Of a stretch of 64,000 nucleotides of DNA, positions 1-64,000 are shown piece by piece. Under the pieces are notes generated by a model. It saw only the letters and a program-made list of their open reading frames with translations. It had not been told where the DNA came from and ran no database searches. The DNA is from Mesorhizobium sp. CA8 (GTDB taxonomy: Bacteria; Pseudomonadota; Alphaproteobacteria; Rhizobiales; Rhizobiaceae), in the NCBI RefSeq assembly GCF_020164955.1, contig NZ_JAIUHG010000020.1, forward strand, positions 1 to 64,000, written 5' to 3'. Both the position numbers and the translations under genes were made by a program. How positions within the stretch are numbered: the first letter of the stretch is position 1; each line of letters begins with the position of its first letter.

Positions 1-282
1 CAGCCGATCCGACTGCATGGCAAACCTGCCAAGCAGGCGAGCCTTCTTGCCTCCAATCTTGACAGGGAACATGAGAGGTAGGGCATCATGCCCGACCGCG
101 AAAATGGCAGCTTTGCGTCGCATGTCAGTCATTCTGATAGGCCATCCGTCTTCCACAAGCGGACAAGCTAGCATCAACCTTGTACGCACAGGCACCAGTG
201 CGAAAGATTCGTTTGAAGAGACCTGTCGGCGGAGTGACAGTCACGGCACAGCGCCTTGAGATCGGCGGTCGTCGATCGCTCG
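1..282. other. Gene-free left edge, downstream of kdpE
   Basis: I see no supportable gene here. The short open frames on both strands have arginine- and serine-rich compositions typical of random GC-rich sequence and no domain-like pattern. A small dyad, GTGACAGTCAC, lies near 236 but has no U-tract to make it a convincing terminator for the leftward kdp operon. Confidence 0.5.
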
Positions 283-975
283 TCAGTCCACCTCACGCAG
301 CCGATAACCAACGCCCGTCTCGGTGATGATATAGCGCGGCTGCTCCGGCGTCTTCTCGATCTTCTGCCTGAGCTGACGGACATAGACCCTGAGATATTGG
401 ACGTCGGTGGAATCGTTCCAGATCTGCTTCATCAGGAACTGATGGGTGAGCACCTTGCCGGCGTACTGCACCAGGATACGCAGGATCTCGTATTCCTTGG
501 GCGACAGTTTTACTTCGTTGCGCTCGACCTTGACGATGCGTTTGACCAGGTCGACGGAAAGGTCGCCGGTATGGAACACCGGCTTCTCGCCTTGTTGCTG
601 GAATTTGTGGCGCAGCGCCACGCGGATGCGCGCGACCAGCTCGTTCATGCCGAACGGTTTGGTCACATAGTCGTCGGCGCCGAGCTCGAGTGCTGCGACG
701 ATACCGGCCTCGTCGGTGCGGCTGGAGAGGATCACGACCGGAACATCGAGCCCGTCGGCCCGCCATTTGCCGAGCAATTCGGTGCCGGTCATGCCGGGCA
801 GGCCGAGATCGAGCAGGATCAGGTCGGGCCGTTCTGCCTGGACGAGTTCGAGCGCCGCCTTGGCGTTCGGCGCTTCGGAGACCGCATAGCCCTGGCTGCC
901 CAAGCCGACGCGCAGCAATTTGCGGATCGGCGGCTCGTCGTCGACGACCAGGATGGAGACGGTCCGATTTGTCAT
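283..975 (-). CDS. kdpE: KdpE, response regulator of the kdp operon
   Basis: This is an OmpR/PhoB-type response regulator of 230 residues, the usual KdpE length. The N-terminal receiver domain opens with SILVVDDEPP, whose acidic pair binds Mg2+. The phosphoacceptor aspartate is in LILLDLGLPGMTG and the switch lysine is in YVTKPFGMNEL. The C-terminal winged-helix DNA-binding domain contains LSPKEYEILRILV and ends with ITETGVGYRLRE. Phosphorylated by KdpD, it is expected to activate kdp transcription under potassium limitation or osmotic stress. It is the last gene of the leftward operon. Its ATG overlaps the kdpD stop as ATGA, so the two are translationally coupled. The assignment rests on domain pattern plus operon context and is secure. 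Confidence 0.97.
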   Translation of the reverse strand: MTNRTVSILVVDDEPPIRKLLRVGLGSQGYAVSEAPNAKAALELVQAERPDLILLDLGLPGMTGTELLGKWRADGLDVPVVILSSRTDEAGIVAALELGADDYVTKPFGMNELVARIRVALRHKFQQQGEKPVFHTGDLSVDLVKRIVKVERNEVKLSPKEYEILRILVQYAGKVLTHQFLMKQIWNDSTDVQYLRVYVRQLRQKIEKTPEQPRYIITETGVGYRLREVD

Positions 976-3695
976 GCCGCATCATCCGTAACGGGTGTGC
1001 CGAGCGCCGGCAACTCAGCCGGCATCGGCATGCGGATGGTGAAGATCGCGCCCGGACGGTCGGTGCGGTTGGCCGCCGCGACCGTGCCGCCCATCGCTTC
1101 GATGAAGCCGCGGCTGATCGACAGGCCGAGGCCTGTGCCGGCGCGCACCTGGTCGCGCTTGCGCACGCGGTAGAAAGTATCGAATATCCGCTCCAGGTCG
1201 TCGGGCGGGATGCCCGGCCCCTCATCCATCACCTGCAGGATGACGGCGCCGTTGTCGACCCAGGCCTGCAGCCGGATGGCCGAGTCGGGCGAGGCATATT
1301 TGGCGGCATTGTCGAGCAGGTTGAACAATGCCTGCTCGAACAGCACCGGATCGAGCCTCAGCATCGGCAGGTCGGCCGGAATGTCAGTCTCTATTTTGTG
1401 CTCGGCGGTGATCTTCTGCGCCCGGTTCAACGCCGAGCCGACGACATCGCCGACATAGTGGAGCCCATAATTCGGTTCCATCGCGCCCGACTCGATCCTG
1501 GTCATGTCGAGCAGATTGGCGATGAAGCGGTTCAGCCGCTCGGACTCGCTAACGACCGTCGACAGAAGCTCCGCGCGATCCTTTTCCGGCAGCGCCGGCG
1601 CGAATTCCTTAAGCGTGCCGGCCGCGCCCATGATCGCTGCAAGCGGGGTCTTGAGGTCATGCGAGATCGAGGTGAGCAGCGCCGAGCGCAGCCGGTCCGC
1701 TTCCGCGGCCAGCCTGGCGCGATCGACATCGGCGACGAGCTGGACGCGTTCGATGGCGACTGCAGCCTGATCGGCCAAGGCGTCGAGCAAACGTTGCTGC
1801 TCAGGCGTCAGCAGCGGCCCTTGCTTGTCATTGTCGAGCCCGACGACGCCGATCGCTGTCCGCCCGGTTCGCAAAGGAAGATAGAGGCGTTTTGCGCCGG
1901 GCAAGGTATCGGCGCCGCGGCCGGCGGCGCGGTTATGCTCCCAGGCCCAGCGAGCGGCCGCGATATCGGCCTCGGCCAAAGTGTCGTCCGGCGGATAGCC
2001 GGCCTTGACGGTGATGGTGCCGTTTTCCGGCAAAAGCAGCACGACGCGGACCTTCAGCATCGAAGCGATCTGGAAGGCGGTGGCCCATAAGACGTCGTCC
2101 AGCGTGCCGGCGCCGGCGACCTTCCTGGAAAAGGAATAGAGGTCCGCGGTGGCGCGCGCCCGCGAGCGGGCGGCGACGGCCTGGCGCTGCACGCGCGCCG
2201 TCAGATTGCTGGCGATCACTGCAACGACGAGGAAGACCGCGAAGGCTACGATGCTCTCCGGATCCCTTATCGTCAGCGTGTAGCGCGGCTCGAGGAAGAA
2301 GAAGTTGAAGACAAGCGCGCTGAGGAAACAGGCATAGAACGCCGGCCAGAGCCCGAAGGTTACGGCCGATGTCAGCACGGCCAAAAGCAGGACACTGGCG
2401 AGATTGCGGACGTCGAGGAACCGGTCGAGGATCGAGCCGACGGCCAGCGCGCCGGCGACATAGGCCGTCGAGAACAAATAGGGCCAGACCTGGAAAGGCT
2501 TCTGCTCGGCCGCGGCCTTCACCCGCGCCGACGGCGCGTCGCCATCGCGCTCGGCGCCCGAAATGACATGGACGCTGATGTCGCCGGCGTTGCGGATCAG
2601 ATCATAGGTAAGCGAGCCCTCGATCAGCTCGCGCCAGCGCGAGCGGGTCGGCCTGCCGACGACGATGTGGGTAAAGTTGTTCGCCGTCGCGTGACGCACG
2701 ATGTCCTCGGCGACATTCTGGCCGGGAATGGTGGCGATCTCGGCGCCGAGCTGCTCGGCAAGACGCAGGTTCCTGGCCAGGCGGTCCTTGTCTTCCTCGG
2801 ACAGGCCGGCGAGGCGTGGCGTGTCGACATGCAGCGCCGTCCAGGGCGCGCGCAGCCGGTCGGCGAGCCTGCGTGCGTAGCGGATGCGGGCCGCTCCGCC
2901 AGGCTGCGAGTCGACGCAGACGAGAACCCGCTCGCCGGCCGCCCAAGGCCCCGGAATGGCATGCGACTGCATGTGGTTGAGCAGTTGCTCGTCGACGCGC
3001 TGAGCCGTGCGGCGCAGCGCCAGCTCTCGCAGCGCCGTCAGATTGCCCGGCGAAAAATAATTCTCGATCGCGCGCTGCGCGGTGTTGGGGACATAGACCT
3101 TGCCGTCCTGCAGCCTCTTGATCAGGTCGTCGGGGGTGAGATCGATGATCTCGATGTCGTCGGCCTCGTCGATGATGGAATCGGGAACCGTCTCGCGCAC
3201 CCTGACCCGCGTGATCTGGGCGACGACGTCATTCAGGCTTTCGACATGCTGGATGTTGAGCGTGGTGTAGACGTCGATGCCTTGCGCCAGGATCTCCTCC
3301 ACATCGAGATAGCGTTTGGGGTGCCGGCTGCCGGGCGCGTTGGTGTGGGCAAGCTCGTCGACCAGGACGAGGGCGGGGTGCCGCTTCAGGATGGCGTCGA
3401 TGTCCATCTCGTCTAGCGTCTGGCCGCGATACTCGACCAGGCGGCGCGGGATCACCTCGTAGCCGTCCACCAGGGCCTGGGTTTCCTTGCGGCCGTGCGT
3501 CTCGACGACGCCGATCACGACGTCGACGCCGTCGGCGCGGCGGGCGCGGCCCGCCATCAGCATCTCGTAGGTCTTGCCGACGCCGGGTGCGGCGCCGAGG
3601 AAGATGCGCAGCCGGCCACGGCCCTCGCGCTCGGCGTGCTCGAGGAGCGCGCCGGGGGAGGGTCGGTTCTCGGGGTCGGTCCTGTCGTCCGGCAT
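972..3695 (-). CDS. kdpD: KdpD, potassium/osmotic sensor histidine kinase
   Basis: This membrane sensor kinase of about 907 residues is full length for KdpD. In order it has: an N-terminal KdpD domain with Walker A GAAPGVGKT and VDELAHTNAPGSRH; a universal-stress-protein-like cytoplasmic domain; four closely spaced membrane helices near the middle (YVAGALAVGSIL onward); a GAF-like linker; a HisKA domain with the phosphorylated histidine in SISHDLKTPLAAIMG; and an HATPase domain with NLLDNAAKYA and DEGPGIPPDDLERIF. I prefer the ATG at 3695 (MPDDRTDPEN) over the in-frame TTG at 3704, because GGA lies about five bases upstream of it. It phosphorylates KdpE, whose gene overlaps its stop codon. 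A 55-base gap separates it from kdpC. Confidence 0.96.
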   Translation of the reverse strand: MPDDRTDPENRPSPGALLEHAEREGRGRLRIFLGAAPGVGKTYEMLMAGRARRADGVDVVIGVVETHGRKETQALVDGYEVIPRRLVEYRGQTLDEMDIDAILKRHPALVLVDELAHTNAPGSRHPKRYLDVEEILAQGIDVYTTLNIQHVESLNDVVAQITRVRVRETVPDSIIDEADDIEIIDLTPDDLIKRLQDGKVYVPNTAQRAIENYFSPGNLTALRELALRRTAQRVDEQLLNHMQSHAIPGPWAAGERVLVCVDSQPGGAARIRYARRLADRLRAPWTALHVDTPRLAGLSEEDKDRLARNLRLAEQLGAEIATIPGQNVAEDIVRHATANNFTHIVVGRPTRSRWRELIEGSLTYDLIRNAGDISVHVISGAERDGDAPSARVKAAAEQKPFQVWPYLFSTAYVAGALAVGSILDRFLDVRNLASVLLLAVLTSAVTFGLWPAFYACFLSALVFNFFFLEPRYTLTIRDPESIVAFAVFLVVAVIASNLTARVQRQAVAARSRARATADLYSFSRKVAGAGTLDDVLWATAFQIASMLKVRVVLLLPENGTITVKAGYPPDDTLAEADIAAARWAWEHNRAAGRGADTLPGAKRLYLPLRTGRTAIGVVGLDNDKQGPLLTPEQQRLLDALADQAAVAIERVQLVADVDRARLAAEADRLRSALLTSISHDLKTPLAAIMGAAGTLKEFAPALPEKDRAELLSTVVSESERLNRFIANLLDMTRIESGAMEPNYGLHYVGDVVGSALNRAQKITAEHKIETDIPADLPMLRLDPVLFEQALFNLLDNAAKYASPDSAIRLQAWVDNGAVILQVMDEGPGIPPDDLERIFDTFYRVRKRDQVRAGTGLGLSISRGFIEAMGGTVAAANRTDRPGAIFTIRMPMPAELPALGTPVTDDAA

Positions 3696-3750
3696 CAGGT
3701 CCAATCATGAATTGCGCCGGGAACGGTGTCGATCCCCGGCGCGCAGCGGA

Positions 3751-4314
3751 TTACTTCAGCGCGTCCAGCGCCAGGTTCAGCGCAAGCACGTTGACCACCG
3801 GTTCGCCGAGGACGTCAAGTTCGCGCTCCTCGACATGGCTGTCGACGAGCGCCTTCACCTTGTCCTCGGCCACGCCGCGAGCCCTGGCGACGCGCGGCAC
3901 CTGGACATAGGCGGCGTCCGGGCTGATGTCGGGATCGAGACCGCTGCCCGAGGTGGTGACGAGGTTCATCGGCACCGGCGCATTCGGGTTTTCCGCCTTC
4001 AGCTTCTCGGCGTCGCCCTTGATGCGCTCTATGAGCTTGGGATTGGTCGGGCCGAGATTCGAGCCGCCGGAGGAGGCGGCGTTGTAGCCGTCACCGGCTG
4101 CCGACGGCCGGCCGTGGAAATAGCGGTCGCTGGCGAAGGCCTGGCCGATCAGGCTGGAGCCGATGACCTCGCCATCTTTTTCGATAAGGCTGCCATTGGC
4201 CTGGTTCGGAAACAGCGCCTGGGCGATACCGGTCATGCCGATCGGATAGATGAGGCCGGTCAGCACCGTGAAGAAGACGATCATGACAAAAGCGGGTCTG
4301 AGTTGCTTGAGCAT
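3751..4314 (-). CDS. kdpC: KdpC, subunit of the K+-transporting ATPase
   Basis: KdpC is the small subunit of the KdpFABC high-affinity potassium pump and stabilises nucleotide binding by KdpB. The protein has 187 residues, the usual length. It has one N-terminal membrane helix ([16 protein letters not shown]) followed by a periplasmic domain. Family signatures visible are the GSSLIGQAF motif, [21 protein letters not shown], and the C-terminal [18 protein letters not shown] region. It starts 12 bases after the kdpB stop, as expected for tight operon spacing. The call is secure. Confidence 0.97.
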
Positions 4315-4326
4315 CGGGGCAAATCC

Positions 4327-6420
4327 TTACGCGAGGCCGAAGGCCGTGACGATCAGGTCGATCGCCTTGATGCCGACGAACGGCACGACGATACCGCCGA
4401 GGCCATAGATGAGCAGGTTACGGGTGAGCAGCGCGCCTGCGCCGATGGCACGATACTTCACGCCTTTCAGCGACAGCGGGATCAGCGCAATGATGATCAG
4501 CGCGTTGAAGATGATGGCCGACAGGATGGCGCTCTGCGGCGTCGCGAGATGCATGATGTTGAGCGCCTGCAACGGACCGGAGGACTGGCCGGGCGCGACG
4601 TAGAAGACCGCGAACATCGCCGGGATGATGGCGAAGTACTTGGCCACGTCGTTGGCGATCGAGAAGGTCGTCAGCGAACCGCGCGTCATCAACAGCGCCT
4701 TGCCGATCTCGACGATCTCGATCAGCTTGGTCGGGTCGCTGTCGAGATCGACCATGTTGCCGGCCTCGCGCGCGGCGACGGTGCCGGTGTTCATGGCGAC
4801 GCCGACATCGGCCTGGGCCAGCGCCGGCGCGTCATTGGTGCCGTCGCCGCACATGGCGACCAGCTTGCCCTTGGCCTGCTCCTCGCGGATCAGCGACAGC
4901 TTGTTCTCCGGCGTGGCCTGGGCGAGGAAGTCGTCGACGCCGGCTTCGGCGGCAATTGCCGCGGCGGTGAGCGGATTGTCGCCCGTGATCATCACCGTGC
5001 GGATGCCCATCTTGCGCAGCTCCGCGAAACGCTCGCGGATGCCACCCTTGACGATGTCCTTGAGGTGGACGACGCCGAGCAGGCGTCCGTCGCGCTCGAC
5101 CGCCAGCGGTGTGCCGCCGGCCTTGGCGATCTCGTCGGCGATCGCCTGCAGGTCGCGGATCGTTTCGGTCGCCGGACGCGTGCCGTGGGCGGCGACGGTC
5201 GCCTGGTTGACATGGGCCAGCACCGCGTCGACGGCGCCCTTGCGCACCGACGAGCCGTCGATGTCGACGCCGCTCATGCGGGTCTGCGCGGTGAAAGGCA
5301 CGAAGGTCGCGTGCAAGGTCGCCATGTCGCGGGCTCGGATGGCGTATTTCTCCTTGGCCAGCACGACGATCGAGCGGCCCTCCGGCGTCTCGTCGGCCAG
5401 CGATGCAATTTGGGCCGCATCGGCCAGCTCCTGCTCGGTGACGCCCTTGACCGGGCGGAACTCGGTGGCCTGGCGGTTGCCGAGCGTGATGGTGCCGGTC
5501 TTGTCGAGGAGCAGCGTGTCGACGTCGCCGGCGGCCTCGACGGCGCGGCCGGACATGGCAAGAACGTTGAAGCGCACCAGGCGATCCATGCCGGCGATGC
5601 CGATGGCCGACAGCAGCGCGCCGATCGTGGTCGGGATCAGCGTCACGAACAGCGCGACGAGGATCGTCACCGGGATATAGCCGCCCGAATAGGAGGCGAA
5701 GCTCGGGATGGTCGCGGTCGCCAGCACGAAGATCAGCGTCATGCCGACAAGCAGGATGTTGAGCGCGATCTCGTTCGGCGTCTTCTGGCGCTCGGCTCCT
5801 TCGACCAGCGAGATCATGCGGTCGAGGAAGGTCTGGCCGGATGCGGCCGAGATGCGCACGCGGATCCAATCGGACAGAACCTGGGTGCCGCCGGTGACGG
5901 CCGAACGGTCGCCGCCGGATTCGCGGATGACGGGCGCGGATTCGCCGGTGATCGCCGCCTCGTTGACCGAGGCCACGCCTTCGATGACCTCACCGTCGGA
6001 AGGGATGATGTCGCCGGCTTCGACCAGCACGACATCGCCGACCTTCAGGCTGGTGCCCGGCACCAGCCTGAATTTGGTACGGTCGCCGTTGACGAGCAGC
6101 TTGGCCTGGCTCTCGGTGCGCGCCTTGCGCAGCGAGTTGGCCTGCGCCTTGCCGCGGCCTTCGGCGACGGCCTCGGCGAAATTGGCGAACAGCACGGTGA
6201 ACCAGAGCCAGATGATGATCTGCAAGGTGAAGCCGAGATCGCCGCCGCCGGCGATCAGGTCGCGGATGAAGAGCACGGTGGTGAGAGCTGAGACGACCGC
6301 GACGACGAACATCACCGGGTTCTTGACCAGCGTGCGCGGATCAAGCTTGCGGAAGGCGCCGCCGAGGGCGGGCACCAGGATGCGCGCATCCATGATAACA
6401 GCGGATTTGGACTGGCTCAT
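4327..6420 (-). CDS. kdpB: KdpB, catalytic P-type ATPase subunit for K+
   Basis: This is the ATP-hydrolysing P-type ATPase subunit of the potassium pump, 697 residues from the chosen start. The phosphorylated aspartate is in [11 protein letters not shown]. The actuator-domain TGES motif appears as [11 protein letters not shown]. The hinge motif is [14 protein letters not shown], and the membrane helices flank these cytoplasmic domains. A longer open frame extends 29 codons upstream. The ATG at 6420 ([15 protein letters not shown]) fits KdpB N-termini and forms an ATGA overlap with the stop of the preceding small gene, so I chose it. It acts in the inner membrane with KdpA, KdpC and KdpF. Confidence 0.97.
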
Positions 6421-6647
6421 TTTTGGGTTCCGGTATCGGTTATGTTGGACGGCGCCGGGTGTTCGGGCTGCGCGAACAGGTGCGGAAGGCCAGTGGCCAG
6501 CAGCCACAGCGCGAACAGCACGGCCGCCATGGCGAGAAAGGTTGAAAGCGTCGGGAAAGGACGAGGCTTCTTGTTCTTTCCGTTGTCGGGCGCTCCGTCA
6601 CCGGTCGGGTGACGGTCGTTGCGACCTATGTCGTTGAAGCGGGGCAT
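6417..6647 (-). CDS. Small single-span membrane protein inside the kdp operon
   Basis: This 76-residue protein lies between kdpA and kdpB, a position with no counterpart in the E. coli operon. It has a polar, charged N-terminus rich in Asp, Asn and Lys, one hydrophobic segment ([20 protein letters not shown]), and a short proline-rich tail. The ATG at 6647 follows the kdpA stop by seven bases and has GAGACG just upstream. An in-frame ATG at 6671 would overlap kdpA and lacks a ribosome-binding site. The stop overlaps the kdpB ATG as ATGA, which implies coupled translation with the ATPase. I believe similar proteins occur in other rhizobial kdp operons, but I do not recognise a named family. 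An accessory pump subunit is the natural hypothesis. Confidence 0.8.
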
Positions 6648-6654
6648 GGTCGTC

Positions 6655-8358
6655 TCAGAAGGTCTGTCCATGAATCATCGCCAGATACTCGATGATCGGA
6701 CCGACAGCGAGCGACGGGAAGAAGGTGAGGCCGCCGACGATCACGATAACGCCGACCAGGAGGCCGACGAACAGCGTGCCGTCGGTCGGGAAGGTGCCGG
6801 CGGAGGCGGCCACGGTCTTCTTGGCGGCCAGCGAGCCAGCGATGGCTAAAGCCGGGATGATGACCAGGAAGCGGCCCATCAGCATCCCGATGCCGATGGT
6901 GATGTTGTACCAGGGCGTGTTGCCGGTGAGGCCGCCGAAGGCCGAGCCATTGTTCGCTGCGGCCGAGGTATAGGCGTAGAGCACCTCGGCGAAGCCGTGC
7001 GGGCCGCCATTGGCTATCGAGGCCACGGCGGTCGGCAGGACCACGGAGATGGCCGTGAGGATCAGCATCGCCAGCGGCAGGCACAGGATAGCCAGCATGG
7101 CCATCTTGACCTCCTTGGCCTCGATCTTCTTGCCGAGATATTCGGGCGTGCGGCCGACCATCAGGCCGGCGACGAAGACGGCGACGACGACGAACATCAG
7201 GATGCCGTAGAAGCCGGCGCCGACACCGCCGACGATGACTTCGCCGAGCTGCATGTTGATCAGCGGGATCATGCCGCCGAGCGCGGTGAAGCTATCATGC
7301 ATGGCGTTGACGGCGCCGCAGGAGGCGGCCGTGGTGATCACGGCGAACAGAGCCGACAAGGCGATGCCGAAGCGCGTTTCCTTACCTTCCATGTTGCCGC
7401 CGTCGATGCCGAGCGCATGGACCAACGGGTTGCCGGCGGCTTCCGCCCAGTAGCAGACGGCGACGCCGACGAGGAACAGCACGCCCATCGAGGCAAGGAG
7501 CGCCCAGCCCTGGCGCTCACTGCCGACCATGCGGCCGAAGACGTTGGTGAGACCGGCGCCGAGCGCGAAGATCGACAGCATCTGGATCAGGTTCGAGATC
7601 GCGTCCGGGTTCTCGAACGGATGCGCTGAGTTGGCATTGAAGAAGCCGCCGCCATTGGTGCCGAGCATCTTGATGGCAAGCTGCGAGGCCACCGGGCCGA
7701 GCGCGATCGTCTGCTTGGCGCCTTCCAGCGTAGTGGCGTCGACGTAAGCGCCGAGCGTCTGCGGTACGCCTAGCCAGACATAGACAAGCGTCAGCACGAT
7801 ACAGACCGGCACGAGCACGTAGAGCGTGCAGCGGGTGAGATCGACCCAGAAATTGCCGATCGACTTGCCGGAAGCGCGGGCAAAGCCGCGGATCAAGGCA
7901 ATGGCGATGGCAATGCCGGTTGCGGCCGAGACGAAATTCTGGACGGTGAGGCCGGCCATCTGCACGAGATAGGACATCGTGCTTTCGCCGCCGTAGTTCT
8001 GCCAATTGGTATTGGTGATGAAACTGGCGGCGGTGTTGAAGGCAAGCTCAGGATCGACCGCGGTCATCCCGGCCGGATTGTAGGGCAGTATGCCCTGCAG
8101 CCGCTGCAGCGCATAAAGAACGAGGAAGCCGGCAAGGTTGAAGAGCAGCATGCCGGTCGCATAGACGGCCCAATGTTGCTCCTCCTTCTCGCTCGTTCCG
8201 GCGAGGCGATAGAGCCCGCGCTCGATCGGGACGAGCAGCGGCGATAGTAAAGTGCGGTCGCCGCTGAAGACGCGGTACATATAAAAGCCGAGCGGCTTCA
8301 CGAGCAAAGCCAAGATCCCGCAATAGACGAGGATCTGTATCCAGCCATTCATGGTCAT
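6655..8358 (-). CDS. kdpA: KdpA, potassium-translocating subunit
   Basis: KdpA is the channel-like subunit that selects and translocates K+ in the KdpFABC complex. The protein is 567 residues with about ten membrane helices. The selectivity-filter loops are recognisable: [12 protein letters not shown] in the first repeat and [18 protein letters not shown] in the second. Later repeats carry [11 protein letters not shown] and the [13 protein letters not shown] loop. Two possible ATGs six bases apart (8358 and 8352) are served by a GGAGAG sequence just upstream. It follows kdpF by 21 bases and is the first large gene of the operon. Confidence 0.97.
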
Positions 8359-8379
8359 GATGGGCTCTCCGCGTACCGG

Positions 8380-8469
8380 TCAGAAGCGCTCAGGGCGGAT
8401 GAGGGCATAAGTGAGGTAGGCAAGCAGAAACAAGGTAACCGCGCCGCCGAGGATGTAGTCGAAAAGCAT
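8380..8469 (-). CDS. kdpF: KdpF, small stabilising subunit of the Kdp pump
   Basis: This 29-residue open frame directly precedes kdpA on the same strand. The encoded peptide is one hydrophobic helix (LGGAVTLFLLAYLTYALI) ending in the R-P-E-R-F tail typical of KdpF, which stabilises the KdpABC complex in lipid. It is preceded by GGAGCCGTACC, a usable ribosome-binding site. Automated callers often miss genes this short. The ending together with the position makes the assignment reliable. Confidence 0.93.
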   Translation of the reverse strand: MLFDYILGGAVTLFLLAYLTYALIRPERF

Positions 8470-8484
8470 GGTACGGCTCCTTGC

Positions 8485-8565
8485 TCAGATTCTGCCGCAG
8501 GATTTGACGTAGGCCAAGGACAGGGCGAAGAATAAAATCCCGATCCCGAGAACTATAAGGTCCAT
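8485..8565 (-). CDS. 26-residue hydrophobic peptide at the head of the kdp operon
   Basis: Upstream of kdpF on the same strand is an ATG-initiated frame of 26 codons with AAGGAACG just ahead of it. The peptide is a single hydrophobic helix (LIVLGIGILFFALSLAYV) followed by a short charged tail ending CGRI. Its size, membrane character and 15-base spacing from kdpF suggest a second KdpF-like micro-subunit or a leader peptide. I recall similar short frames ahead of kdpF in other alphaproteobacteria, but I cannot name a family. Confidence 0.7.
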   Translation of the reverse strand: MDLIVLGIGILFFALSLAYVKSCGRI

Positions 8566-8700
8566 TGCAGTCGTTCCTTGTTTTCCACTTGTGGCCACGG
8601 CCCGCGCAGGTCGGCTGAAAACTGAACGCGGACGCCCATCACCTTGGCGGCGACGGCGGTTCACAGCGCTTATTCGAATAGAAATATGGACCCGATCGCC

Positions 8701-8752
8701 ATAAAGGTTCGAGACGGAGCGGGTGGGAAAGATATAGGAATCTTATAAAGGT
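8701..8752 (-). promoter_or_regulatory. Probable kdp promoter region with repeated ACCTTTAT boxes
   Basis: Upstream of the first kdp reading frame the octamer ACCTTTAT (read on the minus strand) occurs twice, at 8745-8752 and 8701-8708. The copies are 44 bases apart, about four helical turns. Between them is the AT-rich stretch TTATAAGATTCCTATATC, unusual for this GC-rich sequence. KdpE of other bacteria binds AT-rich repeated sequence in this position, so this is the best candidate activator site. The assignment is positional. Confidence 0.4.
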
Positions 8753-8769
8753 CTCGATCGGCCTGACCT

Positions 8770-9160
8770 GCCACTGAAGTTTGATGCAGTGGCGATTAGA
8801 GACTTCGGCCGTTCTGTTACGCCGTATGGCGATGGGTTGAGTAACAGCGCAGACGCGAGCCCTGCAGTGAGCGCAATGCCGTTTGAATTGCCCGAGCTCG
8901 TGGATAGCAACGATAGGAATGACCGACGGCGAATATGTCGTGGTTCACGATCCCGATCACCGGCTGCCGTACGACCAGTCGTCACGGTCCTGAGTCATCG
9001 CCATATTTCGCCGAAGCGCCTGTCGCAGGCGCTAGGTGTGAAAGTGGCCGACCTGGCCCAGTTTCGCAATTTCGGTTACGAAGCCTTCGCCGAGGAAGCC
9101 AAGCTCTACCGTGGCCTCGCCCCCCCCCCTGGGGCAACGCAGCGTCTCTTTGCCAAGCTG
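8770..9160 (+). other. Unassigned stretch between kdp and the ribonuclease Z remnant
   Basis: No intact gene is convincing. One plus-strand frame contains a protein-like segment (SPKRLSQALGVKVADLAQ, followed by EAFAEEAKLYRGLAP) that faintly recalls the helix-turn-helix part of Xre/ParS-type antitoxins. The frame before it is low-complexity and there is no start with a ribosome-binding site. It may be debris from the same decay that broke the next gene. A C9 run near 9121 lies inside it. Confidence 0.3.
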
Positions 9161-9165
9161 CTGCG

Positions 9166-9710
9166 CAGGATGAGCTTCGCACCGACGAATTCATGATCGA
9201 CTGCTTTCAAGTTCGTCACCGCGACACAGATAGCTATGGCTTCGTGCTCGAGACACTACCGCGCCGCCACCTTCGCGCCGAGCACCTCATGTCTCTGGGC
9301 GTGCCAGACGGTCCAATCAGGAAAAGAACTGGTAGAAGGCCGGTCTATCACCCTCGCGGATGGCCAAACAGTTGCTTCGGAAGACGTGTTGGGTCCGCCG
9401 GAAGCAGGCAAGAAGCTGGTCATCATCGGCGATACGGAGTCGACCGATGCGCTCGCGGAACATGTCCGCGGAGCCGACCTTCTGGTGATCGAGGCCACCT
9501 TCCCGGACGAGATGCGGCCATGGCGCGCGACTATGGTCATCTCACGGCTGCGCAGGCAGCATCTCTGGTAGCGACGAACAACGTGAAGCAACTCATTCTT
9601 ACGCATATCTCCGGCCGCTATGCCGACGAAGAAATCCTCCCGGAAGCCGGGCGGGCATTTCCGAACAGCCGTATGCGGCTGATCTCGATGTGCTCACCCA
9701 TATATGGCCG
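9166..9710 (+). pseudogene. rnz: Broken ribonuclease Z (metallo-beta-lactamase fold), C-terminal part
   Basis: Reading through three shifts of frame recovers the C-terminal half of an RNase Z-like protein. The pieces are IDCFQVRHRDTDSYGF (about 9190-9243), then KKLVIIGDTESTDALAEHV and GADLLVIEATF in a second frame (about 9410-9505), then DYGHLTAAQAASL and QLILTHISGRYADEEIL back in the first frame, and finally AADLDVLTHIW in the third. The zinc-ligand histidines of the C-terminal motifs (D-x-G-H and T-H-I-S-x-R-Y) remain visible. The N-terminal half with the H-x-H-x-D-H motif is absent. The damage is too extensive for a functional product. Confidence 0.75.
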
Positions 9711-9713
9711 ACA

Positions 9714-10181
9714 ATGACATTCAGGACTGGCATCATCTCTGACACGCACGGCCTGCTGAGGCCTGAGGCGGAACGACGCCTGGCCGGGGTAAACCACATC
9801 ATCCATGGCGGAGACATTGGCAGTCCTGACGTTATTGCCGCGCTTCAGCAGATCGCACCGGTTACCGCGATCAGAGGCAACGTGGATACTGCCGGGTGGG
9901 CTTCGACCTACGCCGATACGGCCTTGGTGCGGCTGGCAGGCCGAACATTCTACGTCCTCCATGATCTGAAAACACTGCAGGTCTCACCAGCGGCACTCGG
10001 TATCGACATGGTCGTGTCGGGCCACTCCCATGTGCCGAGACTCGAAACCGTTGACGGTGTGCTCTACCTTAATCCGGGCAGCGCCGGTCACCGTCGTTTC
10101 AAGTTGCCGATCACCTTTGCGACGGTTGATATCACGCCTGACGGTCTACAGCCGACCATTCACGATCTAAGTAGCGGCTAA
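9714..10181 (+). CDS. YfcE/MJ0936-type metallophosphoesterase
   Basis: This 155-residue calcineurin-like phosphoesterase belongs to the YfcE family, small enzymes that hydrolyse phosphodiesters in a metal-dependent way. The metal-binding motifs are present in order: ISDTHG near the N-terminus, HGGDIGS, RGNVD, and the terminal VSGHSHVPRLE plus LNPGSAGHRR. The ATG at 9714 (MTFRTGIISDTH) matches the family N-terminus; eight codons further upstream belong to the decayed ribonuclease Z. The physiological substrate cannot be read from sequence. It appears intact although its neighbour is destroyed. Confidence 0.88.
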   Translation: MTFRTGIISDTHGLLRPEAERRLAGVNHIIHGGDIGSPDVIAALQQIAPVTAIRGNVDTAGWASTYADTALVRLAGRTFYVLHDLKTLQVSPAALGIDMVVSGHSHVPRLETVDGVLYLNPGSAGHRRFKLPITFATVDITPDGLQPTIHDLSSG

Positions 10182-10720
10182 GGTGCGGGGCTCAAGGCGA
10201 TCGCATGCCAAGCGGGACGGCCCGCAGCGGCTGAATGAACACATCCGCGCGACCAATCACCTCAATTTGCCTTCTCGAAATGCGCGGAATGGAGAGTTCG
10301 ACAATGCCCTTTATGCGACTTTCGAAGCACAAAAGGCGAACATTGAAAGGGCGTTGTGTGTTTTTGCCTGCCCATTCCGTCAGTTCCGGTGATCAATAGC
10401 AATGGCTGGAACGGGGCCGATTGCAGTCTGGCGGGTTTCAGCCCACCGTCGCGGTAAGCTGCCAGTCAGCAACCGGCCCTAAAAGGTCACTGGACCGTTC
10501 CACTATCAGACACTGGGGTTCTGGAAGTTTTTATACTTTCCGCATTGCGCCTCCGGTCGGCTGCGCCTTCAGATGTGGACGCTGGATGTTTCGATCCCTA
10601 GCGGTGCAAACTTGATCGGAGGTTCTCATTCTGGGGTTCTAGTCGGTAGAGCGCTACCGCCAATACAGCACTGCAACCGAATTCCTCTGTTGAAGCGAAT
10701 TCGCAAGCGAGGTCAGCAAG
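10182..10720. other. Gene-free stretch before the tRNA-like remnant
   Basis: I find no convincing coding sequence. The open frames lack domain-like composition and good ribosome-binding sites. The segment lies between a core-type gene and the first mobile-element features, so it is a plausible position for the edge of the accessory DNA. Confidence 0.4.
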
Positions 10721-10743
10721 TACAAATCCTGCCCCCGCAACCA
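10721..10743 (+). repeat. 3' end of an initiator tRNA gene, candidate attachment site
   Basis: The sequence ACAAATCCTGCCCCCGCAAC, with its flanking T and the following CA, reproduces the T-loop and acceptor 3' end, including CCA, of bacterial tRNA-fMet. There is a single difference where the T-loop normally reads TTCAAATC. The rest of the tRNA is absent upstream, so this is a fragment and not a gene. Such fragments are left where tyrosine integrases recombine at tRNA 3' ends. An integrase gene lies about 270 bases away, so I read it as an att-type footprint. Confidence 0.6.
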
Positions 10744-10881
10744 ACGTACTTGCAACGTCGCTTTTGCAGTGGAGGTAGGCCGAGCTCAATCTGTGTTCTT
10801 TGTGTTCGGTTCGCCAGACCATACGAGACGATACGAAGGATATGGGTTGGCTAACCATCCGCTAAGCCATTGATTTTCTTC

Positions 10882-10909
10882 GAAGGTCTCACACCCTCCG
10901 GGCCCACCA
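10882..10909 (+). repeat. Second tRNA-3'-end-like segment ending in CCA
   Basis: CACACCCTCCGGGCCCACCA has the appearance of a tRNA T-arm and acceptor strand: a seven-base CGGGCCC, then A and CCA. No tRNA body precedes it. It lies between the tRNA-fMet remnant and the integrase and could be the integrase's own attachment core or a second scar. The parent tRNA cannot be named from this piece. Confidence 0.35.
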
Positions 10910-10942
10910 TAAACTTTGATTTCATTGATGAAATGTGGCCTC

Positions 10943-10974
10943 GGCCCAAAACGTTTTGGGCCCATTGTGGGCCC
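10943..10974. repeat. Overlapping palindromes downstream of the integrase
   Basis: A perfect 20-base palindrome, GGCCCAAAACGTTTTGGGCC (10943-10962), overlaps a second dyad with arms GGGCCCA and TGGGCCC around a TTG loop (10958-10974). They sit 43-74 bases beyond the integrase stop codon. They could form mutually exclusive hairpins acting as a terminator, or serve as binding sites near an attachment region. The GGGCCC core also occurs in the tRNA-like segment just to the left. Confidence 0.5.
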
Positions 10975-11016
10975 GATGATGCAAAGGCGGCCACCCTTTG
11001 TTCCAACTCGATCTGA

Positions 11017-12206
11017 TCACTTGACGACTCGCAGGACAGTTCGCTGCTTCATGGCGTCTCGTTTGGCCTCGCGCTGATTGATTGCGCGAGCAATATCGAC
11101 CGCGATCCGCTTCTTGTTTGCCTCGCGCACATAGTCGTCTGTCACGGTCATCGAAGAATGCCCCATAGCCTCCATGATGGCGCGCGCCTGAACGTTGCAT
11201 TCAGCGAGGTATGTGCCGAAGGTGCGGCGCAGGCCATGGAGCGTGTAGCCGTCAGGGATCCCTGCTAGGCGCGTCCAATGCTGCATCATGCCGCTCAGGC
11301 TCTTTTCCGAGAACGATCGTTTGTAACCATTCTTCAAGACGGTGCCGCCTATCGAGCGGTCGAGCGGCTCCAACGCTTCAGCGAGTTGTCGACGACGGGA
11401 ATGAACATCTCCCTCCCTCCGTGACGATTGCGGTTCTTCTTCTGCCGGAAATCAAAGGCTTCGATCAGTTCCAGCGAGCCGTCGAAAAGTTCAATCTCCT
11501 CGGTGACAAGGTCCTCCCACTCCAACGCAGCAATATCGCCGCGCCGGTTTCCAAGCCAAAAGCCCAGCGCGTAACATGTGCGCGCTGCCGTGCCGATCGG
11601 ATGTCGTGCCTCGAACCTCTCGCGGACCGCGATCGGCCAGGCAGGGTTCTTGGACGATTTTGGCACGCGCACCCGGATGGAGAGCGATGGATCGTCTTGC
11701 GGCTTGATCCATTTCTCAATCTCGATCGCGACCCATAGCAGTTTTTTAATGGCGACCAGCATGTGCTTGGCGACAGTGCGGTTGGTCCCGAAGATGCCTT
11801 CGATGATGGTGCGAAGCCGATCCGCGTCGAGGTGTTCAACTGGAGTATCACGCCAGGTCAGCGGGAATTTGGGATCAACCTTCAGGTTGAGAAAGCGTTC
11901 GATCAGGCGCGCGTTTTTCTGCTGAGTCGCTTCATCAAAATCCAGCCATTCCATCGTGGTCTCAAGTCGACGCGCGGCGTGGCCGAAGGTCTTCGGCAGA
12001 GCTCGGCCAGGGAGGGCGATGATCGCCGCCTTCTTACCATGACCCTGCGTCGCCTTCTGGTATTCGGCTTCGAACTCCGCATCACCGGGATTACCGGGAA
12101 GTCGAATTTCGGGCATGCCCTTTGCCCGATAGCGATAAACGGTTTTGCCGTTCTTGATGCGCGAAGAGACACCGGGGTAGCGGGCATCCTTGAAGGGTCT
12201 GGCCAT
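11017..12206 (-). pseudogene. Tyrosine integrase interrupted by one frameshift
   Basis: Two overlapping minus-strand frames together make one site-specific tyrosine recombinase of about 395 residues. The upstream part starts at ATG 12206 behind an excellent GGAGGAGAG site and holds the arm-binding and core-binding regions, the first catalytic arginine (NRRGDIAALEW) and the beta-hairpin lysine region (FRQKKNRNRHGG). The downstream part holds HGLRRTFGTYLAE (the H-x-x-R motif), MGHSSMTVTDDYV (catalytic His and Tyr) and the C-terminus. The join is near 11388: one missing G in AACTCGCTGAAGCG would restore a continuous frame. As written the product loses three catalytic residues. A sequencing error is the main alternative to true inactivation. 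Confidence 0.85.
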
Positions 12207-12235
12207 TAAGCTCTCCTCCGGCACTTGAGCGACAG

Positions 12236-12457
12236 CTAATCCTTGCGCGACAGTTTCTCCTGCATTGCCTTGAGTGAAAGAGCATTGCTTTCCATCGCAA
12301 TGCGCAGGAGGAGCGGATAGGGGAAGCCTCTGCCTTGCTCGATGCCCTCAAACGTGCGCTTCGGTATTCCCAACGCTCTGGCCGCGGCTTCGGCAGTGAA
12401 TCCTTCCTTGGCCCGCCAGGCTTTCACGTCTTGGGCAAGCTTCTCATTCTCGCTCAC
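12236..12457 (-). CDS. Small helix-turn-helix regulator (XRE-like)
   Basis: This 73-residue protein contains a lambda-repressor-like helix-turn-helix: AEAAARALGIPKRTFEGIEQG with a C-terminal recognition-helix-like turn. It starts with GTG at 12457 behind AGGCGAG. It lies 29 bases upstream of the integrase start on the same strand and downstream of an AlpA-like gene, so the three probably form an integration/excision control cluster. A tandem pair of 15-base dyads occupies its promoter, so it may repress itself. The target is inferred. Confidence 0.7.
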   Translation of the reverse strand: MSENEKLAQDVKAWRAKEGFTAEAAARALGIPKRTFEGIEQGRGFPYPLLLRIAMESNALSLKAMQEKLSRKD

Positions 12458-12481
12458 GTCTCGCCTTTCCCAATGGTGTAC

Positions 12482-12511
12482 TACGCTTTCAGCGTATACG
12501 CAAGTAGCGTA
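12482..12511. promoter_or_regulatory. Two adjacent dyad operators, TACGC-N5-GCGTA
   Basis: TACGCTTTCAGCGTA (12482-12496) and TACGCAAGTAGCGTA (12497-12511) abut each other head to tail. Each is a dyad with TACGC and GCGTA arms around five bases. They lie 25-54 bases upstream of the GTG start of the XRE-like gene and just past the stop of the AlpA-like gene, where a core promoter for the regulator-integrase unit should be. The XRE-like protein is the obvious candidate to bind them. Confidence 0.65.
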
Positions 12512-12515
12512 TCAC

Positions 12516-12767
12516 TCATTTTGTTTGCCCATCTCGCCTGCTTCGCTCCAACAACTCTTGGAGGCCGTTGTCTTTGTCCGGCAAAGAAGTGAAGGCGATG
12601 TCGAGAGCTACACGATCCCAGACGGCACGGCTGTTGATGCGCTTAGGTTTTGGCATACGCCCATCAGCGACCATCTCGTCAAAAAGAGTAGATCCGACAC
12701 CAACATAACGGGCCGCTTCCTCGCGAGAAAGGCCTCGTGGCGGATATGAAATTGCGTCACTTTTCAT
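12516..12767 (-). CDS. AlpA/excisionase-like helix-turn-helix protein
   Basis: This 83-residue protein reads LSREEAARYVGVGSTLFDEM followed by VADGRMPKPKRINSRAVWDR, the layout of AlpA/excisionase (MerR-like winged helix) proteins. The ATG at 12767 (MKSDAISYPPRG) sits where the conserved part begins; the frame extends upstream but in low-quality sequence. Proteins of this type act as recombination directionality factors or regulators for neighbouring integrases, and the frameshifted integrase lies downstream on the same strand. Confidence 0.65.
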   Translation of the reverse strand: MKSDAISYPPRGLSREEAARYVGVGSTLFDEMVADGRMPKPKRINSRAVWDRVALDIAFTSLPDKDNGLQELLERSRRDGQTK

Positions 12768-13434
12768 CGACGCCGGCCAGGATGGTGGGAGCAGCGGCAG
12801 CGCCAAATCGGGAAGTCTCGCACCTAAGACCGGGCGCGTGTTGGTGACGCAGCACAAAGGTCATCTTCATACGAGTTCAGCCGCGGGGACCGTGCTCACT
12901 TAGATAAGAAGAGGCGCGTTCGGAAGAGGCCTTGCTGGATGCATCGGCGCGAACTGATAAGGACGTATGAACTGGTTGAATCGCCGCAGTAGAGCGTTCA
13001 AAGAGGGACTGGATCGCCTTCGAGAATTCCGTCTCGATCGCACGCCGGTGCAACGTATCCACGACGACCTTATCTCGCCTCGCTCCGCGCCTTGGCTTCA
13101 GATCCTTCAAAGAAATGCAGAACTGTTTTCGCAAGGATGTTCTTGATCGAAAGGGCAGCGGAAACCGAGCTAACAAACCAATTGCATCGATCGGCAGAGC
13201 CTGAAGCTCCGTGTTGCTAGTCTAGGCGGCGACGTCAGGTCAGCTTTCCAATCTGGGTTCCCAGAACGCCGACGTGCCGCTTGCGGCCACATTCGAGCTG
13301 AACTGACCCAAGATGGCTCGGCGAGGACCAATGATGTCCTAGATCTCCTTGCCGTGGGTAAGACTTCAGGAGAATTTTTTCTGAGAGTTGAGAGCAGCGT
13401 GCCGGCACTCGGGGGCGCCATGTCCCTGATTGTC
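12768..13434. other. Mostly non-coding stretch with one doubtful frame
   Basis: A minus-strand frame at 12877-13176 (99 codons, containing DKVVVDTLHRRAIETEFSKA) has a slightly protein-like middle but no identifiable family and no clear ribosome-binding site. I do not call it a gene. Nothing else recognisable is seen. Confidence 0.35.
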
Positions 13435-14193
13435 TTATACCTGCACTGTCAGGCACGGATCGAAATTGGCGTTTTCACCGTCATAACCACGAGGATTGCA
13501 AACGATGCGAGTATCGCCGACCGTGTAGTCGCAACTGTCATGAGTGTGGCCGTGCACCCAGAGCGCGGGTTTGCCGACTTCGATCACGCTGCAGAGGTCC
13601 GACGCGTAGGCAGCATTAAGCAAGTCACCTTTGAGGCGTGGTGGAATCGAACTTGCGTGCGGAAGATGGTGCGTGACTACGACCGTCTTAGTCGGATCGG
13701 CCCTAAGGGAGGAATCGATGAAAAGCCGGGACTGCTGGTGCAAGCGGTATGCAGTAGCGGGGACAAAGCGCTCCCACGGATTCCGCCGCGCGGCAATCTT
13801 GCGGTAGTCGTTCATCCTCTGGCGCGCGTGGAACATGGCGACCTGAGGTCGGCCTTCGATTCGGTAATCTGTCCAGAGCGTCGCTCCGATGAAGCGAACT
13901 CCGTCGACAATGACCATTTCCTTCTCGAGGAAATGAATGTTTGGGAAACCCGCCGCCGCCGAATGTCCGGCTTCTAGTCCTTCCTTGATGGCGCCCTTAT
14001 AAAATTCGTGGTTTCCAGCGACGTAAATGCAAGTCATTGCGTGGGCAACGTGCTTTGCAAGCCAGCGCACCCCATCGGCTGGCGCGCGGCAGAGGTCTCC
14101 AGCGACAATGCATACGTCGGCGTCAGGAATGACTAGCGGCTCCCGCAGGTCAGCGACTTCAAGGTGCAAATCCGAGAAGAGCCAGATTTTCAT
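13435..14193 (-). CDS. Calcineurin-like metallophosphoesterase
   Basis: This 252-residue protein carries all five metallophosphoesterase blocks: FSDLHLE at the N-terminus, VAGDLCRA, VAGNHEFYKG, VVVTHHLPH and VHGHTHDSCDY. The invariant D-x-H, GD, GNHE and GHTH residues are intact, so it is probably active. Members of this group cleave phosphomonoesters, nucleotides or nucleic-acid ends, and the substrate cannot be predicted. The ATG at 14193 has GGAGTTGA at a good distance. It stands alone in accessory DNA and is common as ICE or plasmid cargo in rhizobia. Confidence 0.85.
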   Translation of the reverse strand: MKIWLFSDLHLEVADLREPLVIPDADVCIVAGDLCRAPADGVRWLAKHVAHAMTCIYVAGNHEFYKGAIKEGLEAGHSAAAGFPNIHFLEKEMVIVDGVRFIGATLWTDYRIEGRPQVAMFHARQRMNDYRKIAARRNPWERFVPATAYRLHQQSRLFIDSSLRADPTKTVVVTHHLPHASSIPPRLKGDLLNAAYASDLCSVIEVGKPALWVHGHTHDSCDYTVGDTRIVCNPRGYDGENANFDPCLTVQV

Positions 14194-14599
14194 GTTTTCA
14201 ACTCCGATTGGCTACTGCAGAACCCATTCACGCGAAAGCACCCGCCCTTCGGCGACGACGGGTCCCCCAAACCATCCTGCCCCGATCGATACGGCCCATC
14301 GGATCATGTGGCCTGCTCGCCGGTCGGGTGGTGGGATGGTCGGCATCCGTGCACCGCTTGCTGCGACATTGCAATTGTCGCTTGCCGAGGGGATCCCGCG
14401 ACCAGCTTGAGATAGACCGGCGGAAGCCTTCCGTGTAAAACGCAGCAAAGGCGGCACTGATCCGTGCTGAACTATGTGCACTATAGTGCACAGAAATCTG
14501 GCCGCCCCTGTGTTCTTTGATTGTTTGTTACAATCGGTAAGTCACTCGTGTTATTATCCTACCGCATACTCTGTCGCATGCTTCTAAGGAGGCTTTGCG
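14194..14599. other. Intergenic region with an 18-base palindrome (14475-14492)
   Basis: No gene is supportable between the phosphoesterase and the recombinase. The clear feature is the perfect palindrome TGTGCACTATAGTGCACA at 14475-14492, about 110 bases upstream of the recombinase start. A sequence that long and symmetrical upstream of a gene is usually an operator for a dimeric regulator. Confidence 0.5.
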
Positions 14600-15976
14600 G
14601 TGACTGACCTCTCGACTGCTCTACGCATTCCGGCGGCGCAGTACATACGCATGTCAACCGAACATCAGCGCTATTCGCTCGATAACCAGGTCGGGGCAAT
14701 CGGGGAATATGCCGAGGCGCGGGGCTTCGCAATTGTCCAGACCTATGCCGATGCCGGCAAGAGCGGCCTAAGCCTCAAAGGAAGAGCGGGGTTGCAGAAG
14801 CTGCTTGCCGATGTCGTGACGGGCCAGCGGAATTATTCCGCGATCCTCGTATTGGATGTCAGCAGGTGGGGAAGGTTCCAGGACACGGACCAGGCCGCGC
14901 ACTACGAATTTATCTGCCGCGATGCCGGGGTGCATATCCATTATTGCGGGGAACCCTTCGAGAATGACGGCAGCATGGTCGCCAGCATCGTAAAGAATCT
15001 CAAGAGGGTGATGGCAGCCGAGTACAGCCGCGAACTTTCGAGCAAAATATGCAGAGCGCACCTCCAGCAAGCTCGCCTCGGGTTCAAGCAGGGCGGCCCT
15101 ACGCCGTATGGCATAAGCCGGCTTTCGGTTAGCCAAGATGGAACGCCGCGACGTTTGCTCGAACCGGGCGACCGCAAGGGGCTGGACTCAGACCGCGTGG
15201 TTTTTACGCCCGGGCCCCCGGATGAGCTCAAAATTGTGCGACGAATTTTTCGCATGTTTCTGGCGCAAAAACGAAGCGTTGCGAACATTGCCCGGACGTT
15301 GAACGACGAAAAGGTGCCGTCACGGGATGGCGCTCTATGGAGCTGGGAAAGGGTAAGAGGCGTCCTCCGCAACGAGCTATTGATTGGAGACTACGTCTAT
15401 AACCGGACCAACCATAAAATGAAGAAGCCGCCAATTCACAATCCGCCCAGTCTCTGGTTACGAATGCGAGTTATGGAGCCTATCGTCAGTCCAAAAACGT
15501 TCGCCCGAGTGCAGCGGGAATTCAGATTGAGGCGAGTCTATACTCTCAAAAGGGCGGAAATGATCAAAAGTCTGAGGCGCCTATTCCGAGAAAGAAAGAG
15601 GCTTTCGGAAGATATCATCAATGAGTGCCCCTACACGCCATCCTCGCATGCATATTGGGTGCACTTTGGCAGTTTACTGAAGGCATATGAGGCGGTCGGT
15701 TTCAGGTGCCCGCCGACGGGCCAACCAGCCAAATATTACTCGAATGACGAGTTGCTTCGTGGCGTTCGGCGACTGCACGCGACCTTCGGCTACGTCACAA
15801 CCGCTCTGATCAATAACGACCCCAACCTTCCGGGCGATAAGGTTTTCAAGAGACGCTTCGGCTCTATTGTGGAAGCGTACGGCCTTGCCGGGTTTCCGAC
15901 GACGATGCGCCAGAGTATCTCAGAGGCTCAAAAGCGAGCTGCGGCTCGGCGTTCCCTCCCTAAACGATCAGTTTAG
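14600..15976 (+). CDS. Large serine recombinase with homing-type C-terminal repeats
   Basis: This is a 458-residue serine site-specific recombinase. The resolvase domain has the catalytic serine in YIRMSTEHQRYSLDNQ (about residue 19), then LVLDVSRWGRFQ and AEYSRELSSK. The recombinase domain follows (GGPTPYGISR, then SVANIARTLNDEKVPSRDG and VRGVLRNELLIGDYVYNR). The usual zinc-ribbon and coiled coil are missing. Instead, the last 150 residues carry two similar segments (HFGSLLKAYEAVGF and RFGSIVEAYGLAGF) resembling repeats associated with HNH or homing endonucleases. The start is GTG with a near-perfect TAAGGAGG seven bases before it. It may have moved part of this accessory region. Confidence 0.88.
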   Translation: MTDLSTALRIPAAQYIRMSTEHQRYSLDNQVGAIGEYAEARGFAIVQTYADAGKSGLSLKGRAGLQKLLADVVTGQRNYSAILVLDVSRWGRFQDTDQAAHYEFICRDAGVHIHYCGEPFENDGSMVASIVKNLKRVMAAEYSRELSSKICRAHLQQARLGFKQGGPTPYGISRLSVSQDGTPRRLLEPGDRKGLDSDRVVFTPGPPDELKIVRRIFRMFLAQKRSVANIARTLNDEKVPSRDGALWSWERVRGVLRNELLIGDYVYNRTNHKMKKPPIHNPPSLWLRMRVMEPIVSPKTFARVQREFRLRRVYTLKRAEMIKSLRRLFRERKRLSEDIINECPYTPSSHAYWVHFGSLLKAYEAVGFRCPPTGQPAKYYSNDELLRGVRRLHATFGYVTTALINNDPNLPGDKVFKRRFGSIVEAYGLAGFPTTMRQSISEAQKRAAARRSLPKRSV

Positions 15977-16312
15977 CCAATTTGGCTTGTGTCTGATCCC
16001 GGAGGTGTAGCGGAGGTCGTCATCTTTTCTGACAAGAACACCGAGGCATCAACGATAGGCTCGACGTCCTGCCCCGAAACAGTCGAACGGCTGCTGCCGA
16101 GCGGCCTCGTTCGCCCCAGCGTCCTTGAGCCTGTGGTTTGAGATACACGATCAGGCAACAGGCACATAGCGCTCAGCCCTCCGACGCGATTTCGACGAGC
16201 TTCGGAGCTAACAGCCGACCGCGCGGCGGCCGCGATCATATTCAATTTTGCTAAACTCTTCGGAACCGATTGCTCCGGCCCGGTTTGAATCCCGGTTCAG
16301 GAGTTTGAGTGC
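15977..16312. other. Intergenic stretch between recombinase and ligase
   Basis: I see no credible gene. A minus-strand frame of 90 codons overlaps the recombinase end, but its composition is random-like. Near 16280 the sequence GGTTTGAATCCCGGTTC resembles a tRNA T-arm, but no acceptor or anticodon arm can be built around it. Confidence 0.4.
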
Positions 16313-18082
16313 ATGCTTAAGCCGAAGGGTCAACTGACCTTCATCGAGTTCCAGTCACCGATGCTGGTCGAGAACGCTCCTGCCGACACGGACTGGCTGC
16401 ACGAAATCAAATACGATGGCTACCGAACCGAGCTTATCGTTGAAGGCGGCGCGGCACGTGCCTTCACTCGTCGCGGCTATGACTGGTCGCATCGATATAA
16501 ACGGATCGTCCAGACGGCGGCGAACCTGCCAGTCCGATCCGCGATCATTGACGGAGAAGCTGTGGTTCTCGGTAAGACTGGATTACCGGATTTCCAAGCT
16601 CTCGAGCGGGAACTGGCAAACCCGAACTCGCCGAAGCTCATGTTCTTTGCGTTCGATCTTTTGCACCTCAACGGCCGCGACCTTCGACAGCAGCCGCTGA
16701 TTGAGCGCAAAGCTGCTCTGCAAAGGCTCCTGCAGGAAACGGCTCCAACACTGACCTATGCCGAACATCTGGAAATTAGCGGCAAGGACGTGTTCGACCA
16801 TGCCTGCCGCATGGGGTTGGAGGGGGTGGTCTCAAAGCGCGCTGACTCTCCCTACCGTTCCGGTGTGCAAACGAGCTGGCTCAAGGTGAAGTGCGTCAAG
16901 AGCGACACCTTCCCGATTGTCGCTTTCGTCGAAAAGCTCGGCGCGCAACCACGCCGCATTGCTTCGCTCTATATTGGCAGATGGGAGGGCGAGCGGCTGC
17001 TCTATGCGGGAAAGGCGCAAAGCGGCTATACGCTGGAAGCAGCCCGGCGGATTCGCGAGCGGCTTGATCCGCTAATCATCAGCAAATCACCTCTCTCGGA
17101 ACCCATCAAAAAGCCCAAGGCAACGTGGGTCCGGCCGGAGGTGCTGGCGGAGGTGCAATTCAGTGGCGTGACCGACCGAGGCATCTTGCGCGAGGCCGTG
17201 TTCAAGGGATTGCGCGAGGATCTCCAGGTGATCCCGGCGAAGCCGCCATCGCCCTCCAAGCGCAGGTTGGAGGGCCAACATGGCGTTCCTCGCGAGAACA
17301 TTCTCCAGCTGCTACCCGATGCGGTTGCACCTTCCAAGCAAGAGCTTGCGGGCTACTGGCGGCGGGTGGCCGACCGAGCGCTGGTTTATTTGGGCCGAAG
17401 ACCACTGAAGCTGGTTCGCCATGCGTCCGGGGCTACCTTCTACCATAAGGGACCGCTGCCGCCGATACCTGCGTCGGTGCACCAGCTGCGGGTGCAAAAG
17501 CGCGAAGGCGGCGAAGGCGTCCGGGTTTGGGTGGATGATCTCGACGGCTTCCTCGGCTTGGTCGAAATGGATGCTGTCGAGTTACACCCTTGGAACGCCA
17601 CTGTTGACGACATCGAGCATCCGGATCAGCTCGTGCTCGACCTCGATCCGGGCGAAGACGTGCCATGGGATGCGGTGATCGAGGCGGCGCTGTCGCTACG
17701 TGACATCATGGAAGCGGCTGGGTTGCGGAGCTGGCCGAAGCTCACCGGAGGCAAAGGCATTCACCTGGCGGCTCCGCTGGCTTCGGGTGCGACCCACGAC
17801 AAGGCGCGGCAATTGGCCAGATCGCTCGCCCAGTGCCTCATCGATGCCAAGCCGGACCGTTACCTCTTGTCAGCCGATCCGGCCGCCCGAGGGGGTCGCA
17901 TCTTCCTCGATTATCTTCGCAACGGGCGCGGCAATACTGCAGTCGGTACGTTCTCGCCACGAGCGCGGCCCGGCTTTCCTATTGCCCATCCTGTCACATG
18001 GACACAGATCGAGCGCGGAATCCAGCCGGACGCCTTCACAATCGACCATCCATTCAGGGCTGCTGTTCGAAAGGTGGCATAG
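16313..18082 (+). CDS. ligD: LigD-type ATP-dependent DNA ligase-polymerase
   Basis: This 589-residue enzyme belongs to the LigD family of bacterial non-homologous end joining. The ligase domain is N-terminal: adenylated lysine in EIKYDGYR, FFAFDLLHLNGRDL, EGVVSKRADSPYRSG and SWLKVKC, followed by the OB fold. The archaeo-eukaryotic primase-like polymerase domain is C-terminal: LVLDLDPGEDVPWDAV with the metal-binding aspartates, LTGGKGIHLAAPL and DYLRNGRGNTAV. There is no 3'-phosphoesterase domain, as in several rhizobial paralogues. The last residues are shorter than usual, and a truncated nuclease gene abuts the stop codon, so the 3' end may have been trimmed by recombination. No ku gene is nearby, so it would depend on Ku made elsewhere. 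Confidence 0.9.
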   Translation: MLKPKGQLTFIEFQSPMLVENAPADTDWLHEIKYDGYRTELIVEGGAARAFTRRGYDWSHRYKRIVQTAANLPVRSAIIDGEAVVLGKTGLPDFQALERELANPNSPKLMFFAFDLLHLNGRDLRQQPLIERKAALQRLLQETAPTLTYAEHLEISGKDVFDHACRMGLEGVVSKRADSPYRSGVQTSWLKVKCVKSDTFPIVAFVEKLGAQPRRIASLYIGRWEGERLLYAGKAQSGYTLEAARRIRERLDPLIISKSPLSEPIKKPKATWVRPEVLAEVQFSGVTDRGILREAVFKGLREDLQVIPAKPPSPSKRRLEGQHGVPRENILQLLPDAVAPSKQELAGYWRRVADRALVYLGRRPLKLVRHASGATFYHKGPLPPIPASVHQLRVQKREGGEGVRVWVDDLDGFLGLVEMDAVELHPWNATVDDIEHPDQLVLDLDPGEDVPWDAVIEAALSLRDIMEAAGLRSWPKLTGGKGIHLAAPLASGATHDKARQLARSLAQCLIDAKPDRYLLSADPAARGGRIFLDYLRNGRGNTAVGTFSPRARPGFPIAHPVTWTQIERGIQPDAFTIDHPFRAAVRKVA

Positions 18083-18087
18083 TGGGT

Positions 18088-18375
18088 GCCATTGAACCGG
18101 ATCCGCTGCCCGTGGACTTCGATCGTGTCGCCGTCGATGATCGATGCGACGCCGATGAGTGGCTGCTGCTTGGGCGCGGACAAATACGCTGCGGCGAGGT
18201 CCTGCATGCTTTCGCTGTGCTTCATCACCATCTCGGCGACGAAGGCGCTTGCCGCGGCTGCGGTCAGAAAGATCAGCCGCCGCGGCACACTCGCCCAACG
18301 CAAGTCGCGTGACCGCTTCGCGCCGGCGCGCTTGCGCCACTGGTCGGATCGATTGTCGTACCTTGATTTGTCCAA
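18088..18375 (-). pseudogene. 5' fragment of a thermonuclease (SNase-like) gene
   Basis: The minus-strand frame opens with a basic segment, a hydrophobic anchor (RLIFLTAAAASAFVAEMV) and then LIGVASIIDGDTIEVHG and QRIRFNG, the first strand motifs of staphylococcal-nuclease-like proteins. Homology stops after RIRFNG, where the family continues with an I-D-A-P-E motif. From there the frame simply runs antisense into the ligase gene. The catalytic core is therefore missing. The likely start is TTG at 18375. The break coincides with the ligase stop, which marks a recombination junction. Confidence 0.7.
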
Positions 18376-18442
18376 GCCTCTCCCCCGCTACGGAGAATGC
18401 TCCAAAATGTGGCGGGGGTCTAGCAGTAGACGGGTCAGGCAT

Positions 18443-18727
18443 TCACCTAAGTCTGCCGAAGAATTGGCTAACGTACATATCCAGCAAGCTGCTGATGCGC
18501 CAACGGTACAGTCGCGCAGCCACTCTTTCGGGTCCCATAACCGTTTCCGCATGTTCCGTCGCGAGTTTAAGCAGCGTTTCGGAGACTTCCTGCGCCGACC
18601 AGCCTCTATCAAGGGAGGCCTTCACCAAAGCTTCAAACGCAGGCTCAAGGGCAACTTCGCAGTTGATTGGGCGGTCGGGGCTGCCATCAGGAAGCAGGGG
18701 CGATTGGATTGGTGGCAGCGGGGCCAT
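18443..18727 (-). CDS. Conserved small protein, homologous to its neighbour
   Basis: This 94-residue protein of unknown function has a proline-rich start and then DRPINCEVALEPAFEAL followed by KASLDRGWSAQEVSETLLKL. The same pattern (DREVDCQEAMEPGF, then a helix with EAGWARGEVVRALRRL) recurs in the frameshifted gene at 18915-19159, so the two are paralogues about 190 bases apart. The composition suggests a soluble helical protein. I recognise the type only as one that recurs among hypothetical proteins in rhizobial accessory DNA. Confidence 0.6.
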   Translation of the reverse strand: MAPLPPIQSPLLPDGSPDRPINCEVALEPAFEALVKASLDRGWSAQEVSETLLKLATEHAETVMGPERVAARLYRWRISSLLDMYVSQFFGRLR

Positions 18728-18914
18728 GCACTCAGAAAGCGCACAAGGGGAGAATCGTTCCGCTCGTCAAACGTGCTGCGCCGGAATATTCGGCCGACCG
18801 TTCGGAAGCATGGCTGCAGGGCTTCGACGGCGTGCCTATTGGCACCGAGGCGAAGCCGGTGAGTGATCGGCTGGAGACAGAGGTCGACGAAGGCGCGCTC
18901 GCGAAAGGCGACAA

Positions 18915-19159
18915 CTAGAGCGCCTTTCCCGCCCGCAGCATCGCTCGGGCGATGGCAAGGTCTGCTTCTACCTTGGCGTTTTCCTTCTGCGTCATGTTGT
19001 CGGCGGCGATCAGGCGCCGCAGGGCGCGCACCACCTCGCCGCGCGCCCATCCTGCTTCAAGCATGCAATCCACGATCGCCTGAAACCCGGCTCCATTGCT
19101 TCCTGGCAGTCGACCTCTCGGTCGGGGTAGTCGCCTTCGCGTCTCGGTCCGCTGATCAT
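18915..19159 (-). pseudogene. Small conserved gene broken by a frameshift
   Basis: Starting at ATG 19159 (MISGPRREGDYPDREVDCQE), the reading frame must shift near 19090 to continue as AIVDCMLEAGWARGEVV and RALRRLIAADNMTQKENAK, ending at 18915. The joined protein of about 81 residues closely parallels the gene at 18443-18727. Its ATG overlaps the stop of the upstream gene (19156-19159, ATGA), so it is the third member of a leftward operon led by the 65-residue gene at 19659. A single base accounts for the break, so a sequence error is possible. Confidence 0.6.
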
Positions 19160-19449
19160 CCGTTCCCGTCCACCGTGCTTTCTTCGTCCAACTGTCGCGG
19201 CACCGGCAGATAGGCGTTGGCCACGAGCCATTCGCCGACGATCGTTTCCACCAGATCCGGCTTGGCCGTTCCCATCTCGGCTGCCAGGCCGGTCAAGGCC
19301 TCATCGGTGCGCGGATCAAGGCTAATCCCGCCGACGTTTCTGAGCACGAGCGCGGCCCGCCGCAACAGCACCTGCAAATCGGCCCGAGAGGCGTCTGCGA
19401 TGTGGTCGGCGGTGCTTTCCAGTTCATGAACGAATAGATGGCGGGACAT
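19156..19449 (-). CDS. Conserved hypothetical protein of a small SOS-type operon
   Basis: This 97-residue protein of unknown function begins MSRHLFVHELESTADHIADA at ATG 19449 (GAGGAC upstream). The frame offers another ATG two codons earlier. It is predicted soluble and helical, with a conserved-looking centre (VLRNVGGISLDPRTDEAL). It follows the 65-residue gene by 12 bases and overlaps the next gene, consistent with one transcript controlled by the LexA-type box at 19693. Confidence 0.6.
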   Translation of the reverse strand: MSRHLFVHELESTADHIADASRADLQVLLRRAALVLRNVGGISLDPRTDEALTGLAAEMGTAKPDLVETIVGEWLVANAYLPVPRQLDEESTVDGNG

Positions 19450-19461
19450 CGCCAATGTCCT

Positions 19462-19659
19462 CTATTTGCGTAGCTCCTGAGCCAAGGCTTTAAGCGCCTT
19501 GGTCATGACGGCGACGGCTTCAAGGTTGATCGCAATTTCGACTTCCTCGCCGAGCGTCTGCAGCGTTAAAACCCCGACCTTGGTTATACCGTCGTCCATC
19601 ATTCCGATCGAGACACCAGTTGGCATGTGAGGCGGCTTGTGCAGCGGTTTATGCAGCAT
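19462..19659 (-). CDS. 65-residue conserved hypothetical protein, first gene of the operon
   Basis: This short acidic-tailed protein has a Pro/His-rich N-terminus (HKPLHKPPHMPTG) and a C-terminal helix (AVAVMTKALKALAQELRK). The start at 19659 has AAGGAG at an ideal distance. It is the promoter-proximal gene of the leftward set, 34 bases downstream of a LexA-type box. Function unknown. Confidence 0.6.
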   Translation of the reverse strand: MLHKPLHKPPHMPTGVSIGMMDDGITKVGVLTLQTLGEEVEIAINLEAVAVMTKALKALAQELRK

Positions 19660-19692
19660 CTCGGGCTCCTTTCGTCGTAAACGAGAGACAGT

Positions 19693-19707
19693 GAACGAAA
19701 AGAGAAC
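19693..19707 (-). promoter_or_regulatory. LexA (SOS) box, GTTC-N7-GTTC
   Basis: On the minus strand the sequence is GTTC-N7-GTTC (GAAC at 19693 and 19704 on the plus strand), an exact match to the alphaproteobacterial LexA consensus. It lies just downstream of a TTGACA -35 element (19713-19718, minus strand) and overlaps the promoter spacer of the small operon starting at 19659. This is the classical repressor position. The three small genes are therefore predicted to be DNA-damage inducible. Confidence 0.7.
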
Positions 19708-19713
19708 AAAAAT

Positions 19714-19731
19714 GTCAAGGGATCCCTTGAC
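19714..19731. repeat. Perfect 18-base palindrome GTCAAGGGATCCCTTGAC
   Basis: The sequence is fully self-complementary and overlaps the TTGACA promoter element of the leftward small operon, next to the LexA box. A divergent TTGAC at its right end could serve the rightward gene at 19762. It may be a second operator for both promoters. Confidence 0.6.
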
Positions 19732-19761
19732 CGGGTAGGATTAAGTTCCTCATTTCACCAT

Positions 19762-20079
19762 ATGCCGGAGCAACCCGAAAAGTGGCCGCGAGGCGCGGCC
19801 TGGACCATGACGCATGCCCATGACGCCGGGCAGGTGGCGGGCATCCGCTGCGCGCGCCGCAACATCACGCGCTACTACAAGCCGCTCGAGTTGAGGGAGG
19901 TGATTGGCAACGTCACGATAGATGAGGTGAGCGACAAGGCGCGCTGTCAGAAGTGCGGCAGCCGAGAGTGGATGAGCGCGCAGCTCTTCCACGCGACCGG
20001 CGAGCAGGCCCACACCATCCGCTTTCGACGCCTGGTGCAGATTCGATGGGAAAAGCGCGTGATCTGGCGGGATGAGTGA
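19762..20079 (+). CDS. Conserved small protein with a CxxC zinc-ribbon half
   Basis: The 105-residue protein contains WPRGAAWTMTHAHDAG, then NITRYYKPLELREVIGNV, a CQKCG knuckle, and a basic tail (RFRRLVQIRWEKRVIWRDE). The mixture of aromatic and basic residues around one CxxC pair resembles small zinc-binding proteins common in rhizobial accessory regions. A cysteine upstream (GIRCARRN) could supply a third ligand. Function unknown. It is divergent from the LexA-boxed operon and shares the intergenic palindrome. Confidence 0.6.
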   Translation: MPEQPEKWPRGAAWTMTHAHDAGQVAGIRCARRNITRYYKPLELREVIGNVTIDEVSDKARCQKCGSREWMSAQLFHATGEQAHTIRFRRLVQIRWEKRVIWRDE

Positions 20080-20203
20080 TTTTTTTTCAGAGGCGGCCAG
20101 CTAGCATTTCTTCCCATCGCTCGAAAATGGGTGAAAAACTCGAGAAGTGGCTCGCGGCGAACGAAGAAGCACCAGAGGACGACGCCGACATGGTCGCCAT
20201 AAG

Positions 20204-20458
20204 GACTACCTCCCAGAACTGGCGGCAACCTACATGCAATCGGATTCATATAAGGCCTTTGTGAGAGGAAACCTTGGAGGCGCGGCCCAGCCCAACGCAA
20301 GCGCGAAGGTGTTGGGAAGCGCGGTCGTTCCCGTTCCGGCACCGTCGCTTCAGTCTCTTTTTGCAGGAAGCGTCGTGCCAGCCATGAGCAAGTTGACGTT
20401 CTCGTTGAACAGAACCAGAAACTCGTCCAGGCCCGTGATCTGCTTCTTCCGCGTCTAA
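20204..20458 (+). pseudogene. hsdS: Remnant of hsdS, type I restriction specificity subunit
   Basis: The reading frame contains SDSYKAFVRGNLGGAAQPNA followed by SAKVLGSAVVPVPAPSLQ. This is the typical end of an HsdS target-recognition domain: a G-x-x-Q/P-x-N segment, then P-P-L-x-x-Q-type helix entry and a coiled-coil-like stretch. Only the C-terminal part is present, without a start codon or first recognition domain. It is followed closely by an hsdR fragment in the usual S-then-R order, so this is the scar of a type I system. Confidence 0.55.
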
Positions 20459-20500
20459 TGAACGGCGAGATTGCGTTATGACCTCCGAGGCCCACTGAAC

Positions 20501-20706
20501 ATGGCGCTCCCTCCCATCAATAGCGAGGACCGGTTGGTGCAGGCGACCTTCGCCACGCACCTGAAGGATAAGCTCGGCCGGGAGAGTGTCGATGCCTGGA
20601 ACGACGAGACCTTCGGGCCGGCAGCACGCTCGGGCGTAAGGACACCACCGAAGCGGTGCTTATCCGCGATCTGCGCGGCGCTGGAGAGACTCAACCCGGC
20701 CTGCCG
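20501..20706 (+). pseudogene. hsdR: Remnant of hsdR N-terminus, type I restriction subunit
   Basis: From ATG 20501 the frame reads SEDRLVQATFATHLKDKLGR, then VDAWNDETFGP. After a shift of frame it reads TLGRKDTTEAVLIRDLR, and after a second shift AALERLNPA. Together this is the N-terminus of HsdR-type restriction subunits. Homology stops at about 20706, immediately before a perfect hairpin (20710-20728). The nuclease and helicase domains are absent, so the gene is dead. Confidence 0.65.
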
Positions 20707-20709
20707 GCT

Positions 20710-20728
20710 ATGGGGCCTCAGGCCCCAT
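20710..20728. repeat. Hairpin ATGGGGCCT-C-AGGCCCCAT at the hsdR break
   Basis: Two perfect nine-base arms surround a single C. The end of hsdR homology falls within a few bases of it, so it may mark the deletion endpoint or be a terminator-like hairpin. No T-run follows. Confidence 0.5.
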
Positions 20729-21584
20729 GTCTTTCTGTTGGCGCTAACGCCGCGCGCGCAAAAGCGTTCGCAGCCGCAGCGGCGTGGATTGACCAGGTCC
20801 TCGGCTGCCTCTCCGAAGCGGTCGAGCGGATGCCCGACGTACGCTTTCTGGCTGAGCACCAGGCCGCTCATGACGCGCCGCGCACGCCGGCCGGCGATCT
20901 CGTGGCGAGCGTACTCGAACGCGAGTGGTGGCGTAGGTGGCCGGAAGGGCGCGACGAATGATCGCCGCGTTACATGTTGCTGCAGGGACGGATCGGCGGC
21001 TTCGGCTTGAACGGAAGTGTTTGGCGCCTGAGCGGAACGTCAGCGAGCGACGTTCGGATCGGCTTGACGGTAGCGGTTGTGGACTGAGCCGCAGCGGCAC
21101 GCCTAGCGAGCAGCGCCGCCGACATTCACGACTGATGCGCGCTCAGGGCTCAAATTGCTCCGAAGGTCGGTCGCCTCTGTTGAGAGAACGGGCGATACCG
21201 CGGAAGCGCGCCACGCCTTCCATACTGCGTCTGCGACTTCGCCACGTGCCACGAGTAGGCCGTTCTGGGCGCAGGCCATTGGCAGGTCCATTCGCGTCAA
21301 CGAGGCGACAGCCACCCCCTATGGCGATGATCATACCGGCGGTGACATCCCGGCTACGTATCGTTCAGGTAGCGGCACGGCAGAGGCCGGCAGCAATAGA
21401 GCACAGGAGCCGATGATACGAATTGTCCCGTGCTCGCAGCCGACCCGCTTTGCCTGCCGAAGAACGCTAGTACCGCCCGCGCAGGACCCGCAAGTCCTGG
21501 CTTGGTCCCATCCGCTCCGCGCATTTGTGGAAGCCGATTTCCTTCATACTGAAAGCTGCGCAGCAACAATTGATCTGCCGAATT
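20729..21584. other. Gene-poor stretch after the restriction remnant
   Basis: A plus-strand frame ending at 20961 contains protein-like text (AWIDQVLGCLSEAVERMPD, then LVASVLEREWWRRWPEG) with no start codon of its own, so it is probably the 3' part of a lost gene. From 20962 to the end of the LacI gene at 21585 I see only low-quality open frames on both strands. Confidence 0.4.
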
Positions 21585-22682
21585 TCAGTCCCTAACTCTT
21601 TGCGGCTGTCGCTCCATACGCGATTTTACAAGGACGCCGCTGACTGAGCCTCGGTCGATAAGCGTTGCTTGCAGTAAGGTTTCCTTTGCAGGACCTGGAG
21701 GCAAGCCCTGCAGGCGAGCGATCAGATCTTCCGTGGCAGTGGTGGCCAGTTCCTTAATGGGCTGCGAAACGACCGTAAGGGGTGGAGTGACCGCTGTTGT
21801 CCAATCGGCATCGTCAAAACAGATGAGCGAAACCTGGTCGGGTATCGACAGATTTTTCTCCCGAAGAACATTGAGAAGGATGAGAGCGACGGAACTGTCT
21901 GTCGCGAGAAAAGCGGTCGGAGGATTCGCCGATTGGCAGAGCTTGCCTAGTTGGCGAGCAAGGTTCTCGGTGTCCCATCCTCCGAGGACAATGAGGTTGG
22001 GGATAATCTTTATCCCGGCATCGTGGAGCGCGGCTCGGTAACCGTCGATTCGCTCGCGAATTGACGAAATTAGATAATGTTGCTCACCGTGGGAGGGTGC
22101 GTTGGACACAAGCGCGATGCTTCGGTGTTCTTGCTTGATGAGAGATGCCACCGCCTGATGGGCTGCGCGAAAGTTGTCAATTGCAAAGGTGTCAGCATTG
22201 AGTTCTGGCACGCGCCTGTCGAGGAGGACGAAGGGGCAGCCCATCTCTCGCGCGCTGATGAGGTGATCCACCTCGATGCTGGACGTTGGAGCAATGATAA
22301 GGCCGTCGACGCGGTTGGCGAGCAGCACGCGCACGGCGTCACGTTCTAGCTCAATATCCTCGTCAGTGTTGGCCAGAACAACGCCGAAGCCATTTGCGCT
22401 GGCTGTATCTGTGATCGCTCGGATGGCTCGTGCGAAATAAAGATTCTCGATGTCAGCAACAACCACGCCAATCATGTTGCTGCGGCCTGTTGCCATGCTG
22501 CGCGCCAACTCGTTGGGCTGGTAGGCGAGGCGCTTTGCCGCATCGAACACGCGCTGGCGGGTGTCCGCGCCGGCGTAGCCATAACCGCCAAGCACTCGCG
22601 CCGCGGTAGCCCTGGAGACACCCGCCGTGCGCGCGACGTCGGCGATCGTCGGCTTAACGCTCGCGCGTCCATTGTCACTCAT
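21585..22682 (-). CDS. LacI-family transcriptional regulator
   Basis: This 365-residue repressor has an N-terminal helix-turn-helix (KPTIADVARTAGVSRATAAR), the LacI hinge helix (YQPNELARSMATGRS) and a periplasmic-binding-protein-like effector domain (NMIGVVVADIENLYFARAI to SLICFDDADWTTAVTPPL). I chose ATG 22682 (MSDNGRASVKP); the 49 codons upstream run into the intergenic operators. It is divergent from the sugar-phosphate operon starting at 22828. A LacI-type operator with a central CG lies between them, so it very probably controls that operon in response to one of its intermediates. Confidence 0.9.
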   Translation of the reverse strand: MSDNGRASVKPTIADVARTAGVSRATAARVLGGYGYAGADTRQRVFDAAKRLAYQPNELARSMATGRSNMIGVVVADIENLYFARAIRAITDTASANGFGVVLANTDEDIELERDAVRVLLANRVDGLIIAPTSSIEVDHLISAREMGCPFVLLDRRVPELNADTFAIDNFRAAHQAVASLIKQEHRSIALVSNAPSHGEQHYLISSIRERIDGYRAALHDAGIKIIPNLIVLGGWDTENLARQLGKLCQSANPPTAFLATDSSVALILLNVLREKNLSIPDQVSLICFDDADWTTAVTPPLTVVSQPIKELATTATEDLIARLQGLPPGPAKETLLQATLIDRGSVSGVLVKSRMERQPQRVRD

Positions 22683-22753
22683 GGTTTTGCTCGCATTTCC
22701 GTTCCGGAATCCCCGAGTCTGCATGATCGACGAATAGACCGTTGCGATACCTC

Positions 22754-22807
22754 TTGACAACCGATGTAAGAATGTGAGATCGGTATCACATGAGAGCGGT
22801 ATCACAC
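22754..22807 (+). promoter_or_regulatory. Promoter with tandem LacI-type operators
   Basis: A TTGACA -35 element at 22754-22759 is followed by ATGTGAGATCGGTATCACAT (22772-22791), a near-perfect dyad with ATGTGA/TCACAT arms and the central CG typical of LacI-family sites. A second, weaker copy shares the right half CGGTATCACA and is centred 16 bases downstream (22788-22807). Both lie between the divergent regulator and the catabolic operon, so repressor binding would block the rightward promoter. Confidence 0.75.
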
Positions 22808-22827
22808 TTTGGAGCGTGAAGAGAAGC

Positions 22828-23853
22828 ATGAAGAGTTCTTACTCAAATCTGGTATCTCCCGATGTTGATTTCCGTCGCATCACCGAAGCCGCCGTTGCGC
22901 AGCGCGAACGGATCGGGCAAGTCGCCAAGGCTGCAGCCGATGGGATGCGCAACCTCTTCCTGATCGGCTGCGGCGGCTCCCTAAACGACTTCTCCGCCGC
23001 ATCGTATCAGTGCGACCGAAGTGCGGGATTTCCGACTTTTTGTCTCAATAGCGAAGAGTTCAATCGTCGGCGGCCGGCCCTGCTCGGGCCTGGATCCGTA
23101 GTGCTCGTGGCGTCGCACAACGGTACTACAAGAGAAACAATCGAAGCCGCTCGCCGGTCGCGCTCCACCGGCGCCCGCGTTATCGGCTTCACCAAGGACG
23201 AGACGACGAAACTCGCAGCCGAATGTGATGAAGTTTTCACTTACCACAGCGACCGAACCATTCTGGCGCCGAAGCAAGTGCTCATCGGCCTGATGGTGGC
23301 GGCGCTTCTAAAGGAAACTGGCGCACAGCTCAATTTCGTCGCCGTGGAAGAGGCCTTCGCGGCGGTGCCGGCGGCTTTTGAAGTAGCTGTGCAAGAGGCG
23401 GAGACGCGCCTCCATGAGATCGCCACGGACTTCGCAGCGGAACCCTTGACCTACGTCCTTTCCGCCGGTCCCAACCAGGGCGCCGGGTACGGTTTCGCGA
23501 TGTGTTATCTCATGGAGATGCAGTGGAAACACGCGTCCTGGTTCAACGCGAACGAATTCCTGCACGGAGCTTTCGAGGTTGTTCAGCCCGAAACGGCGGT
23601 TCTTCTCTTCAAGGGCGAAGACGAAACCCGCCCAGTAATAGATCGAGTTGAGGCGTTCCTCCGCAAGAATACCAAGCGCTGCCGCGTCATCGACGCTATG
23701 GACTACAGCCTTCCCGGCGTATCCGCGTCAATGCGTGGTGACATTTCCCCGCTCCTTCTCTCGACCCTGTCCAAGCGTTTGGCCGAACACTACCAGGCGG
23801 TCACCGGCCATTCGCTCACAGACCGCCGCTATATGTTCAAGACGACCTACTGA
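22828..23853 (+). CDS. SIS-domain sugar-phosphate deglycase (FrlB-like)
   Basis: This 341-residue protein has two SIS (sugar isomerase) domains. The first has LFLIGCGGSLNDF and VVLVASHNGTTRET; the second begins TYVLSAGPNQGAGYGFAM and carries FNANEFLHGAFE, which is typical of the FrlB/GlmS-isomerase-like group. FrlB enzymes split fructosamine 6-phosphates into glucose 6-phosphate and an amine. The kinase immediately downstream fits as the step that makes the phosphorylated substrate. The ATG at 22828 (MKSSYSNLVSPDVDF) follows a purine-rich GAAGAGAAG. It is the first gene of the LacI-controlled operon. The exact substrate is inferred. Confidence 0.8.
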   Translation: MKSSYSNLVSPDVDFRRITEAAVAQRERIGQVAKAAADGMRNLFLIGCGGSLNDFSAASYQCDRSAGFPTFCLNSEEFNRRRPALLGPGSVVLVASHNGTTRETIEAARRSRSTGARVIGFTKDETTKLAAECDEVFTYHSDRTILAPKQVLIGLMVAALLKETGAQLNFVAVEEAFAAVPAAFEVAVQEAETRLHEIATDFAAEPLTYVLSAGPNQGAGYGFAMCYLMEMQWKHASWFNANEFLHGAFEVVQPETAVLLFKGEDETRPVIDRVEAFLRKNTKRCRVIDAMDYSLPGVSASMRGDISPLLLSTLSKRLAEHYQAVTGHSLTDRRYMFKTTY

Positions 23854-23863
23854 GGCATTTCGC

Positions 23864-24682
23864 ATGCGTGTTTGCGGCGTCGGTGACAATGTTGTGGATC
23901 GATATTTCAATCAAAAGCTGATGTTCCCTGGAGGGAATGCGGTGAACTTCGCCGTTCACGCCCGGCGGGGGGGCGCGCACGCCGCCTATGTCGGCGTCAT
24001 CGGCACCGATGCCGATGGCGATCTGATCCGATCGAGCCTCCAGGCAGAAGGCATTGAGCTCAGACGGCTTCGTGTCGAGGACGGCCCTAATGCCTTCGCC
24101 ACCGTTCATATGGACGACGACGGCAACAACCGCAAATGGGGTCTGTGCGAGAAAGGCGTCTCCATGTTCCGGCTCGATAGCGCCGATCTCGACTATCTTG
24201 CTGGCTTTGACCTGGTTCACACCGGTGAGACCAGCCGATTGGACAGTCAGCTTCCCGAGATCCGCGAACGCGTCGCGATTTCCTTCGATTTTTCGGAGCG
24301 AAATTTGGAATATGCCGTAGGGGTGCTGCCTTATCTGAGGGCGGCGGCCTTCTCGCGTGGCAATGCAGGCGACGACGAAGTGGCACGTGTTCTCGATGTT
24401 GCTCAGTCGGCAGGTGTTGAGTTGGTCACGGTCACCCAAGGGGCGCGCGGCGCGACCGTATGCCACAAAGGCGAGATCCTGTTCGCGCCAGCGGTTCCTG
24501 TTGATCCCGTGGATACGCTCGGCGCGGGCGATGCGTTTGTAAGCCGCCTCGCCTGCCGCGTGCTGAGCGGCGTACCGCTTACCGAAGCGGCCAGTGAAGC
24601 GGCGCAATACTCCGCATTGATATGCGGGACGCGCGGTGCCTTCGGCCACGCGCGTCCCATCACCCGTGAAATACCGTCGTGA
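23864..24682 (+). CDS. PfkB-family sugar kinase (FrlD-like)
   Basis: This 272-residue ribokinase-family kinase has a short N-terminus with GVGDNVVDRYF, the GGNAVNFAVHARRGG substrate-binding motif, and the C-terminal signature DTLGAGDAFVSRLA with the catalytic aspartate. The length and the missing long lid resemble fructoselysine/fructosamine 6-kinases. The ATG at 23864 has TGAGG upstream and lies 10 bases beyond the deglycase gene. It should phosphorylate an imported sugar-amine adduct so that the preceding SIS enzyme can cleave it. Confidence 0.82.
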   Translation: MRVCGVGDNVVDRYFNQKLMFPGGNAVNFAVHARRGGAHAAYVGVIGTDADGDLIRSSLQAEGIELRRLRVEDGPNAFATVHMDDDGNNRKWGLCEKGVSMFRLDSADLDYLAGFDLVHTGETSRLDSQLPEIRERVAISFDFSERNLEYAVGVLPYLRAAAFSRGNAGDDEVARVLDVAQSAGVELVTVTQGARGATVCHKGEILFAPAVPVDPVDTLGAGDAFVSRLACRVLSGVPLTEAASEAAQYSALICGTRGAFGHARPITREIPS

Positions 24683-24692
24683 GAGCAAAAAA

Positions 24693-25898
24693 ATGAACCA
24701 TAACCTTACGAATTCTAAGCTCACTTTTCCTTCCGAGGCCGACTACGGCAATCGCGTCGCACGCGCCCGAACTGCGATGAAGCAGGACGGGATCGATGTT
24801 CTCGCCTTGTCAAGCTTCGACAATCATCGTTTCTTTGCTGGGCTGGACGGCATCGCAACGGTCAGGCCGGTCTGGTTCGTCCTGCCACAAGACGGCGCGG
24901 CGGCCTTTGTCTCGCCCCGCATTGAAGCACCAGAGATCAGGTCGCAAACTAGTGTGCCGGTGGCTGTCGAATGGATCGAATGGGAAGAGCCGGCGATGCC
25001 TCCCATGTCATTCCAAGCCGCGCTCGCCCGCCAGATTGAAAAGGTAGCACCTGAAGCGCGCACGATCGGGGTCGACTTCGATGCCACCTCGGCACGCAAT
25101 CTCGACCTCGTCAGGGACGCCCTTGGCGGCGAACGAATCAGGGACGTCACGGCAATGCTTCGCGAGGTGCGTCGCCGGAAGGACGCCGCAACGATCGATG
25201 TAGTTCGGCGCTGTGCAGACATCGCTGCACATCAGTTCAAGGCGAGCTGCGAAGCTGTAGCCCCTGGCGTTGCGGAATGGGAAGTTGCGCTCGCTTCCCG
25301 CACGGCCGCGATGCGGCGCGCCGCAGAATGGTGGAACGGCGATGAGGATCATTCTCCGCTTCTCCAGGGTATCCATGTCATGGGTAGCGGCAGCGTCCGT
25401 TCCGGACGTGCCCATGCTGTCGCCGCTGGCCGCCCTATGCGAGAGGGGGAAGTCCTGCAGCTCTGCTATTGCGGCCGGCCCTTCTTCGGGCATGGCATCT
25501 GTTTCGACCGACCGGTTCAGGTGGGCTCGGCGGGGTTGGCGGCGGAGGTTCGCAGGATCGTGGACGTTGCGCGTGAGGCCCAGGAAGCGGCTTTGGCAAA
25601 AGTGCGCGCTGGCGTAACTACGGGCGAGGTCCACCAAGCGGCCGTCGCGGTCATCGGGCGCCACGGCTGGGACCGTGCCATGCAGCACCGCACCGGTCGC
25701 GGGATCGGTCTTTCCGACCCCGAGTGGCCCGAGATAAAGGCCAAGGACCCGACCGTACTAGAGCCGGGCATGCTCCTCGGCATCGAGCCGGGCGTCTACG
25801 TCGAGGGTGTCGGCGGCGCACGCTTTGGCGACACGATCCTCGTTACCGAAAACGGATACGAGCCGCTCACCCCGCTGGCTCTCGGCAGGGATATCTGA
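24693..25898 (+). CDS. M24-family metallopeptidase (Xaa-Pro dipeptidase-like)
   Basis: This 401-residue protein has a creatinase-like N-terminal domain (DVLALSSFDNHRFFAGLDG) and a pita-bread catalytic domain. The metal-binding region seems to have drifted: the expected aspartates and histidines appear only loosely, in RAHAVAAGRPMREGEV, FFGHGICFDR and RTGRGIGLSDPEWPEI, and IEPGVYVEG. It may be a dipeptidase, a related C-N hydrolase or a divergent member. Placement between the kinase and the ABC genes suggests it frees or trims the amino acid part of the imported compound. Its TGA overlaps the next ATG by one base (TGATG). Confidence 0.8.
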   Translation: MNHNLTNSKLTFPSEADYGNRVARARTAMKQDGIDVLALSSFDNHRFFAGLDGIATVRPVWFVLPQDGAAAFVSPRIEAPEIRSQTSVPVAVEWIEWEEPAMPPMSFQAALARQIEKVAPEARTIGVDFDATSARNLDLVRDALGGERIRDVTAMLREVRRRKDAATIDVVRRCADIAAHQFKASCEAVAPGVAEWEVALASRTAAMRRAAEWWNGDEDHSPLLQGIHVMGSGSVRSGRAHAVAAGRPMREGEVLQLCYCGRPFFGHGICFDRPVQVGSAGLAAEVRRIVDVAREAQEAALAKVRAGVTTGEVHQAAVAVIGRHGWDRAMQHRTGRGIGLSDPEWPEIKAKDPTVLEPGMLLGIEPGVYVEGVGGARFGDTILVTENGYEPLTPLALGRDI

Positions 25899-26986
25899 TG
25901 AGAGACAACTCGCTCCCTGCCGTTTCCTTTCAGGGTGTCACCCGACGCTACGGGCTCGTTACCGCGGTGAACGACGTCAGCCTCGACATCTCGCCGGGCG
26001 AGTTCTTCGCGCTGCTCGGCTCCAGCGGTTCGGGCAAGACGACGCTGCTGATGCTCTTGGCGGGGTTCGACACGCCGACCGAAGGCCGGGTGCTGATGGC
26101 GGGCACTTCTGTCTCGGACGTGCCTCCGCATCGGCGACGGATTGGGGTGGTCTTCCAGAACTATGCGCTGTTCCCTCATATGAACGCTGCCGACAACGTG
26201 GCCTATCCGCTGAAGATGCGCGGCGTCGGGCGTAGCGAGCGCGAGGCGAGAGTGAAAGCAGCGCTTGGTCTCGTCAATCTTACCGATCGCTGGGCTTCGT
26301 ATCCTTCGCAGTTGTCTGGCGGGCAGCAGCAACGCGTGGCGCTTGCCCGCGCCCTTGTCTTCGGCCCCGACCTCCTGCTCATGGACGAACCCCTCGGGGC
26401 TCTCGACCGAAGGCTGCGCGACCAGATGCAGCAAGAATTGAAGCGCATTCAGGGCGAACTCGGCATCACCGTCATTTACGTCACGCACGACCAGTCGGAA
26501 GCCATGGCCATGGCGAACCGGATCGGCATCATGGCCGGGGGACGGCTTCTCCAGGTCGCCGATCCTGAGACCATCTACGCCGCGCCGTCTAGTCACTTCG
26601 TCGCACGTTTCCTTGGGGAGTGTTCGATCCTGCGTGTCACCGCGACAGATGGCGGCCGTGGATATGAGATTGTTGGCGCGCGTCAGGCATTGCCGTCTCC
26701 GGAGGTGACGCCTTTCGATATTGTGGTGAGACCGGAGAACGTCTCTGTGCACCCCTTACCGGAAGCCGCATCGAACAATGCCTTCGGCGTTCCCGCGACT
26801 ATCCGTGACATCACCTATCTCGGCGCCGGCTGGCGCGTGACGCTCGAACTTTCCGACGGGCAGTCCCTGCTCGCCAGCATCGTGCGTGGAGACGACGTGG
26901 CCGGTTACCTCGGTCCTGGCAAGCCCGTCGTTGCGCGCTGGGCGCCGGCTTCCGTCGCCGTTCTTCCGGCTGAAGGATCTCCCTGA
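25898..26986 (+). CDS. ABC importer ATPase, spermidine/putrescine (PotA) type
   Basis: This 362-residue ATP-binding subunit has Walker A GSSGSGKTT, signature LSGGQQQRVALARAL, Walker B LLLMDEPLGALD, the switch histidine in IYVTHDQSEAMA, and a C-terminal TOBE domain. This layout is typical of the PotA/FbpC importer subclass. The ATG at 25898 overlaps the preceding stop. It energises import through the fused permease two genes downstream, with the binding protein encoded next. Confidence 0.93.
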   Translation: MRDNSLPAVSFQGVTRRYGLVTAVNDVSLDISPGEFFALLGSSGSGKTTLLMLLAGFDTPTEGRVLMAGTSVSDVPPHRRRIGVVFQNYALFPHMNAADNVAYPLKMRGVGRSEREARVKAALGLVNLTDRWASYPSQLSGGQQQRVALARALVFGPDLLLMDEPLGALDRRLRDQMQQELKRIQGELGITVIYVTHDQSEAMAMANRIGIMAGGRLLQVADPETIYAAPSSHFVARFLGECSILRVTATDGGRGYEIVGARQALPSPEVTPFDIVVRPENVSVHPLPEAASNNAFGVPATIRDITYLGAGWRVTLELSDGQSLLASIVRGDDVAGYLGPGKPVVARWAPASVAVLPAEGSP

Positions 26987-27014
26987 GGCGGATTTTTGTG
27001 GAGGAGTGAACCCA

Positions 27015-28055
27015 ATGAAACAAAAAAGCAGACTCTCTATTGGCATCTCGGCAGGCTTGCTTGCTGCGGCCAGCGTGACCTTGTTTGCGCAGTCGGCGCC
27101 CGCTGCCGATCCGGCCGAAGTCGTGGTCGCCTCTTACGGCGGCTCCTTCCAGGATGCCCAGACAAAGGCTTTCTTCGAGCCATATGCCAAAGCCACGGGT
27201 GTTAAAGTTACAGGCACCACCGGTTCGGGCTACGCCAAGGTGAAGGCGATGGAGGAGGGGGGCAATATCAGCTGGGACGTCGTCTCGGCCGAGAGCTCGG
27301 CCCATGCGAATGAGGTGAAGGACGGGCTTCTCGAGCCGCTCGACTATTCGATTATCAAGGCCGACGGCATTCCGGCCGAGTTCCGCACGAAGTACGGTGT
27401 CGGCTATATCAAGTTCGGCATGAACCTCGCGTGGAGCAAGGACAAGTTTCCGAAGGGACTTACCCCGGCTCAGTTCTTCGATCCTTCGGTGAAGGCCCGG
27501 CGCGCGGTGACCTTGGAACCGGAGTACACGCTCGAATTCGCGTTGCTGGCTGACGGTGTCAAGCCGGCCGCTCTCTATCCGCTGGACGTCGACCGCGCCC
27601 TCAAGGTGATCGGGCGGGTCAAGGACCAAATCGTCGCCTTCAAGGGCGCCGCAGATACCCAGGCGCTGATCCAGCAGGGCGAGGTGGACGTGGCCTTCGT
27701 CCCGAACGGCCGAGTCAACAACGCGATAAAGGCCGGCGCCAACTGGGCGTACGGATGGGACGATTCGGTATCAGATACTGAATGGTGGGTAGTGATGAAG
27801 GGTGCTCCCCACGTTCAGGAAGCAATGAAATTTATCAATTATGCCGTACAGCCTGCGCAGCAAGCGGAACTCACGCGGCAGATCCCCTACGGACCGACGA
27901 ACGTCGACGCGTTGAAGCTCCTCGACCCCGCCGTCGCCAAAGATCTGCCGAGCTATCCGGACAACGCGAAGCTCGGCGCTGTGCTTGATGCCAAATGGTG
28001 GAACGAGAACCGCGATTCTGTGAAGAGCCGCTGGAACTCGTACATCATGCAGTAG
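27015..28055 (+). CDS. ABC periplasmic substrate-binding protein (PotD-like)
   Basis: This 346-residue protein has a clear Sec signal peptide (KQKSRLSIGISAGLLAAASV, cleavage after SAPAA). The mature part is of the extracellular solute-binding type used by polyamine and opine importers (VVVASYGGSFQDAQ near the start, GYIKFGMNLAWSK, QQGEVDVAFVPNGRV, DTEWWVVMKGAPH). The ATG at 27015 follows GGAGGAGTG. With its operon partners the ligand is probably an amino acid-sugar conjugate; this is context-based. Confidence 0.9.
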   Translation: MKQKSRLSIGISAGLLAAASVTLFAQSAPAADPAEVVVASYGGSFQDAQTKAFFEPYAKATGVKVTGTTGSGYAKVKAMEEGGNISWDVVSAESSAHANEVKDGLLEPLDYSIIKADGIPAEFRTKYGVGYIKFGMNLAWSKDKFPKGLTPAQFFDPSVKARRAVTLEPEYTLEFALLADGVKPAALYPLDVDRALKVIGRVKDQIVAFKGAADTQALIQQGEVDVAFVPNGRVNNAIKAGANWAYGWDDSVSDTEWWVVMKGAPHVQEAMKFINYAVQPAQQAELTRQIPYGPTNVDALKLLDPAVAKDLPSYPDNAKLGAVLDAKWWNENRDSVKSRWNSYIMQ

Positions 28056-28081
28056 CAGCGGCTGGACAGGAGCAAACCAAG

Positions 28082-29845
28082 ATGAGGCGGAACAGATTCA
28101 TAGTTTGGCAGCGGTTTTTCCTACTGACGCCAGTACTCCTGCTGCTCCTCCTCGCCTTCGCCCTGCCGCTCCTGAATATCGCGCCGGAGGCGTTCGGCGG
28201 TCATGCGGCCGAGCGCTTCCTGCGCATTTTCGCAAGCCCGGTCTATCGAACGGTCATCTGGACGACGGTGCGCATCAGTCTAGAAGCAACCGCGATAACG
28301 CTCGTCGTCTCCTTTCCCCTGGCGTGGCTCCTAAGCCGGGCGACCGGGATCAAGGGCCTGCTTTTGGGGCTGTTGGTGCTGGTTCCCTTCTTGACCAGCG
28401 TACTGGTGCGGACCTTCGCCTGGCTGGCGATCCTCGGACAGCGGGGGCTTGTCAACGCGACGCTTCTCAAAATGGGGCTGATATCGGAGCCCCTCCCGCT
28501 TCTCTTCAGCGAGCCGGCGGTCGTTCTCGCACTGGTGCATTCTTCGATCCCGATGATGGTCTTTGCCCTCGTGAGTGTGCTGCGGCGCGTCGACGGACGC
28601 ATTCTCCTGGCTGCTCATACGCTTGGAGCCAACTCGCTGCGCGCCTGGATAGGCATACTCGTGCCGCTTGCAATACGCGGCATCCAATCCGGCGTCATTA
28701 TCATCTTCCTGTTCACCATGGCGAGCTTCATCGCGCCTGCCTTCCTCGGTAATCAGCGTCAGCAAATGCTCGCACAGGTGATTCAGTCTGAAATCGAGAC
28801 CGGGGCTGACTGGGCCTTCGCCGCGGCACTCGGCATAACACTTGCGGTGACGGCCACGATCATCGTCGTAGGATTCTCTATGATCGCGCGGTACTTGTCG
28901 CGTTGGCAGCGTCCGGGGACGCTACCACCCAGCGTACCGCAACAGCAAGCAGAGCAGGTGGACACGGCGCTTCTTCGCCGGCCGGCGGCACCGCCTAAAT
29001 CGCATCTTCGCACTCCTGCCCTTGTTCGCTTCGGCGCGCGCTTTGTCCAACCGGCCTATCTTGGCGCTATATCTGTCTTCATTCTCCTTCCGCTCGTCGT
29101 GCTCATTCCGGTATCGTTCAGTTCGGCGGACGTGCTCATCTTTCCGCCACCCGGCTATTCGATGCGATGGTTCGAGAAGATCCTCGGCAGCCAGGAATGG
29201 CTAGCGGCGGCACTGACCAGCCTGCGCATCGGCGCAGCGACCTGCGTCCTGAGCCTCGTCCTGGCCATTCTTACGGTGCTCGGGTTCGGGCGTCATTTCC
29301 GGTTTCAGGGCGCCGCTGAAGCTCTGGTGCTTTCACCCGTGACTGTGCCAAGCGTTGTGTTCGCGCTTGGCGCCTATCTGACCTTCGCGCGCGTCGGGCT
29401 GGTAGATACCGAGACTGGCATCATCATAGCCCACACGGTGCTGATCTTCCCCGTGGTCTACCTGGTCGCATCCGCGACATACAGTTCCATCGATCCGTGG
29501 CTGTCGCTGGCAGCAGCAAGCCTTGGGGCAAATCCTTGGCGCATCTTTCGAACGGTCACGTTCCCATTGCTGCTTCCAGGCCTGGCTGTCGGTGCCTTGC
29601 TGGCGATGCTTCTTTCGTTCGATGAATCCGTTGCTTCGATCTTCCTCAGCAATCTGTCGGTCAAGACCCTGCCGAGAAAGCTCTGGGAGGGCATTCGCTT
29701 CAACACCAGCCCCGAATCCGCGGCCGTTTCCGCCATGCTGCTTGGAGTGACATGCGTGGTGGTCATCGCGGGGATGGCGGTCGTCCTCGGGCGCCGGAAA
29801 AATCTTCCGTTGACGTTGCAAAGCGCTCCTGAACCCCTTCCTTGA
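28082..29845 (+). CDS. Fused ABC permease, PotB and PotC halves in one protein
   Basis: The 587-residue protein contains two complete permease domains, each of about six membrane helices with its own EAA loop: AAHTLGANSLRAWIGILVPL in the first half and AAASLGANPWRIFRTVTFPL in the second. The halves are joined near residues 275-310 by a hydrophilic linker rich in Pro, Gln and Arg (PPSVPQQQAEQ). Importers of this class usually use two separate permease genes, so this is a fusion that supplies both subunits. It is the last gene of the operon, 26 bases after the binding protein. Confidence 0.9.
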   Translation: MRRNRFIVWQRFFLLTPVLLLLLLAFALPLLNIAPEAFGGHAAERFLRIFASPVYRTVIWTTVRISLEATAITLVVSFPLAWLLSRATGIKGLLLGLLVLVPFLTSVLVRTFAWLAILGQRGLVNATLLKMGLISEPLPLLFSEPAVVLALVHSSIPMMVFALVSVLRRVDGRILLAAHTLGANSLRAWIGILVPLAIRGIQSGVIIIFLFTMASFIAPAFLGNQRQQMLAQVIQSEIETGADWAFAAALGITLAVTATIIVVGFSMIARYLSRWQRPGTLPPSVPQQQAEQVDTALLRRPAAPPKSHLRTPALVRFGARFVQPAYLGAISVFILLPLVVLIPVSFSSADVLIFPPPGYSMRWFEKILGSQEWLAAALTSLRIGAATCVLSLVLAILTVLGFGRHFRFQGAAEALVLSPVTVPSVVFALGAYLTFARVGLVDTETGIIIAHTVLIFPVVYLVASATYSSIDPWLSLAAASLGANPWRIFRTVTFPLLLPGLAVGALLAMLLSFDESVASIFLSNLSVKTLPRKLWEGIRFNTSPESAAVSAMLLGVTCVVVIAGMAVVLGRRKNLPLTLQSAPEPLP

Positions 29846-30229
29846 CCGGTCTCAATTGTCTTGGTCTCGCCTCACGCGAATGCCGCTTTTCGATCGAGAC
29901 AAGGTGAATAGTGAAACAACTGACTTTGACGATGGACAACAAAGGCAGACCGTCAGTTCCCGGCTTTCTCTCAGCCGGTCACCTGGGGACAGCGTGGGTG
30001 TCTCGGTCGAACATCATTCCAATTCCGATCCGCTATCCTGGCCGCACGGCGGCGCGCCAGGACGCCGGTGGGCCTCATACCTCCCAGGTGACCCACCGGC
30101 ACTCATTTCGAGCGCAAAACGACGCGTCGCAGCCCGTGCTGATCGCCGTGAGCGCGCTGTTCGGGCCAACGTCGCCGCCGGCGTGCAGATGACCGAGCTG
30201 TCGCAACCGGTAGCCGCGCTACACTAGGC
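29846..30229. other. Intergenic stretch between the catabolic operon and traR
   Basis: Open frames here (one of 93 codons at 29911 on the plus strand) show no family resemblance and are rich in Pro, Ser and Arg as expected by chance. This interval marks the transition from catabolic cargo to the ICE regulatory genes. No promoter motif stands out. Confidence 0.4.
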
Positions 30230-30958
30230 ATGTATGAACTCTTCCACAGGTTTGCCGAGCAGCTTACCGGCAGCGTTGACAAAGTGGATCTTCACGATGC
30301 CCTGGCTGAGACGGCTTCTTCGCTCGATATCCCGTTATTCGCCTACCTCTTCCCCTCGCTCCAGCTGGGCCGCGCGACGGATCTGATCTCCACCTATCCT
30401 CAGCCGTGGACGTCTCACTATCTTCACAGACGTTATGAAGATGTGGATCCAGTGGTTGATCAGGCGCGTCGTCGTCAGGAAATATTCCGCTGGGATGCGA
30501 ACGGCGGCGGCCTCGATTTGTCGCCTCCACAACGACGGCTGATGGATGAGGCGAACCAATTCGGCCTCCGCAGCGGATTTACGATCCCCATCCATGACCG
30601 CCGCGGTCTGTTTGCCGCTCTTACCTTCGCCTCCGATGAAAGGCAGCCACTGTTCTTCCGGGTCATTGACCGATATGAGCGCGCGCTGGAACTGATAGCC
30701 ATCTTCTTCCACATCCAGGCGCGTCGTAGGCTGACGACCGACCGAACGGTGGATGGAGTTGCTCTATCAAGTAGGGAAACTCAGTGCCTCCAGTGGGCTT
30801 CACAAGGCAAGTCAGCCTGGGAAATCGGCGAAATCCTGGGCATCAGTCAGCGCACCGCGGCCTTTCATCTCGACAACGCCAAGAAGAAGCTAGGCGTGCG
30901 GACCGTCACCCAGGCGGCCATTCGGTTTGCGATGTCCAAGCCATCGGACGACACGTAA
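30230..30958 (+). CDS. traR: TraR/LuxR-type quorum-sensing activator
   Basis: This 242-residue regulator has an N-terminal acyl-homoserine-lactone-binding domain with the conserved aromatic and acidic residues (SHYLHRRYEDVDPVV, IFRWDA, GFTIPIHDRRG). The C-terminal LuxR helix-turn-helix is LSSRETQCLQWASQGKSAW followed by ISQRTAAFHLDNAKKKLGV. With its ligand it should bind the lux box ten bases past its own stop codon and activate traI and the downstream frameshifted gene. Gene order matches the traR-traI1 locus of Mesorhizobium symbiosis ICEs. Confidence 0.93.
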   Translation: MYELFHRFAEQLTGSVDKVDLHDALAETASSLDIPLFAYLFPSLQLGRATDLISTYPQPWTSHYLHRRYEDVDPVVDQARRRQEIFRWDANGGGLDLSPPQRRLMDEANQFGLRSGFTIPIHDRRGLFAALTFASDERQPLFFRVIDRYERALELIAIFFHIQARRRLTTDRTVDGVALSSRETQCLQWASQGKSAWEIGEILGISQRTAAFHLDNAKKKLGVRTVTQAAIRFAMSKPSDDT

Positions 30959-30968
30959 AAACCTGATC

Positions 30969-30990
30969 AACCTGTATACATGCACAGGTT
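30969..30990 (+). promoter_or_regulatory. lux/tra box upstream of traI
   Basis: The element AACCTGT-N8-ACAGGTT is a perfect seven-base inverted repeat with the spacing and ACCTG/CAGGT cores of LuxR-family operators. It lies between traR and traI, ending 59 bases before the traI start, where it can activate the traI promoter. Confidence 0.85.
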
Positions 30991-31049
30991 GTAGCGGCTC
31001 CGGCCTTCATCTCAAATCGCAGGCATCTTTCATGCGAGGAGAGGCCGTC

Positions 31050-31679
31050 ATGATGCTGCTGATTACACCGGACAGCTACGCTGAATTCGCCGACGAGCTC
31101 GAGGAGATGCACCGTCTGCGGCATCGTGTGTTCAAGGATCGGCTCGATTGGGATGTGTCGGTCGACAATGGCTACGAAGTCGACACCTTCGATGCGGGGG
31201 GCCGCCCTCATTATCTGCTGCTGAGGGCTCCGACCGGGGGCATCGATGGCTGCGTGCGTCTGTTGCCAACCACTGGCCCGACGATGTTGCGTGACAGCTT
31301 CCCCATCCTTCTTGGTGATCGCCGGGCGCCGGAGGATCCACGAATTTGGGAAAGCAGCCGTTTCGCGCTTGATGTTCCGACTTCCGCGCCGAAAGTGGCA
31401 GGCATAGCGCTTGCCACCTACGAGCTGTTCGCCGGAATGATCGAGTTCGGTCTGTCACGCGATCTGCGCAGCATCGTCACCGTGACGGATTTGCGCATTG
31501 AGCGGATCCTGCGTCGCGCTGGCTGGCCACTCGAGCGCCTGTCCGATCCGCGGACGATCGGCAACACCCGTGCTGTCGCCGGCTATCTCGACGTCTCTCC
31601 TGGCAGCCTGGCAGTCGTCCGAAGCAATGGTGGCATCAGAGGTCCGGTGCTTTGGGCACCGGCAATCAAGGTCCCCTGA
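31050..31679 (+). CDS. traI: TraI/LuxI-type acyl-homoserine-lactone synthase
   Basis: This 209-residue synthase carries the LuxI-family residues in order: R-H-R-V-F (MHRLRHRVFKDRLDWDV), the D-x-F-D region (EVDTFDAGGRPHYLLL), R-L-L-P-T (GCVRLLPTTGPTML) and the W-E-S-S-R-F-A block (IWESSRFALDV). It makes the AHL signal from S-adenosylmethionine and an acyl donor. Two ATGs in tandem (31050 and 31053) follow GAGGAGAGG. It is the first gene of the lux-box-driven transcript that continues into the fseA frames. Confidence 0.94.
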   Translation: MMLLITPDSYAEFADELEEMHRLRHRVFKDRLDWDVSVDNGYEVDTFDAGGRPHYLLLRAPTGGIDGCVRLLPTTGPTMLRDSFPILLGDRRAPEDPRIWESSRFALDVPTSAPKVAGIALATYELFAGMIEFGLSRDLRSIVTVTDLRIERILRRAGWPLERLSDPRTIGNTRAVAGYLDVSPGSLAVVRSNGGIRGPVLWAPAIKVP

Positions 31680-31719
31680 CCTTTGAATGTGATTTCCTCC
31701 CGCAGCTGGAAGCGGTGCA

Positions 31720-32013
31720 ATGGACGAGACAGATCTCGGTCCTGCCTATCCTGACTGGCAGGACAGCAGCACATATGACTATACGGCGCAGCTTACCAGC
31801 CGGGGTTGGGCCTGGGAGTTTCTAAGGCGCAATCATCATTTCCAGAACGATGTGGAGGACGCGCTTCGTCATGCGCACCGTTCTGAATTAACATCAGGAA
31901 CTTCCCTCACCGTGCTGTCGCCGCAGGATGTCGATCTTTCACGATGGGGGCTTCTTTTTTGCCAGCTCGATCCACAGTCATGCCAGCGTCTTCTGGAGCC
32001 CTGGCCTATGTAG
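31720..32013 (+). CDS. fseA: FseA upstream frame (msi172-like, DUF6499 part)
   Basis: This 97-codon frame begins MDETDLGPAYPDWQDSSTYD and contains RGWAWEFLRRNHHFQNDVED, the N-terminal domain of the ICE excision activator FseA. Read alone it ends at 32013 with an unrelated tail. At 31957-31960 it reaches a T6 run where a +1 shift would move ribosomes into the next frame. In ICEMlSym of Mesorhizobium this arrangement is known: msi172 and msi171 are joined by programmed frameshifting to make FseA, which activates rdfS. The order here (traI, this frame, the overlapping DUF2285 frame) is the same. Confidence 0.85.
   Translation: MDETDLGPAYPDWQDSSTYDYTAQLTSRGWAWEFLRRNHHFQNDVEDALRHAHRSELTSGTSLTVLSPQDVDLSRWGLLFCQLDPQSCQRLLEPWPM
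31951..31963 (+). promoter_or_regulatory. Candidate programmed +1 ribosomal frameshift site
   Basis: The zero-frame codons are CTT CTT TTT TGC. Slipping forward by one T after TTT gives CTT CTT TTT (T) GCC and continues as A-S-S-I in the downstream frame, exactly where the two halves of the FseA protein have to join. The six consecutive Ts (31955-31960) allow the P-site phenylalanine tRNA to re-pair. No other position in the overlap gives as clean a junction. Confidence 0.7.
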
Positions 32014-32533
32014 CCACGTGCTGCCTGTTGCCGCCGAACGCGCGCAACGCTCGCGCATTGCTGACGCCTTCGATCTCTCAGCGCTCTCTTGCCGGGTCTC
32101 CGTACTCCTTGCAGGGGATGGACACCAACAGGTCTTGTTCACCGATGGTGGCAGGACCCTCCAACTGACAGTCTCCGGCGCAACGCTCTTCGAGCCTGCG
32201 CGATTGACCGCCAGCGTCCTCTGGTCTCCTGCGGAGGTAAGGCAACGTCTGCATGGTCTTGAATGCTTGAACAACCTACGGTCGACCGGGAGGCTGCCCG
32301 CGAGGTTCTTTCCAGCGGAGCCCCGGCGTGTGCGGTTGCGCTGGGTTCTGCGCGCGCTCGACGGCTCCATTGCCGGCGCTCGGCATCGCGAGATCGGTGT
32401 CGGTTTGTTCGGGAAGGCCCGTGTCGATGGTGACTGGGCTGATCCCGGTGATCATCTTCGTGACATCGTGCGTCGAGCGGTCAGACGCGGGCGCTCGCTC
32501 ATGAACGGCGGATATAGGCAATTTCTTCTGTAG
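31961..32533 (+). CDS. fseA: FseA downstream frame (msi171-like, DUF2285 part)
   Basis: This frame supplies the C-terminal 190 residues of FseA: ASSIHSHASVFWSPGLCSHV, VSVLLAGDGHQQVLF, and the DUF2285 domain ending DIVRRAVRRGRSLMNGGYR. Joined to the upstream frame it makes a protein of about 270 residues. An internal ATG at 31928 in this frame could also give a separate product. DUF2285 is shared with the antiactivator QseM encoded on the opposite strand just downstream. FseA is expected to act at the promoter ahead of rdfS. Confidence 0.82.
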   Translation, partial: ASSIHSHASVFWSPGLCSHVLPVAAERAQRSRIADAFDLSALSCRVSVLLAGDGHQQVLFTDGGRTLQLTVSGATLFEPARLTASVLWSPAEVRQRLHGLECLNNLRSTGRLPARFFPAEPRRVRLRWVLRALDGSIAGARHREIGVGLFGKARVDGDWADPGDHLRDIVRRAVRRGRSLMNGGYRQFLL

Positions 32534-32546
32534 CGGCTCTGGCCAT

Positions 32547-32867
32547 TTAGTCTGCGAACAGCTCCTTATACCCGCTGGTGATTAGCCAGTGCGTCCTGTC
32601 CAGATGGCTACGGACAGCCTTGCGGGCGCGAGTTGGCTCCTGCCTTGGATCGATGCCCAATACGGTCTGCGCCATCTCCTCCTCGCTGGCATTGTCGGCG
32701 CACGCGTCGAGGAGCCTGAGATAGACCGCAAAATGCTCGTTGTCGTAAGCGGTCAGGCTGTCCGCCCAGGGGACTTCATCCGCAACGGCAATGGCTTGAT
32801 TAAGCGCCTGATGTGGTCTGTCTTCCAACTCTCGCCTCGTCTTACACTCGAACTCTCTTCCACCCAT
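32547..32867 (-). CDS. qseM: QseM-like antiactivator (DUF2285)
   Basis: The 106-residue protein has a C-terminal DUF2285-type domain (LRLLDACADNASEEEMAQTV, ending HLDRTHWLITSGYKELF), which parallels the end of FseA (SLMNGGYRQFLL). In ICEMlSym, QseM binds TraR and FseA and blocks excision and transfer in most cells. The ATG at 32867 (MGGREFECKTRREL) is next to the divergent promoter with QseC-type operators. The gene converges on fseA and is divergent from qseC, as in the characterised locus. Initiation at a later codon is possible because the first residues are poorly conserved in style. Confidence 0.8.
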   Translation of the reverse strand: MGGREFECKTRRELEDRPHQALNQAIAVADEVPWADSLTAYDNEHFAVYLRLLDACADNASEEEMAQTVLGIDPRQEPTRARKAVRSHLDRTHWLITSGYKELFAD

Positions 32868-32879
32868 ACGCGCGCATTG

Positions 32880-32912
32880 TATCCTAAACTGGGATAATCC
32901 GAAACTAGGATT
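32880..32912. promoter_or_regulatory. Two overlapping QseC-type operators between qseM and qseC
   Basis: TATCCTAAACTGGGATA (32880-32896) and AATCCGAAACTAGGATT (32896-32912) are 17-base dyads, each with five-base arms (ATCC/GGAT core) around seven bases, sharing one base. Their centres are 16 bases apart. They lie in the divergent qseM/qseC promoter region, matching the known control of this switch by the QseC repressor. Confidence 0.75.
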
Positions 32913-32949
32913 AGTCGGTGAGCCGGTTCCTTCCTGACCGGTTCGCCTG

Positions 32950-33186
32950 ATGCCAAGATCCCTTCGATCGCCTCGCCAGCTTCGCCTGTTGAAAGAGCTG
33001 GTAGCGGCGCGCAAGAACAAAGGCCTGACCCAGTCACAGGTCGCCGAAGTCCTTGGCCGTCCGCAATCCTTCGTAGCTAAATATGAAGGCGGCGAACGCC
33101 GCTTGGACGTCATTGAATTTCTCGACCTCACCGAGGTTCTCGAAATCGATCCGTGCGAGCTCCTCGCTCAAGTACGTCGGCTGTGA
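32950..33186 (+). CDS. qseC: QseC-like XRE repressor
   Basis: This 78-residue protein is almost entirely a Cro/CI-type helix-turn-helix: LLKELVAARKNKGLTQSQVA, VLGRPQSFVAKYEGGERRL, DVIEFLDLTEVLEIDPCELL. In Mesorhizobium ICEs QseC represses qseM and its own gene through the operators between them, producing an on/off switch for quorum-sensing-activated transfer. Its ATG is 37 bases from the nearer operator. Confidence 0.85.
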   Translation: MPRSLRSPRQLRLLKELVAARKNKGLTQSQVAEVLGRPQSFVAKYEGGERRLDVIEFLDLTEVLEIDPCELLAQVRRL

Positions 33187-33569
33187 CCAGTCTCATCGGA
33201 GCGCCTGCGCGCCTGATGGCGCGCACCAGGTGCTCGTGAACCGAGTCCGCTTTTCTTCGACAAGCTCGGGCGGTCTCGGCCATACGGCTTCGCCCCCTGG
33301 CGCGGGCAGCCCTTGCGGGCTGTGACGGTCGCCGCCCTTTGTGCGGCGCTGTCTTTTTGGGTTGGCCTTCCCGGCGGCGCGGGGTGGGCGGCTCTCCCTT
33401 CTAGGCCCGCCGCGGCGGCCCGCAACCCTCCGCTTTAGCTCCGGGTCCTCCACTTCGTTCCGGCCCTGCGGATGCCGGCCGCCTCTGACGGCAGGCCTTT
33501 CCGGTCGTTTTCGCCGCCCACCCCGCTTCCGGGGAAGGGCGCAGCGAGAGTGCGAACGGAGATCAGATC
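33187..33569. other. GC-rich leader region before the ArdC-like gene
   Basis: No gene is supportable. The sequence is very GC-rich with many short self-complementary blocks (for example GCCGCCGCGGCGGC-like runs near 33405). Antirestriction genes on conjugative elements are often preceded by structured leaders that can act as promoters on single-stranded DNA during entry. That possibility is speculative here. Confidence 0.35.
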
Positions 33570-34535
33570 ATGCGCAAGACCGGCAAACATCGTGCCCGTG
33601 GCGAAGCTGGTGGGAAGAAGGGCGAGCCGCCGAGGGCCAGCCTCTATTCTGAAATCACCGACCGCATCATCGCCGATCTGGAGCGGGGTTGCGTGCCTTG
33701 GGTCCAGCCTTGGGGGAAGGCGAATGCCTCCCTTGGCCTGCCGAAGAACGCCGCCACGGGGCGGAGCTATTCGGGGATCAATATCCTGATCCTGTGGGGC
33801 GCGGTCATCGAGCGCGGTTTCCCGGGCCAGAATTGGCTCACCTTCCGGCAGGCGCTTGCGCTGGGCGGCAATGTCCGGAAGGGCGAGCACGGCACGACTA
33901 TCGTGCATGCCGACCGCTTCGTTCCGAAAGGCGAGAAGGAGCGGGCCAAGACTGACGGCGACGAGCCGCAGGCCGTACCCTTTCTCAAGCGCTTCACGGT
34001 CTTCAACGTCGCGCAGTGCGATGGCTTGCCCGAACAACTCTACGCTCACGCCGAGCCGCTGCCCGAACGCGAGATCATTCCGCAGGCGGAGGCTCTTATT
34101 CGCGCGTCTGGCGCGGATATCCGCATCGGCGGCGATCGCGCGTTCTACATGCCTGCCGGCGACTTCATACAGCTGCCGCCGCAGCCCGCATTCTTCGAGC
34201 AGATCGACTACTACCGCACGGGTTTCCACGAGCTTGGCCACTGGACCGGACACCCGACGCGGCTCGCCCGTGACTTGTCCAGCTCGTTCGGATCCAAGGC
34301 CTATGCCCGCGAGGAGCTGGTCGCCGAGATCGCCGCAGCTTTTGTTTGCTCCACGCTCAGCATCGAACCGACCGTGCGCCACGCCGACTACATCGGCTCA
34401 TGGCTAGCTGTGCTGCGCGAGGACAACCGCGCCATCTTCCGCGCCGCCAGCCTAGCCTCGAAAGCCGCCGATTTCCTGCTCGCTTTCGGTGCCGGCGCTG
34501 CTGACGCGGAGGACCTTGGGGAGATCGCGGCATGA
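33570..34535 (+). CDS. ArdC-family antirestriction protein with zincin domain
   Basis: This 321-residue protein has an N-terminal ArdC single-stranded-DNA-binding domain (SLYSEITDRIIADLERGCVP, TGRSYSGINILILWG, RKGEHGTTIVHADRF) and a C-terminal zincin-like domain with the metalloprotease motif FHELGHWTGHPTR. Proteins of this family protect incoming conjugative DNA from host restriction. It heads a rightward block of ICE maintenance genes, and the following gene overlaps it by four bases. Confidence 0.88.
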   Translation: MRKTGKHRARGEAGGKKGEPPRASLYSEITDRIIADLERGCVPWVQPWGKANASLGLPKNAATGRSYSGINILILWGAVIERGFPGQNWLTFRQALALGGNVRKGEHGTTIVHADRFVPKGEKERAKTDGDEPQAVPFLKRFTVFNVAQCDGLPEQLYAHAEPLPEREIIPQAEALIRASGADIRIGGDRAFYMPAGDFIQLPPQPAFFEQIDYYRTGFHELGHWTGHPTRLARDLSSSFGSKAYAREELVAEIAAAFVCSTLSIEPTVRHADYIGSWLAVLREDNRAIFRAASLASKAADFLLAFGAGAADAEDLGEIAA

Positions 34536-34735
34536 GTACGCGCGATCCTTGTTCCCTGCAGTCGGAGCCGACACCGGCAGGCGAGCAGACGCTCGTTCCT
34601 GGCGTCCGGCCAATTACCGTGCGCGACCGGCTCAACCTCCTGATGGACGCACCCATGCGGCCGCGTGCGGCGCAAAAGCCGCTCGACATCGGCCTCTTCG
34701 ATGAAGCCGCACGCAATCAACTCGACCTGTTTTGA
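34532..34735 (+). CDS. Small conserved protein coupled to the ArdC gene
   Basis: The 67-residue protein starts at an ATGA overlap with the ArdC-like gene. It is mostly polar, with a conserved-looking end, RPRAAQKPLDIGLFDEAARN. I recognise it only as a recurring neighbour of ArdC genes on rhizobial elements; function unknown. Confidence 0.6.
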   Translation: MSTRDPCSLQSEPTPAGEQTLVPGVRPITVRDRLNLLMDAPMRPRAAQKPLDIGLFDEAARNQLDLF

Positions 34736-34749
34736 CAAGGAGCTCTGTC

Positions 34750-35166
34750 ATGATCCTGATCACCGATGAACTACGCGCCAGGCTGATGGCCAATGGCGCG
34801 GCCGACACCGAGACCGATCATGTTCCGGTCGTGAAGCTGTTCAATCCGACCGGAGCAGCGACCTGGCTCCTGACCGAACTTGACGCGGACGGCGATACGC
34901 TGTTCGGCCTTTGCGACCTCGGTTTCGGCTACCCCGAACTCGGCAGCGTCAGCCTCGCCGAGCTTGGAGCGGTCAAAGGTCCGCTTGGCCTCGGCATCGA
35001 GCGCGACGTGTATTTCACGGCGCGGTTTCCGCTCTCGGTCTATGCCGAGGCCGCACGTGCCGCCGGCCACATCACTGAGGCCGAACGGCTTTTGCGGCAG
35101 GCCGCCGCAGCCCTTTCGATTCCCATTTCCGAGCTTCCGCCAAACACGGCGGAACAGCGCCGGTAG
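34750..35166 (+). CDS. DUF2958 protein
   Basis: This 138-residue protein matches the DUF2958 pattern: MILITDELRARLMANG, then VVKLFNPTGAATWLLTELD, GDTLFGLCDLGFGYPELG and YFTARFPLSVYAEAA. The start is the ATG at 34750 behind AAGGAGCT. DUF2958 proteins are single-domain proteins common on conjugative plasmids and ICEs, often beside ArdC and ParB-like genes as here; their function is not known. Confidence 0.8.
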   Translation: MILITDELRARLMANGAADTETDHVPVVKLFNPTGAATWLLTELDADGDTLFGLCDLGFGYPELGSVSLAELGAVKGPLGLGIERDVYFTARFPLSVYAEAARAAGHITEAERLLRQAAAALSIPISELPPNTAEQRR

Positions 35167-35243
35167 GCGCAAAACCGGCCCGCCGCTCGGCCTCCGGCCT
35201 CGCGGAAAGGGCATTTTCAACCAGTGCAAGAGGAGACAGAACC

Positions 35244-36974
35244 ATGCAGCTTGCTCATGTCGCAATCGACCATTTGAGTATTTCAGCAGCCAACATGCGC
35301 TATTCCAAGCGCGCGCCGGACATTTCCGACATCCTGCCGTCAGTCCGCGCGCGCGGCGTGCTGGTGCCGCTGCTGGTGCGGCCCAACGGTGCGCCAGACG
35401 CCTTCGAAATCGTCGCCGGGCGGCGACGCTATTTCGCGGCCAGGACCGTCGCCGACGAGCGTGGCGAGGCCGAGCCGTTGCCCTGCGCGATCATGGAAGA
35501 CGGCGACGACGCCGACGCGCTCGAAGCCTCGTTGATCGAGAACATCGCCCGCCTCGACCCCGATGAAGTCTCGCAATGGGAGACGTTTTCGCGGCTGAGC
35601 GGGCAGGGGCGCAGCGTTGCCGATGTCGCCGCCACATTCGGGATCACCGAGCATCAGGTGAAACGGATTCTGGCGCTCGGCGATCTGTTGCCAAAGATAC
35701 GCGAGGCCTATCGACGTGAAGAGATCGACACGGAAACCGTGCGCCATCTCACCATGGCATCGAAGGCGCAGCAGAAGGAGTGGCTGGCGCTGTTCGCCGA
35801 CCCAGATCAACATGCGCCACGCGGCTGGCAGTTGAAGCAATGGCTGTTCGGCGGCCAGTCGATCTCCACCAAGGTGGCGCTGTTTGCCATCGAGGACTAT
35901 GCCGGCCTGATCGTCTCCGACCTGTTCGGCGAGGACAGCTACTTCGCCGATGCCGACCTGTTCTGGCAGAAGCAGAATGAGGCGATTGCCGCAAAGCGCG
36001 ACGCCTATCTTGAAGCCGGCTGGGCCGAGGTGGTGGTGCTCGAACCGGGCCAGTATTTCCATTCGTGGGATTATGAAAAGACGCCCAAGAAAAAGGGCGG
36101 CAAGGTCATCATCACCGTCTCGCAGCGCGGCGAGGTCGAGGCCCATGAGGGCTACCTGTCGCGCAAGGAAGCCCGTCGCGCCCGCTCAAACGACGAGGGT
36201 GGCGAGCAGGCCGAGACACCGGCCAAGCCGTCACGGCCTGAACTCAGCGGCCCGATGCAGAACTATATCGATCTGCATCGCCACGCCACCGTTCGCACCA
36301 CCTTGCTCGACCATCCGGGCACGGCACTGCGCCTGATGGTGGCGCATGCCATTACAGGCTCGAGCCTGTGGCAAGTGCGCGTCGAGCCGCAGCGCGCCGC
36401 TAACGAAACGGTGGCTGCAAGCATCGCCGGCTGCAAGGCCGAAGCCGCTTTCGCCCATAAACGCCGTGAGGTTCTGGCGCTGATCGGCGCGATCGACGAG
36501 GACGGTCCCATTGCCGGCGGCAACGGCGACGACTTTGCCACCGCCAGCATTTTCGCTCGGCTGCTTGCGCTTTCCGATGACGATGTCATGCGCGTGCTAG
36601 CCATCGTGATGGCCGAAACGCTTGGTGTGGGAAGCGCCGTTGTCGAAGCGCTCGGCAATCATCTCAACGTCAACATGACCGACTACTGGCAGCCGGATGC
36701 TGCCTTCTTCGAGCTGTTGCGTGACAGGGAAGTTGCCAATCAAATGCTCGCCGATGTCGGCGGCAAAATGGTCGCGGACAGCAACGTCTCGGAGAAGGTG
36801 AAGACGCAAAAGAAGATCATCAGCGACTTCCTTTCTGGCGAGAACGGCAGGCAAAAAGCCGACGGTTGGCTGCCGCGCTGGATGAAATTCCCGGTCGAAA
36901 GCTACACCGATCGCGGTGGCTTCCGCACCGCCGATCAGTGGTCGAAGGTCCGGGCGCTGTTCGTGTCCGAGTGA
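35244..36974 (+). CDS. ParB/Srx-domain protein (ICE ParB-like)
   Basis: This 576-residue protein has a ParB N-terminal nuclease/CTPase-type domain (PLLVRPNGAPDAFEIVAGRR, LEASLIENIARLDPDEVSQW) and a ParB helix-turn-helix (GRSVADVAATFGITEHQVKR), followed by a long C-terminal region of about 380 residues without a recognisable domain. It is longer than chromosomal ParB and no parA is adjacent. This ParB-like type is standard in ICE and plasmid maintenance blocks next to DUF2958 and DUF736 genes. It may serve as a regulator or in element stability. Confidence 0.82.
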   Translation: MQLAHVAIDHLSISAANMRYSKRAPDISDILPSVRARGVLVPLLVRPNGAPDAFEIVAGRRRYFAARTVADERGEAEPLPCAIMEDGDDADALEASLIENIARLDPDEVSQWETFSRLSGQGRSVADVAATFGITEHQVKRILALGDLLPKIREAYRREEIDTETVRHLTMASKAQQKEWLALFADPDQHAPRGWQLKQWLFGGQSISTKVALFAIEDYAGLIVSDLFGEDSYFADADLFWQKQNEAIAAKRDAYLEAGWAEVVVLEPGQYFHSWDYEKTPKKKGGKVIITVSQRGEVEAHEGYLSRKEARRARSNDEGGEQAETPAKPSRPELSGPMQNYIDLHRHATVRTTLLDHPGTALRLMVAHAITGSSLWQVRVEPQRAANETVAASIAGCKAEAAFAHKRREVLALIGAIDEDGPIAGGNGDDFATASIFARLLALSDDDVMRVLAIVMAETLGVGSAVVEALGNHLNVNMTDYWQPDAAFFELLRDREVANQMLADVGGKMVADSNVSEKVKTQKKIISDFLSGENGRQKADGWLPRWMKFPVESYTDRGGFRTADQWSKVRALFVSE

Positions 36975-37512
36975 TCATCGCAAGGTCGGCGGCGGCGCGC
37001 TTTTGCACCGCCGTCGCTTGCCCGTTCAGCCAGCTTGAAACGGCGACGGAGCCTGTCCAAGCACCAGCACTGCGTCGCTCCGTTGGGACCGGCGCGTCCT
37101 TCCCAATCTGAGCGTCAAACCTCGTCCGGATAGCGGGTTTTGGCGTGTGTCCATTTGGCCAGGATGATGGTCGGCAGGGCATAAGGCGTTCGCAATCCTG
37201 TGGCCGTTTTGACCTGCTCGGTGCCGCAGCGACCGCGCTTCTGGCCTGTCTCCATGTGTTCACCGAAGGCCATTCCCCTGCGGCTGGCTTGTTGACCTAT
37301 GGGCGGATCCGGCCACGCCCGAAACCCTCGCCAGCAACTTTTTTCCCCGCCGCCTGCGGCGGCTTCCTCGCGCCGCTTCGCTGCAAAAAAGCCGCCTGCT
37401 CGGGTCCTCCGCTGCCGCTGCGACCCTATCGGGTTCGGGCGTGCCGGACGCGCCCATCACGGTCAGCCATCGCAGGGGAATGGTCCCCGGCGAGCGCCAA
37501 AGGAGACTTCAA
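36975..37512. other. Intergenic region before the DUF736 gene
   Basis: I find no credible gene in these 538 bases. The right-hand part (about 37320-37500) is GC-rich with repeated GCCGC/GCGGC blocks, similar in character to the leader ahead of the ArdC gene. An AAAGGAG ribosome-binding site for the next gene ends it. Confidence 0.4.
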
Positions 37513-37836
37513 ATGACCGCGATCGGATACGTCACCAAGCAGGAAAACGGCGGCTACAAGGGCCAGCTCAAGACACTCAGCGTCCGCGCCGACATCGCCA
37601 TCGTGCCCAACCAGACCAAGAGCGCCGATACCCATCCCGACTTCCGGGTGCTGACTCAAGGCGTCGAGGTAGGCGCCGGCTGGGTCCGCACGGGCGAGGC
37701 TTCCGGCAAAGACTATGTGAGCCTGTCGATCGCCGCACCCGAGTTCGGCCCGCGCAAACTCTACGCCAATCTCGGCCGTGCCGCCGGCCAGGATGACGAC
37801 GAGACCTACGCCATCATCTGGAACCCGGTCGACTGA
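37513..37836 (+). CDS. DUF736 protein
   Basis: The 107-residue protein begins MTAIGYVTKQENGGYKGQLK and contains DIAIVPNQTKSADTHPDFRV and GKDYVSLSIAAPEFGPRKLY, the DUF736 signature. These small proteins are widespread on alphaproteobacterial conjugative elements near parB, traF and relaxase genes; their role is unknown. The ATG at 37513 is preceded by a good AAAGGAG sequence. Confidence 0.87.
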   Translation: MTAIGYVTKQENGGYKGQLKTLSVRADIAIVPNQTKSADTHPDFRVLTQGVEVGAGWVRTGEASGKDYVSLSIAAPEFGPRKLYANLGRAAGQDDDETYAIIWNPVD

Positions 37837-38017
37837 TCGGCAGTGCCGAGAGCCCCTCGCGCCGCGGGCGCGGGGGCTTTCGCCCGGCCGGAATTCCAGC
37901 TGGACAGAGCCGCCCGAAGGGGCGGCGAAAACTCCCGACCGACTCTTCGCCCGTCCCGCAGACGCTCTCGCTCGCCGATCCTCGCTGTCGCCTTCCATCG
38001 GCGAAACGAGGATCATC

Positions 38018-38257
38018 ATGGACGACGAAAACGAACGCGCCGCCCGCGCCAAGAAGGGCAGCCCGTTTCTCAACACGGCGCAGGCTGCCTTCTATATCGG
38101 CCTTTCCCAACGGACCTTGGAAAAGATGCGGATCAAGGGCGCTGGCCCGAAATTCCGCAAGCACGGCCGCTACGTCCGCTACCACATCGACGAGCTCGAC
38201 GAGTGGTCGAAAGGCCGCCAGAACGAGACCGGTTCCACTGATGGAGGCCGCTCATGA
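38018..38257 (+). CDS. rdfS: RdfS, recombination directionality factor
   Basis: This 79-residue helix-turn-helix protein has the AlpA/excisionase layout (LNTAQAAFYIGLSQRTLEKM, then GPKFRKHGRYVRYHIDELDE). It directly precedes traF and is coupled to it by an ATGA overlap, the same arrangement as rdfS-traF in ICEMlSym, where RdfS turns the integrase toward excision and is activated by FseA. The promoter should lie in the 181 bases between the DUF736 gene and the ATG at 38018. Confidence 0.82.
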   Translation: MDDENERAARAKKGSPFLNTAQAAFYIGLSQRTLEKMRIKGAGPKFRKHGRYVRYHIDELDEWSKGRQNETGSTDGGRS

Positions 38258-38802
38258 GCTGGCGTCCATCCATCCATCTGATAGGCAGTAGGCTACGGAG
38301 AGTTCGCGCCCGAAAAGTGATCGCCGCGACGGCGCTTAGCCTGGGTCTCATTGCTTTTACGGCCTTCGCCAGACCAACGCCCTGGCTCGTCTGGAACGCC
38401 TCGGCCAGCGCGCCGATCGGCCTCTATCGCGTCGTCGCTGGAGCGCCAGCGCGTGGCGATCTGGTGCTCGCCCGCGCACCGGAATTCATCGCCGGTCTCG
38501 CCGCTGATCGCGGCTATCTGCCTCGCAATGTGCCGTTGGTAAAGCGCGTTGCCGCGCTGCCGGGCGAGCACGTCTGCGCCTTCAACGAGGCGATCATCAT
38601 TGGCGGAAAAATCGTCGCGCGTCGGCTCGCGACCGACGGCCAAGGCCGAGCGCTGCCTTGGTGGAACGAGTGCCGCGTGCTCTCAGCTGACGAGCTTTTC
38701 CTGCTGAACGGCGAGGCCCCTCGCTCCTTCGACAGCCGGTATTTCGGGCCGGTGTCGTCCGAAAACATCATCGGGAGGCTCGAGCCGTTATGGACCGAGT
38801 GA
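38254..38802 (+). CDS. traF: TraF, conjugative S26-type signal peptidase
   Basis: This 182-residue membrane peptidase has one N-terminal helix ([18 protein letters not shown]). The S26 catalytic serine is in [14 protein letters not shown] and the general-base lysine in [15 protein letters not shown]; the closing motif is [17 protein letters not shown]. IncP-type TraF processes the pilin for the mating-pair apparatus. It is translationally coupled to rdfS and overlaps the transglycosylase gene by 13 bases. Confidence 0.9.
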
Positions 38803-39475
38803 CCCTTCTGATGCTCGGCATGATCGCCGTCGCGCCATGCGCCTGTTCCGCCTCAACCGGCGCTGAGTCGGTGGCCATCTCCATAAGTCCACAGCTTGGA
38901 AAGTGGCAGCACTTCGTAGCTGAAGCAAGCCAACGTTTCCGTGTGCCCGAAATATGGATTTACGCCGTTATGGAGGCCGAGAGCAGCGGCAGGACCCTGC
39001 TCTATGGGCGTCCGATTACCTCGCGCGCTGGCGCTATGGGCCTCATGCAGGTGATGCCCAAAACCTATGATCAGATGCGCATCGAGCACGGTCTCGGCGC
39101 CGATCCCTATGATCCGCGCGACAACATTCTGGCCGGAACCGCCTATCTGCGCGCCATGTATGACCGCTTCGGGTCCCCGGCTTGTTCGCCGCCTACAACG
39201 CAGGGCCGGAGCGTTACGACGATCATTTGCAGCGCGGTCGACCGCTGCCGTCCGAGACGGTCGGCTATCTTAGAAAGCTCAATGCGGCCGGGGTTTCGGC
39301 TGCGGATTTGGATGAATTCGGAGGCAAATCTCCGCCCGCTAAGTCGCCGAAAGCCTCATCCGGGCGGTCGCTCTTCTTCCTGCGGGACGGTCTTTCTGTG
39401 GGCAGCCTGAACAGCGAAATCCTAGTCCCGCTTAGATCGGATCAAGCGGGATCGGAGCAGCCGGACAGCAGGTGA
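38790..39475 (+). pseudogene. Lytic transglycosylase broken by one frameshift
   Basis: The first frame, from ATG 38790, has a hydrophobic leader and the SLT-type catalytic region ([13 protein letters not shown] with the catalytic glutamate, then [16 protein letters not shown] and [18 protein letters not shown]). At about 39179 a G is missing. The next frame continues exactly with [17 protein letters not shown] and [14 protein letters not shown], the second half of the domain. The uninterrupted protein would be about 228 residues. Such enzymes open the cell wall for the conjugation channel. A sequencing slip in CCCCGG is possible; taken at face value the gene is inactivated. Confidence 0.8.
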
Positions 39476-39539
39476 GAGCAGGGCGGCGGGCTTGATTGGA
39501 GGCGGGCGAGGGCAGGTTCGCGGAAGGCAAGATAAAGGG

Positions 39540-39558
39540 ACCGCCTCCCGGAGGCGGT
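39540..39558. repeat. Hairpin upstream of the relaxase gene
   Basis: ACCGCCTCC and GGAGGCGGT form nine-base arms around one C. The hairpin lies between the transglycosylase and the relaxase gene, 105 bases before its start. Relaxase genes of this family usually have oriT nearby, so this intergenic dyad is a candidate part of oriT, but a terminator-like role is equally possible. Confidence 0.45.
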
Positions 39559-39662
39559 CAAGTCTTTGTCTGCACATCGTTTTTGCCGGAGGCTGTTCGC
39601 GTGCCTTGGAGGCTGTTGGCCACAACCCTTTGATCTGGCGCGAGATTTCCAGGAGGCTTCAC

Positions 39663-41627
39663 GTGAAGGAAAACGAGTTCACGCCCAGACTTGGCAAGAT
39701 CCGGTCGAATGCCTCCAAGGCCGGCAAGCGCTACGCAAACCAGCTTCGGTCGGCGATCAATCGGGCAGGGGGCAAATATCAGCGTGGCGGCCGCTTCACC
39801 GGAGGCAGGACAGGGCGCGGCGGAGCGGCCGCTGCGCTGCTCAAGTCACGTGACCGCTACGCTGCTTTCCGGCAGCGCCGGGTGATGGTGAAGGCGCGCA
39901 TCGTCAAGCTGGTCGGCAAGGGTGTTGACGGGGCGCGTGCGCATCTGCGCTATCTCCAGCGCGATGGTGTCACGCGCGAGGGAGAGCCGGGCGAACTCTA
40001 TGGCGCAGAGAAGGATCGCGCCGACGGCACGGAGTTCCTCGATCGCGCCCATGGCGATCGGCACCAGTTCCGGTTCATCGTCGCGCCCGAGGATGGCATC
40101 GATTATGACGACCTCAGGCCGCTGACCCGACGCCTCATGGCGCAAATGGAAAAGGACCTCGGCACCAAGCTCGACTGGGCCGCCGTCGATCATTTCAACA
40201 CCGGTCATCCGCACACCCACATCATGGTTCGCGGCAAGGACGATTGCGGCGAAAATCTCGTCATCGCGAGGGAATACATTTCGTCTGGTTTGCGAGAGCG
40301 AGCGGCCGAACTGGTCAGCCTCGATCTCGGCCCACGCACCGACCGCGAGATCGAGCTTCGCCTGCGCCAGGAAATGGAGCAGGAGCGCTTCACCAGCGTC
40401 GACCGGCAGTTGCTGCGTGTGCGTGACGGTGACGGCTTCGTCTCGCCGGTCAGCCGCGATGCGTTTCGCCAGACGCTGCACCAAGGCCGTCTGCGCAAGC
40501 TGGAACGCATGGGACTTGCCGAGGAGACCGCCCCGGGTCGTTGGCGGCTGGACGAAAGGCTCGAAGCAACGCTGCGCCGCATTGGAGAGCGCGGCGATAT
40601 CATCAAGACCATGCATCGCGAACTGACCAGCAAGGGGCTCACGCGCGGTGCCGATTGTGTTGTCTACGATGCGGGGCAGAATACCGAACCCATGGTCGGC
40701 CGCGTTATTGCGCGAGGGCTGGCCGATGAAATCAATGACCGCCATTACCTCATTGTCGACGGCCTAGATGGCAAGAGTCACTATATCGACATCGGCAAAG
40801 GCGAGGCCACCGATCCGACGCCTGACAATTGCATCGTCCGTGTCAGGCCTCGGAACACCGAGCCCAGACAGGTCGATCGCACCATCGCCGACACCGCCGC
40901 GGCCAATGGCGGGCGCTACAACGTCGACATTCATCTGAAACATGACCCTTCCGCCACCGAACGCTTTGCCGAAACGCACGTCCGACGGCTCGAGGCGATA
41001 CGCCGTGCCACCGGTGGCGTGGAGCGCCAGCCAGACGGGACTTGGATCATCGCGCCGGATCATCTCCAGCGTGTCTCCGACTACGAGCGCCAGCGGGCGA
41101 GGGCGGAGCCTGTCGTTGTCGACAAGCTCTCGTCGATGGTGCTGGAGAAGCAGGTCAGTTTCGACGGCGCGACCTGGATCGACAGGGAGCTGGTTTCGGA
41201 TCGGCCGGAGGCATTGCGCGATTCCGGCTTCGGACGCGAGGTGCGGGAGGCGCAAGCCCGCCGGCGGCAGTGGTTGATTGCGGAAGGTCTGGCGCGTGAA
41301 GAGCAGGACCGGATCGTCTATCGCGCCAACATGATTTCGGTCTTGCGCCAGCGCGAGCTGAACCGTGTGGCGAGTCAGTTCTCGGATGAGCTCCGTCTCT
41401 CGTATTCCGAAGCGAAGCCGGGAGATCGGGTAGACGGGACGCTGCGCCGTTCGGTCGAGCTTGCCAGCGGCAGGTACGCCGTGATCGAGAAGTCACGCGA
41501 GTTCACACTCGTGCCGTGGCGGCCGGTGCTGGATCGGCATATGGGCAAGCAGGTGACTGGGATCGTACAGAGAGAGGGGATTTCGTGGACGATTGGACGG
41601 CAAAGGAGTGGCCCGAGCGTTTTGTGA
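39663..41627 (+). CDS. rlxS: RlxS, VirD2-like conjugative relaxase
   Basis: This 654-residue relaxase has an N-terminal domain with RAHLRYLQRDGVTREG, HQFRFIVAPEDGIDYDDLRP and the histidine triad region DHFNTGHPHTHIMVRG, then DUF3363-type sequence (HVRRLEAIRRATGGVERQ and further to VPWRPVLDRHMGKQVTG). The GTG at 39663 follows AGGAGG by seven bases and gives the expected N-terminus (KENEFTPRLGKIRSNASK). It nicks the element at oriT and pilots the single strand. Gene order rdfS-traF-transglycosylase-rlxS is the ICEMlSym order. Confidence 0.9.
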   Translation: MKENEFTPRLGKIRSNASKAGKRYANQLRSAINRAGGKYQRGGRFTGGRTGRGGAAAALLKSRDRYAAFRQRRVMVKARIVKLVGKGVDGARAHLRYLQRDGVTREGEPGELYGAEKDRADGTEFLDRAHGDRHQFRFIVAPEDGIDYDDLRPLTRRLMAQMEKDLGTKLDWAAVDHFNTGHPHTHIMVRGKDDCGENLVIAREYISSGLRERAAELVSLDLGPRTDREIELRLRQEMEQERFTSVDRQLLRVRDGDGFVSPVSRDAFRQTLHQGRLRKLERMGLAEETAPGRWRLDERLEATLRRIGERGDIIKTMHRELTSKGLTRGADCVVYDAGQNTEPMVGRVIARGLADEINDRHYLIVDGLDGKSHYIDIGKGEATDPTPDNCIVRVRPRNTEPRQVDRTIADTAAANGGRYNVDIHLKHDPSATERFAETHVRRLEAIRRATGGVERQPDGTWIIAPDHLQRVSDYERQRARAEPVVVDKLSSMVLEKQVSFDGATWIDRELVSDRPEALRDSGFGREVREAQARRRQWLIAEGLAREEQDRIVYRANMISVLRQRELNRVASQFSDELRLSYSEAKPGDRVDGTLRRSVELASGRYAVIEKSREFTLVPWRPVLDRHMGKQVTGIVQREGISWTIGRQRSGPSVL

Positions 41628-42267
41628 CATGGTAGCACGGCACCGTCCTCCCGGCTCATCGGGCAAGTCAACGCCGCCAGATGCAAGGCCGACGAGCCGC
41701 GCTGACGCATCCGGCCGGGCAGCGAAGGCTGGGGCAGGGCGGTGCTAGTCGCCTATGCCCAGGCGGGGCCGAGGCCTGCGACCTCGGCGCCAACCTCAGC
41801 ACGCGTGCCCGGCAGCTTATTGAGGTGGCGCCGAAGCTGCGGGCCAAGGGCTCGGCCGAGGTGGTGACGCTGCTGCTCGAGGACGATGCGCTGCCTGGTG
41901 GTGGTCGAGCGCCAAACTCTCGGGGCGCGCGGCGCGGCGGCTTGTTCGAATAGCTGCAGGAACCGGGCGCGGTGCGTGAGCCCAGCCGCCGCCCGGCCTC
42001 TCGGCTCTACGGGTTGTGACGATGGCCAGACGTGCGAAACAATCCCAAAGCCTGGTCTCGAAGCGCTCGAGGATGCCGGTATGCTTGGGGACCAAGGTGG
42101 CGTAACGGATGATGGGACTTTGCCGAGGCGCGCGTTGAACGGCTGAATGGGCTTGAACAGGATATGGCGCCTTGATTATCGATCACGAAAAGAGCCAAGA
42201 ACGCTGGACTGATGTAAGGGCTTTCCAGCTACCCGACAGCTTGTTGGGTTAGCTAAGATACGCAAAG
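41628..42267. other. Decayed stretch between relaxase and defence-like island
   Basis: No intact gene. A plus-strand frame around 41760-41920 contains ARQLIEVAPKLRAKGSAEVV and TLLLEDDALPG, which resembles the end of DUF1403-type rhizobial proteins, so it is probably a 3' remnant. Another frame near 42030-42100 on the minus strand is not recognisable. This looks like an insertion point for the cargo that follows. Confidence 0.4.
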
Positions 42268-42285
42268 ATGGACGTGGGGGATGAT

Positions 42286-43836
42286 ATGGATGGAGCACTG
42301 AGAACTCGCAAAGTGATCTCTGAGCAACGGCGTTATTGCGAGGCCAAAGCGCGAGACCGAAACCTAAATCTATTCGTCCCCGAAGCATTCATCCGCGGCA
42401 TCAGGCATATCGGATACAAGAGCAATCTGGAGGCGCTCTCCGAACTCGTCGACAATTCAATCCAAGCCTATTCGGAACGGGTAGATCTGCTCTTCAACTT
42501 CGCGAGCGAGGGATCAACTGCTAGGCCGACCCAATTGGCAGTTGTCGATGATGGACATGGAATGGCACCTGCAATGTTGCGGTTTGCCATGATGTGGGGC
42601 GGGACTCACAGAGAGAATGATCGCGAAGGTCTGGGAAGGTTCGGATACGGGCTTCCCTGCGCGACCGTCAGCATGGGGCGCCGTTTCTCGATCTATTCGA
42701 AAGTTGAACGCGGCGCGACCCACGTTGTCACTCTTGATCTCGATCTGCTCGATAACGACGCCTACCGAAACAACGATGGCGAATTGGAAATCCCACCAGC
42801 GCGTCGCGCCCACTTGCCAGACTTTGTTAGCAACGCACTTGCGCAAAGCCATCCGGGTGGATGGAAGTCCGGAACGGTCGTGGTCATAGACAAGTTGGAC
42901 CGCCTGGACTGGACCACCGCGGCGGGCCTGCGTCGCAATCTGGTCCGGCATTTCGGGGTCGCCTATCACAAGCTGCTTCGGGCGACGTCGATCTACATCG
43001 ATGGGGAAAGGGTCCGTCCAATCGACCCGCTGTTCCTGTCCCCTGACGCCGAACTATTTGGCCTGGACGAAGATCACGCTCATGCGCTCGATTCGGTCAC
43101 CATGACGATAGATGGTGAACTGGGTGATGCGCGCGGATCAGTGACGCTGCGGTATGCATGGCTGCCGCCTTCTTTTGGCGCGATTGATAAGAGCCGCGAC
43201 GCAATCGGCATCAACGCCAATTCGCGATTCCCCATCCTGAAGCACTATCACGGCATCATCTTCAGCCGAAATGGACGGATCGTGGACATTCAGAGTCGGA
43301 CGCCTTGGACGACGTTCATCAACAACGATCGATATATCCGCGTTGAGATCGAGTTTTCCGCAGGCCTAGACGAGGCGTTCGGTGTCACCACCGCGAAGCA
43401 GCAGGTGTCGCTTTCGCGCGAGATGTGGGACTTGCTTCGCGCGGCCGGCTTGCCCAAGGCAATCGAACATCTGCGGCAAAAGGTGCGTTCTGCGAAAGCA
43501 GACCGCACAACTGCTTCGCGACCTGCTGTCGCGTCGACCTCCACCTCGGTGGTCGCCTCTCCCTCAAGCACGAAATCTCATGCAATCGAACCTGCCTCCC
43601 CACTGGATGTAAAGGTTCTGACTGGCCGCATACTTCGAGAGTTTGCGCCTGAAGCCGCCCTGGATGCTCTCTTGGCGAAAATCCTTGTCCGGATTAGGCT
43701 CGGTCGCGCTGAACACGCCGCCGACTATGACAGCTTGCTGAGAGAATGGGCTTCCGACATGCGCGCTGGCCACCTGCCGCTGCCGGCTGGCGCAGAGGCG
43801 CCGAAAGTGACAGTGAAGACCCGTGGGCGGTCGTAA
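42286..43836 (+). CDS. MORC-like GHKL ATPase of a predicted defence operon
   Basis: This protein of 516 residues (522 if the ATG at 42268 is used; 42286 has GGGGGA upstream) carries the Bergerat ATP-binding fold: EALSELVDNSIQAY with the catalytic Glu and Asn, VVDDGHGMAP, and GRFGYGLPCATVSMG as the glycine lid. A second domain with TAKQQVSLSREMWDLL could supply the transducer lysine. The C-terminal quarter is low-complexity and then helical. The short linkers and DNA-related company recall the MORC-like/MutL-like ATPases described in predicted restriction systems. It leads the rightward operon and is 11 bases from the next gene. Its probable role is an ATP-driven DNA clamp or sensor. Confidence 0.75.
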   Translation: MDGALRTRKVISEQRRYCEAKARDRNLNLFVPEAFIRGIRHIGYKSNLEALSELVDNSIQAYSERVDLLFNFASEGSTARPTQLAVVDDGHGMAPAMLRFAMMWGGTHRENDREGLGRFGYGLPCATVSMGRRFSIYSKVERGATHVVTLDLDLLDNDAYRNNDGELEIPPARRAHLPDFVSNALAQSHPGGWKSGTVVVIDKLDRLDWTTAAGLRRNLVRHFGVAYHKLLRATSIYIDGERVRPIDPLFLSPDAELFGLDEDHAHALDSVTMTIDGELGDARGSVTLRYAWLPPSFGAIDKSRDAIGINANSRFPILKHYHGIIFSRNGRIVDIQSRTPWTTFINNDRYIRVEIEFSAGLDEAFGVTTAKQQVSLSREMWDLLRAAGLPKAIEHLRQKVRSAKADRTTASRPAVASTSTSVVASPSSTKSHAIEPASPLDVKVLTGRILREFAPEAALDALLAKILVRIRLGRAEHAADYDSLLREWASDMRAGHLPLPAGAEAPKVTVKTRGRS

Positions 43837-43847
43837 AGGGGGAAGTC

Positions 43848-45869
43848 ATGGCAGAATATGAGCTTGATCGGTTGAATTTACGGCCGTTCACGCCGTTTCT
43901 TGCCCCCGAGGAACGTGAGGAACTCCACGAGCTTCTCAACTTTACTGGACCGACACCTCCCGGTTTCGCGCAGAGTCTTCGCAAACTTGCCCGAAGATAT
44001 GTGGACGAGGGCGATAGCAGCAAGCTGCGCGCCATCTGCCTGCTGGTGGCGGACCTTCTGGATCAAGGGTGGCATGTCGCTTTCGAAGGAAATGGGCTGC
44101 ATTTCAAAGCGCCTGGAATCGAAACGAGCCCCGACCAGACTGTCGACGATATCAAGCTTCGAATTCGATCCGCCCTCCAACTCGCTCGCCGTCGCCAGTT
44201 GTCCGAACCCTCCGTGGCGAACTTCATCAAACGGATGGGGCGGCGGACGCTGCGTAAGCCAGGCGTGCGCAGTTCTGTGCTCGATCTCATCGATGATGGG
44301 GCAGCGCTAGGGGACGATCTGGAAGCGATCAATCAACTGCCGGCGGCCGACCGCGATGTAGCTCTCGCACGATTGATCGATCCGGTGGTCGAGGTTTGCC
44401 AAGCGGGAGCGAAATGTTCTGAGACTGGGCTGCCGTTAAACGAAATCTGGCGTTACTTCCGTCATACCTGGGCGCACGAGTATCGTCCGATTCCCGGGCG
44501 CCAGTTGCTGGTTTTGATCAGAAACGCCGCGCGCTCAGGACGACCCGTCATGGGAATCGCGATGCTGGCGAGTCCCGTCATGCGGCTCTCGGCGCGAGAC
44601 AACTGGATAGGTTGGCTGCGGGAGTCGACAGAGAAAAATCTCCGGTCGGGTCTGTGGGACCCCGCATGCCTCGCGGAGGCTTTCCTCGATCGACTGAATT
44701 CGTCGATTGAGGAGGTCCGTTGGGACGACCTGGCGCGGCCGGACGAGATCGAAAGCCCGAGCGAGAACACGATCCTGCGCCTCGAGCAAAAGGCGTCCGG
44801 CGCCGCGTATGCGCGGGATCTCGAATTGAAGGTACATTACCAAACCAGCCTTCAAGAGGGGGATCGGGTTCGCCCGATGCGCGGAGCCGTCAAGGTGGTC
44901 GGGGCCGATACCGATTGGGTCAGGGCTTCCGAAGACCTGCTCTTCGTGCGGAAGAGAGCCGAACTGCTCGCTCAACTGCTGTTCGCAAAGCAAATGTTTC
45001 GGGCGGCCGACCTCGATTCAGATCCCTCGTCCGCCCTCGACCAACTTCTTTCCGCAAGAAGCGGACAGCGTGCCATCGACATTGTGCTGACCGAGTTTAG
45101 AAAGGCCGGACTTTCCAGCCGCGTGGCCGACGTAAGCATCTGTGGAGCGGTCGCTCCTTACAATGAACTGCTTGGCGGCAAGCTCGTGGCCCTCTTGCTG
45201 GCGTCCAAGGAGGTCCGAGATCATTATTCCAAACGATACGGCGGCCAGGTGAGTGTGATCGCGTCGCAGATGGCCGGACGAGCGATCTCGAAGCCTGCTG
45301 ACTTGTGCGTCCTCACGACGACCAGCCTCTATGGGGTAGGATCGAGTCAATACAATCGGCTCAGCCTCCGGGCGATCGAGCACGAGGGTTTGACGCACGA
45401 TCTACGATGGGACTCGATCGGGCGGAGCAAGACCGGTGGCTTTGGCACGCTGCATCTCGGCCAAGATACCGCCCACGCCCTTCGGCTAATGGCGCAGAGC
45501 CTGCACACCTCTCGCCGCGTGAACAACCGGTTTGGTGAGGGCACAAGCCCGCGCCTGCGACAGATCAGGGAGGGGCTGGACGCACTAGGCATCGCAAGCC
45601 ATAGCATTCTCCACCATGCCACCCCTCGGTTATTCTACGCCTGCGAACTCAGTGGAAGCTCGCGAAATTCGCTAATGAGCCTGGCATCGATCGAGACCCA
45701 CGCCGCCTCCGCCGATGCGATCTCGGCAGCATGGCGGCGTCGATGGCTGGACGGTCGCGTTCGCCGCGATGCGACCATAGCCGCGGTGAAGGTCCTCGGC
45801 CCGGAAAGCGTGCAGCGCAGCTTGAACGCCGAGCCGATGATCGACCTACTAACTGCGCTTGGCGAATAA
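43848..45869 (+). CDS. DUF4338/DruA-like protein
   Basis: The 673-residue protein has an N-terminal helical region, a central block with IWRYFRHTWAHEYRPIPGRQ, then RPVMGIAMLASPVMRLSARD followed by NWIGWL, and a later block with ICGAVAPYNELLGGKLVALL, VSVIASQMAGRAISKPADL and TTTSLYGVGSSQYNRLSLR. I associate these with DUF4338, the domain of the Druantia protein DruA, although this form is longer. The start ATG 43848 follows AAAGGGGGAAG. DruA-type proteins are part of an antiphage system whose core is a DUF1998 helicase like the next gene. The assignment is from memory of motifs and should be tested by profile search. Confidence 0.6.
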   Translation: MAEYELDRLNLRPFTPFLAPEEREELHELLNFTGPTPPGFAQSLRKLARRYVDEGDSSKLRAICLLVADLLDQGWHVAFEGNGLHFKAPGIETSPDQTVDDIKLRIRSALQLARRRQLSEPSVANFIKRMGRRTLRKPGVRSSVLDLIDDGAALGDDLEAINQLPAADRDVALARLIDPVVEVCQAGAKCSETGLPLNEIWRYFRHTWAHEYRPIPGRQLLVLIRNAARSGRPVMGIAMLASPVMRLSARDNWIGWLRESTEKNLRSGLWDPACLAEAFLDRLNSSIEEVRWDDLARPDEIESPSENTILRLEQKASGAAYARDLELKVHYQTSLQEGDRVRPMRGAVKVVGADTDWVRASEDLLFVRKRAELLAQLLFAKQMFRAADLDSDPSSALDQLLSARSGQRAIDIVLTEFRKAGLSSRVADVSICGAVAPYNELLGGKLVALLLASKEVRDHYSKRYGGQVSVIASQMAGRAISKPADLCVLTTTSLYGVGSSQYNRLSLRAIEHEGLTHDLRWDSIGRSKTGGFGTLHLGQDTAHALRLMAQSLHTSRRVNNRFGEGTSPRLRQIREGLDALGIASHSILHHATPRLFYACELSGSSRNSLMSLASIETHAASADAISAAWRRRWLDGRVRRDATIAAVKVLGPESVQRSLNAEPMIDLLTALGE

Positions 45870-45954
45870 GGACAATCGGGGTGAAATTTCTTAGCCTTAC
45901 GCGGCAAAGAATCAAAAACTAAAGGGGCGGGATAAGCGGGGGATTGGGGGGCAC

Positions 45955-48900
45955 GTGCGTACCGAAATTGAGCACATGAGGGAGGCGCTCGCTTCCTATA
46001 TTGAGGCGACCTATCATCTGTCTGATCCGAAGGTCGTCGCATTGCGGCGAAAGCTGCTGACTGATCATGGTGTCGCGCAGACACCGTTCATCGAAAGCAC
46101 CCCGAGCTACGCCGGTCACCGCAAATATGCGGACCTCTCTCTGCCAAAGGGTGTGTCCGCTTTCCTTACCGACCTAGCCGAAAAGGCCGAGGATCTGCTT
46201 TTCAACCCACCGTACGAGCACCAGGCGCAGGCGCTCGAAGACACGACTCGTTCGGATGCAGCAGGAAGTGGGATCGTCGTAACGACCGGCACCGGCTCCG
46301 GCAAGACTGAGAGCTTCCTACTGCCTGTGCTTGCGCGCCTCGCTGACGAGGCGCTCAACAGGAAAGCGCATTTTGAGACGCGGGCGGTGCGCGCATTACT
46401 GCTTTACCCGATGAACGCGCTGGTTAACGATCAACTGGGGCGCCTGCGAAACCTATTCGGTGCGCCGTCGGTGCGACGGGCCTTCAAAAGTGCCGGCGGT
46501 CGACCGGCGAAATTCGGGCGTTACACTGGGCGCACGCTGTATCCGGGATTTCGGAGTGCGGACCGCGATCGGGAGCGTCTGAAAACACTCGGCTATTACC
46601 TGAAGATCGAAGACGCTGCTCGCGCGGGGAGTTCTAAGGATCAGGAACTCGTCGAGACGCTCCGGGCAAAAGGCAGGTGGCCGGGAAAGCCAGACAGTTT
46701 CATAGGCGCATATGATGGCCTGCGGAACTGGTACGGCAATTCGGGCCAACACTGGGAGGATGCAAGTGGCCAGCCCGCCCGTGCGATTGAGCAACTCGAC
46801 GATCCCGAACTGCTGACCCGGCACGAAATCCAGGAGGCCTGTCCCGACCTGTTGGTCACGAACTACTCGATGCTGGAGTACATGCTCCTGCGTCCGCTTG
46901 AGCGCGAAATATTTGGAGAAACCCGCGCCTACTTCGAGGCCCACCCTGAGGAGAAGTTCCTCCTCATTTTGGATGAGGCGCACCTCTACCGAGGCGCGAA
47001 TGGCACGGAAGTCGCCTATCTCATCCGTCGGCTCCTGGACCGACTGGGACTGCCTCCGTCGCGTGTTATCTTCATAGCGACGAGCGCGTCGTTCTCGAAA
47101 GACGAGCGCGCGAAGGAATTCGTAGCCGGACTTTGCGGTCTTGAGCCCAAGGCCATCCGCCGGCTGACCGGAAGCAAACATGCTGTCGATGTGGCAGGTG
47201 CGGGGCCTACCGATTTGGCGAACCAATTGGCCACTGTACCGCTGGATGCTCTACACTCGCCGGATCTTCGGGACCGCTCCGGCGTCGTCGCACCGTTAGC
47301 GTCGCAGCGTTCCGGCCTATCCGGCAACCGCGTCACGTTAAAGAGGATCGACAGCGGCCTCGAGGCTGCATCGGTTACGATCGGTGGGCTCGATCTGCGC
47401 GGCCGTCGCTTCGAGGAAGCCGTCGTTGTCGAACCTGGCGGCGAAGCGCATTCTCAAGAGCCGTTCCTCATTGTCGACACGGTTTTGTCCCCCGAGGGAC
47501 GGGTCAGCGTGGCAAGATGTTATCCGCTGGGCGAAGCGGATGCCGAAGGCTTTCGCAATACCGCGGACGATCTGCCCGCAGCCCTTTTCGAGATTTTGGC
47601 GCCTCTTCCGGTCGTTGGTCGCCTCCGGAATATTACGAGCGGTGCCGAGAATCCCGCTGACCCCGTCGACGTGCCGGGCGCCGCATGGGCCGTGACAGAG
47701 TTGCCCGGCGCGCTTTTTACCGACAGCTCGAACGGCGTCGCGGCGACCGATGCGCTGCTCGAATTAGCATCGCTCGCCAAGCCTGCGCCCGACAAACCGC
47801 CGCTGCTGCCCGCTCGTGTCCACATGCTCTTTCGCGGTCTGCCCGGCTTGTGGGCTTGCGCCAACCCAGACTGCGACCAGATCGACCCTTCCTATCGTGG
47901 GGGGCCGACGGGGAAGCTATACTCCGAGCCCCGCCGCAGTTGCGACTGCGGATCGCAGGTCCTTGAACTTCACAGTTGTCGGTCGTGCGGACTATCGGTG
48001 GCCCGCGCTAACATAGGAGCACCTGCGGGCACGGAGCATCTCTGGCAGGACAACGGCTATGCCTATGCCGGTGACACAGGCCTGATCGAGCCCGTCCACG
48101 TTTGTCTCGAAAACCCGAAGCCACAAGTGGCGGGGACCGTCCGGCCCGTGTACCTCGATCTCGCAACCGGAAAGATCGACGGTGGTGGCACGTTCGTTCG
48201 AGAGGTGTGGCTCGCGCCGCTTCTCGGCTCGAAGCTATTCGAGAAATGCCCGCGTTGCGGCGCTAATTGCGACCCGTCCTCCTCGAACGGAATTTCTGAT
48301 CTTCAGACCAAAGGCGAGCAACCCTTTCAGGAACTGATCTCGGTTCAGGTGCTCGAGCAGCCTCCGAGGCCCGATAGCGATACGCCTCTTCAAGGGCGAA
48401 AGGCGTTGGTGTTCTCAGACGGCCGCCAAACGGCGTCCCGCTTGGCCGGTACCCTAAAAACCTTTTCCTTCCGCGACAGTCTTCGGCCGCTGTTGCTGGC
48501 GGGCATGTCCGCCTTAAAGCAACCTGCGTTCATCCCCTCGCTCGACGATGCGCCTCTCGCGATCGCGCTTGGGGGCGCCCGTCACGGGGTACGGTTGCGT
48601 CCAAGCGGCGCTGAAGACGGCCGGATGGATCGGGCGGGGCGGCACGCCATCGGCTTAATCCGAAGTCCCGACGCGGACGCCGAAGATTTCCGGCAACTCA
48701 CCAACCAGACCAGCGCTGATACGCCGCTCTCTGTTTTTCAGAGCATCTACGCTGTGCTCCAGGACGAGCACACGGGTATCTTCCCCCTCGCCCTCGCAAC
48801 CCTAAAAGCAAAGTTGACCAAGATCGAGGCGGACAAGCTGAATGCGGCCGTCGCGTTGCCAACGATCCCCGGGTTGAGTGATGAAGAGGCGCGTGCGGCC

Positions 48901-51900
48901 CTTGTCGAGCTCTGGCTTTGGCAAGCCCTGCACAAGCACGCAATCCGATTGCGCGACACGCCTGACAATGTCGAAACGGGCCGCGGATCGTCGGGCATCC
49001 GCGCGTGGAACGGCAAATTCTCCAAGAAGTTTACAACGCTGCTTGAAGCACGCGGCCTCAAGCAATGGCTGAAAGGCGATTTTGCCAGTTCGGTCGGCCC
49101 AGCGCTGCGCGATGTGTTTTCGCCGAACGTTACTGGTGATTTCTATGTGCAGGGCGCCAAAGTCGCACTTGAGCTGAATCCCGCCACTCAGTGGATTCGC
49201 TGCGAGCGCTGCACGACGGTATCGCCACGCAACGCCTTGATCGGCGACCGCTGCACGAGTTGCACCGGAAACGCGCATCCCATTGATCCGGCGCACGATC
49301 CAGTGTTTCGAAGCAGAAAGGCGTTTTTCCGTAGGCTATGGGAGAGGCTGAGCGATCCCGCCGACGGTTATGCTCCACATCAACTGATTGCCGAGGAGCA
49401 TTCGGCCGCTCTCAATGATAGCGGCATGGCCAACGCAATGTCGCGAAACGAGGCCTACGAGCTTCGATTCCAGGATATTCCGATCGAGCAAGATGGGCAG
49501 GTGGGTGCGCCCATCGACATCCTGAGTTGCACTACCACGATGGAGGTTGGCATCGATATTGGCGGGTTGACAGCGGTCGCCCTCCGGAACGTCCCGCCGG
49601 GACGAGCGAACTATCAACAGCGCGCCGGTCGCGCCGGCCGACGTGGTGCCGGGCTTTCGACCGTCATTATGTTCTGCGGCGCGGACAGTCACGACCAGAC
49701 CTATTATCGCGACCCTGGACCGATCGTGGCGGGGCCGGCGCCAGACCCGATCCTCAATCTCGACAACGTGGTTATTGCGAAGCGCCAAGCGTTCGGGTTC
49801 TTAATCGGCCGGTTCCAACAGGATCGGATCGATGACGTCTCTAGTGCCTCGGACGTCTTTTCGTCCCTCGGCTCCGTCTCCGATTTTGTCAATGGCGCTG
49901 AGGAGAGCTTTTCCCTGGCCGGGCTGCGAGCCTGGCTGTCGTTCAATCAGGAATCGCTTGAAGCCGACATCGAGCGTTTATTCGTGCAATCCTGCCCAGC
50001 GCTTGACGCCAAGGGTGTGCTCGATGACCTTCCGCGAGTACTCGAGGAAGCTCTCATCAAACCGGATGAGGGAATCCCAGCGGAGCCCGTAGCCGCGGCT
50101 GACGGGGACGACGATTATTCCGATGAGATCTTGGAGGACGGGAGCGAAGAGGACGTTCCTCCCGTCAGAGATGGGCGTCTCCTCGATCGGTTGTTCGCCG
50201 AGGGATTGCTCCCCAAGTATGCGTTCCCGACAGATGTCGCCGCTTTCAGCGTATTTGAGGACGACACTGATCCCTGGCGCCCCAAGCGTCGATATTCACC
50301 GCAACAAGCGCTCAACGCGGCGCTCAGTCAGTATGCACCAGGTCATGAGGTCTGGGTCGATGGTAAGCGCTTCCTGTCCCTCGGCATTTACGCCGAGCGT
50401 GATAGTGACAGGCTCGACGCCTACCGTGCTCGCAAGCTTTATTATCAGTGCAGGGTTTGCAACTACGCCGATCTGCTGGATTGGTCCGACGGCTATGTCG
50501 ACCAGACCCGAGATTGTCCGGCCTGCAGCGGCCGGGCCACGTTGGGGCCGGCACGGCGCTGGGTTCGGCCGCCCGGCTTCTCGCATCCTCCGACCATAAC
50601 CGCGCTCCCTCCGGATTTCGACGCGGGGATGCGTCTCCGCCCAACAAAGGCGACTCTCGACTCCATGACATTCACGCCGAGCTCGCGCATCGGTGGCGCG
50701 ACTTGGCCGCTCGGGACGAGTTGGGAGGCATGGAGCGAGAGCAAGAATCTCGTCGTCACCAATCGCGGATCTCTTGATGCTGCGAATCCGGCATTCAACT
50801 ACTGCACGCAGTGCGGCCGGATTGAGCCTGCGAATTTTGATCCCACGATGCGACAGCTTTTCGGCAAACAGCCGCATGACAGGCCACGCCCCCGGCGCCC
50901 CAAGGAGCCCGAACAGTGTACGGGCTCGGTGCTGAAGATCGTCCTTGGGAATGAGTTTAGGACTGATGTCGCAGTGTTTCGCCTGGGGCTGCCGGTCGGC
51001 TGGCGGTTTGATCCGGATCGGCCTTCCACCGTCATCGCAGCGCGATCAGCGGTCGAAGCTCTCCGCCGCGCGGCTTGCCAACTCGAAGATCTTGAGCCCA
51101 ACGACATCGATGGGGACTTCCGGTTTGCTCCGGCGAGCGGCGATCAACAGTTCATGGATCTCTATCTCTATGATCAGGCAGCCGGCGGCGCCGGCTTCGT
51201 GAAGGCAGCCTCCAAAGACCCGAACCGGTTGGTCAAACGTGCAATCGAACTGCTCGATGACTGCACCTGCGACGATAGCTGCTACCAGTGCCTACGGTCG
51301 TACAAGAATCGGTTCGACCATGCGATGTTCGATCGCTTTATCGGCGGTGATCTGCTGAAGGCGTGCTTCGGGGGACAACCGCTCACCATTGCTGTCAAAC
51401 GTGAAGACGAAGCGCTCGATCGGCTGGGTCGCGACCTCCTGGAAAGCGATGCGAAGTTTACCCGCGTCGACGGAGGGCTCGTCGAGGAAGATGGCCGGAT
51501 AGTCTGCCTTTCGCACCCCTTCATCGATGGCGAGCCGTGCTCGTCGCGAGCTCAAGCGCTCGCCAATGGCCAGGTGGTGGCGGCCGTCGACATCCTGATG
51601 GTTCTGCGCGCCCTACCGATCGCCACCAATATCGCGCTTGTCGGACCAGTAACGACAAGCACGAGCACTCTCGCCTTCGACCCCAACGGGACGCCTGAGC
51701 TGGATGCATCGCTGGTCATCGCCGGGAATCTAGCCGGCGATTCCGGAACGCCAAAATATGCAGTCGCCGGTGCGGGGACAAACGACCTGCTTTTCCGGGT
51801 TAGAGGAAATATGCTCAGCGGCAAGAATGGGGATGGTCAAGGTAGCGCGGTTCAGAGCGGTGCTCTCTGTCTGTTCAGACCTTCAAGCGACGCACCTGGA

Positions 51901-52113
51901 AAAACGGACATCTGTCTGCTTCGCCGCACCGATGGAAAGGCCTTCGGATCGACGAGTGCCGAATGGACGATTGGCATCCTCCAGCCTGCAGGCACCGACG
52001 GTATGCGCATCCGATATCGTGCGGCTTCTCAGCATATGGAATGCGTGAGTGAACTGGTAGTGCCTGCGACTGCGGTCGAAGTGCTTGCTCGATTTGTGAA
52101 GGTTGTTGGTTGA
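45955..52113 (+). CDS. DruE-like giant DUF1998 helicase
   Basis: This 2052-residue superfamily 2 helicase is by far the largest gene here. Motif I is TGTGSGKTESF (about residue 112), the DEAH box is LILDEAHLYRG (about 340), motif III is FIATSAS, and the second RecA domain has TTTMEVGIDIGGL and QQRAGRAGRRG (about 1190-1225). Several zinc-knuckle clusters punctuate it (CANPDCDQ, CDCGSQ, KCPRCGANC, IRCERC, YYQCRVCN, YCTQCG). The DUF1998 domain is C-terminal (QAAGGAGFVKAAS, then CTCDDSCYQCLRSYKNR). Size and architecture match DruE of Druantia. It starts with GTG behind ATTGGGGGG. The next gene overlaps its stop (TGATG). Confidence 0.8.
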   Translation: MRTEIEHMREALASYIEATYHLSDPKVVALRRKLLTDHGVAQTPFIESTPSYAGHRKYADLSLPKGVSAFLTDLAEKAEDLLFNPPYEHQAQALEDTTRSDAAGSGIVVTTGTGSGKTESFLLPVLARLADEALNRKAHFETRAVRALLLYPMNALVNDQLGRLRNLFGAPSVRRAFKSAGGRPAKFGRYTGRTLYPGFRSADRDRERLKTLGYYLKIEDAARAGSSKDQELVETLRAKGRWPGKPDSFIGAYDGLRNWYGNSGQHWEDASGQPARAIEQLDDPELLTRHEIQEACPDLLVTNYSMLEYMLLRPLEREIFGETRAYFEAHPEEKFLLILDEAHLYRGANGTEVAYLIRRLLDRLGLPPSRVIFIATSASFSKDERAKEFVAGLCGLEPKAIRRLTGSKHAVDVAGAGPTDLANQLATVPLDALHSPDLRDRSGVVAPLASQRSGLSGNRVTLKRIDSGLEAASVTIGGLDLRGRRFEEAVVVEPGGEAHSQEPFLIVDTVLSPEGRVSVARCYPLGEADAEGFRNTADDLPAALFEILAPLPVVGRLRNITSGAENPADPVDVPGAAWAVTELPGALFTDSSNGVAATDALLELASLAKPAPDKPPLLPARVHMLFRGLPGLWACANPDCDQIDPSYRGGPTGKLYSEPRRSCDCGSQVLELHSCRSCGLSVARANIGAPAGTEHLWQDNGYAYAGDTGLIEPVHVCLENPKPQVAGTVRPVYLDLATGKIDGGGTFVREVWLAPLLGSKLFEKCPRCGANCDPSSSNGISDLQTKGEQPFQELISVQVLEQPPRPDSDTPLQGRKALVFSDGRQTASRLAGTLKTFSFRDSLRPLLLAGMSALKQPAFIPSLDDAPLAIALGGARHGVRLRPSGAEDGRMDRAGRHAIGLIRSPDADAEDFRQLTNQTSADTPLSVFQSIYAVLQDEHTGIFPLALATLKAKLTKIEADKLNAAVALPTIPGLSDEEARAALVELWLWQALHKHAIRLRDTPDNVETGRGSSGIRAWNGKFSKKFTTLLEARGLKQWLKGDFASSVGPALRDVFSPNVTGDFYVQGAKVALELNPATQWIRCERCTTVSPRNALIGDRCTSCTGNAHPIDPAHDPVFRSRKAFFRRLWERLSDPADGYAPHQLIAEEHSAALNDSGMANAMSRNEAYELRFQDIPIEQDGQVGAPIDILSCTTTMEVGIDIGGLTAVALRNVPPGRANYQQRAGRAGRRGAGLSTVIMFCGADSHDQTYYRDPGPIVAGPAPDPILNLDNVVIAKRQAFGFLIGRFQQDRIDDVSSASDVFSSLGSVSDFVNGAEESFSLAGLRAWLSFNQESLEADIERLFVQSCPALDAKGVLDDLPRVLEEALIKPDEGIPAEPVAAADGDDDYSDEILEDGSEEDVPPVRDGRLLDRLFAEGLLPKYAFPTDVAAFSVFEDDTDPWRPKRRYSPQQALNAALSQYAPGHEVWVDGKRFLSLGIYAERDSDRLDAYRARKLYYQCRVCNYADLLDWSDGYVDQTRDCPACSGRATLGPARRWVRPPGFSHPPTITALPPDFDAGMRLRPTKATLDSMTFTPSSRIGGATWPLGTSWEAWSESKNLVVTNRGSLDAANPAFNYCTQCGRIEPANFDPTMRQLFGKQPHDRPRPRRPKEPEQCTGSVLKIVLGNEFRTDVAVFRLGLPVGWRFDPDRPSTVIAARSAVEALRRAACQLEDLEPNDIDGDFRFAPASGDQQFMDLYLYDQAAGGAGFVKAASKDPNRLVKRAIELLDDCTCDDSCYQCLRSYKNRFDHAMFDRFIGGDLLKACFGGQPLTIAVKREDEALDRLGRDLLESDAKFTRVDGGLVEEDGRIVCLSHPFIDGEPCSSRAQALANGQVVAAVDILMVLRALPIATNIALVGPVTTSTSTLAFDPNGTPELDASLVIAGNLAGDSGTPKYAVAGAGTNDLLFRVRGNMLSGKNGDGQGSAVQSGALCLFRPSSDAPGKTDICLLRRTDGKAFGSTSAEWTIGILQPAGTDGMRIRYRAASQHMECVSELVVPATAVEVLARFVKVVG

Positions 52114-53834
52114 TGGCATTGTTCATCCCGCCAATCAATCCGGACACGATCGAGCATGGATCAGAGGCCGACGTCGCGCGCGCAATGCAAGCCAGCCTCG
52201 GGGCCGGCTTTATCGTCATGCATTCCCTGCCATGGGCAAATCCTGCCCGCGACGATCTCGCCGCGCCGGCTCGCGAGGGTGAGGCCGACTTCCTGATCCT
52301 TCACCGTCAGCACGGTGTGCTCGTTCTGGAAGTTAAGGGCGGCGAAATCGAAGTTAGGCAGCGTCGTTGGTTTCGGCGCAAGAAGAGTTGTGTCGAAGAA
52401 ATAAAAGACCCGGTTCGACAGGCCTCTCGAAGCAAGTGGGCTCTGAGGAAGCGTGTCGAACTGATATGCGGGAGGGCTCTCGTCGAGCGCGTGACCTGGG
52501 GCACGGCGGTTGCTTTCCCCCACTGCGTGTTCAAGGGCGAGGCACCGACAGATCTTCCGATCGAGGCCGTGCTCTCGATCGACGACATGGCCGACCTCGA
52601 GGCGGGATTGACGCGGGTCTATAAGGCCAACGGTGCCTTCAAACCCGAACTCTCGATTGAAGATCTCGAGGCGGTGCGCAAGGCGCTAGCGCCAGAGTTC
52701 CGGATCTACGAACCGCTCAGTGTAAGCCTGTCCGCCAATGAGGCGACGCTCTCGCGACTGACCCATCAGCAACTTCAGGTTTTGCGCGGGTTCGAGACCA
52801 ATCCTCGTGCGATCATCGAAGGCGTCGCCGGATCCGGCAAAACGCTCGTGGCCATGCAGCGCGCACGGTCGTTTGCGGGCGCGGGCCACAGAGTGTTGTT
52901 TACCTGTTTCAACTCCGAACTCGCGAAGTGGATTCGGGAGGAGTTCGCCGACGAACTCGTCGAGAATGGGGGACGCATCAGGGTTGAGAACTTCCATCGC
53001 CTCGCGGCCGACCTTTGCCGAGAGGCTGGTATCGAATTCAACGCGAATGCCTCCGAGCCGCAGAAATGGTGGGACGAACTGGTGCCCGATCTGCTCGCGC
53101 AGGCGGCAATGGATATCTATAGCGATGGACTGCCGTTTACTGCACTCGTGGTCGACGAGGCGCAGGACTTTTCGCCCGGCTGGTGGGACGCGCTTGAGTA
53201 TCTCCTCGAGGAGAACGGTCCGGTTTGGGCATTTCTTGATACAGCGCAGAGCCTACGTCGCGAGCCGGTGGATCCGCCCATTAAGGGTGCGTTCCGCTTC
53301 CGGCTAGACATCAACTGCCGGAACACGCGCCGAATCGTCGCCTGCGCCACCGCCGCGACCAACATAGCCTCCTTACCGTTCGAGACAGCACCCCTCGGAA
53401 GGCCTCCGAAGATCATTACTCCCCCTAGCGCCGCATCGATCGCCGGGCTGATCCAGGGAGAACTGCGTTCGCTGTTGAAAGAGCACCGGCTCACATCGCG
53501 TCAAATCGCCATTCTTGGTCCAGCCGCTAAGGGAAAGGGACCGCTCGCGAACGTCCGTGATGTTGACGGAGTGTCGCTCGTTGAAGATGCCGGGACCTGG
53601 CGCGAGGGCGGCGGCATCTTGGTGACGACCGCGCGCAGTTTTAAGGGACTCGAAGCCGACGTGGTAGTGCTTGCCGATTTTTCGGGGCTCGGTGGCCTTT
53701 TCACGGTTTGCGATCTCTATGTCGCGCTGACGCGTGCTCGTTCGCATCTGATCATAGTGGCGCACGATCGATCGTCGCGCGAACAACTGGATGATGCGAT
53801 CGCGGCGGCTGTAGCCCTTGGCTCCGACGAATGA
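52113..53834 (+). CDS. NERD nuclease fused to an SF1 (UvrD-like) helicase
   Basis: The 573-residue protein has an N-terminal NERD (nuclease-related) domain with EGEADFLILHRQHGVLVLEV followed by KGG, the acidic and E-x-K catalytic residues, around residues 55-75. The rest is a superfamily 1 helicase: Walker A GVAGSGKTLVAM (about 237), LVVDEAQDFSPGWW (about 347), TTARSFKGLEADVV and LYVALTRARSHLII. It starts by a TGATG overlap with the giant helicase and in turn overlaps the next gene (ATGA), so all three are coupled. A nuclease-helicase of this kind is a likely effector that degrades invading DNA. Confidence 0.8.
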   Translation: MALFIPPINPDTIEHGSEADVARAMQASLGAGFIVMHSLPWANPARDDLAAPAREGEADFLILHRQHGVLVLEVKGGEIEVRQRRWFRRKKSCVEEIKDPVRQASRSKWALRKRVELICGRALVERVTWGTAVAFPHCVFKGEAPTDLPIEAVLSIDDMADLEAGLTRVYKANGAFKPELSIEDLEAVRKALAPEFRIYEPLSVSLSANEATLSRLTHQQLQVLRGFETNPRAIIEGVAGSGKTLVAMQRARSFAGAGHRVLFTCFNSELAKWIREEFADELVENGGRIRVENFHRLAADLCREAGIEFNANASEPQKWWDELVPDLLAQAAMDIYSDGLPFTALVVDEAQDFSPGWWDALEYLLEENGPVWAFLDTAQSLRREPVDPPIKGAFRFRLDINCRNTRRIVACATAATNIASLPFETAPLGRPPKIITPPSAASIAGLIQGELRSLLKEHRLTSRQIAILGPAAKGKGPLANVRDVDGVSLVEDAGTWREGGGILVTTARSFKGLEADVVVLADFSGLGGLFTVCDLYVALTRARSHLIIVAHDRSSREQLDDAIAAAVALGSDE

Positions 53835-54781
53835 GCAAGAGTTCACTATGGGCGGCAGTCCTACACCTCGACACCGAAGAGGCACTGCCAGGCAGCGTAT
53901 TAAGGCACATCCGCGACGCAATCCGGGAGGGGGGTTATGTCAGTCGAGGCCGCATCACCAGCGGAATAAAGGAGGCTTATCGCCCTCTGGGCATCGCCGA
54001 AGACACTTTGCGCGCAGTGATCGACGACGCGATCGGCTTGCTCATGCGATCGGGAGATATCGATGAACTAGCGACCGGTGCCGGTCGCGGATATGCGCCG
54101 ACTACTCCGCGGCGTTTGGTGTGGGGTGGCGCCGACAATGTGGTACTCGGTGCGGTGGAGCTCAGTTCTAGCGATCCGATCAGGCGATTGCCGCTGGATG
54201 GGAGAATGGATTTGATCCCGACGCCTCTCCACGTCGAGCTAGGTCGACCAGCGTGGCTGGATGCCCTCGTTGAACTGGGCGGTGCGGACCAGCCCCAGGA
54301 TGATGCCAAGGCACTCTGGGAGTATGCTCGAGCTCTGGCGAATTCGGGCGAGCGGTATTCCCTCGATGAACCGCAGAACCTGGCGGTGCTGAGCGGATCG
54401 GGTGCCTACTTTGGCACGCCGGACGGCCCGAGCGGGCGGTGGGCTCGGGCCGCCGGTGACGGATGCTTTGCAGCGATGATCAGCGGAGGGTATCGGAAGC
54501 GCCGCGTCATTTTGGCGATTGAGAATGGAAAGGCAACGGTGTGGGAGCCGCCGACACGCGACATCTGGCACTGGATTATCGTAGGCATCACACTGTCCGT
54601 GGGACAACCGGTCTGGGCCATTAACCGAGAGGCAGGAACGTTCGAATTCCTCACACCGCCGCCGCGACAAGTCGAGCGAGCTGCGTTGCTGACCGGCGAG
54701 CAGGTCAACGCTTGGTCCTGGCGCCTCGACGATCAAGCGCGTGGCGTCATTAAGCGCCTGCTAGGCTCTCCTCGGACATAG
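53831..54781 (+). CDS. Unknown protein ending the rightward defence-like operon
   Basis: The 316-residue protein starts by an ATGA overlap. The first 90 residues look like a winged-helix unit (RHIRDAIREGGYVSRGRITS, TLRAVIDDAIGLLMRSGDI). The remainder is a mixed fold with RRLVWGGADNVVLGAVELSS and TVWEPPTRDIWHWIIVGITL. I do not recognise a family. Its last 32 bases overlap the convergent SNF2-helicase gene. Tight coupling to the helicases implies a role in the same system, perhaps DNA recognition. Confidence 0.7.
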   Translation: MSKSSLWAAVLHLDTEEALPGSVLRHIRDAIREGGYVSRGRITSGIKEAYRPLGIAEDTLRAVIDDAIGLLMRSGDIDELATGAGRGYAPTTPRRLVWGGADNVVLGAVELSSSDPIRRLPLDGRMDLIPTPLHVELGRPAWLDALVELGGADQPQDDAKALWEYARALANSGERYSLDEPQNLAVLSGSGAYFGTPDGPSGRWARAAGDGCFAAMISGGYRKRRVILAIENGKATVWEPPTRDIWHWIIVGITLSVGQPVWAINREAGTFEFLTPPPRQVERAALLTGEQVNAWSWRLDDQARGVIKRLLGSPRT

Positions 54782-57620
54782 TCCTGGGAACAACCCAGAA
54801 ATACCGCCGCTTGCTCAGCGCAGCTGCTTTCGAAACGCTGCCGGCCACTCCGGTAAGCCAAGCCTTGCGCGCGGCGCTTGCCCTCTCACTGATTTCGACC
54901 GCCAGCTTTGCCCCACGCACTGCCGCCTGATTGAAAACCAGCTTCTGATCTAACGCCTCGGCACTTGCCAGTTCGGCTCGCGCCGCTTTGACATGCTGCA
55001 CCGCATCTGCGTCGACCGCGAACAGGCGAGTCTCCATAGCGCTCTTGATGGAAACGAGCGCGCGACCAAGCGCTTCAGACCCCCTTTTTTGCAGGTCCGC
55101 CTGTGCGGCGGCGCGAGCCTCCGCAATCTGCGGCTCGGCAAGAGATGATCGTCGTCGCGAAAGCTGGCGACCGCGCAACCGGTCATGTGACGGATCCAGG
55201 ATCGCGCCGGCTGCCGTCATCGCCGGTGAGAAGCTGCCCGTGTTCTCGACAAACAGGCTCATCAGGAAAACGGGCGGGCAGCGGTCGAGTAGCCAACGGC
55301 GGTCGGCAGCGAGCGATGCTTCAAGGGATCGTAGCGCGGTGTTTCGCGCATCCTGTTCGGGTTTCGACGCCTGCCTATCGATCGGGCCGATGATTGCATA
55401 CAAGTCCGGCGCCAGCGCACTGGAGAGATCGAGCACTGCAACTGCGATGAAGAGCCTCCTGCCTTCCCAGGCGAGGATTGGATGACCGGGTGGGAACTCT
55501 ACGACGAACTCAGTCGTGAGGTCGCTTGATATGGGCTTTCTAACGAGTGCATCGATCAATTGGTCGTGCAAGCTGCAGCCATGATCGAGGAAGTGCAGGC
55601 GGCGCTTCTGGCCGTCCTTCTGCTCTACATAGGTGTTAGGAGGGCATTCAATCGCGGTGCGTTTCGCGATGAAGGCTTGCCGATGCCAGGAACTCCGGTT
55701 GTCGATGTCGGGCAGGGCCAATTCTGGTTCGCGACCATCACCTCTGTACCAGATGGTTTTGAAGCTCTGTTGGCCGTCCTTTCCGCTGCGGATGTCGAAA
55801 TACTCTTCGCGCGCTAGCTTCAGAAGGACATCCAGACCTCGCTCGCGCCACTGGAACCAGTTGAGTTTTCGATCCTCGGCCTCGGCCGTGAGCGGGCACG
55901 CATAGTCGCGGTTGCGCAGACCAGCAGCTCTCTTTTCTGCGATCGTAGTACGGGGGCTAGGCGGTAGTTTGGTACTCTTCAGCCAATCATCTGCAGTTTC
56001 GCCGAGGTTGCGCGCATGTGATGTGGCGTCGCTCCAACTCGCTCCGCGATCACCTTCAGCCGCCGCGTTAATCGCCTTGCTGATAGCCTCCCATTCAGAG
56101 TCGTCCCAAACCTCGCTTCTCTCAAACACCTTCGTCGCCTCGAGCACATCGAGGATTCGAGCCTCGATTGAGTTCTCCGTCACGATGGGGGTGATGGCGA
56201 TGGTTCGACTTGATGGAACCCCTCGCGTCCCCAGGCGGTCGATGCGCCCGATCCACTGCTGAATGTCCGGCGGCGACCACGGGAGCGCGAAGAAGATGAT
56301 CTCGTCTGCGAACTGAAGATTGTGACCTTCACGAGCGTCGAGCGCGGCAATCAAGATATGCGCTTCCCCGCTGACGAAATCTTCGAGCGCGCCTTTGAGC
56401 AAGGCGACTTGAACTTCGAGTTCTTCGGCTGCTCGCATCACACGACGTTTTCGAGCGACCTTGGCATCGACGAGCTTCGTCAGTGCATCGTAAAGGTAAT
56501 CAGTGGTGGGATTGTCCTCCGCGACGATCACGATGCGAGCGTCGGGCTTGCTGGCGCGGACCTCTCGAACGTGGTCGACGAGTGCATCAAGCTTGGCGTC
56601 CCCCGGTTCTTCGCGTAGCACGGTCTCGATGTGCCGCCAGGCATCTGCAACGGCTTGCGTCCGTTTGAGCGTTGAGAGTCGTTCACGAAGCGATTGCGGA
56701 CTGCGACCCGCAACTTGGAGCAGCGCGTCCCGCCTATAATCGAGACCGGCCGCTTCGGCCGCCTCAAGGTAGGCTCGAGTCGCTTTGGCGCGCTCCACGT
56801 CGCCGTCAGTTGGCGCAACGCGGATCGGTTGATAGCGGCGCTGTGGCAAAGTGTCGGGATAGTCGGTGCGTTGAGTTCGAATGAGCCGCCGGTAGAGGCC
56901 ATAGCTGTCCCCGACCGCTCGACGGCGGGCGGCGTCGGTAAGTTCGCCGCGGAATCGGTCGAAGGCTGCCTGTTCGCGCTCCGAGAGTACCTCAAGGACA
57001 TTGCGGCCTTCGGCCCGGGCAATTCGCGCAGCCTCCGGCTCGAGCAACTCCATGAGTTCGCCGCGCGTGCGAACTTGGTGAAGCGCCGGAGTGGCTGTCA
57101 TCGCGATAACGTGCGGAATTGTTCGTGCGGCCGCGATCAGTTCATTGCGAACCGCGACCTGCAGCTTGGTAAACTCGTCGACGAGAAGCATGTCGACTCT
57201 GTCGGCAGCGATCTTTCCGCCCGCCACGATCCGGCTCGGCCGGATGAGGCGCATAAGGAGATTACTGTTGGGCCCCCCCGACTCGCCGGCTTCGATCGCG
57301 ATTGTGTGGCCGCGCGCCAGCAACTCCTCTTCCCATTGCTCGACCAGGTCGTCGGGCACGACGAGCGCAACGTTGAACAGGCGGGAAGACTGCGCTGCAA
57401 GCGCGCGCATTACCATGATTGCCTGGACAGTCTTCCCAAGGCCGACCTCGTCGGCGAGCAACCAGCGACAGGCCGACGCGGTCAACATACGATGGACGCT
57501 ATCGAGTTGATGCGGATAGGCGAACGCGCCCACCCCGAGCGCGCCAAGCAAAGCTTGATCGCGGTCGCAGCGACGCGCTTCCGCATGGAGGTTAAGCAGA
57601 AGCCGATTGAAGTCGCTCAT
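54750..57620 (-). CDS. SNF2-type helicase, DpdE/DrmD-like
   Basis: This 956-residue SWI2/SNF2 ATPase has LLADEVGLGKTVQAIMVMRA (residues 54-73), a Walker B written LLVDEFTKLQ (DEFT in place of DEAH), AMTATPALHQ, and the second-domain motif QWIGRIDRLGTRG (about 460). A further 480 residues follow without a recognisable domain. The organisation resembles the stand-alone SNF2 proteins of DISARM (DrmD) and Dpd (DpdE) clusters. It is translated leftward, coupled by ATGA to the upstream 960-residue gene. Its role is probably translocation on DNA within the same defence locus. Confidence 0.8.
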   Translation of the reverse strand: MSDFNRLLLNLHAEARRCDRDQALLGALGVGAFAYPHQLDSVHRMLTASACRWLLADEVGLGKTVQAIMVMRALAAQSSRLFNVALVVPDDLVEQWEEELLARGHTIAIEAGESGGPNSNLLMRLIRPSRIVAGGKIAADRVDMLLVDEFTKLQVAVRNELIAAARTIPHVIAMTATPALHQVRTRGELMELLEPEAARIARAEGRNVLEVLSEREQAAFDRFRGELTDAARRRAVGDSYGLYRRLIRTQRTDYPDTLPQRRYQPIRVAPTDGDVERAKATRAYLEAAEAAGLDYRRDALLQVAGRSPQSLRERLSTLKRTQAVADAWRHIETVLREEPGDAKLDALVDHVREVRASKPDARIVIVAEDNPTTDYLYDALTKLVDAKVARKRRVMRAAEELEVQVALLKGALEDFVSGEAHILIAALDAREGHNLQFADEIIFFALPWSPPDIQQWIGRIDRLGTRGVPSSRTIAITPIVTENSIEARILDVLEATKVFERSEVWDDSEWEAISKAINAAAEGDRGASWSDATSHARNLGETADDWLKSTKLPPSPRTTIAEKRAAGLRNRDYACPLTAEAEDRKLNWFQWRERGLDVLLKLAREEYFDIRSGKDGQQSFKTIWYRGDGREPELALPDIDNRSSWHRQAFIAKRTAIECPPNTYVEQKDGQKRRLHFLDHGCSLHDQLIDALVRKPISSDLTTEFVVEFPPGHPILAWEGRRLFIAVAVLDLSSALAPDLYAIIGPIDRQASKPEQDARNTALRSLEASLAADRRWLLDRCPPVFLMSLFVENTGSFSPAMTAAGAILDPSHDRLRGRQLSRRRSSLAEPQIAEARAAAQADLQKRGSEALGRALVSIKSAMETRLFAVDADAVQHVKAARAELASAEALDQKLVFNQAAVRGAKLAVEISERASAARKAWLTGVAGSVSKAAALSKRRYFWVVPRTMSEESLAGA

Positions 57621-60499
57621 GAGACCGCGCCTCGCGTCGCATCCATACGGATCGCCGCATAACGGCTCGCTCGAGCGACGAACGGGTCATTGACCAGCAC
57701 GCGCATCGCAGCATCAAGCGCGTCGCAAGCGGCGGGGGAAAGCCACAGTTGGAGCGCGGCAGCAGCCGCTTCAGCGCTCAGTTGTCCCCGCGGCAGCGCG
57801 AAGGTGCGGGACCACGCCGCGAGATCCTCGGCCATCTCGGCAACGCCGATGTTAAAATAGAAGCGGTCGCGCAGTTGTTGCCCCCCTTCATCAGGCGCGA
57901 TCAGGCGCGCGAGGCGTGATCGACGGACCCGGCGTATGGCTTCCTCCGCCGCAGAGGCCCACGCATCTTCCGAACTACCGAAATCGCAATCATCCGGATC
58001 GACGTCAGCCAAGGAGCCCCGCGCCTGAAGGGTATTCACCGCGTCGGTGAAGCCAAGATTGAGCGCGTCGTCCATCGCGTCGTCTCGCGGAGCCGGCCGA
58101 GTAAGCGGCCAGTCTGGATCGAGGTCACGGGCCCGGACCGCAAACGCCTCGGCAAAGTCCCCAGCGTAACGTTCCGGAACACCCTCGGGCAGGCTGGCGA
58201 GACCCTGCTCCAGCGCGACCAGATACAGCGCTTCGTGAGGGTCGGAGCAGGAGGATTTGTCCTCTCGCTCTCGATCGAGCCACTCACGACCACAGAGATT
58301 GTAGATCAGCGGTTCTTCGAATTGCTGCACGACCCGACTTTTCGCTGCCAGAGCTTGCAAAGTTCCGCACTCTGCGCGTGACCACGCGATGCGTGCCCGC
58401 GCGAGATCTCCGCTCCCCCGCTCCCCATCGCGAAGCTGGCGTGAGCCAAAGTCATTGCTAAAGCCGGAAGCGAAATCGCCAAGATTGAAGCTTGGACTCG
58501 CTAGGAGATTCATCGGATCTGCGAAGCGACCGTCGCCGAACCGAAATACGTACCCGACGGCGCCCCGCTCGGGCCGAATGACGGCCGGCGCCGGAGCGAA
58601 GCGGTGCGGCGCCGTGGCGGGCGCACAGGCCATACTGGCCGAGCCGTCTGCCTCGATCAGAGTTGGAGGAGTGGTTGACCAGTCAACAGCCCCCGTCGGT
58701 CGTGCGAGTGGCACTTCGATAGTGGCTAGCCGGCCAACCGAGAAACGAAGAGTACCCGCCCCACTCTCGAGGAGTCGTGTGCGGACAACGTCCGCATACA
58801 GGCCCTTCAGAAGGGGCGAATGCTGGTCGACAGTGGCAGGAAGCTCAGCAAGTTCGCCGACGCTACGAACGATGAGCTTACCATTGATTTCAAGCTCAGC
58901 TATGAGCGGAACGGCTCTCAGCGCATGTGCGCTTTCGAGACGCAACTGCAGCCTCCGCTCTATGAGCGCAGAGAATGCTCCAGCACGCTCGAGGAGCGAC
59001 AAGCTGATCGGCATATCGTCCGGCTCCTGGGCGTCCTCGCCGCGTACGCGAGGCTGTCCATTCATCTGCTCACCATTGCGCAGCCGCCGAGGTTCGCCAA
59101 CGTCGATCGGGGGCCCCGGCCGATAGATCGTGAAGGGTCTGTCGGGCCGAACCACGCCCTGAGGTGCGATGATCGCGTCGATCGGGTGGCGGGCCGCTAA
59201 GATGCGATCTTTGGCAGCTAACAGTCCATGGTTGCCGAGGACCGCGCGCACGGTTTCATCTGCAAGATTCGCCTCGAATATTCGATAGCCGGCGACCGAC
59301 CCGATGAAATGGAGCCGATCGAGAGAAGTAATTTCCGCGCGACAGGCAATCCATGCATGTCCGCTATTGAGATCGAAAGGCGCAAAGCGTTGCTCGCCAC
59401 GTGTGCGTTCGTCATTTACATCAAACAGCAAAGAGTCGTTCCAGTCTACGCTGCGGCTGGCAAGCGCTGCTGCAATCGTACTGCCCTCACCAAACACGGC
59501 CGCCGCATCACTGTAGGCGGCCTGATCCGATCGAGGGACGTCCGAGTGAGTTAACGCGAAAGGGCCGTCTCCAAGGGCAGTTTCACTATGCAGGCGCGCG
59601 CCCGCCCCCCAAAGCTGCGGCCGCCAACCGGCAGCGCGCGCGATGTTCTTAGCTTCATCAACCAGTTCACCGGCCAAGGCGGGCCATGTGGCATAAAGCT
59701 TCAAGCCAGTCGACTCGCGCGTCACCGTGAGGCGCCCCGGGGTCTCGGGAGCGGTTCTTCCTCCCTTAACCCGTCGGGCACGCCGGCGGGCAGCGCGAGC
59801 GGCAAAAAACGCTTCGGACGAGTTCGTGATCGCGTCGTGAAGGCGTGAATAGCTGACCGCCGAAATACCGCCCCCGCGGTTCTCCGTGAGCAAGGCGGTC
59901 AAGACTCGTTCCGACGCAGCCTCGAAACGTAACCAGTCGACCAGTCGGGCCCCTTCCGCTGCGCTCGCCCATGCTCGTAGGCTAGGGAAATTGGCGCTGC
60001 GCCCAAGACCAGGAAGTGCCGCCGATGGCGCTCTAGCGAGAAGGCGCGTGACGGGTCCAATGAGATCGAGCGGCAGTAAAGCATTCGCGATGGGCCAAGA
60101 CATTATTGAGTAGTGCGCGCTAAAGGCACTTTCCGAGGGCTTCGAAACCCTAAACTTGTGCGCAGTCGCCCTGAAGACGTCACCGAACCTCGCTCGATCC
60201 GACATCGTGATCGGCACCCCAAGCGCCGCAGCAAGCTTGTTCCAGTATTCGGTTCCGACCCCCTCGAATCTAAATCCAATCTCGGCCGCGATCGCACAAA
60301 GCAGGAGCGGGCTCCTGTCGAAGAGCGTTGCCAATTGGAGGTCGGTCAGGAATGGCTGCGCTTGCTCGAAACCGTCCGGCCAAAGGGCCGCCTCGTCGAC
60401 AGCTTCGACAAGTGTGACACCTGGCACTCGCTTCTTGTTGAAGGCAACGATCGCGCCGCGGAGGCGACGTTCGTAAGCGTCAATATCACCAAGCTTCAC
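57617..60499 (-). CDS. 960-residue protein of unknown family, partner of the SNF2 helicase
   Basis: The frame extends upstream but the best start is GTG 60499 (KLGDIDAYERRLRGAIVAFN) behind ATTGGGGGG, giving 960 residues. I recognise no domain. There is a helix-rich N-terminus, a central beta-rich half (GLKLYATWPALAGELVDEAK, ADETVRAVLGNHGLL) and a C-terminal acidic helical segment (DPDDCDFGSSEDAWASAAEE). The length and its pairing with a helicase recall DruH-like or DrmB-like large partners, but no motif confirms that. Its stop overlaps the SNF2 ATG, so the two proteins are made together and probably interact. Confidence 0.75.
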   Translation of the reverse strand: MKLGDIDAYERRLRGAIVAFNKKRVPGVTLVEAVDEAALWPDGFEQAQPFLTDLQLATLFDRSPLLLCAIAAEIGFRFEGVGTEYWNKLAAALGVPITMSDRARFGDVFRATAHKFRVSKPSESAFSAHYSIMSWPIANALLPLDLIGPVTRLLARAPSAALPGLGRSANFPSLRAWASAAEGARLVDWLRFEAASERVLTALLTENRGGGISAVSYSRLHDAITNSSEAFFAARAARRRARRVKGGRTAPETPGRLTVTRESTGLKLYATWPALAGELVDEAKNIARAAGWRPQLWGAGARLHSETALGDGPFALTHSDVPRSDQAAYSDAAAVFGEGSTIAAALASRSVDWNDSLLFDVNDERTRGEQRFAPFDLNSGHAWIACRAEITSLDRLHFIGSVAGYRIFEANLADETVRAVLGNHGLLAAKDRILAARHPIDAIIAPQGVVRPDRPFTIYRPGPPIDVGEPRRLRNGEQMNGQPRVRGEDAQEPDDMPISLSLLERAGAFSALIERRLQLRLESAHALRAVPLIAELEINGKLIVRSVGELAELPATVDQHSPLLKGLYADVVRTRLLESGAGTLRFSVGRLATIEVPLARPTGAVDWSTTPPTLIEADGSASMACAPATAPHRFAPAPAVIRPERGAVGYVFRFGDGRFADPMNLLASPSFNLGDFASGFSNDFGSRQLRDGERGSGDLARARIAWSRAECGTLQALAAKSRVVQQFEEPLIYNLCGREWLDREREDKSSCSDPHEALYLVALEQGLASLPEGVPERYAGDFAEAFAVRARDLDPDWPLTRPAPRDDAMDDALNLGFTDAVNTLQARGSLADVDPDDCDFGSSEDAWASAAEEAIRRVRRSRLARLIAPDEGGQQLRDRFYFNIGVAEMAEDLAAWSRTFALPRGQLSAEAAAAALQLWLSPAACDALDAAMRVLVNDPFVARASRYAAIRMDATRGAVS

Positions 60500-60991
60500 T
60501 GTCCCCCCAATATCAGGCCGCCGCCTTGTGGCACATAGGGCCACCTTGCGACACGATTGGCAACCAAAGTGTGATCTATGTCGGTATATCCGTTCTTTTG
60601 GTCGCGGGTAGCTGATTGGACTAAATCTGGATGGTTGAACGCTGCCCCGTGGCGACCTGAATTCGTGCGCTGACGATTCGCTGACTGTCATTTTGTGCGT
60701 AGAATTTTCTCTCTCGGTCGTCTTCTGCGGACCGCAGGGAAAACCGAGCGATGACTGGCAACAGCGAAAAATCTAGGCTAGTAATGATCATCTGGGCACA
60801 ACTGTCACATTTCCCTATAATCGCGTGACGTTTGTGGTTCACGACACCTGTACCGTAGTCAAACCTCAAAAAAAAGTTATTACCTCCTATCTTTGCCGTG
60901 GCAAGCTGTGGGTCTGAAACGGGGCCTCTCAAGTACTGCAAGGACTCGCATCTGACAGCGTCCACCACCGAAGCTCTTCCATCATTCCACT
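60500..60991. other. Divergent promoter region of the defence-like island
   Basis: The interval separates the leftward 960-residue gene from the rightward nuclease-like gene. Its centre (about 60690-60890) is less GC-rich, with AT runs such as CAAAAAAAAGTTATTACC-like sequence, so promoters are likely here. A 130-codon minus-strand frame (60621-61013) looks random-like and I do not call it. Confidence 0.4.
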
Positions 60992-61069
60992 GTGATCGAG
61001 AACCGTCCCACACATTTGACTCGTCAGGCCGACTACAACCGGTTTCCCGACCAGCCTTTTAGGATGTCC

Positions 61070-62026
61070 ATGGACAGACTGCCGCCACTGCTGAGGGACA
61101 GCCTAGGCCCACTCGGCGGCATCCAGCCCATCACTGGTGCTATGGCTCGTGCCGCCGGCGGTATACTGACCGATAAGCCGTCGGACGGCGAAGCCGAGAT
61201 GTTCCGAGACGCAGACACCCAATTCCAGATGGTCATGCTTGTCGCCAGCATCGCGCATCTGCGGACTCGGGACGACGCGCCGGTCGCGTATCCGTATGCT
61301 TTGACACTGATGCCGGCATCGAAACGGGGCGCCGTCACGACCACCAGCGTAGACTACATAGTAACCACGGCGGGTGGCGTGGCTGAACAGGCCGACTGGT
61401 GCTACACGGGTTTTGATCCATTCACGGGTGAATGGGGCATGTTCGGCGTGTTGGGTAGCTTCATAGGCCGCTACGATGGCGCCCTTGACGAAGTAGGTCT
61501 CGTCGTCGGTCGATATTATCTGCAGGTCGGGTATGATCCCGCCGACGCGTTTGAGGCACCCCTCGGCTTCGACAATCCACGTCAGCAAGAGAAGTATCGG
61601 CGTCACCGAGCGAAGCTGCTCTACCAGCCGTTCAAAGAGGTGGCGCTGCGGAGGGTCTGGGGCGCGGAATCGCCTATTGAGCTGTTTCTGATGCAGGAGT
61701 TGCTCCGCCGCGGCCTCGATCCACAACCGCAGGTCCTGTTCACCGACGACGGGGGGTGCCACGGTTCGCTCTACCATCTCTGGAAAGACATTGAGTTCCG
61801 TCACGCACCGGGGATCGTGACCGAAGCCGACTTCTTTTTCCCCGGTCCGAAGCTCGCGGTGTTCTGCGACTCCGGCGCCTATCACCGCGGCCCTAAGGCG
61901 CAGGCCAAAGATGAGGCCATTGACGCGCGCCTGCGGACGTTCGGGGTGAAGTCGGTTCGAGTTTCGGGCCGGACGATAGTGAACGACCTTGCGGCGGCGG
62001 CCGACGCTGTATGCACCAGCCTGTGA
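61070..62026 (+). CDS. Vsr/DUF559-like endonuclease protein
   Basis: About 318 residues. The N-terminal 200 are a mixed region (ASIAHLRTRDDAPVAYPYAL, WGMFGVLGSFIGRYDGALDE). The C-terminal third has the very-short-patch/DUF559 nuclease layout: ESPIELFLMQELLRRGL, then VTEADFFFPGPKLAVFCDSG followed by AYH, and a final helix-strand pair (VKSVRVSGRTIVNDL). The expected acidic and histidine residues of the PD-(D/E)xK-like fold are present. The ATG at 61070 has AGGA five bases upstream; an in-frame GTG at 60992 would add 26 residues. It lies just outside the paired defence-like operons and may be part of them. Confidence 0.65.
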   Translation: MDRLPPLLRDSLGPLGGIQPITGAMARAAGGILTDKPSDGEAEMFRDADTQFQMVMLVASIAHLRTRDDAPVAYPYALTLMPASKRGAVTTTSVDYIVTTAGGVAEQADWCYTGFDPFTGEWGMFGVLGSFIGRYDGALDEVGLVVGRYYLQVGYDPADAFEAPLGFDNPRQQEKYRRHRAKLLYQPFKEVALRRVWGAESPIELFLMQELLRRGLDPQPQVLFTDDGGCHGSLYHLWKDIEFRHAPGIVTEADFFFPGPKLAVFCDSGAYHRGPKAQAKDEAIDARLRTFGVKSVRVSGRTIVNDLAAAADAVCTSL

Positions 62027-62407
62027 CGCGCGGACGCGGCGCGCTGAGAACGCGGCGAGCCGGTCCGCATTCTCGGCAACGATGGCCCCGCCGATAGGCG
62101 ATACATCGAGGCGTTCCGACCTGATCGGCTAGGACTACCGCCGCCGAACTTACGTCAATGCGCAGCAAATGGTCGCGCCCGATGAGGAGGCCGGCTTACC
62201 CAAAGACATTCTGGCTCCGCAGGTGCATCGCCGCCGACATAAATTTCCCGCCGGTGCCACAGGACGCCTTTCGCGATCTAGCCTTCCAGCCCGATCCGGT
62301 CGGACAGCAAGGCGCCTTCATTGCGGCCGGTGCGATAATGCCCTGCTAATCCCAAAAGCAGACATCCTGGAGACCCGCTGCAGGTTCCGTGGTGTTATTG
62401 GCGAAAA
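62027..62407. other. Unassigned stretch after the nuclease-like gene
   Basis: Short frames on both strands show no domain-like sequence. This may be degraded coding DNA; nothing supportable is seen. Confidence 0.4.
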
Positions 62408-63268
62408 CTATGACCGATAGTCTAATAATCCTCTAAAAGCGGTGTGATATACAGGCCGGGGAACGTCTAAGGTACACCCGTCATGCAGAATATTCTCCGT
62501 CGGCGCCACGTATGCGCAGCCGGGGTGAACCTCAAGTCGCACGATAGGATAGCTCGGAAAGCGGGACAAAAACGCCTTGCCTATTTCATTTGGCGTGAGG
62601 GAATTTGGATCCCCTTCTGAACCGAAGCTAGCGCGGTACATCCCCACGACGCTCCGATTCAAAAAAATAAAAAAGCGGCTATACTCTCCAATGTTGATGC
62701 AGACCCTGAGTTTAGCGTCCTTTCTTTGACCTGACGGTGTTCCGTCCCATGTATCAACATGAAGCCCCACGTATTTCCCTATTGACTCATCATAAGATAC
62801 TGTATGTAGCCCTACCGGATCGGACGCAAACCCGTGAAAGGATGGTCTATTCCGAAATTGGATCACACGATCGAGCTTATCTAACAAAGTATTTACAAAT
62901 TGATCCGAAGGGGAGACACCGGCGCTTCGATTTATTACCTCCCCATAGCATTGGCTTTCGTGGAAGAGCGCCATCTCGGCTCGGGTGAAGAGTTGGACAA
63001 CCGCCACGATTGAGGCGGGCGTCGAGGCATCGTCGGTGTAGAGTATGCGACAATCATCTTGATTGACTGGGCGCCATGGACCTAAAGGCACAAAGGCGTT
63101 TGGCCCAAATGCAATGCCACCGTCAATAGCCAAACTGTCGGCAGAACATGTTCCGCTGCTCAACGTGACTGTTGGATCTGGGCCAAATTCGCGCGACGCA
63201 ACTGTGCGCAATATTTTGATGTCCGGAGGATCCATGCCAACGATCTCAAAGCCATTGGAACAGCTCAT
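62408..63268 (-). CDS. 2-oxoglutarate/Fe(II) oxygenase-like protein
   Basis: This 286-residue protein contains KYVGLHVDTWDGT with an H-x-D metal-binding pair, LRVCINIGEYSRFFIFLNRS in the core beta-strands, and RLEVHPGCAYVAPTENIL followed by H-D-G-C-T, which supplies the distal histidine. That spacing fits the double-stranded beta-helix of 2OG-Fe(II) dioxygenases. The N-terminal 90 residues have no match I know. The ATG overlaps the stop of the upstream gene by one base (TAATG), so they are coupled. The substrate is unknown; a role in small-molecule or peptide modification is possible. Confidence 0.55.
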   Translation of the reverse strand: MSCSNGFEIVGMDPPDIKILRTVASREFGPDPTVTLSSGTCSADSLAIDGGIAFGPNAFVPLGPWRPVNQDDCRILYTDDASTPASIVAVVQLFTRAEMALFHESQCYGEVINRSAGVSPSDQFVNTLLDKLDRVIQFRNRPSFHGFASDPVGLHTVSYDESIGKYVGLHVDTWDGTPSGQRKDAKLRVCINIGEYSRFFIFLNRSVVGMYRASFGSEGDPNSLTPNEIGKAFLSRFPSYPIVRLEVHPGCAYVAPTENILHDGCTLDVPRPVYHTAFRGLLDYRS

Positions 63269-64000
63269 TAGTTTGCTCTCGAGAAGCTGTAGGCTCTCGA
63301 AGGTTTGGAACCCGGTTGGAAGATTTGATCAATGCCGCCGTCGGGCTTCAAAGTCACCGATATCCCGCTCCATTGCGCCACAAGATTCCCCCCATCGAGG
63401 TGAAATATCAAGAATGATGGCTGAGGGTTTGTAGCGATGATGGCCTGACGAACTGCTGGCTTGAAATCTAAAAATGAAAGTAGTGCCAGATCGTTGTTAG
63501 AACGCTCAATTCGGTACTCGCCCCCGGCGCGCAACAGCAACGCTGCGCGACTGAAAGTTGCACCAGATACATTACGTTCGACAAAGGTCACATTTGTCGC
63601 GGAGATTTGAAGTCTAAACCTTTTCGCTGGTTCATTGCTTGTCCAGACGCCATCGAGGGTCGCTCCTAACGCGGTCACGATTTCCGCACTCCCGCTGGAA
63701 CCGGTGATCGGCCGATTGGGAGGACCGATGAGATTCCACGGATCGGCATCGAGCCTTGGATCCAGTTGAAAAACTGGTATCAATGGAGCCCCTTCCACAC
63801 CGATATACATCTCAAATGCCGGGAAGGGGTCGACAAGCCCGTTAATTCGAGCGGATGCAATCTCATTGCCTGCATCGACAAGTAGGACAACATTTAAGGC
63901 CCAATCAATATCAAACGAACCTGGAACTAAGGGATTATTGGCCGCACCTCTGAGTGTGAAGCTAGCCTTCAATCCGCCGCCAGGCTGTGGTGCAGTTTGA
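63268..64000 (-). CDS. Partial unknown protein, cut by the window edge
   Basis: The leftward frame remains open to the right edge. An in-frame TTG at 63972 could start it, but sequence upstream (QTAPQPGGG) is also open, so the true start probably lies outside. The visible 234 residues are beta-rich with many hydrophobic-polar alternations (VPGSFDIDWALNVVLLVDAG, RFRLQISATNVTFVERNV, FLIFHLDGGNLVAQWSGISV), with no recognised family. It is coupled to the oxygenase-like gene by TAATG. Confidence 0.55.
   Translation of the reverse strand, partial: QTAPQPGGGLKASFTLRGAANNPLVPGSFDIDWALNVVLLVDAGNEIASARINGLVDPFPAFEMYIGVEGAPLIPVFQLDPRLDADPWNLIGPPNRPITGSSGSAEIVTALGATLDGVWTSNEPAKRFRLQISATNVTFVERNVSGATFSRAALLLRAGGEYRIERSNNDLALLSFLDFKPAVRQAIIATNPQPSFLIFHLDGGNLVAQWSGISVTLKPDGGIDQIFQPGSKPSRAYSFSRAN

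What the first reader, a model, noticed from the sequence alone, without database searches (positions are those of the whole stretch)
31720..32533. FseA split over two frames with a T6 slip site
The two frames encode the halves of the ICE excision activator. The only clean joint is CTT CTT TTT TGC, where a +1 slip in the T6 run passes from one frame to the other. In ICEMlSym such frameshifting is a known brake on transfer. The conserved arrangement here indicates a functional brake despite damage elsewhere in the element.
Basis: partly seen in the sequence, partly recalled or inferred. Interest (0 to 1): 0.7.

Follow-up and report, generated by a model that had tools for sequence, protein, structure and literature searches.

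The report
FseA excision activator, known ribosomal frameshift
A soil-bacterium mobile element carries its excision-activator gene split over two reading frames that ribosomes probably join by a rare slip, the same transfer brake already described in a related element, so this is a clear but ordinary new example.

Summary
Two overlapping frames (31720-32013 and 31928-32533, the second +1) encode the DUF6499 and DUF2285 halves of FseA and meet at TGG GGG CTT CTT TTT TGC. This is the FseA +1 programmed ribosomal frameshift published for ICEMlSymR7A and reported as conserved in the family, here in a Mesorhizobium element with traR-traI and a lux/tra-type box upstream, antiactivator qseM beside it, and an FseA-type box before rdfS.

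One point is corrected. The conserved signal is not the T6 run (7 of 146 slip sites) but the Phe codon UUU followed by C or U: 146 of 148 distinct +1-split sequences, window included. Of the two exceptions one is a misplaced joint in a deleted copy; the other has TGT. Other Phe codons in the same genes are TTT in 204 of 734. Stops in relatives confine the frame change to codons CUU UUU UGC, and among 24 near members only the window has an ATG for an independent start of the second half, so slippage is favoured over two proteins.

No fused product was measured. Verdict: new member of a known kind, low interest. A CGA codon before UUU in other subfamilies, and copies put in frame by upstream indels, are minor leads.

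The parts
31720..32013 (+). msi172-like frame: DUF6499 half of FseA (motif WAWEFLRRN), 97 aa to its own stop
31928..32533 (+). msi171-like frame (+1): DUF2285 half of FseA; the ATG at 31928 is probably not used
31945..31962 (+). recoding site TGG GGG CTT CTT TTT TGC; slip codon TTT 31957-31959, T6 run 31955-31960, SD-like TGGGGG 31945-31950
31050..31679 (+). traI-like acyl-homoserine-lactone synthase, upstream of fseA (start inferred)
30230..30958 (+). traR-like LuxR regulator (Autoind_bind + GerE)
30970..30989 (+). lux/tra-type box ACCTGT-N8-ACAGGT, centred about 70 bp upstream of the traI ATG
32547..33131 (-). ORF holding qseM (lone DUF2285 antiactivator); residues 114-193 match solved QseM 7uqt, so the true start is probably further in
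32950..33186 (+). qseC-like helix-turn-helix regulator (named by position and HTH domain)
37924..37951 (+). FseA-type box GGCGAA-N16-TTCGCC
38018..38257 (+). rdfS, recombination directionality factor, target of FseA
38254..38802 (+). traF-like signal peptidase S26
38790..39410 (+). msi107-like transglycosylase (SLT; name by position)
39492..41627 (+). rlxS-like relaxase (DUF3363; name by position)

Best explanation
This is fseA of a Mesorhizobium ICE-type element. Quorum sensing (TraR with the AHL made by TraI) transcribes traI-fseA. Most ribosomes read the DUF6499 half and stop at 32011-32013. A minority, with Phe-tRNA in the P site on UUU (31957-31959), slip one base forward to UUU (31958-31960) and continue GCC AGC TCG in the +1 frame to make the 270-aa FseA (WGLLF|ASSIHS). 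FseA then binds its box before rdfS and switches on excision and transfer genes; QseM blocks FseA. The slip rate therefore sets a brake. Shown here: gene parts, frame relation, conserved slip codon, box and target genes. Inferred: that slippage happens in this strain, its rate, and the regulatory steps (established for ICEMlSymR7A in the literature).
For: Domains; fused reading with no stop; 153 of 169 N-half matches have the C-half in +1; 146 of 148 distinct sequences have TTT then C or T; of 102 cluster representatives 100 have TTT and none TTC, against TTT in 204 of 734 other Phe codons of the same genes (Fisher 7e-50); stops in near relatives confine the switch to codons -2 to 0 around the slip; a profile of 6 naturally one-frame homologues puts the best joint at 0 or +1 codon in 59 of 99 representatives and within -4..+7 in 97 of 99; purifying selection on both halves against 6 relatives; FseA-type box in all 30 rdfS loci examined, window included; RdfS and QseM match solved proteins 8dgl and 7uqt; literature.
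Against: No peptide or reporter data. For the window alone the one-frame profile gives a plateau (best at +4, 126.5 bits; +1 at 124.6; the slip itself was not among the 8 best printed). 7 homologues are naturally in one frame, so frameshifting is not obligatory for the family. No 3' stimulatory structure in the window (z 0.78). Some +1-split copies are themselves interrupted after the slip (L009, L155; L175), so the site alone does not prove a working gene.
Confidence: 0.93

Rival explanations
1. Ordinary pseudogene: one FseA frame broken by a recent indel or an assembly error in a T run.
For: The T6 run is a typical place for indels; an integrase on the contig is broken.
Against: 148 distinct sequences (window included) share the same +1 offset, 146 at the same TTT codon, and both halves are under purifying selection against 6 relatives.
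Confidence: 0.02
2. Two separate proteins: the DUF2285 half starts on its own ATG (31928) and works as a second subunit.
For: An ATG lies 11 codons before the slip in the +1 frame. PMC9601964 (passages) argues for separate genes in Azorhizobium.
Against: Of 24 near members only the window, and of 100 representatives 17, have an ATG in the +1 frame in the 20 codons before the slip; 48 of 100 have a +1-frame stop there. GTG or TTG starts remain possible in 28 of 100. TTT-Y conservation would be unexplained.
Confidence: 0.03
3. Transcriptional slippage on the T6 run rather than ribosomal slippage.
For: The window has six T in a row.
Against: 117 of 146 sites have only three T, too short for polymerase slippage by general knowledge; the +1 frame would need loss of one base or gain of two.
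Confidence: 0.02

Closest known systems
FseA (msi172-msi171) of ICEMlSymR7A, Mesorhizobium japonicum R7A
   Same: DUF6499 + DUF2285 halves in two frames, +1 joint next to WGL (UGGGGG), QS genes upstream, inverted-hexamer box before rdfS-traF-msi107-rlxS-like genes, QseM antiactivator.
   Different: No R7A fseA nucleotide record was examined, so the slip site was not compared with R7A base by base. My box lies 67-94 bases before the rdfS ATG; the paper's logo has the near hexamer at 62-67.
FseA-type DUF6499-DUF2285 activators of proteobacteria (Jowsey 2023, PMC10359603: 4709 homologues, about 61% split by a +1 PRF; passages, Discussion and one results section seen)
   Same: Same domains and same kind of +1 joint.
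   Different: Near relatives of the window mostly have CTG, CTT, TTG or ATT before UUU; across all representatives CGA is the commonest codon there (54 of 100).
RovC of Yersinia (PDB 6xz5)
   Same: Distant sequence match (E 1.4e-6 for the whole protein), mainly in the DUF2285 half; the N-half stretch, which crosses the joint, is weak on its own (9.4 bits).
   Different: One chain; described in PMC10359603 as a distant activator.
prfB (RF2) +1 frameshift
   Same: SD-like G-rich stretch shortly before a +1 slip (prfB features recalled).
   Different: No stop codon in the A site in any of 148 distinct sites; the G stretch is 6 bases before the slip codon here, 3 in prfB (recalled).

Membership tests
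FseA family with +1 PRF | N-terminal DUF6499 with an AWEFLRRN-like motif | tested here: met
   PF20109 E 1.9e-13; WAWEFLRRN
FseA family with +1 PRF | C-terminal DUF2285 in the +1 frame | tested here: met
   PF10074 E 2.1e-20; frames
FseA family with +1 PRF | conserved slip site next to WGL / UGGGGG | tested here: met
   TGG GGG CTT CTT TTT TGC
FseA family with +1 PRF | FseA box (two inverted hexamers, 15 or 16 bp apart) upstream of rdfS | tested here: met
   GGCGAA-N16-TTCGCC at 37924 (1 exact match in the window; 0.52 matches with up to one mismatch expected) and in 30 of 30 rdfS loci, 16 or 17 bp apart. I took the hexamer letters from this sequence; the paper text gives only the geometry.
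FseA family with +1 PRF | TraR/AHL control of transcription | tested here: inconclusive
   traR, traI and a lux-type box are present; binding not testable
FseA family with +1 PRF | fused polypeptide made by ribosomal slippage | not testable with these tools
   needs reporter or mass spectrometry
prfB-type +1 frameshift | in-frame stop codon in the A site at the slip (recalled) | tested here: not met
   A-site codon is TGC here; CGC, CCC, TGC and others, never a stop, in 148 sites

The most novel reading that the evidence does not exclude
The recoding signal is composite and tuned by subfamily: UGG-GGN, then in many subfamilies a CGA codon that sits in the E site when Phe-tRNA is on UUU, so loose E-site pairing helps the +1 slip. 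The window's clade lacks CGA and may slip at a different rate, making brake strength an evolving trait of each ICE family; a copy such as L074 may have left the brake altogether through an upstream indel.
Probability: 0.25. Interest if true: 0.4.

Novelty: new member of a known kind. Interest (0 to 1): 0.2.

Why it matters
It adds a well-conserved case to a known translational brake on gene transfer, and shows which part of the site is conserved (UUU-Y, not a T run), which helps annotate such split genes correctly.

Tried and rejected
Pseudogene or assembly error: rejected by the shared joint. Independent start of the second half: disfavoured. Transcriptional slippage: disfavoured by T3 sites. 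A 3' RNA structure as stimulator: none in the window. T6 as the signal: rejected. An early idea that L068, L074 and L077 had lost the TTT slip codon (noted) was wrong: all three keep TGGGG..TTT, and the frames are joined by an upstream indel; L077 has a further break nearer its start, and the protein match of L068 ends at residue 242 of 270. Ramsay 2015 (PNAS) and Ramsay and Ronson 2015 were not held; what they show is taken from later papers or recalled.

Limits of the sample: the loci were the best-scoring ones plus 80 stretches that I picked by hand from their lists, not a random draw; the N-half profile was built from 90 sequences chosen for W..F at the joint (amino acids, not codons); the 24 near members were picked by hand from the list and include the window. 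Dropped rows: L003, L004 and L066 (copies of the window). Of the 11 same-frame matches, 7 are natural one-frame homologues, 3 have the upstream indel, and 1 (L076) has its C-half match starting late in another frame, so it is probably broken. One of the 7, L129, was left out of the one-frame profile because of an internal deletion. dN/dS: 10 relatives were named; L071 was absent as a duplicate; for L083, L153 and L127 synonymous change was saturated in at least one half; the ratios quoted are for the other 6.

Full report
What is there. Its genus is Mesorhizobium by inference: the genus search (146 genomes) includes a genome whose contig has the same length, 351,911 bases, as M. japonicum plasmid NC_002679, and the named relatives are M. 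kowhaii and M. metallidurans. Frame 1 from ATG 31720 runs to a stop at 32013; the +1 frame runs from ATG 31928 to 32533. The first carries PF20109 (DUF6499) and the motif WAWEFLRRN, the second PF10074 (DUF2285). Reading TTTT as one Phe gives an unbroken 270-aa protein...DLSRWGLLF-ASSIHSHASVFW.... The joint is TGG GGG CTT CTT TTT TGC at 31945-31962.

What is conserved. I collected homologues from whole genomes of the order and genus (DUF6499 family in 61 of 297 and 131 of 146 genomes; a P0001 match in 133 of 146), took their best loci and 80 further hand-picked stretches, and located both halves with profiles. Of 169 N-half matches, 153 have the C-half in the +1 frame, 11 in the same frame, 2 (one locus, L169) in the other frame, and 3 have no C-half in reach. 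Without the copy of the window (L066), 152 loci gave 148 distinct sequences, window included: 146 have TTT at the aligned codon, followed by C (132) or T (14). The exceptions are L110 (TGT in its place) and L175 (a deleted copy in which my joint fell on the wrong W). Among 102 cluster representatives, 100 have TTT and none TTC, while other Phe codons in the same genes are TTT in 204 of 734 (Fisher 7e-50; related sequences, so the p-value is not literal). The run of T containing the codon is 3, 4, 5 or 6 long in 117, 10, 12 and 7 of 146. So the signal is UUU-Y: Phe-tRNA can pair with UUU and, one base on, with UUC or UUU. The T6 of the window is incidental beyond its last four T. The 43 sequences nearest to the window (itself included) all have TTT, with C next in 34 and T in 9.

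Where the frame changes. In 24 near members (window included) there is no 0-frame stop in the 20 codons before the slip and no +1-frame stop in the 20 codons after it. Two of them, L067 and L075, have a +1-frame stop three codons before the slip, and two others have a 0-frame stop at the second codon after it; if the site is the same in all, the change lies in codons -2 to 0. A profile made from 6 homologues that are naturally in one frame puts the best joint at the slip or one codon later in 59 of 99 representatives and within -4 to +7 in 97 of 99; for the window alone it is a broad plateau with its best at +4. Only the window among the 24, and 17 of 100 representatives, have an ATG in the +1 frame in the 20 codons before the slip. 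Both halves are under purifying selection against the 6 relatives with usable distances (dN/dS 0.22-0.39 and 0.17-0.23).

Other signal parts. GGG is the Gly codon in 69 of 94 representatives with Gly there, against 217 of 1561 Gly codons elsewhere, which fits the UGGGGG noted by Jowsey et al. (Discussion seen). CGA precedes the slip in 54 of 60 representatives with Arg there, against 289 of 2995 Arg codons elsewhere. The words CGA, UUU and slippery do not occur in the main text of PMC10359603; one search for FseA with 'CGA codon' and 'ribosomal frameshifting' listed no paper on this beyond the review PMC5009743, where I did not look at the CGA passage, and papers on CGA-CGA frameshifting in yeast (listing only). 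The 2015 paper was not available, so I do not claim that it is unreported. The window itself has CTT there. No unusually stable RNA structure follows the slip in the window (z 0.78).

The circuit. Upstream are a TraR-like regulator and a TraI-like synthase with ACCTGT-N8-ACAGGT at 30970-30989 (exact; 2 matches with up to 2 mismatches in the window against 0.87 expected). qseM lies on the other strand beside fseA and matches solved QseM 7uqt (E 1.1e-37). rdfS (38018) matches solved RdfS 8dgl (E 1.6e-41), is followed by signal-peptidase, transglycosylase and DUF3363 relaxase genes, and has GGCGAA-N16-TTCGCC at 37924. I read these letters from the window and then tested them: the box is in 30 of 30 rdfS loci held (the best-scoring, window included; 28 with 16 and 2 with 17 bases between the hexamers), and the window has 1 exact and 3 one-mismatch matches against 0.52 expected in all. 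The traG-trb cluster lies further on in the same contig; Pfam names 9 of the 10 genes tested, the tenth (position of trbJ) has no match. So the parts of the transfer circuit that I looked for are present. Damage on the contig: a tyrosine integrase in two frames at 11017-12224 and two other partial integrase matches; whether the first is this element's integrase was not shown.

Known or new. The R7A frameshift, its conservation and its role are in print (PMC10359603: passages, Discussion and one results section; PMC5882170, PMC5009743 and PMC11963761: passages). This locus is a new member. The published statement that Azorhizobium's counterparts have individual start and stop codons and no frameshift (PMC9601964, passage) would be worth rechecking with the UUU-Y rule; I did not do so.

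Noticed in passing
L001 (G000 contig C24), about 50.8-51.5 kb: A second split fseA in the same genome, slip site TGG GGT TTG CAG TTT CGC; another DUF2285 copy on C31 lies at the contig edge, so its first half cannot be seen.
   Followed up: partly
L068, L074, L077: Relatives whose two halves are in one frame because of an indel upstream of a still intact TTT slip site. L074 could be a brake-free copy with a changed linker; L068 and L077 look damaged elsewhere too.
   Followed up: partly
slip sites of other subfamilies (e.g. L007, L012, L037): Arg codon CGA directly before the slip UUU in 54 of 60 representatives with Arg there, against 289 of 2995 Arg codons elsewhere.
   Followed up: partly
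window 11017-12224 (-): Tyrosine integrase in two overlapping frames (291 and 118 aa; Pfam match only in the second), probably a pseudogene; another partial integrase beside groEL near the other end of C13.
   Followed up: partly
window 42268-57620: Defence island between rlxS and traG: DruA1 and DruE1 of Druantia, a NERD-helicase, and a DpdE/BrxH-like helicase.
   Followed up: partly
   Followed up: no
L132, L135: Naturally one-frame homologues that still read TGG GGC TTA CAG TTT CTT at the joint; a slip there would leave the frame.
   Followed up: no
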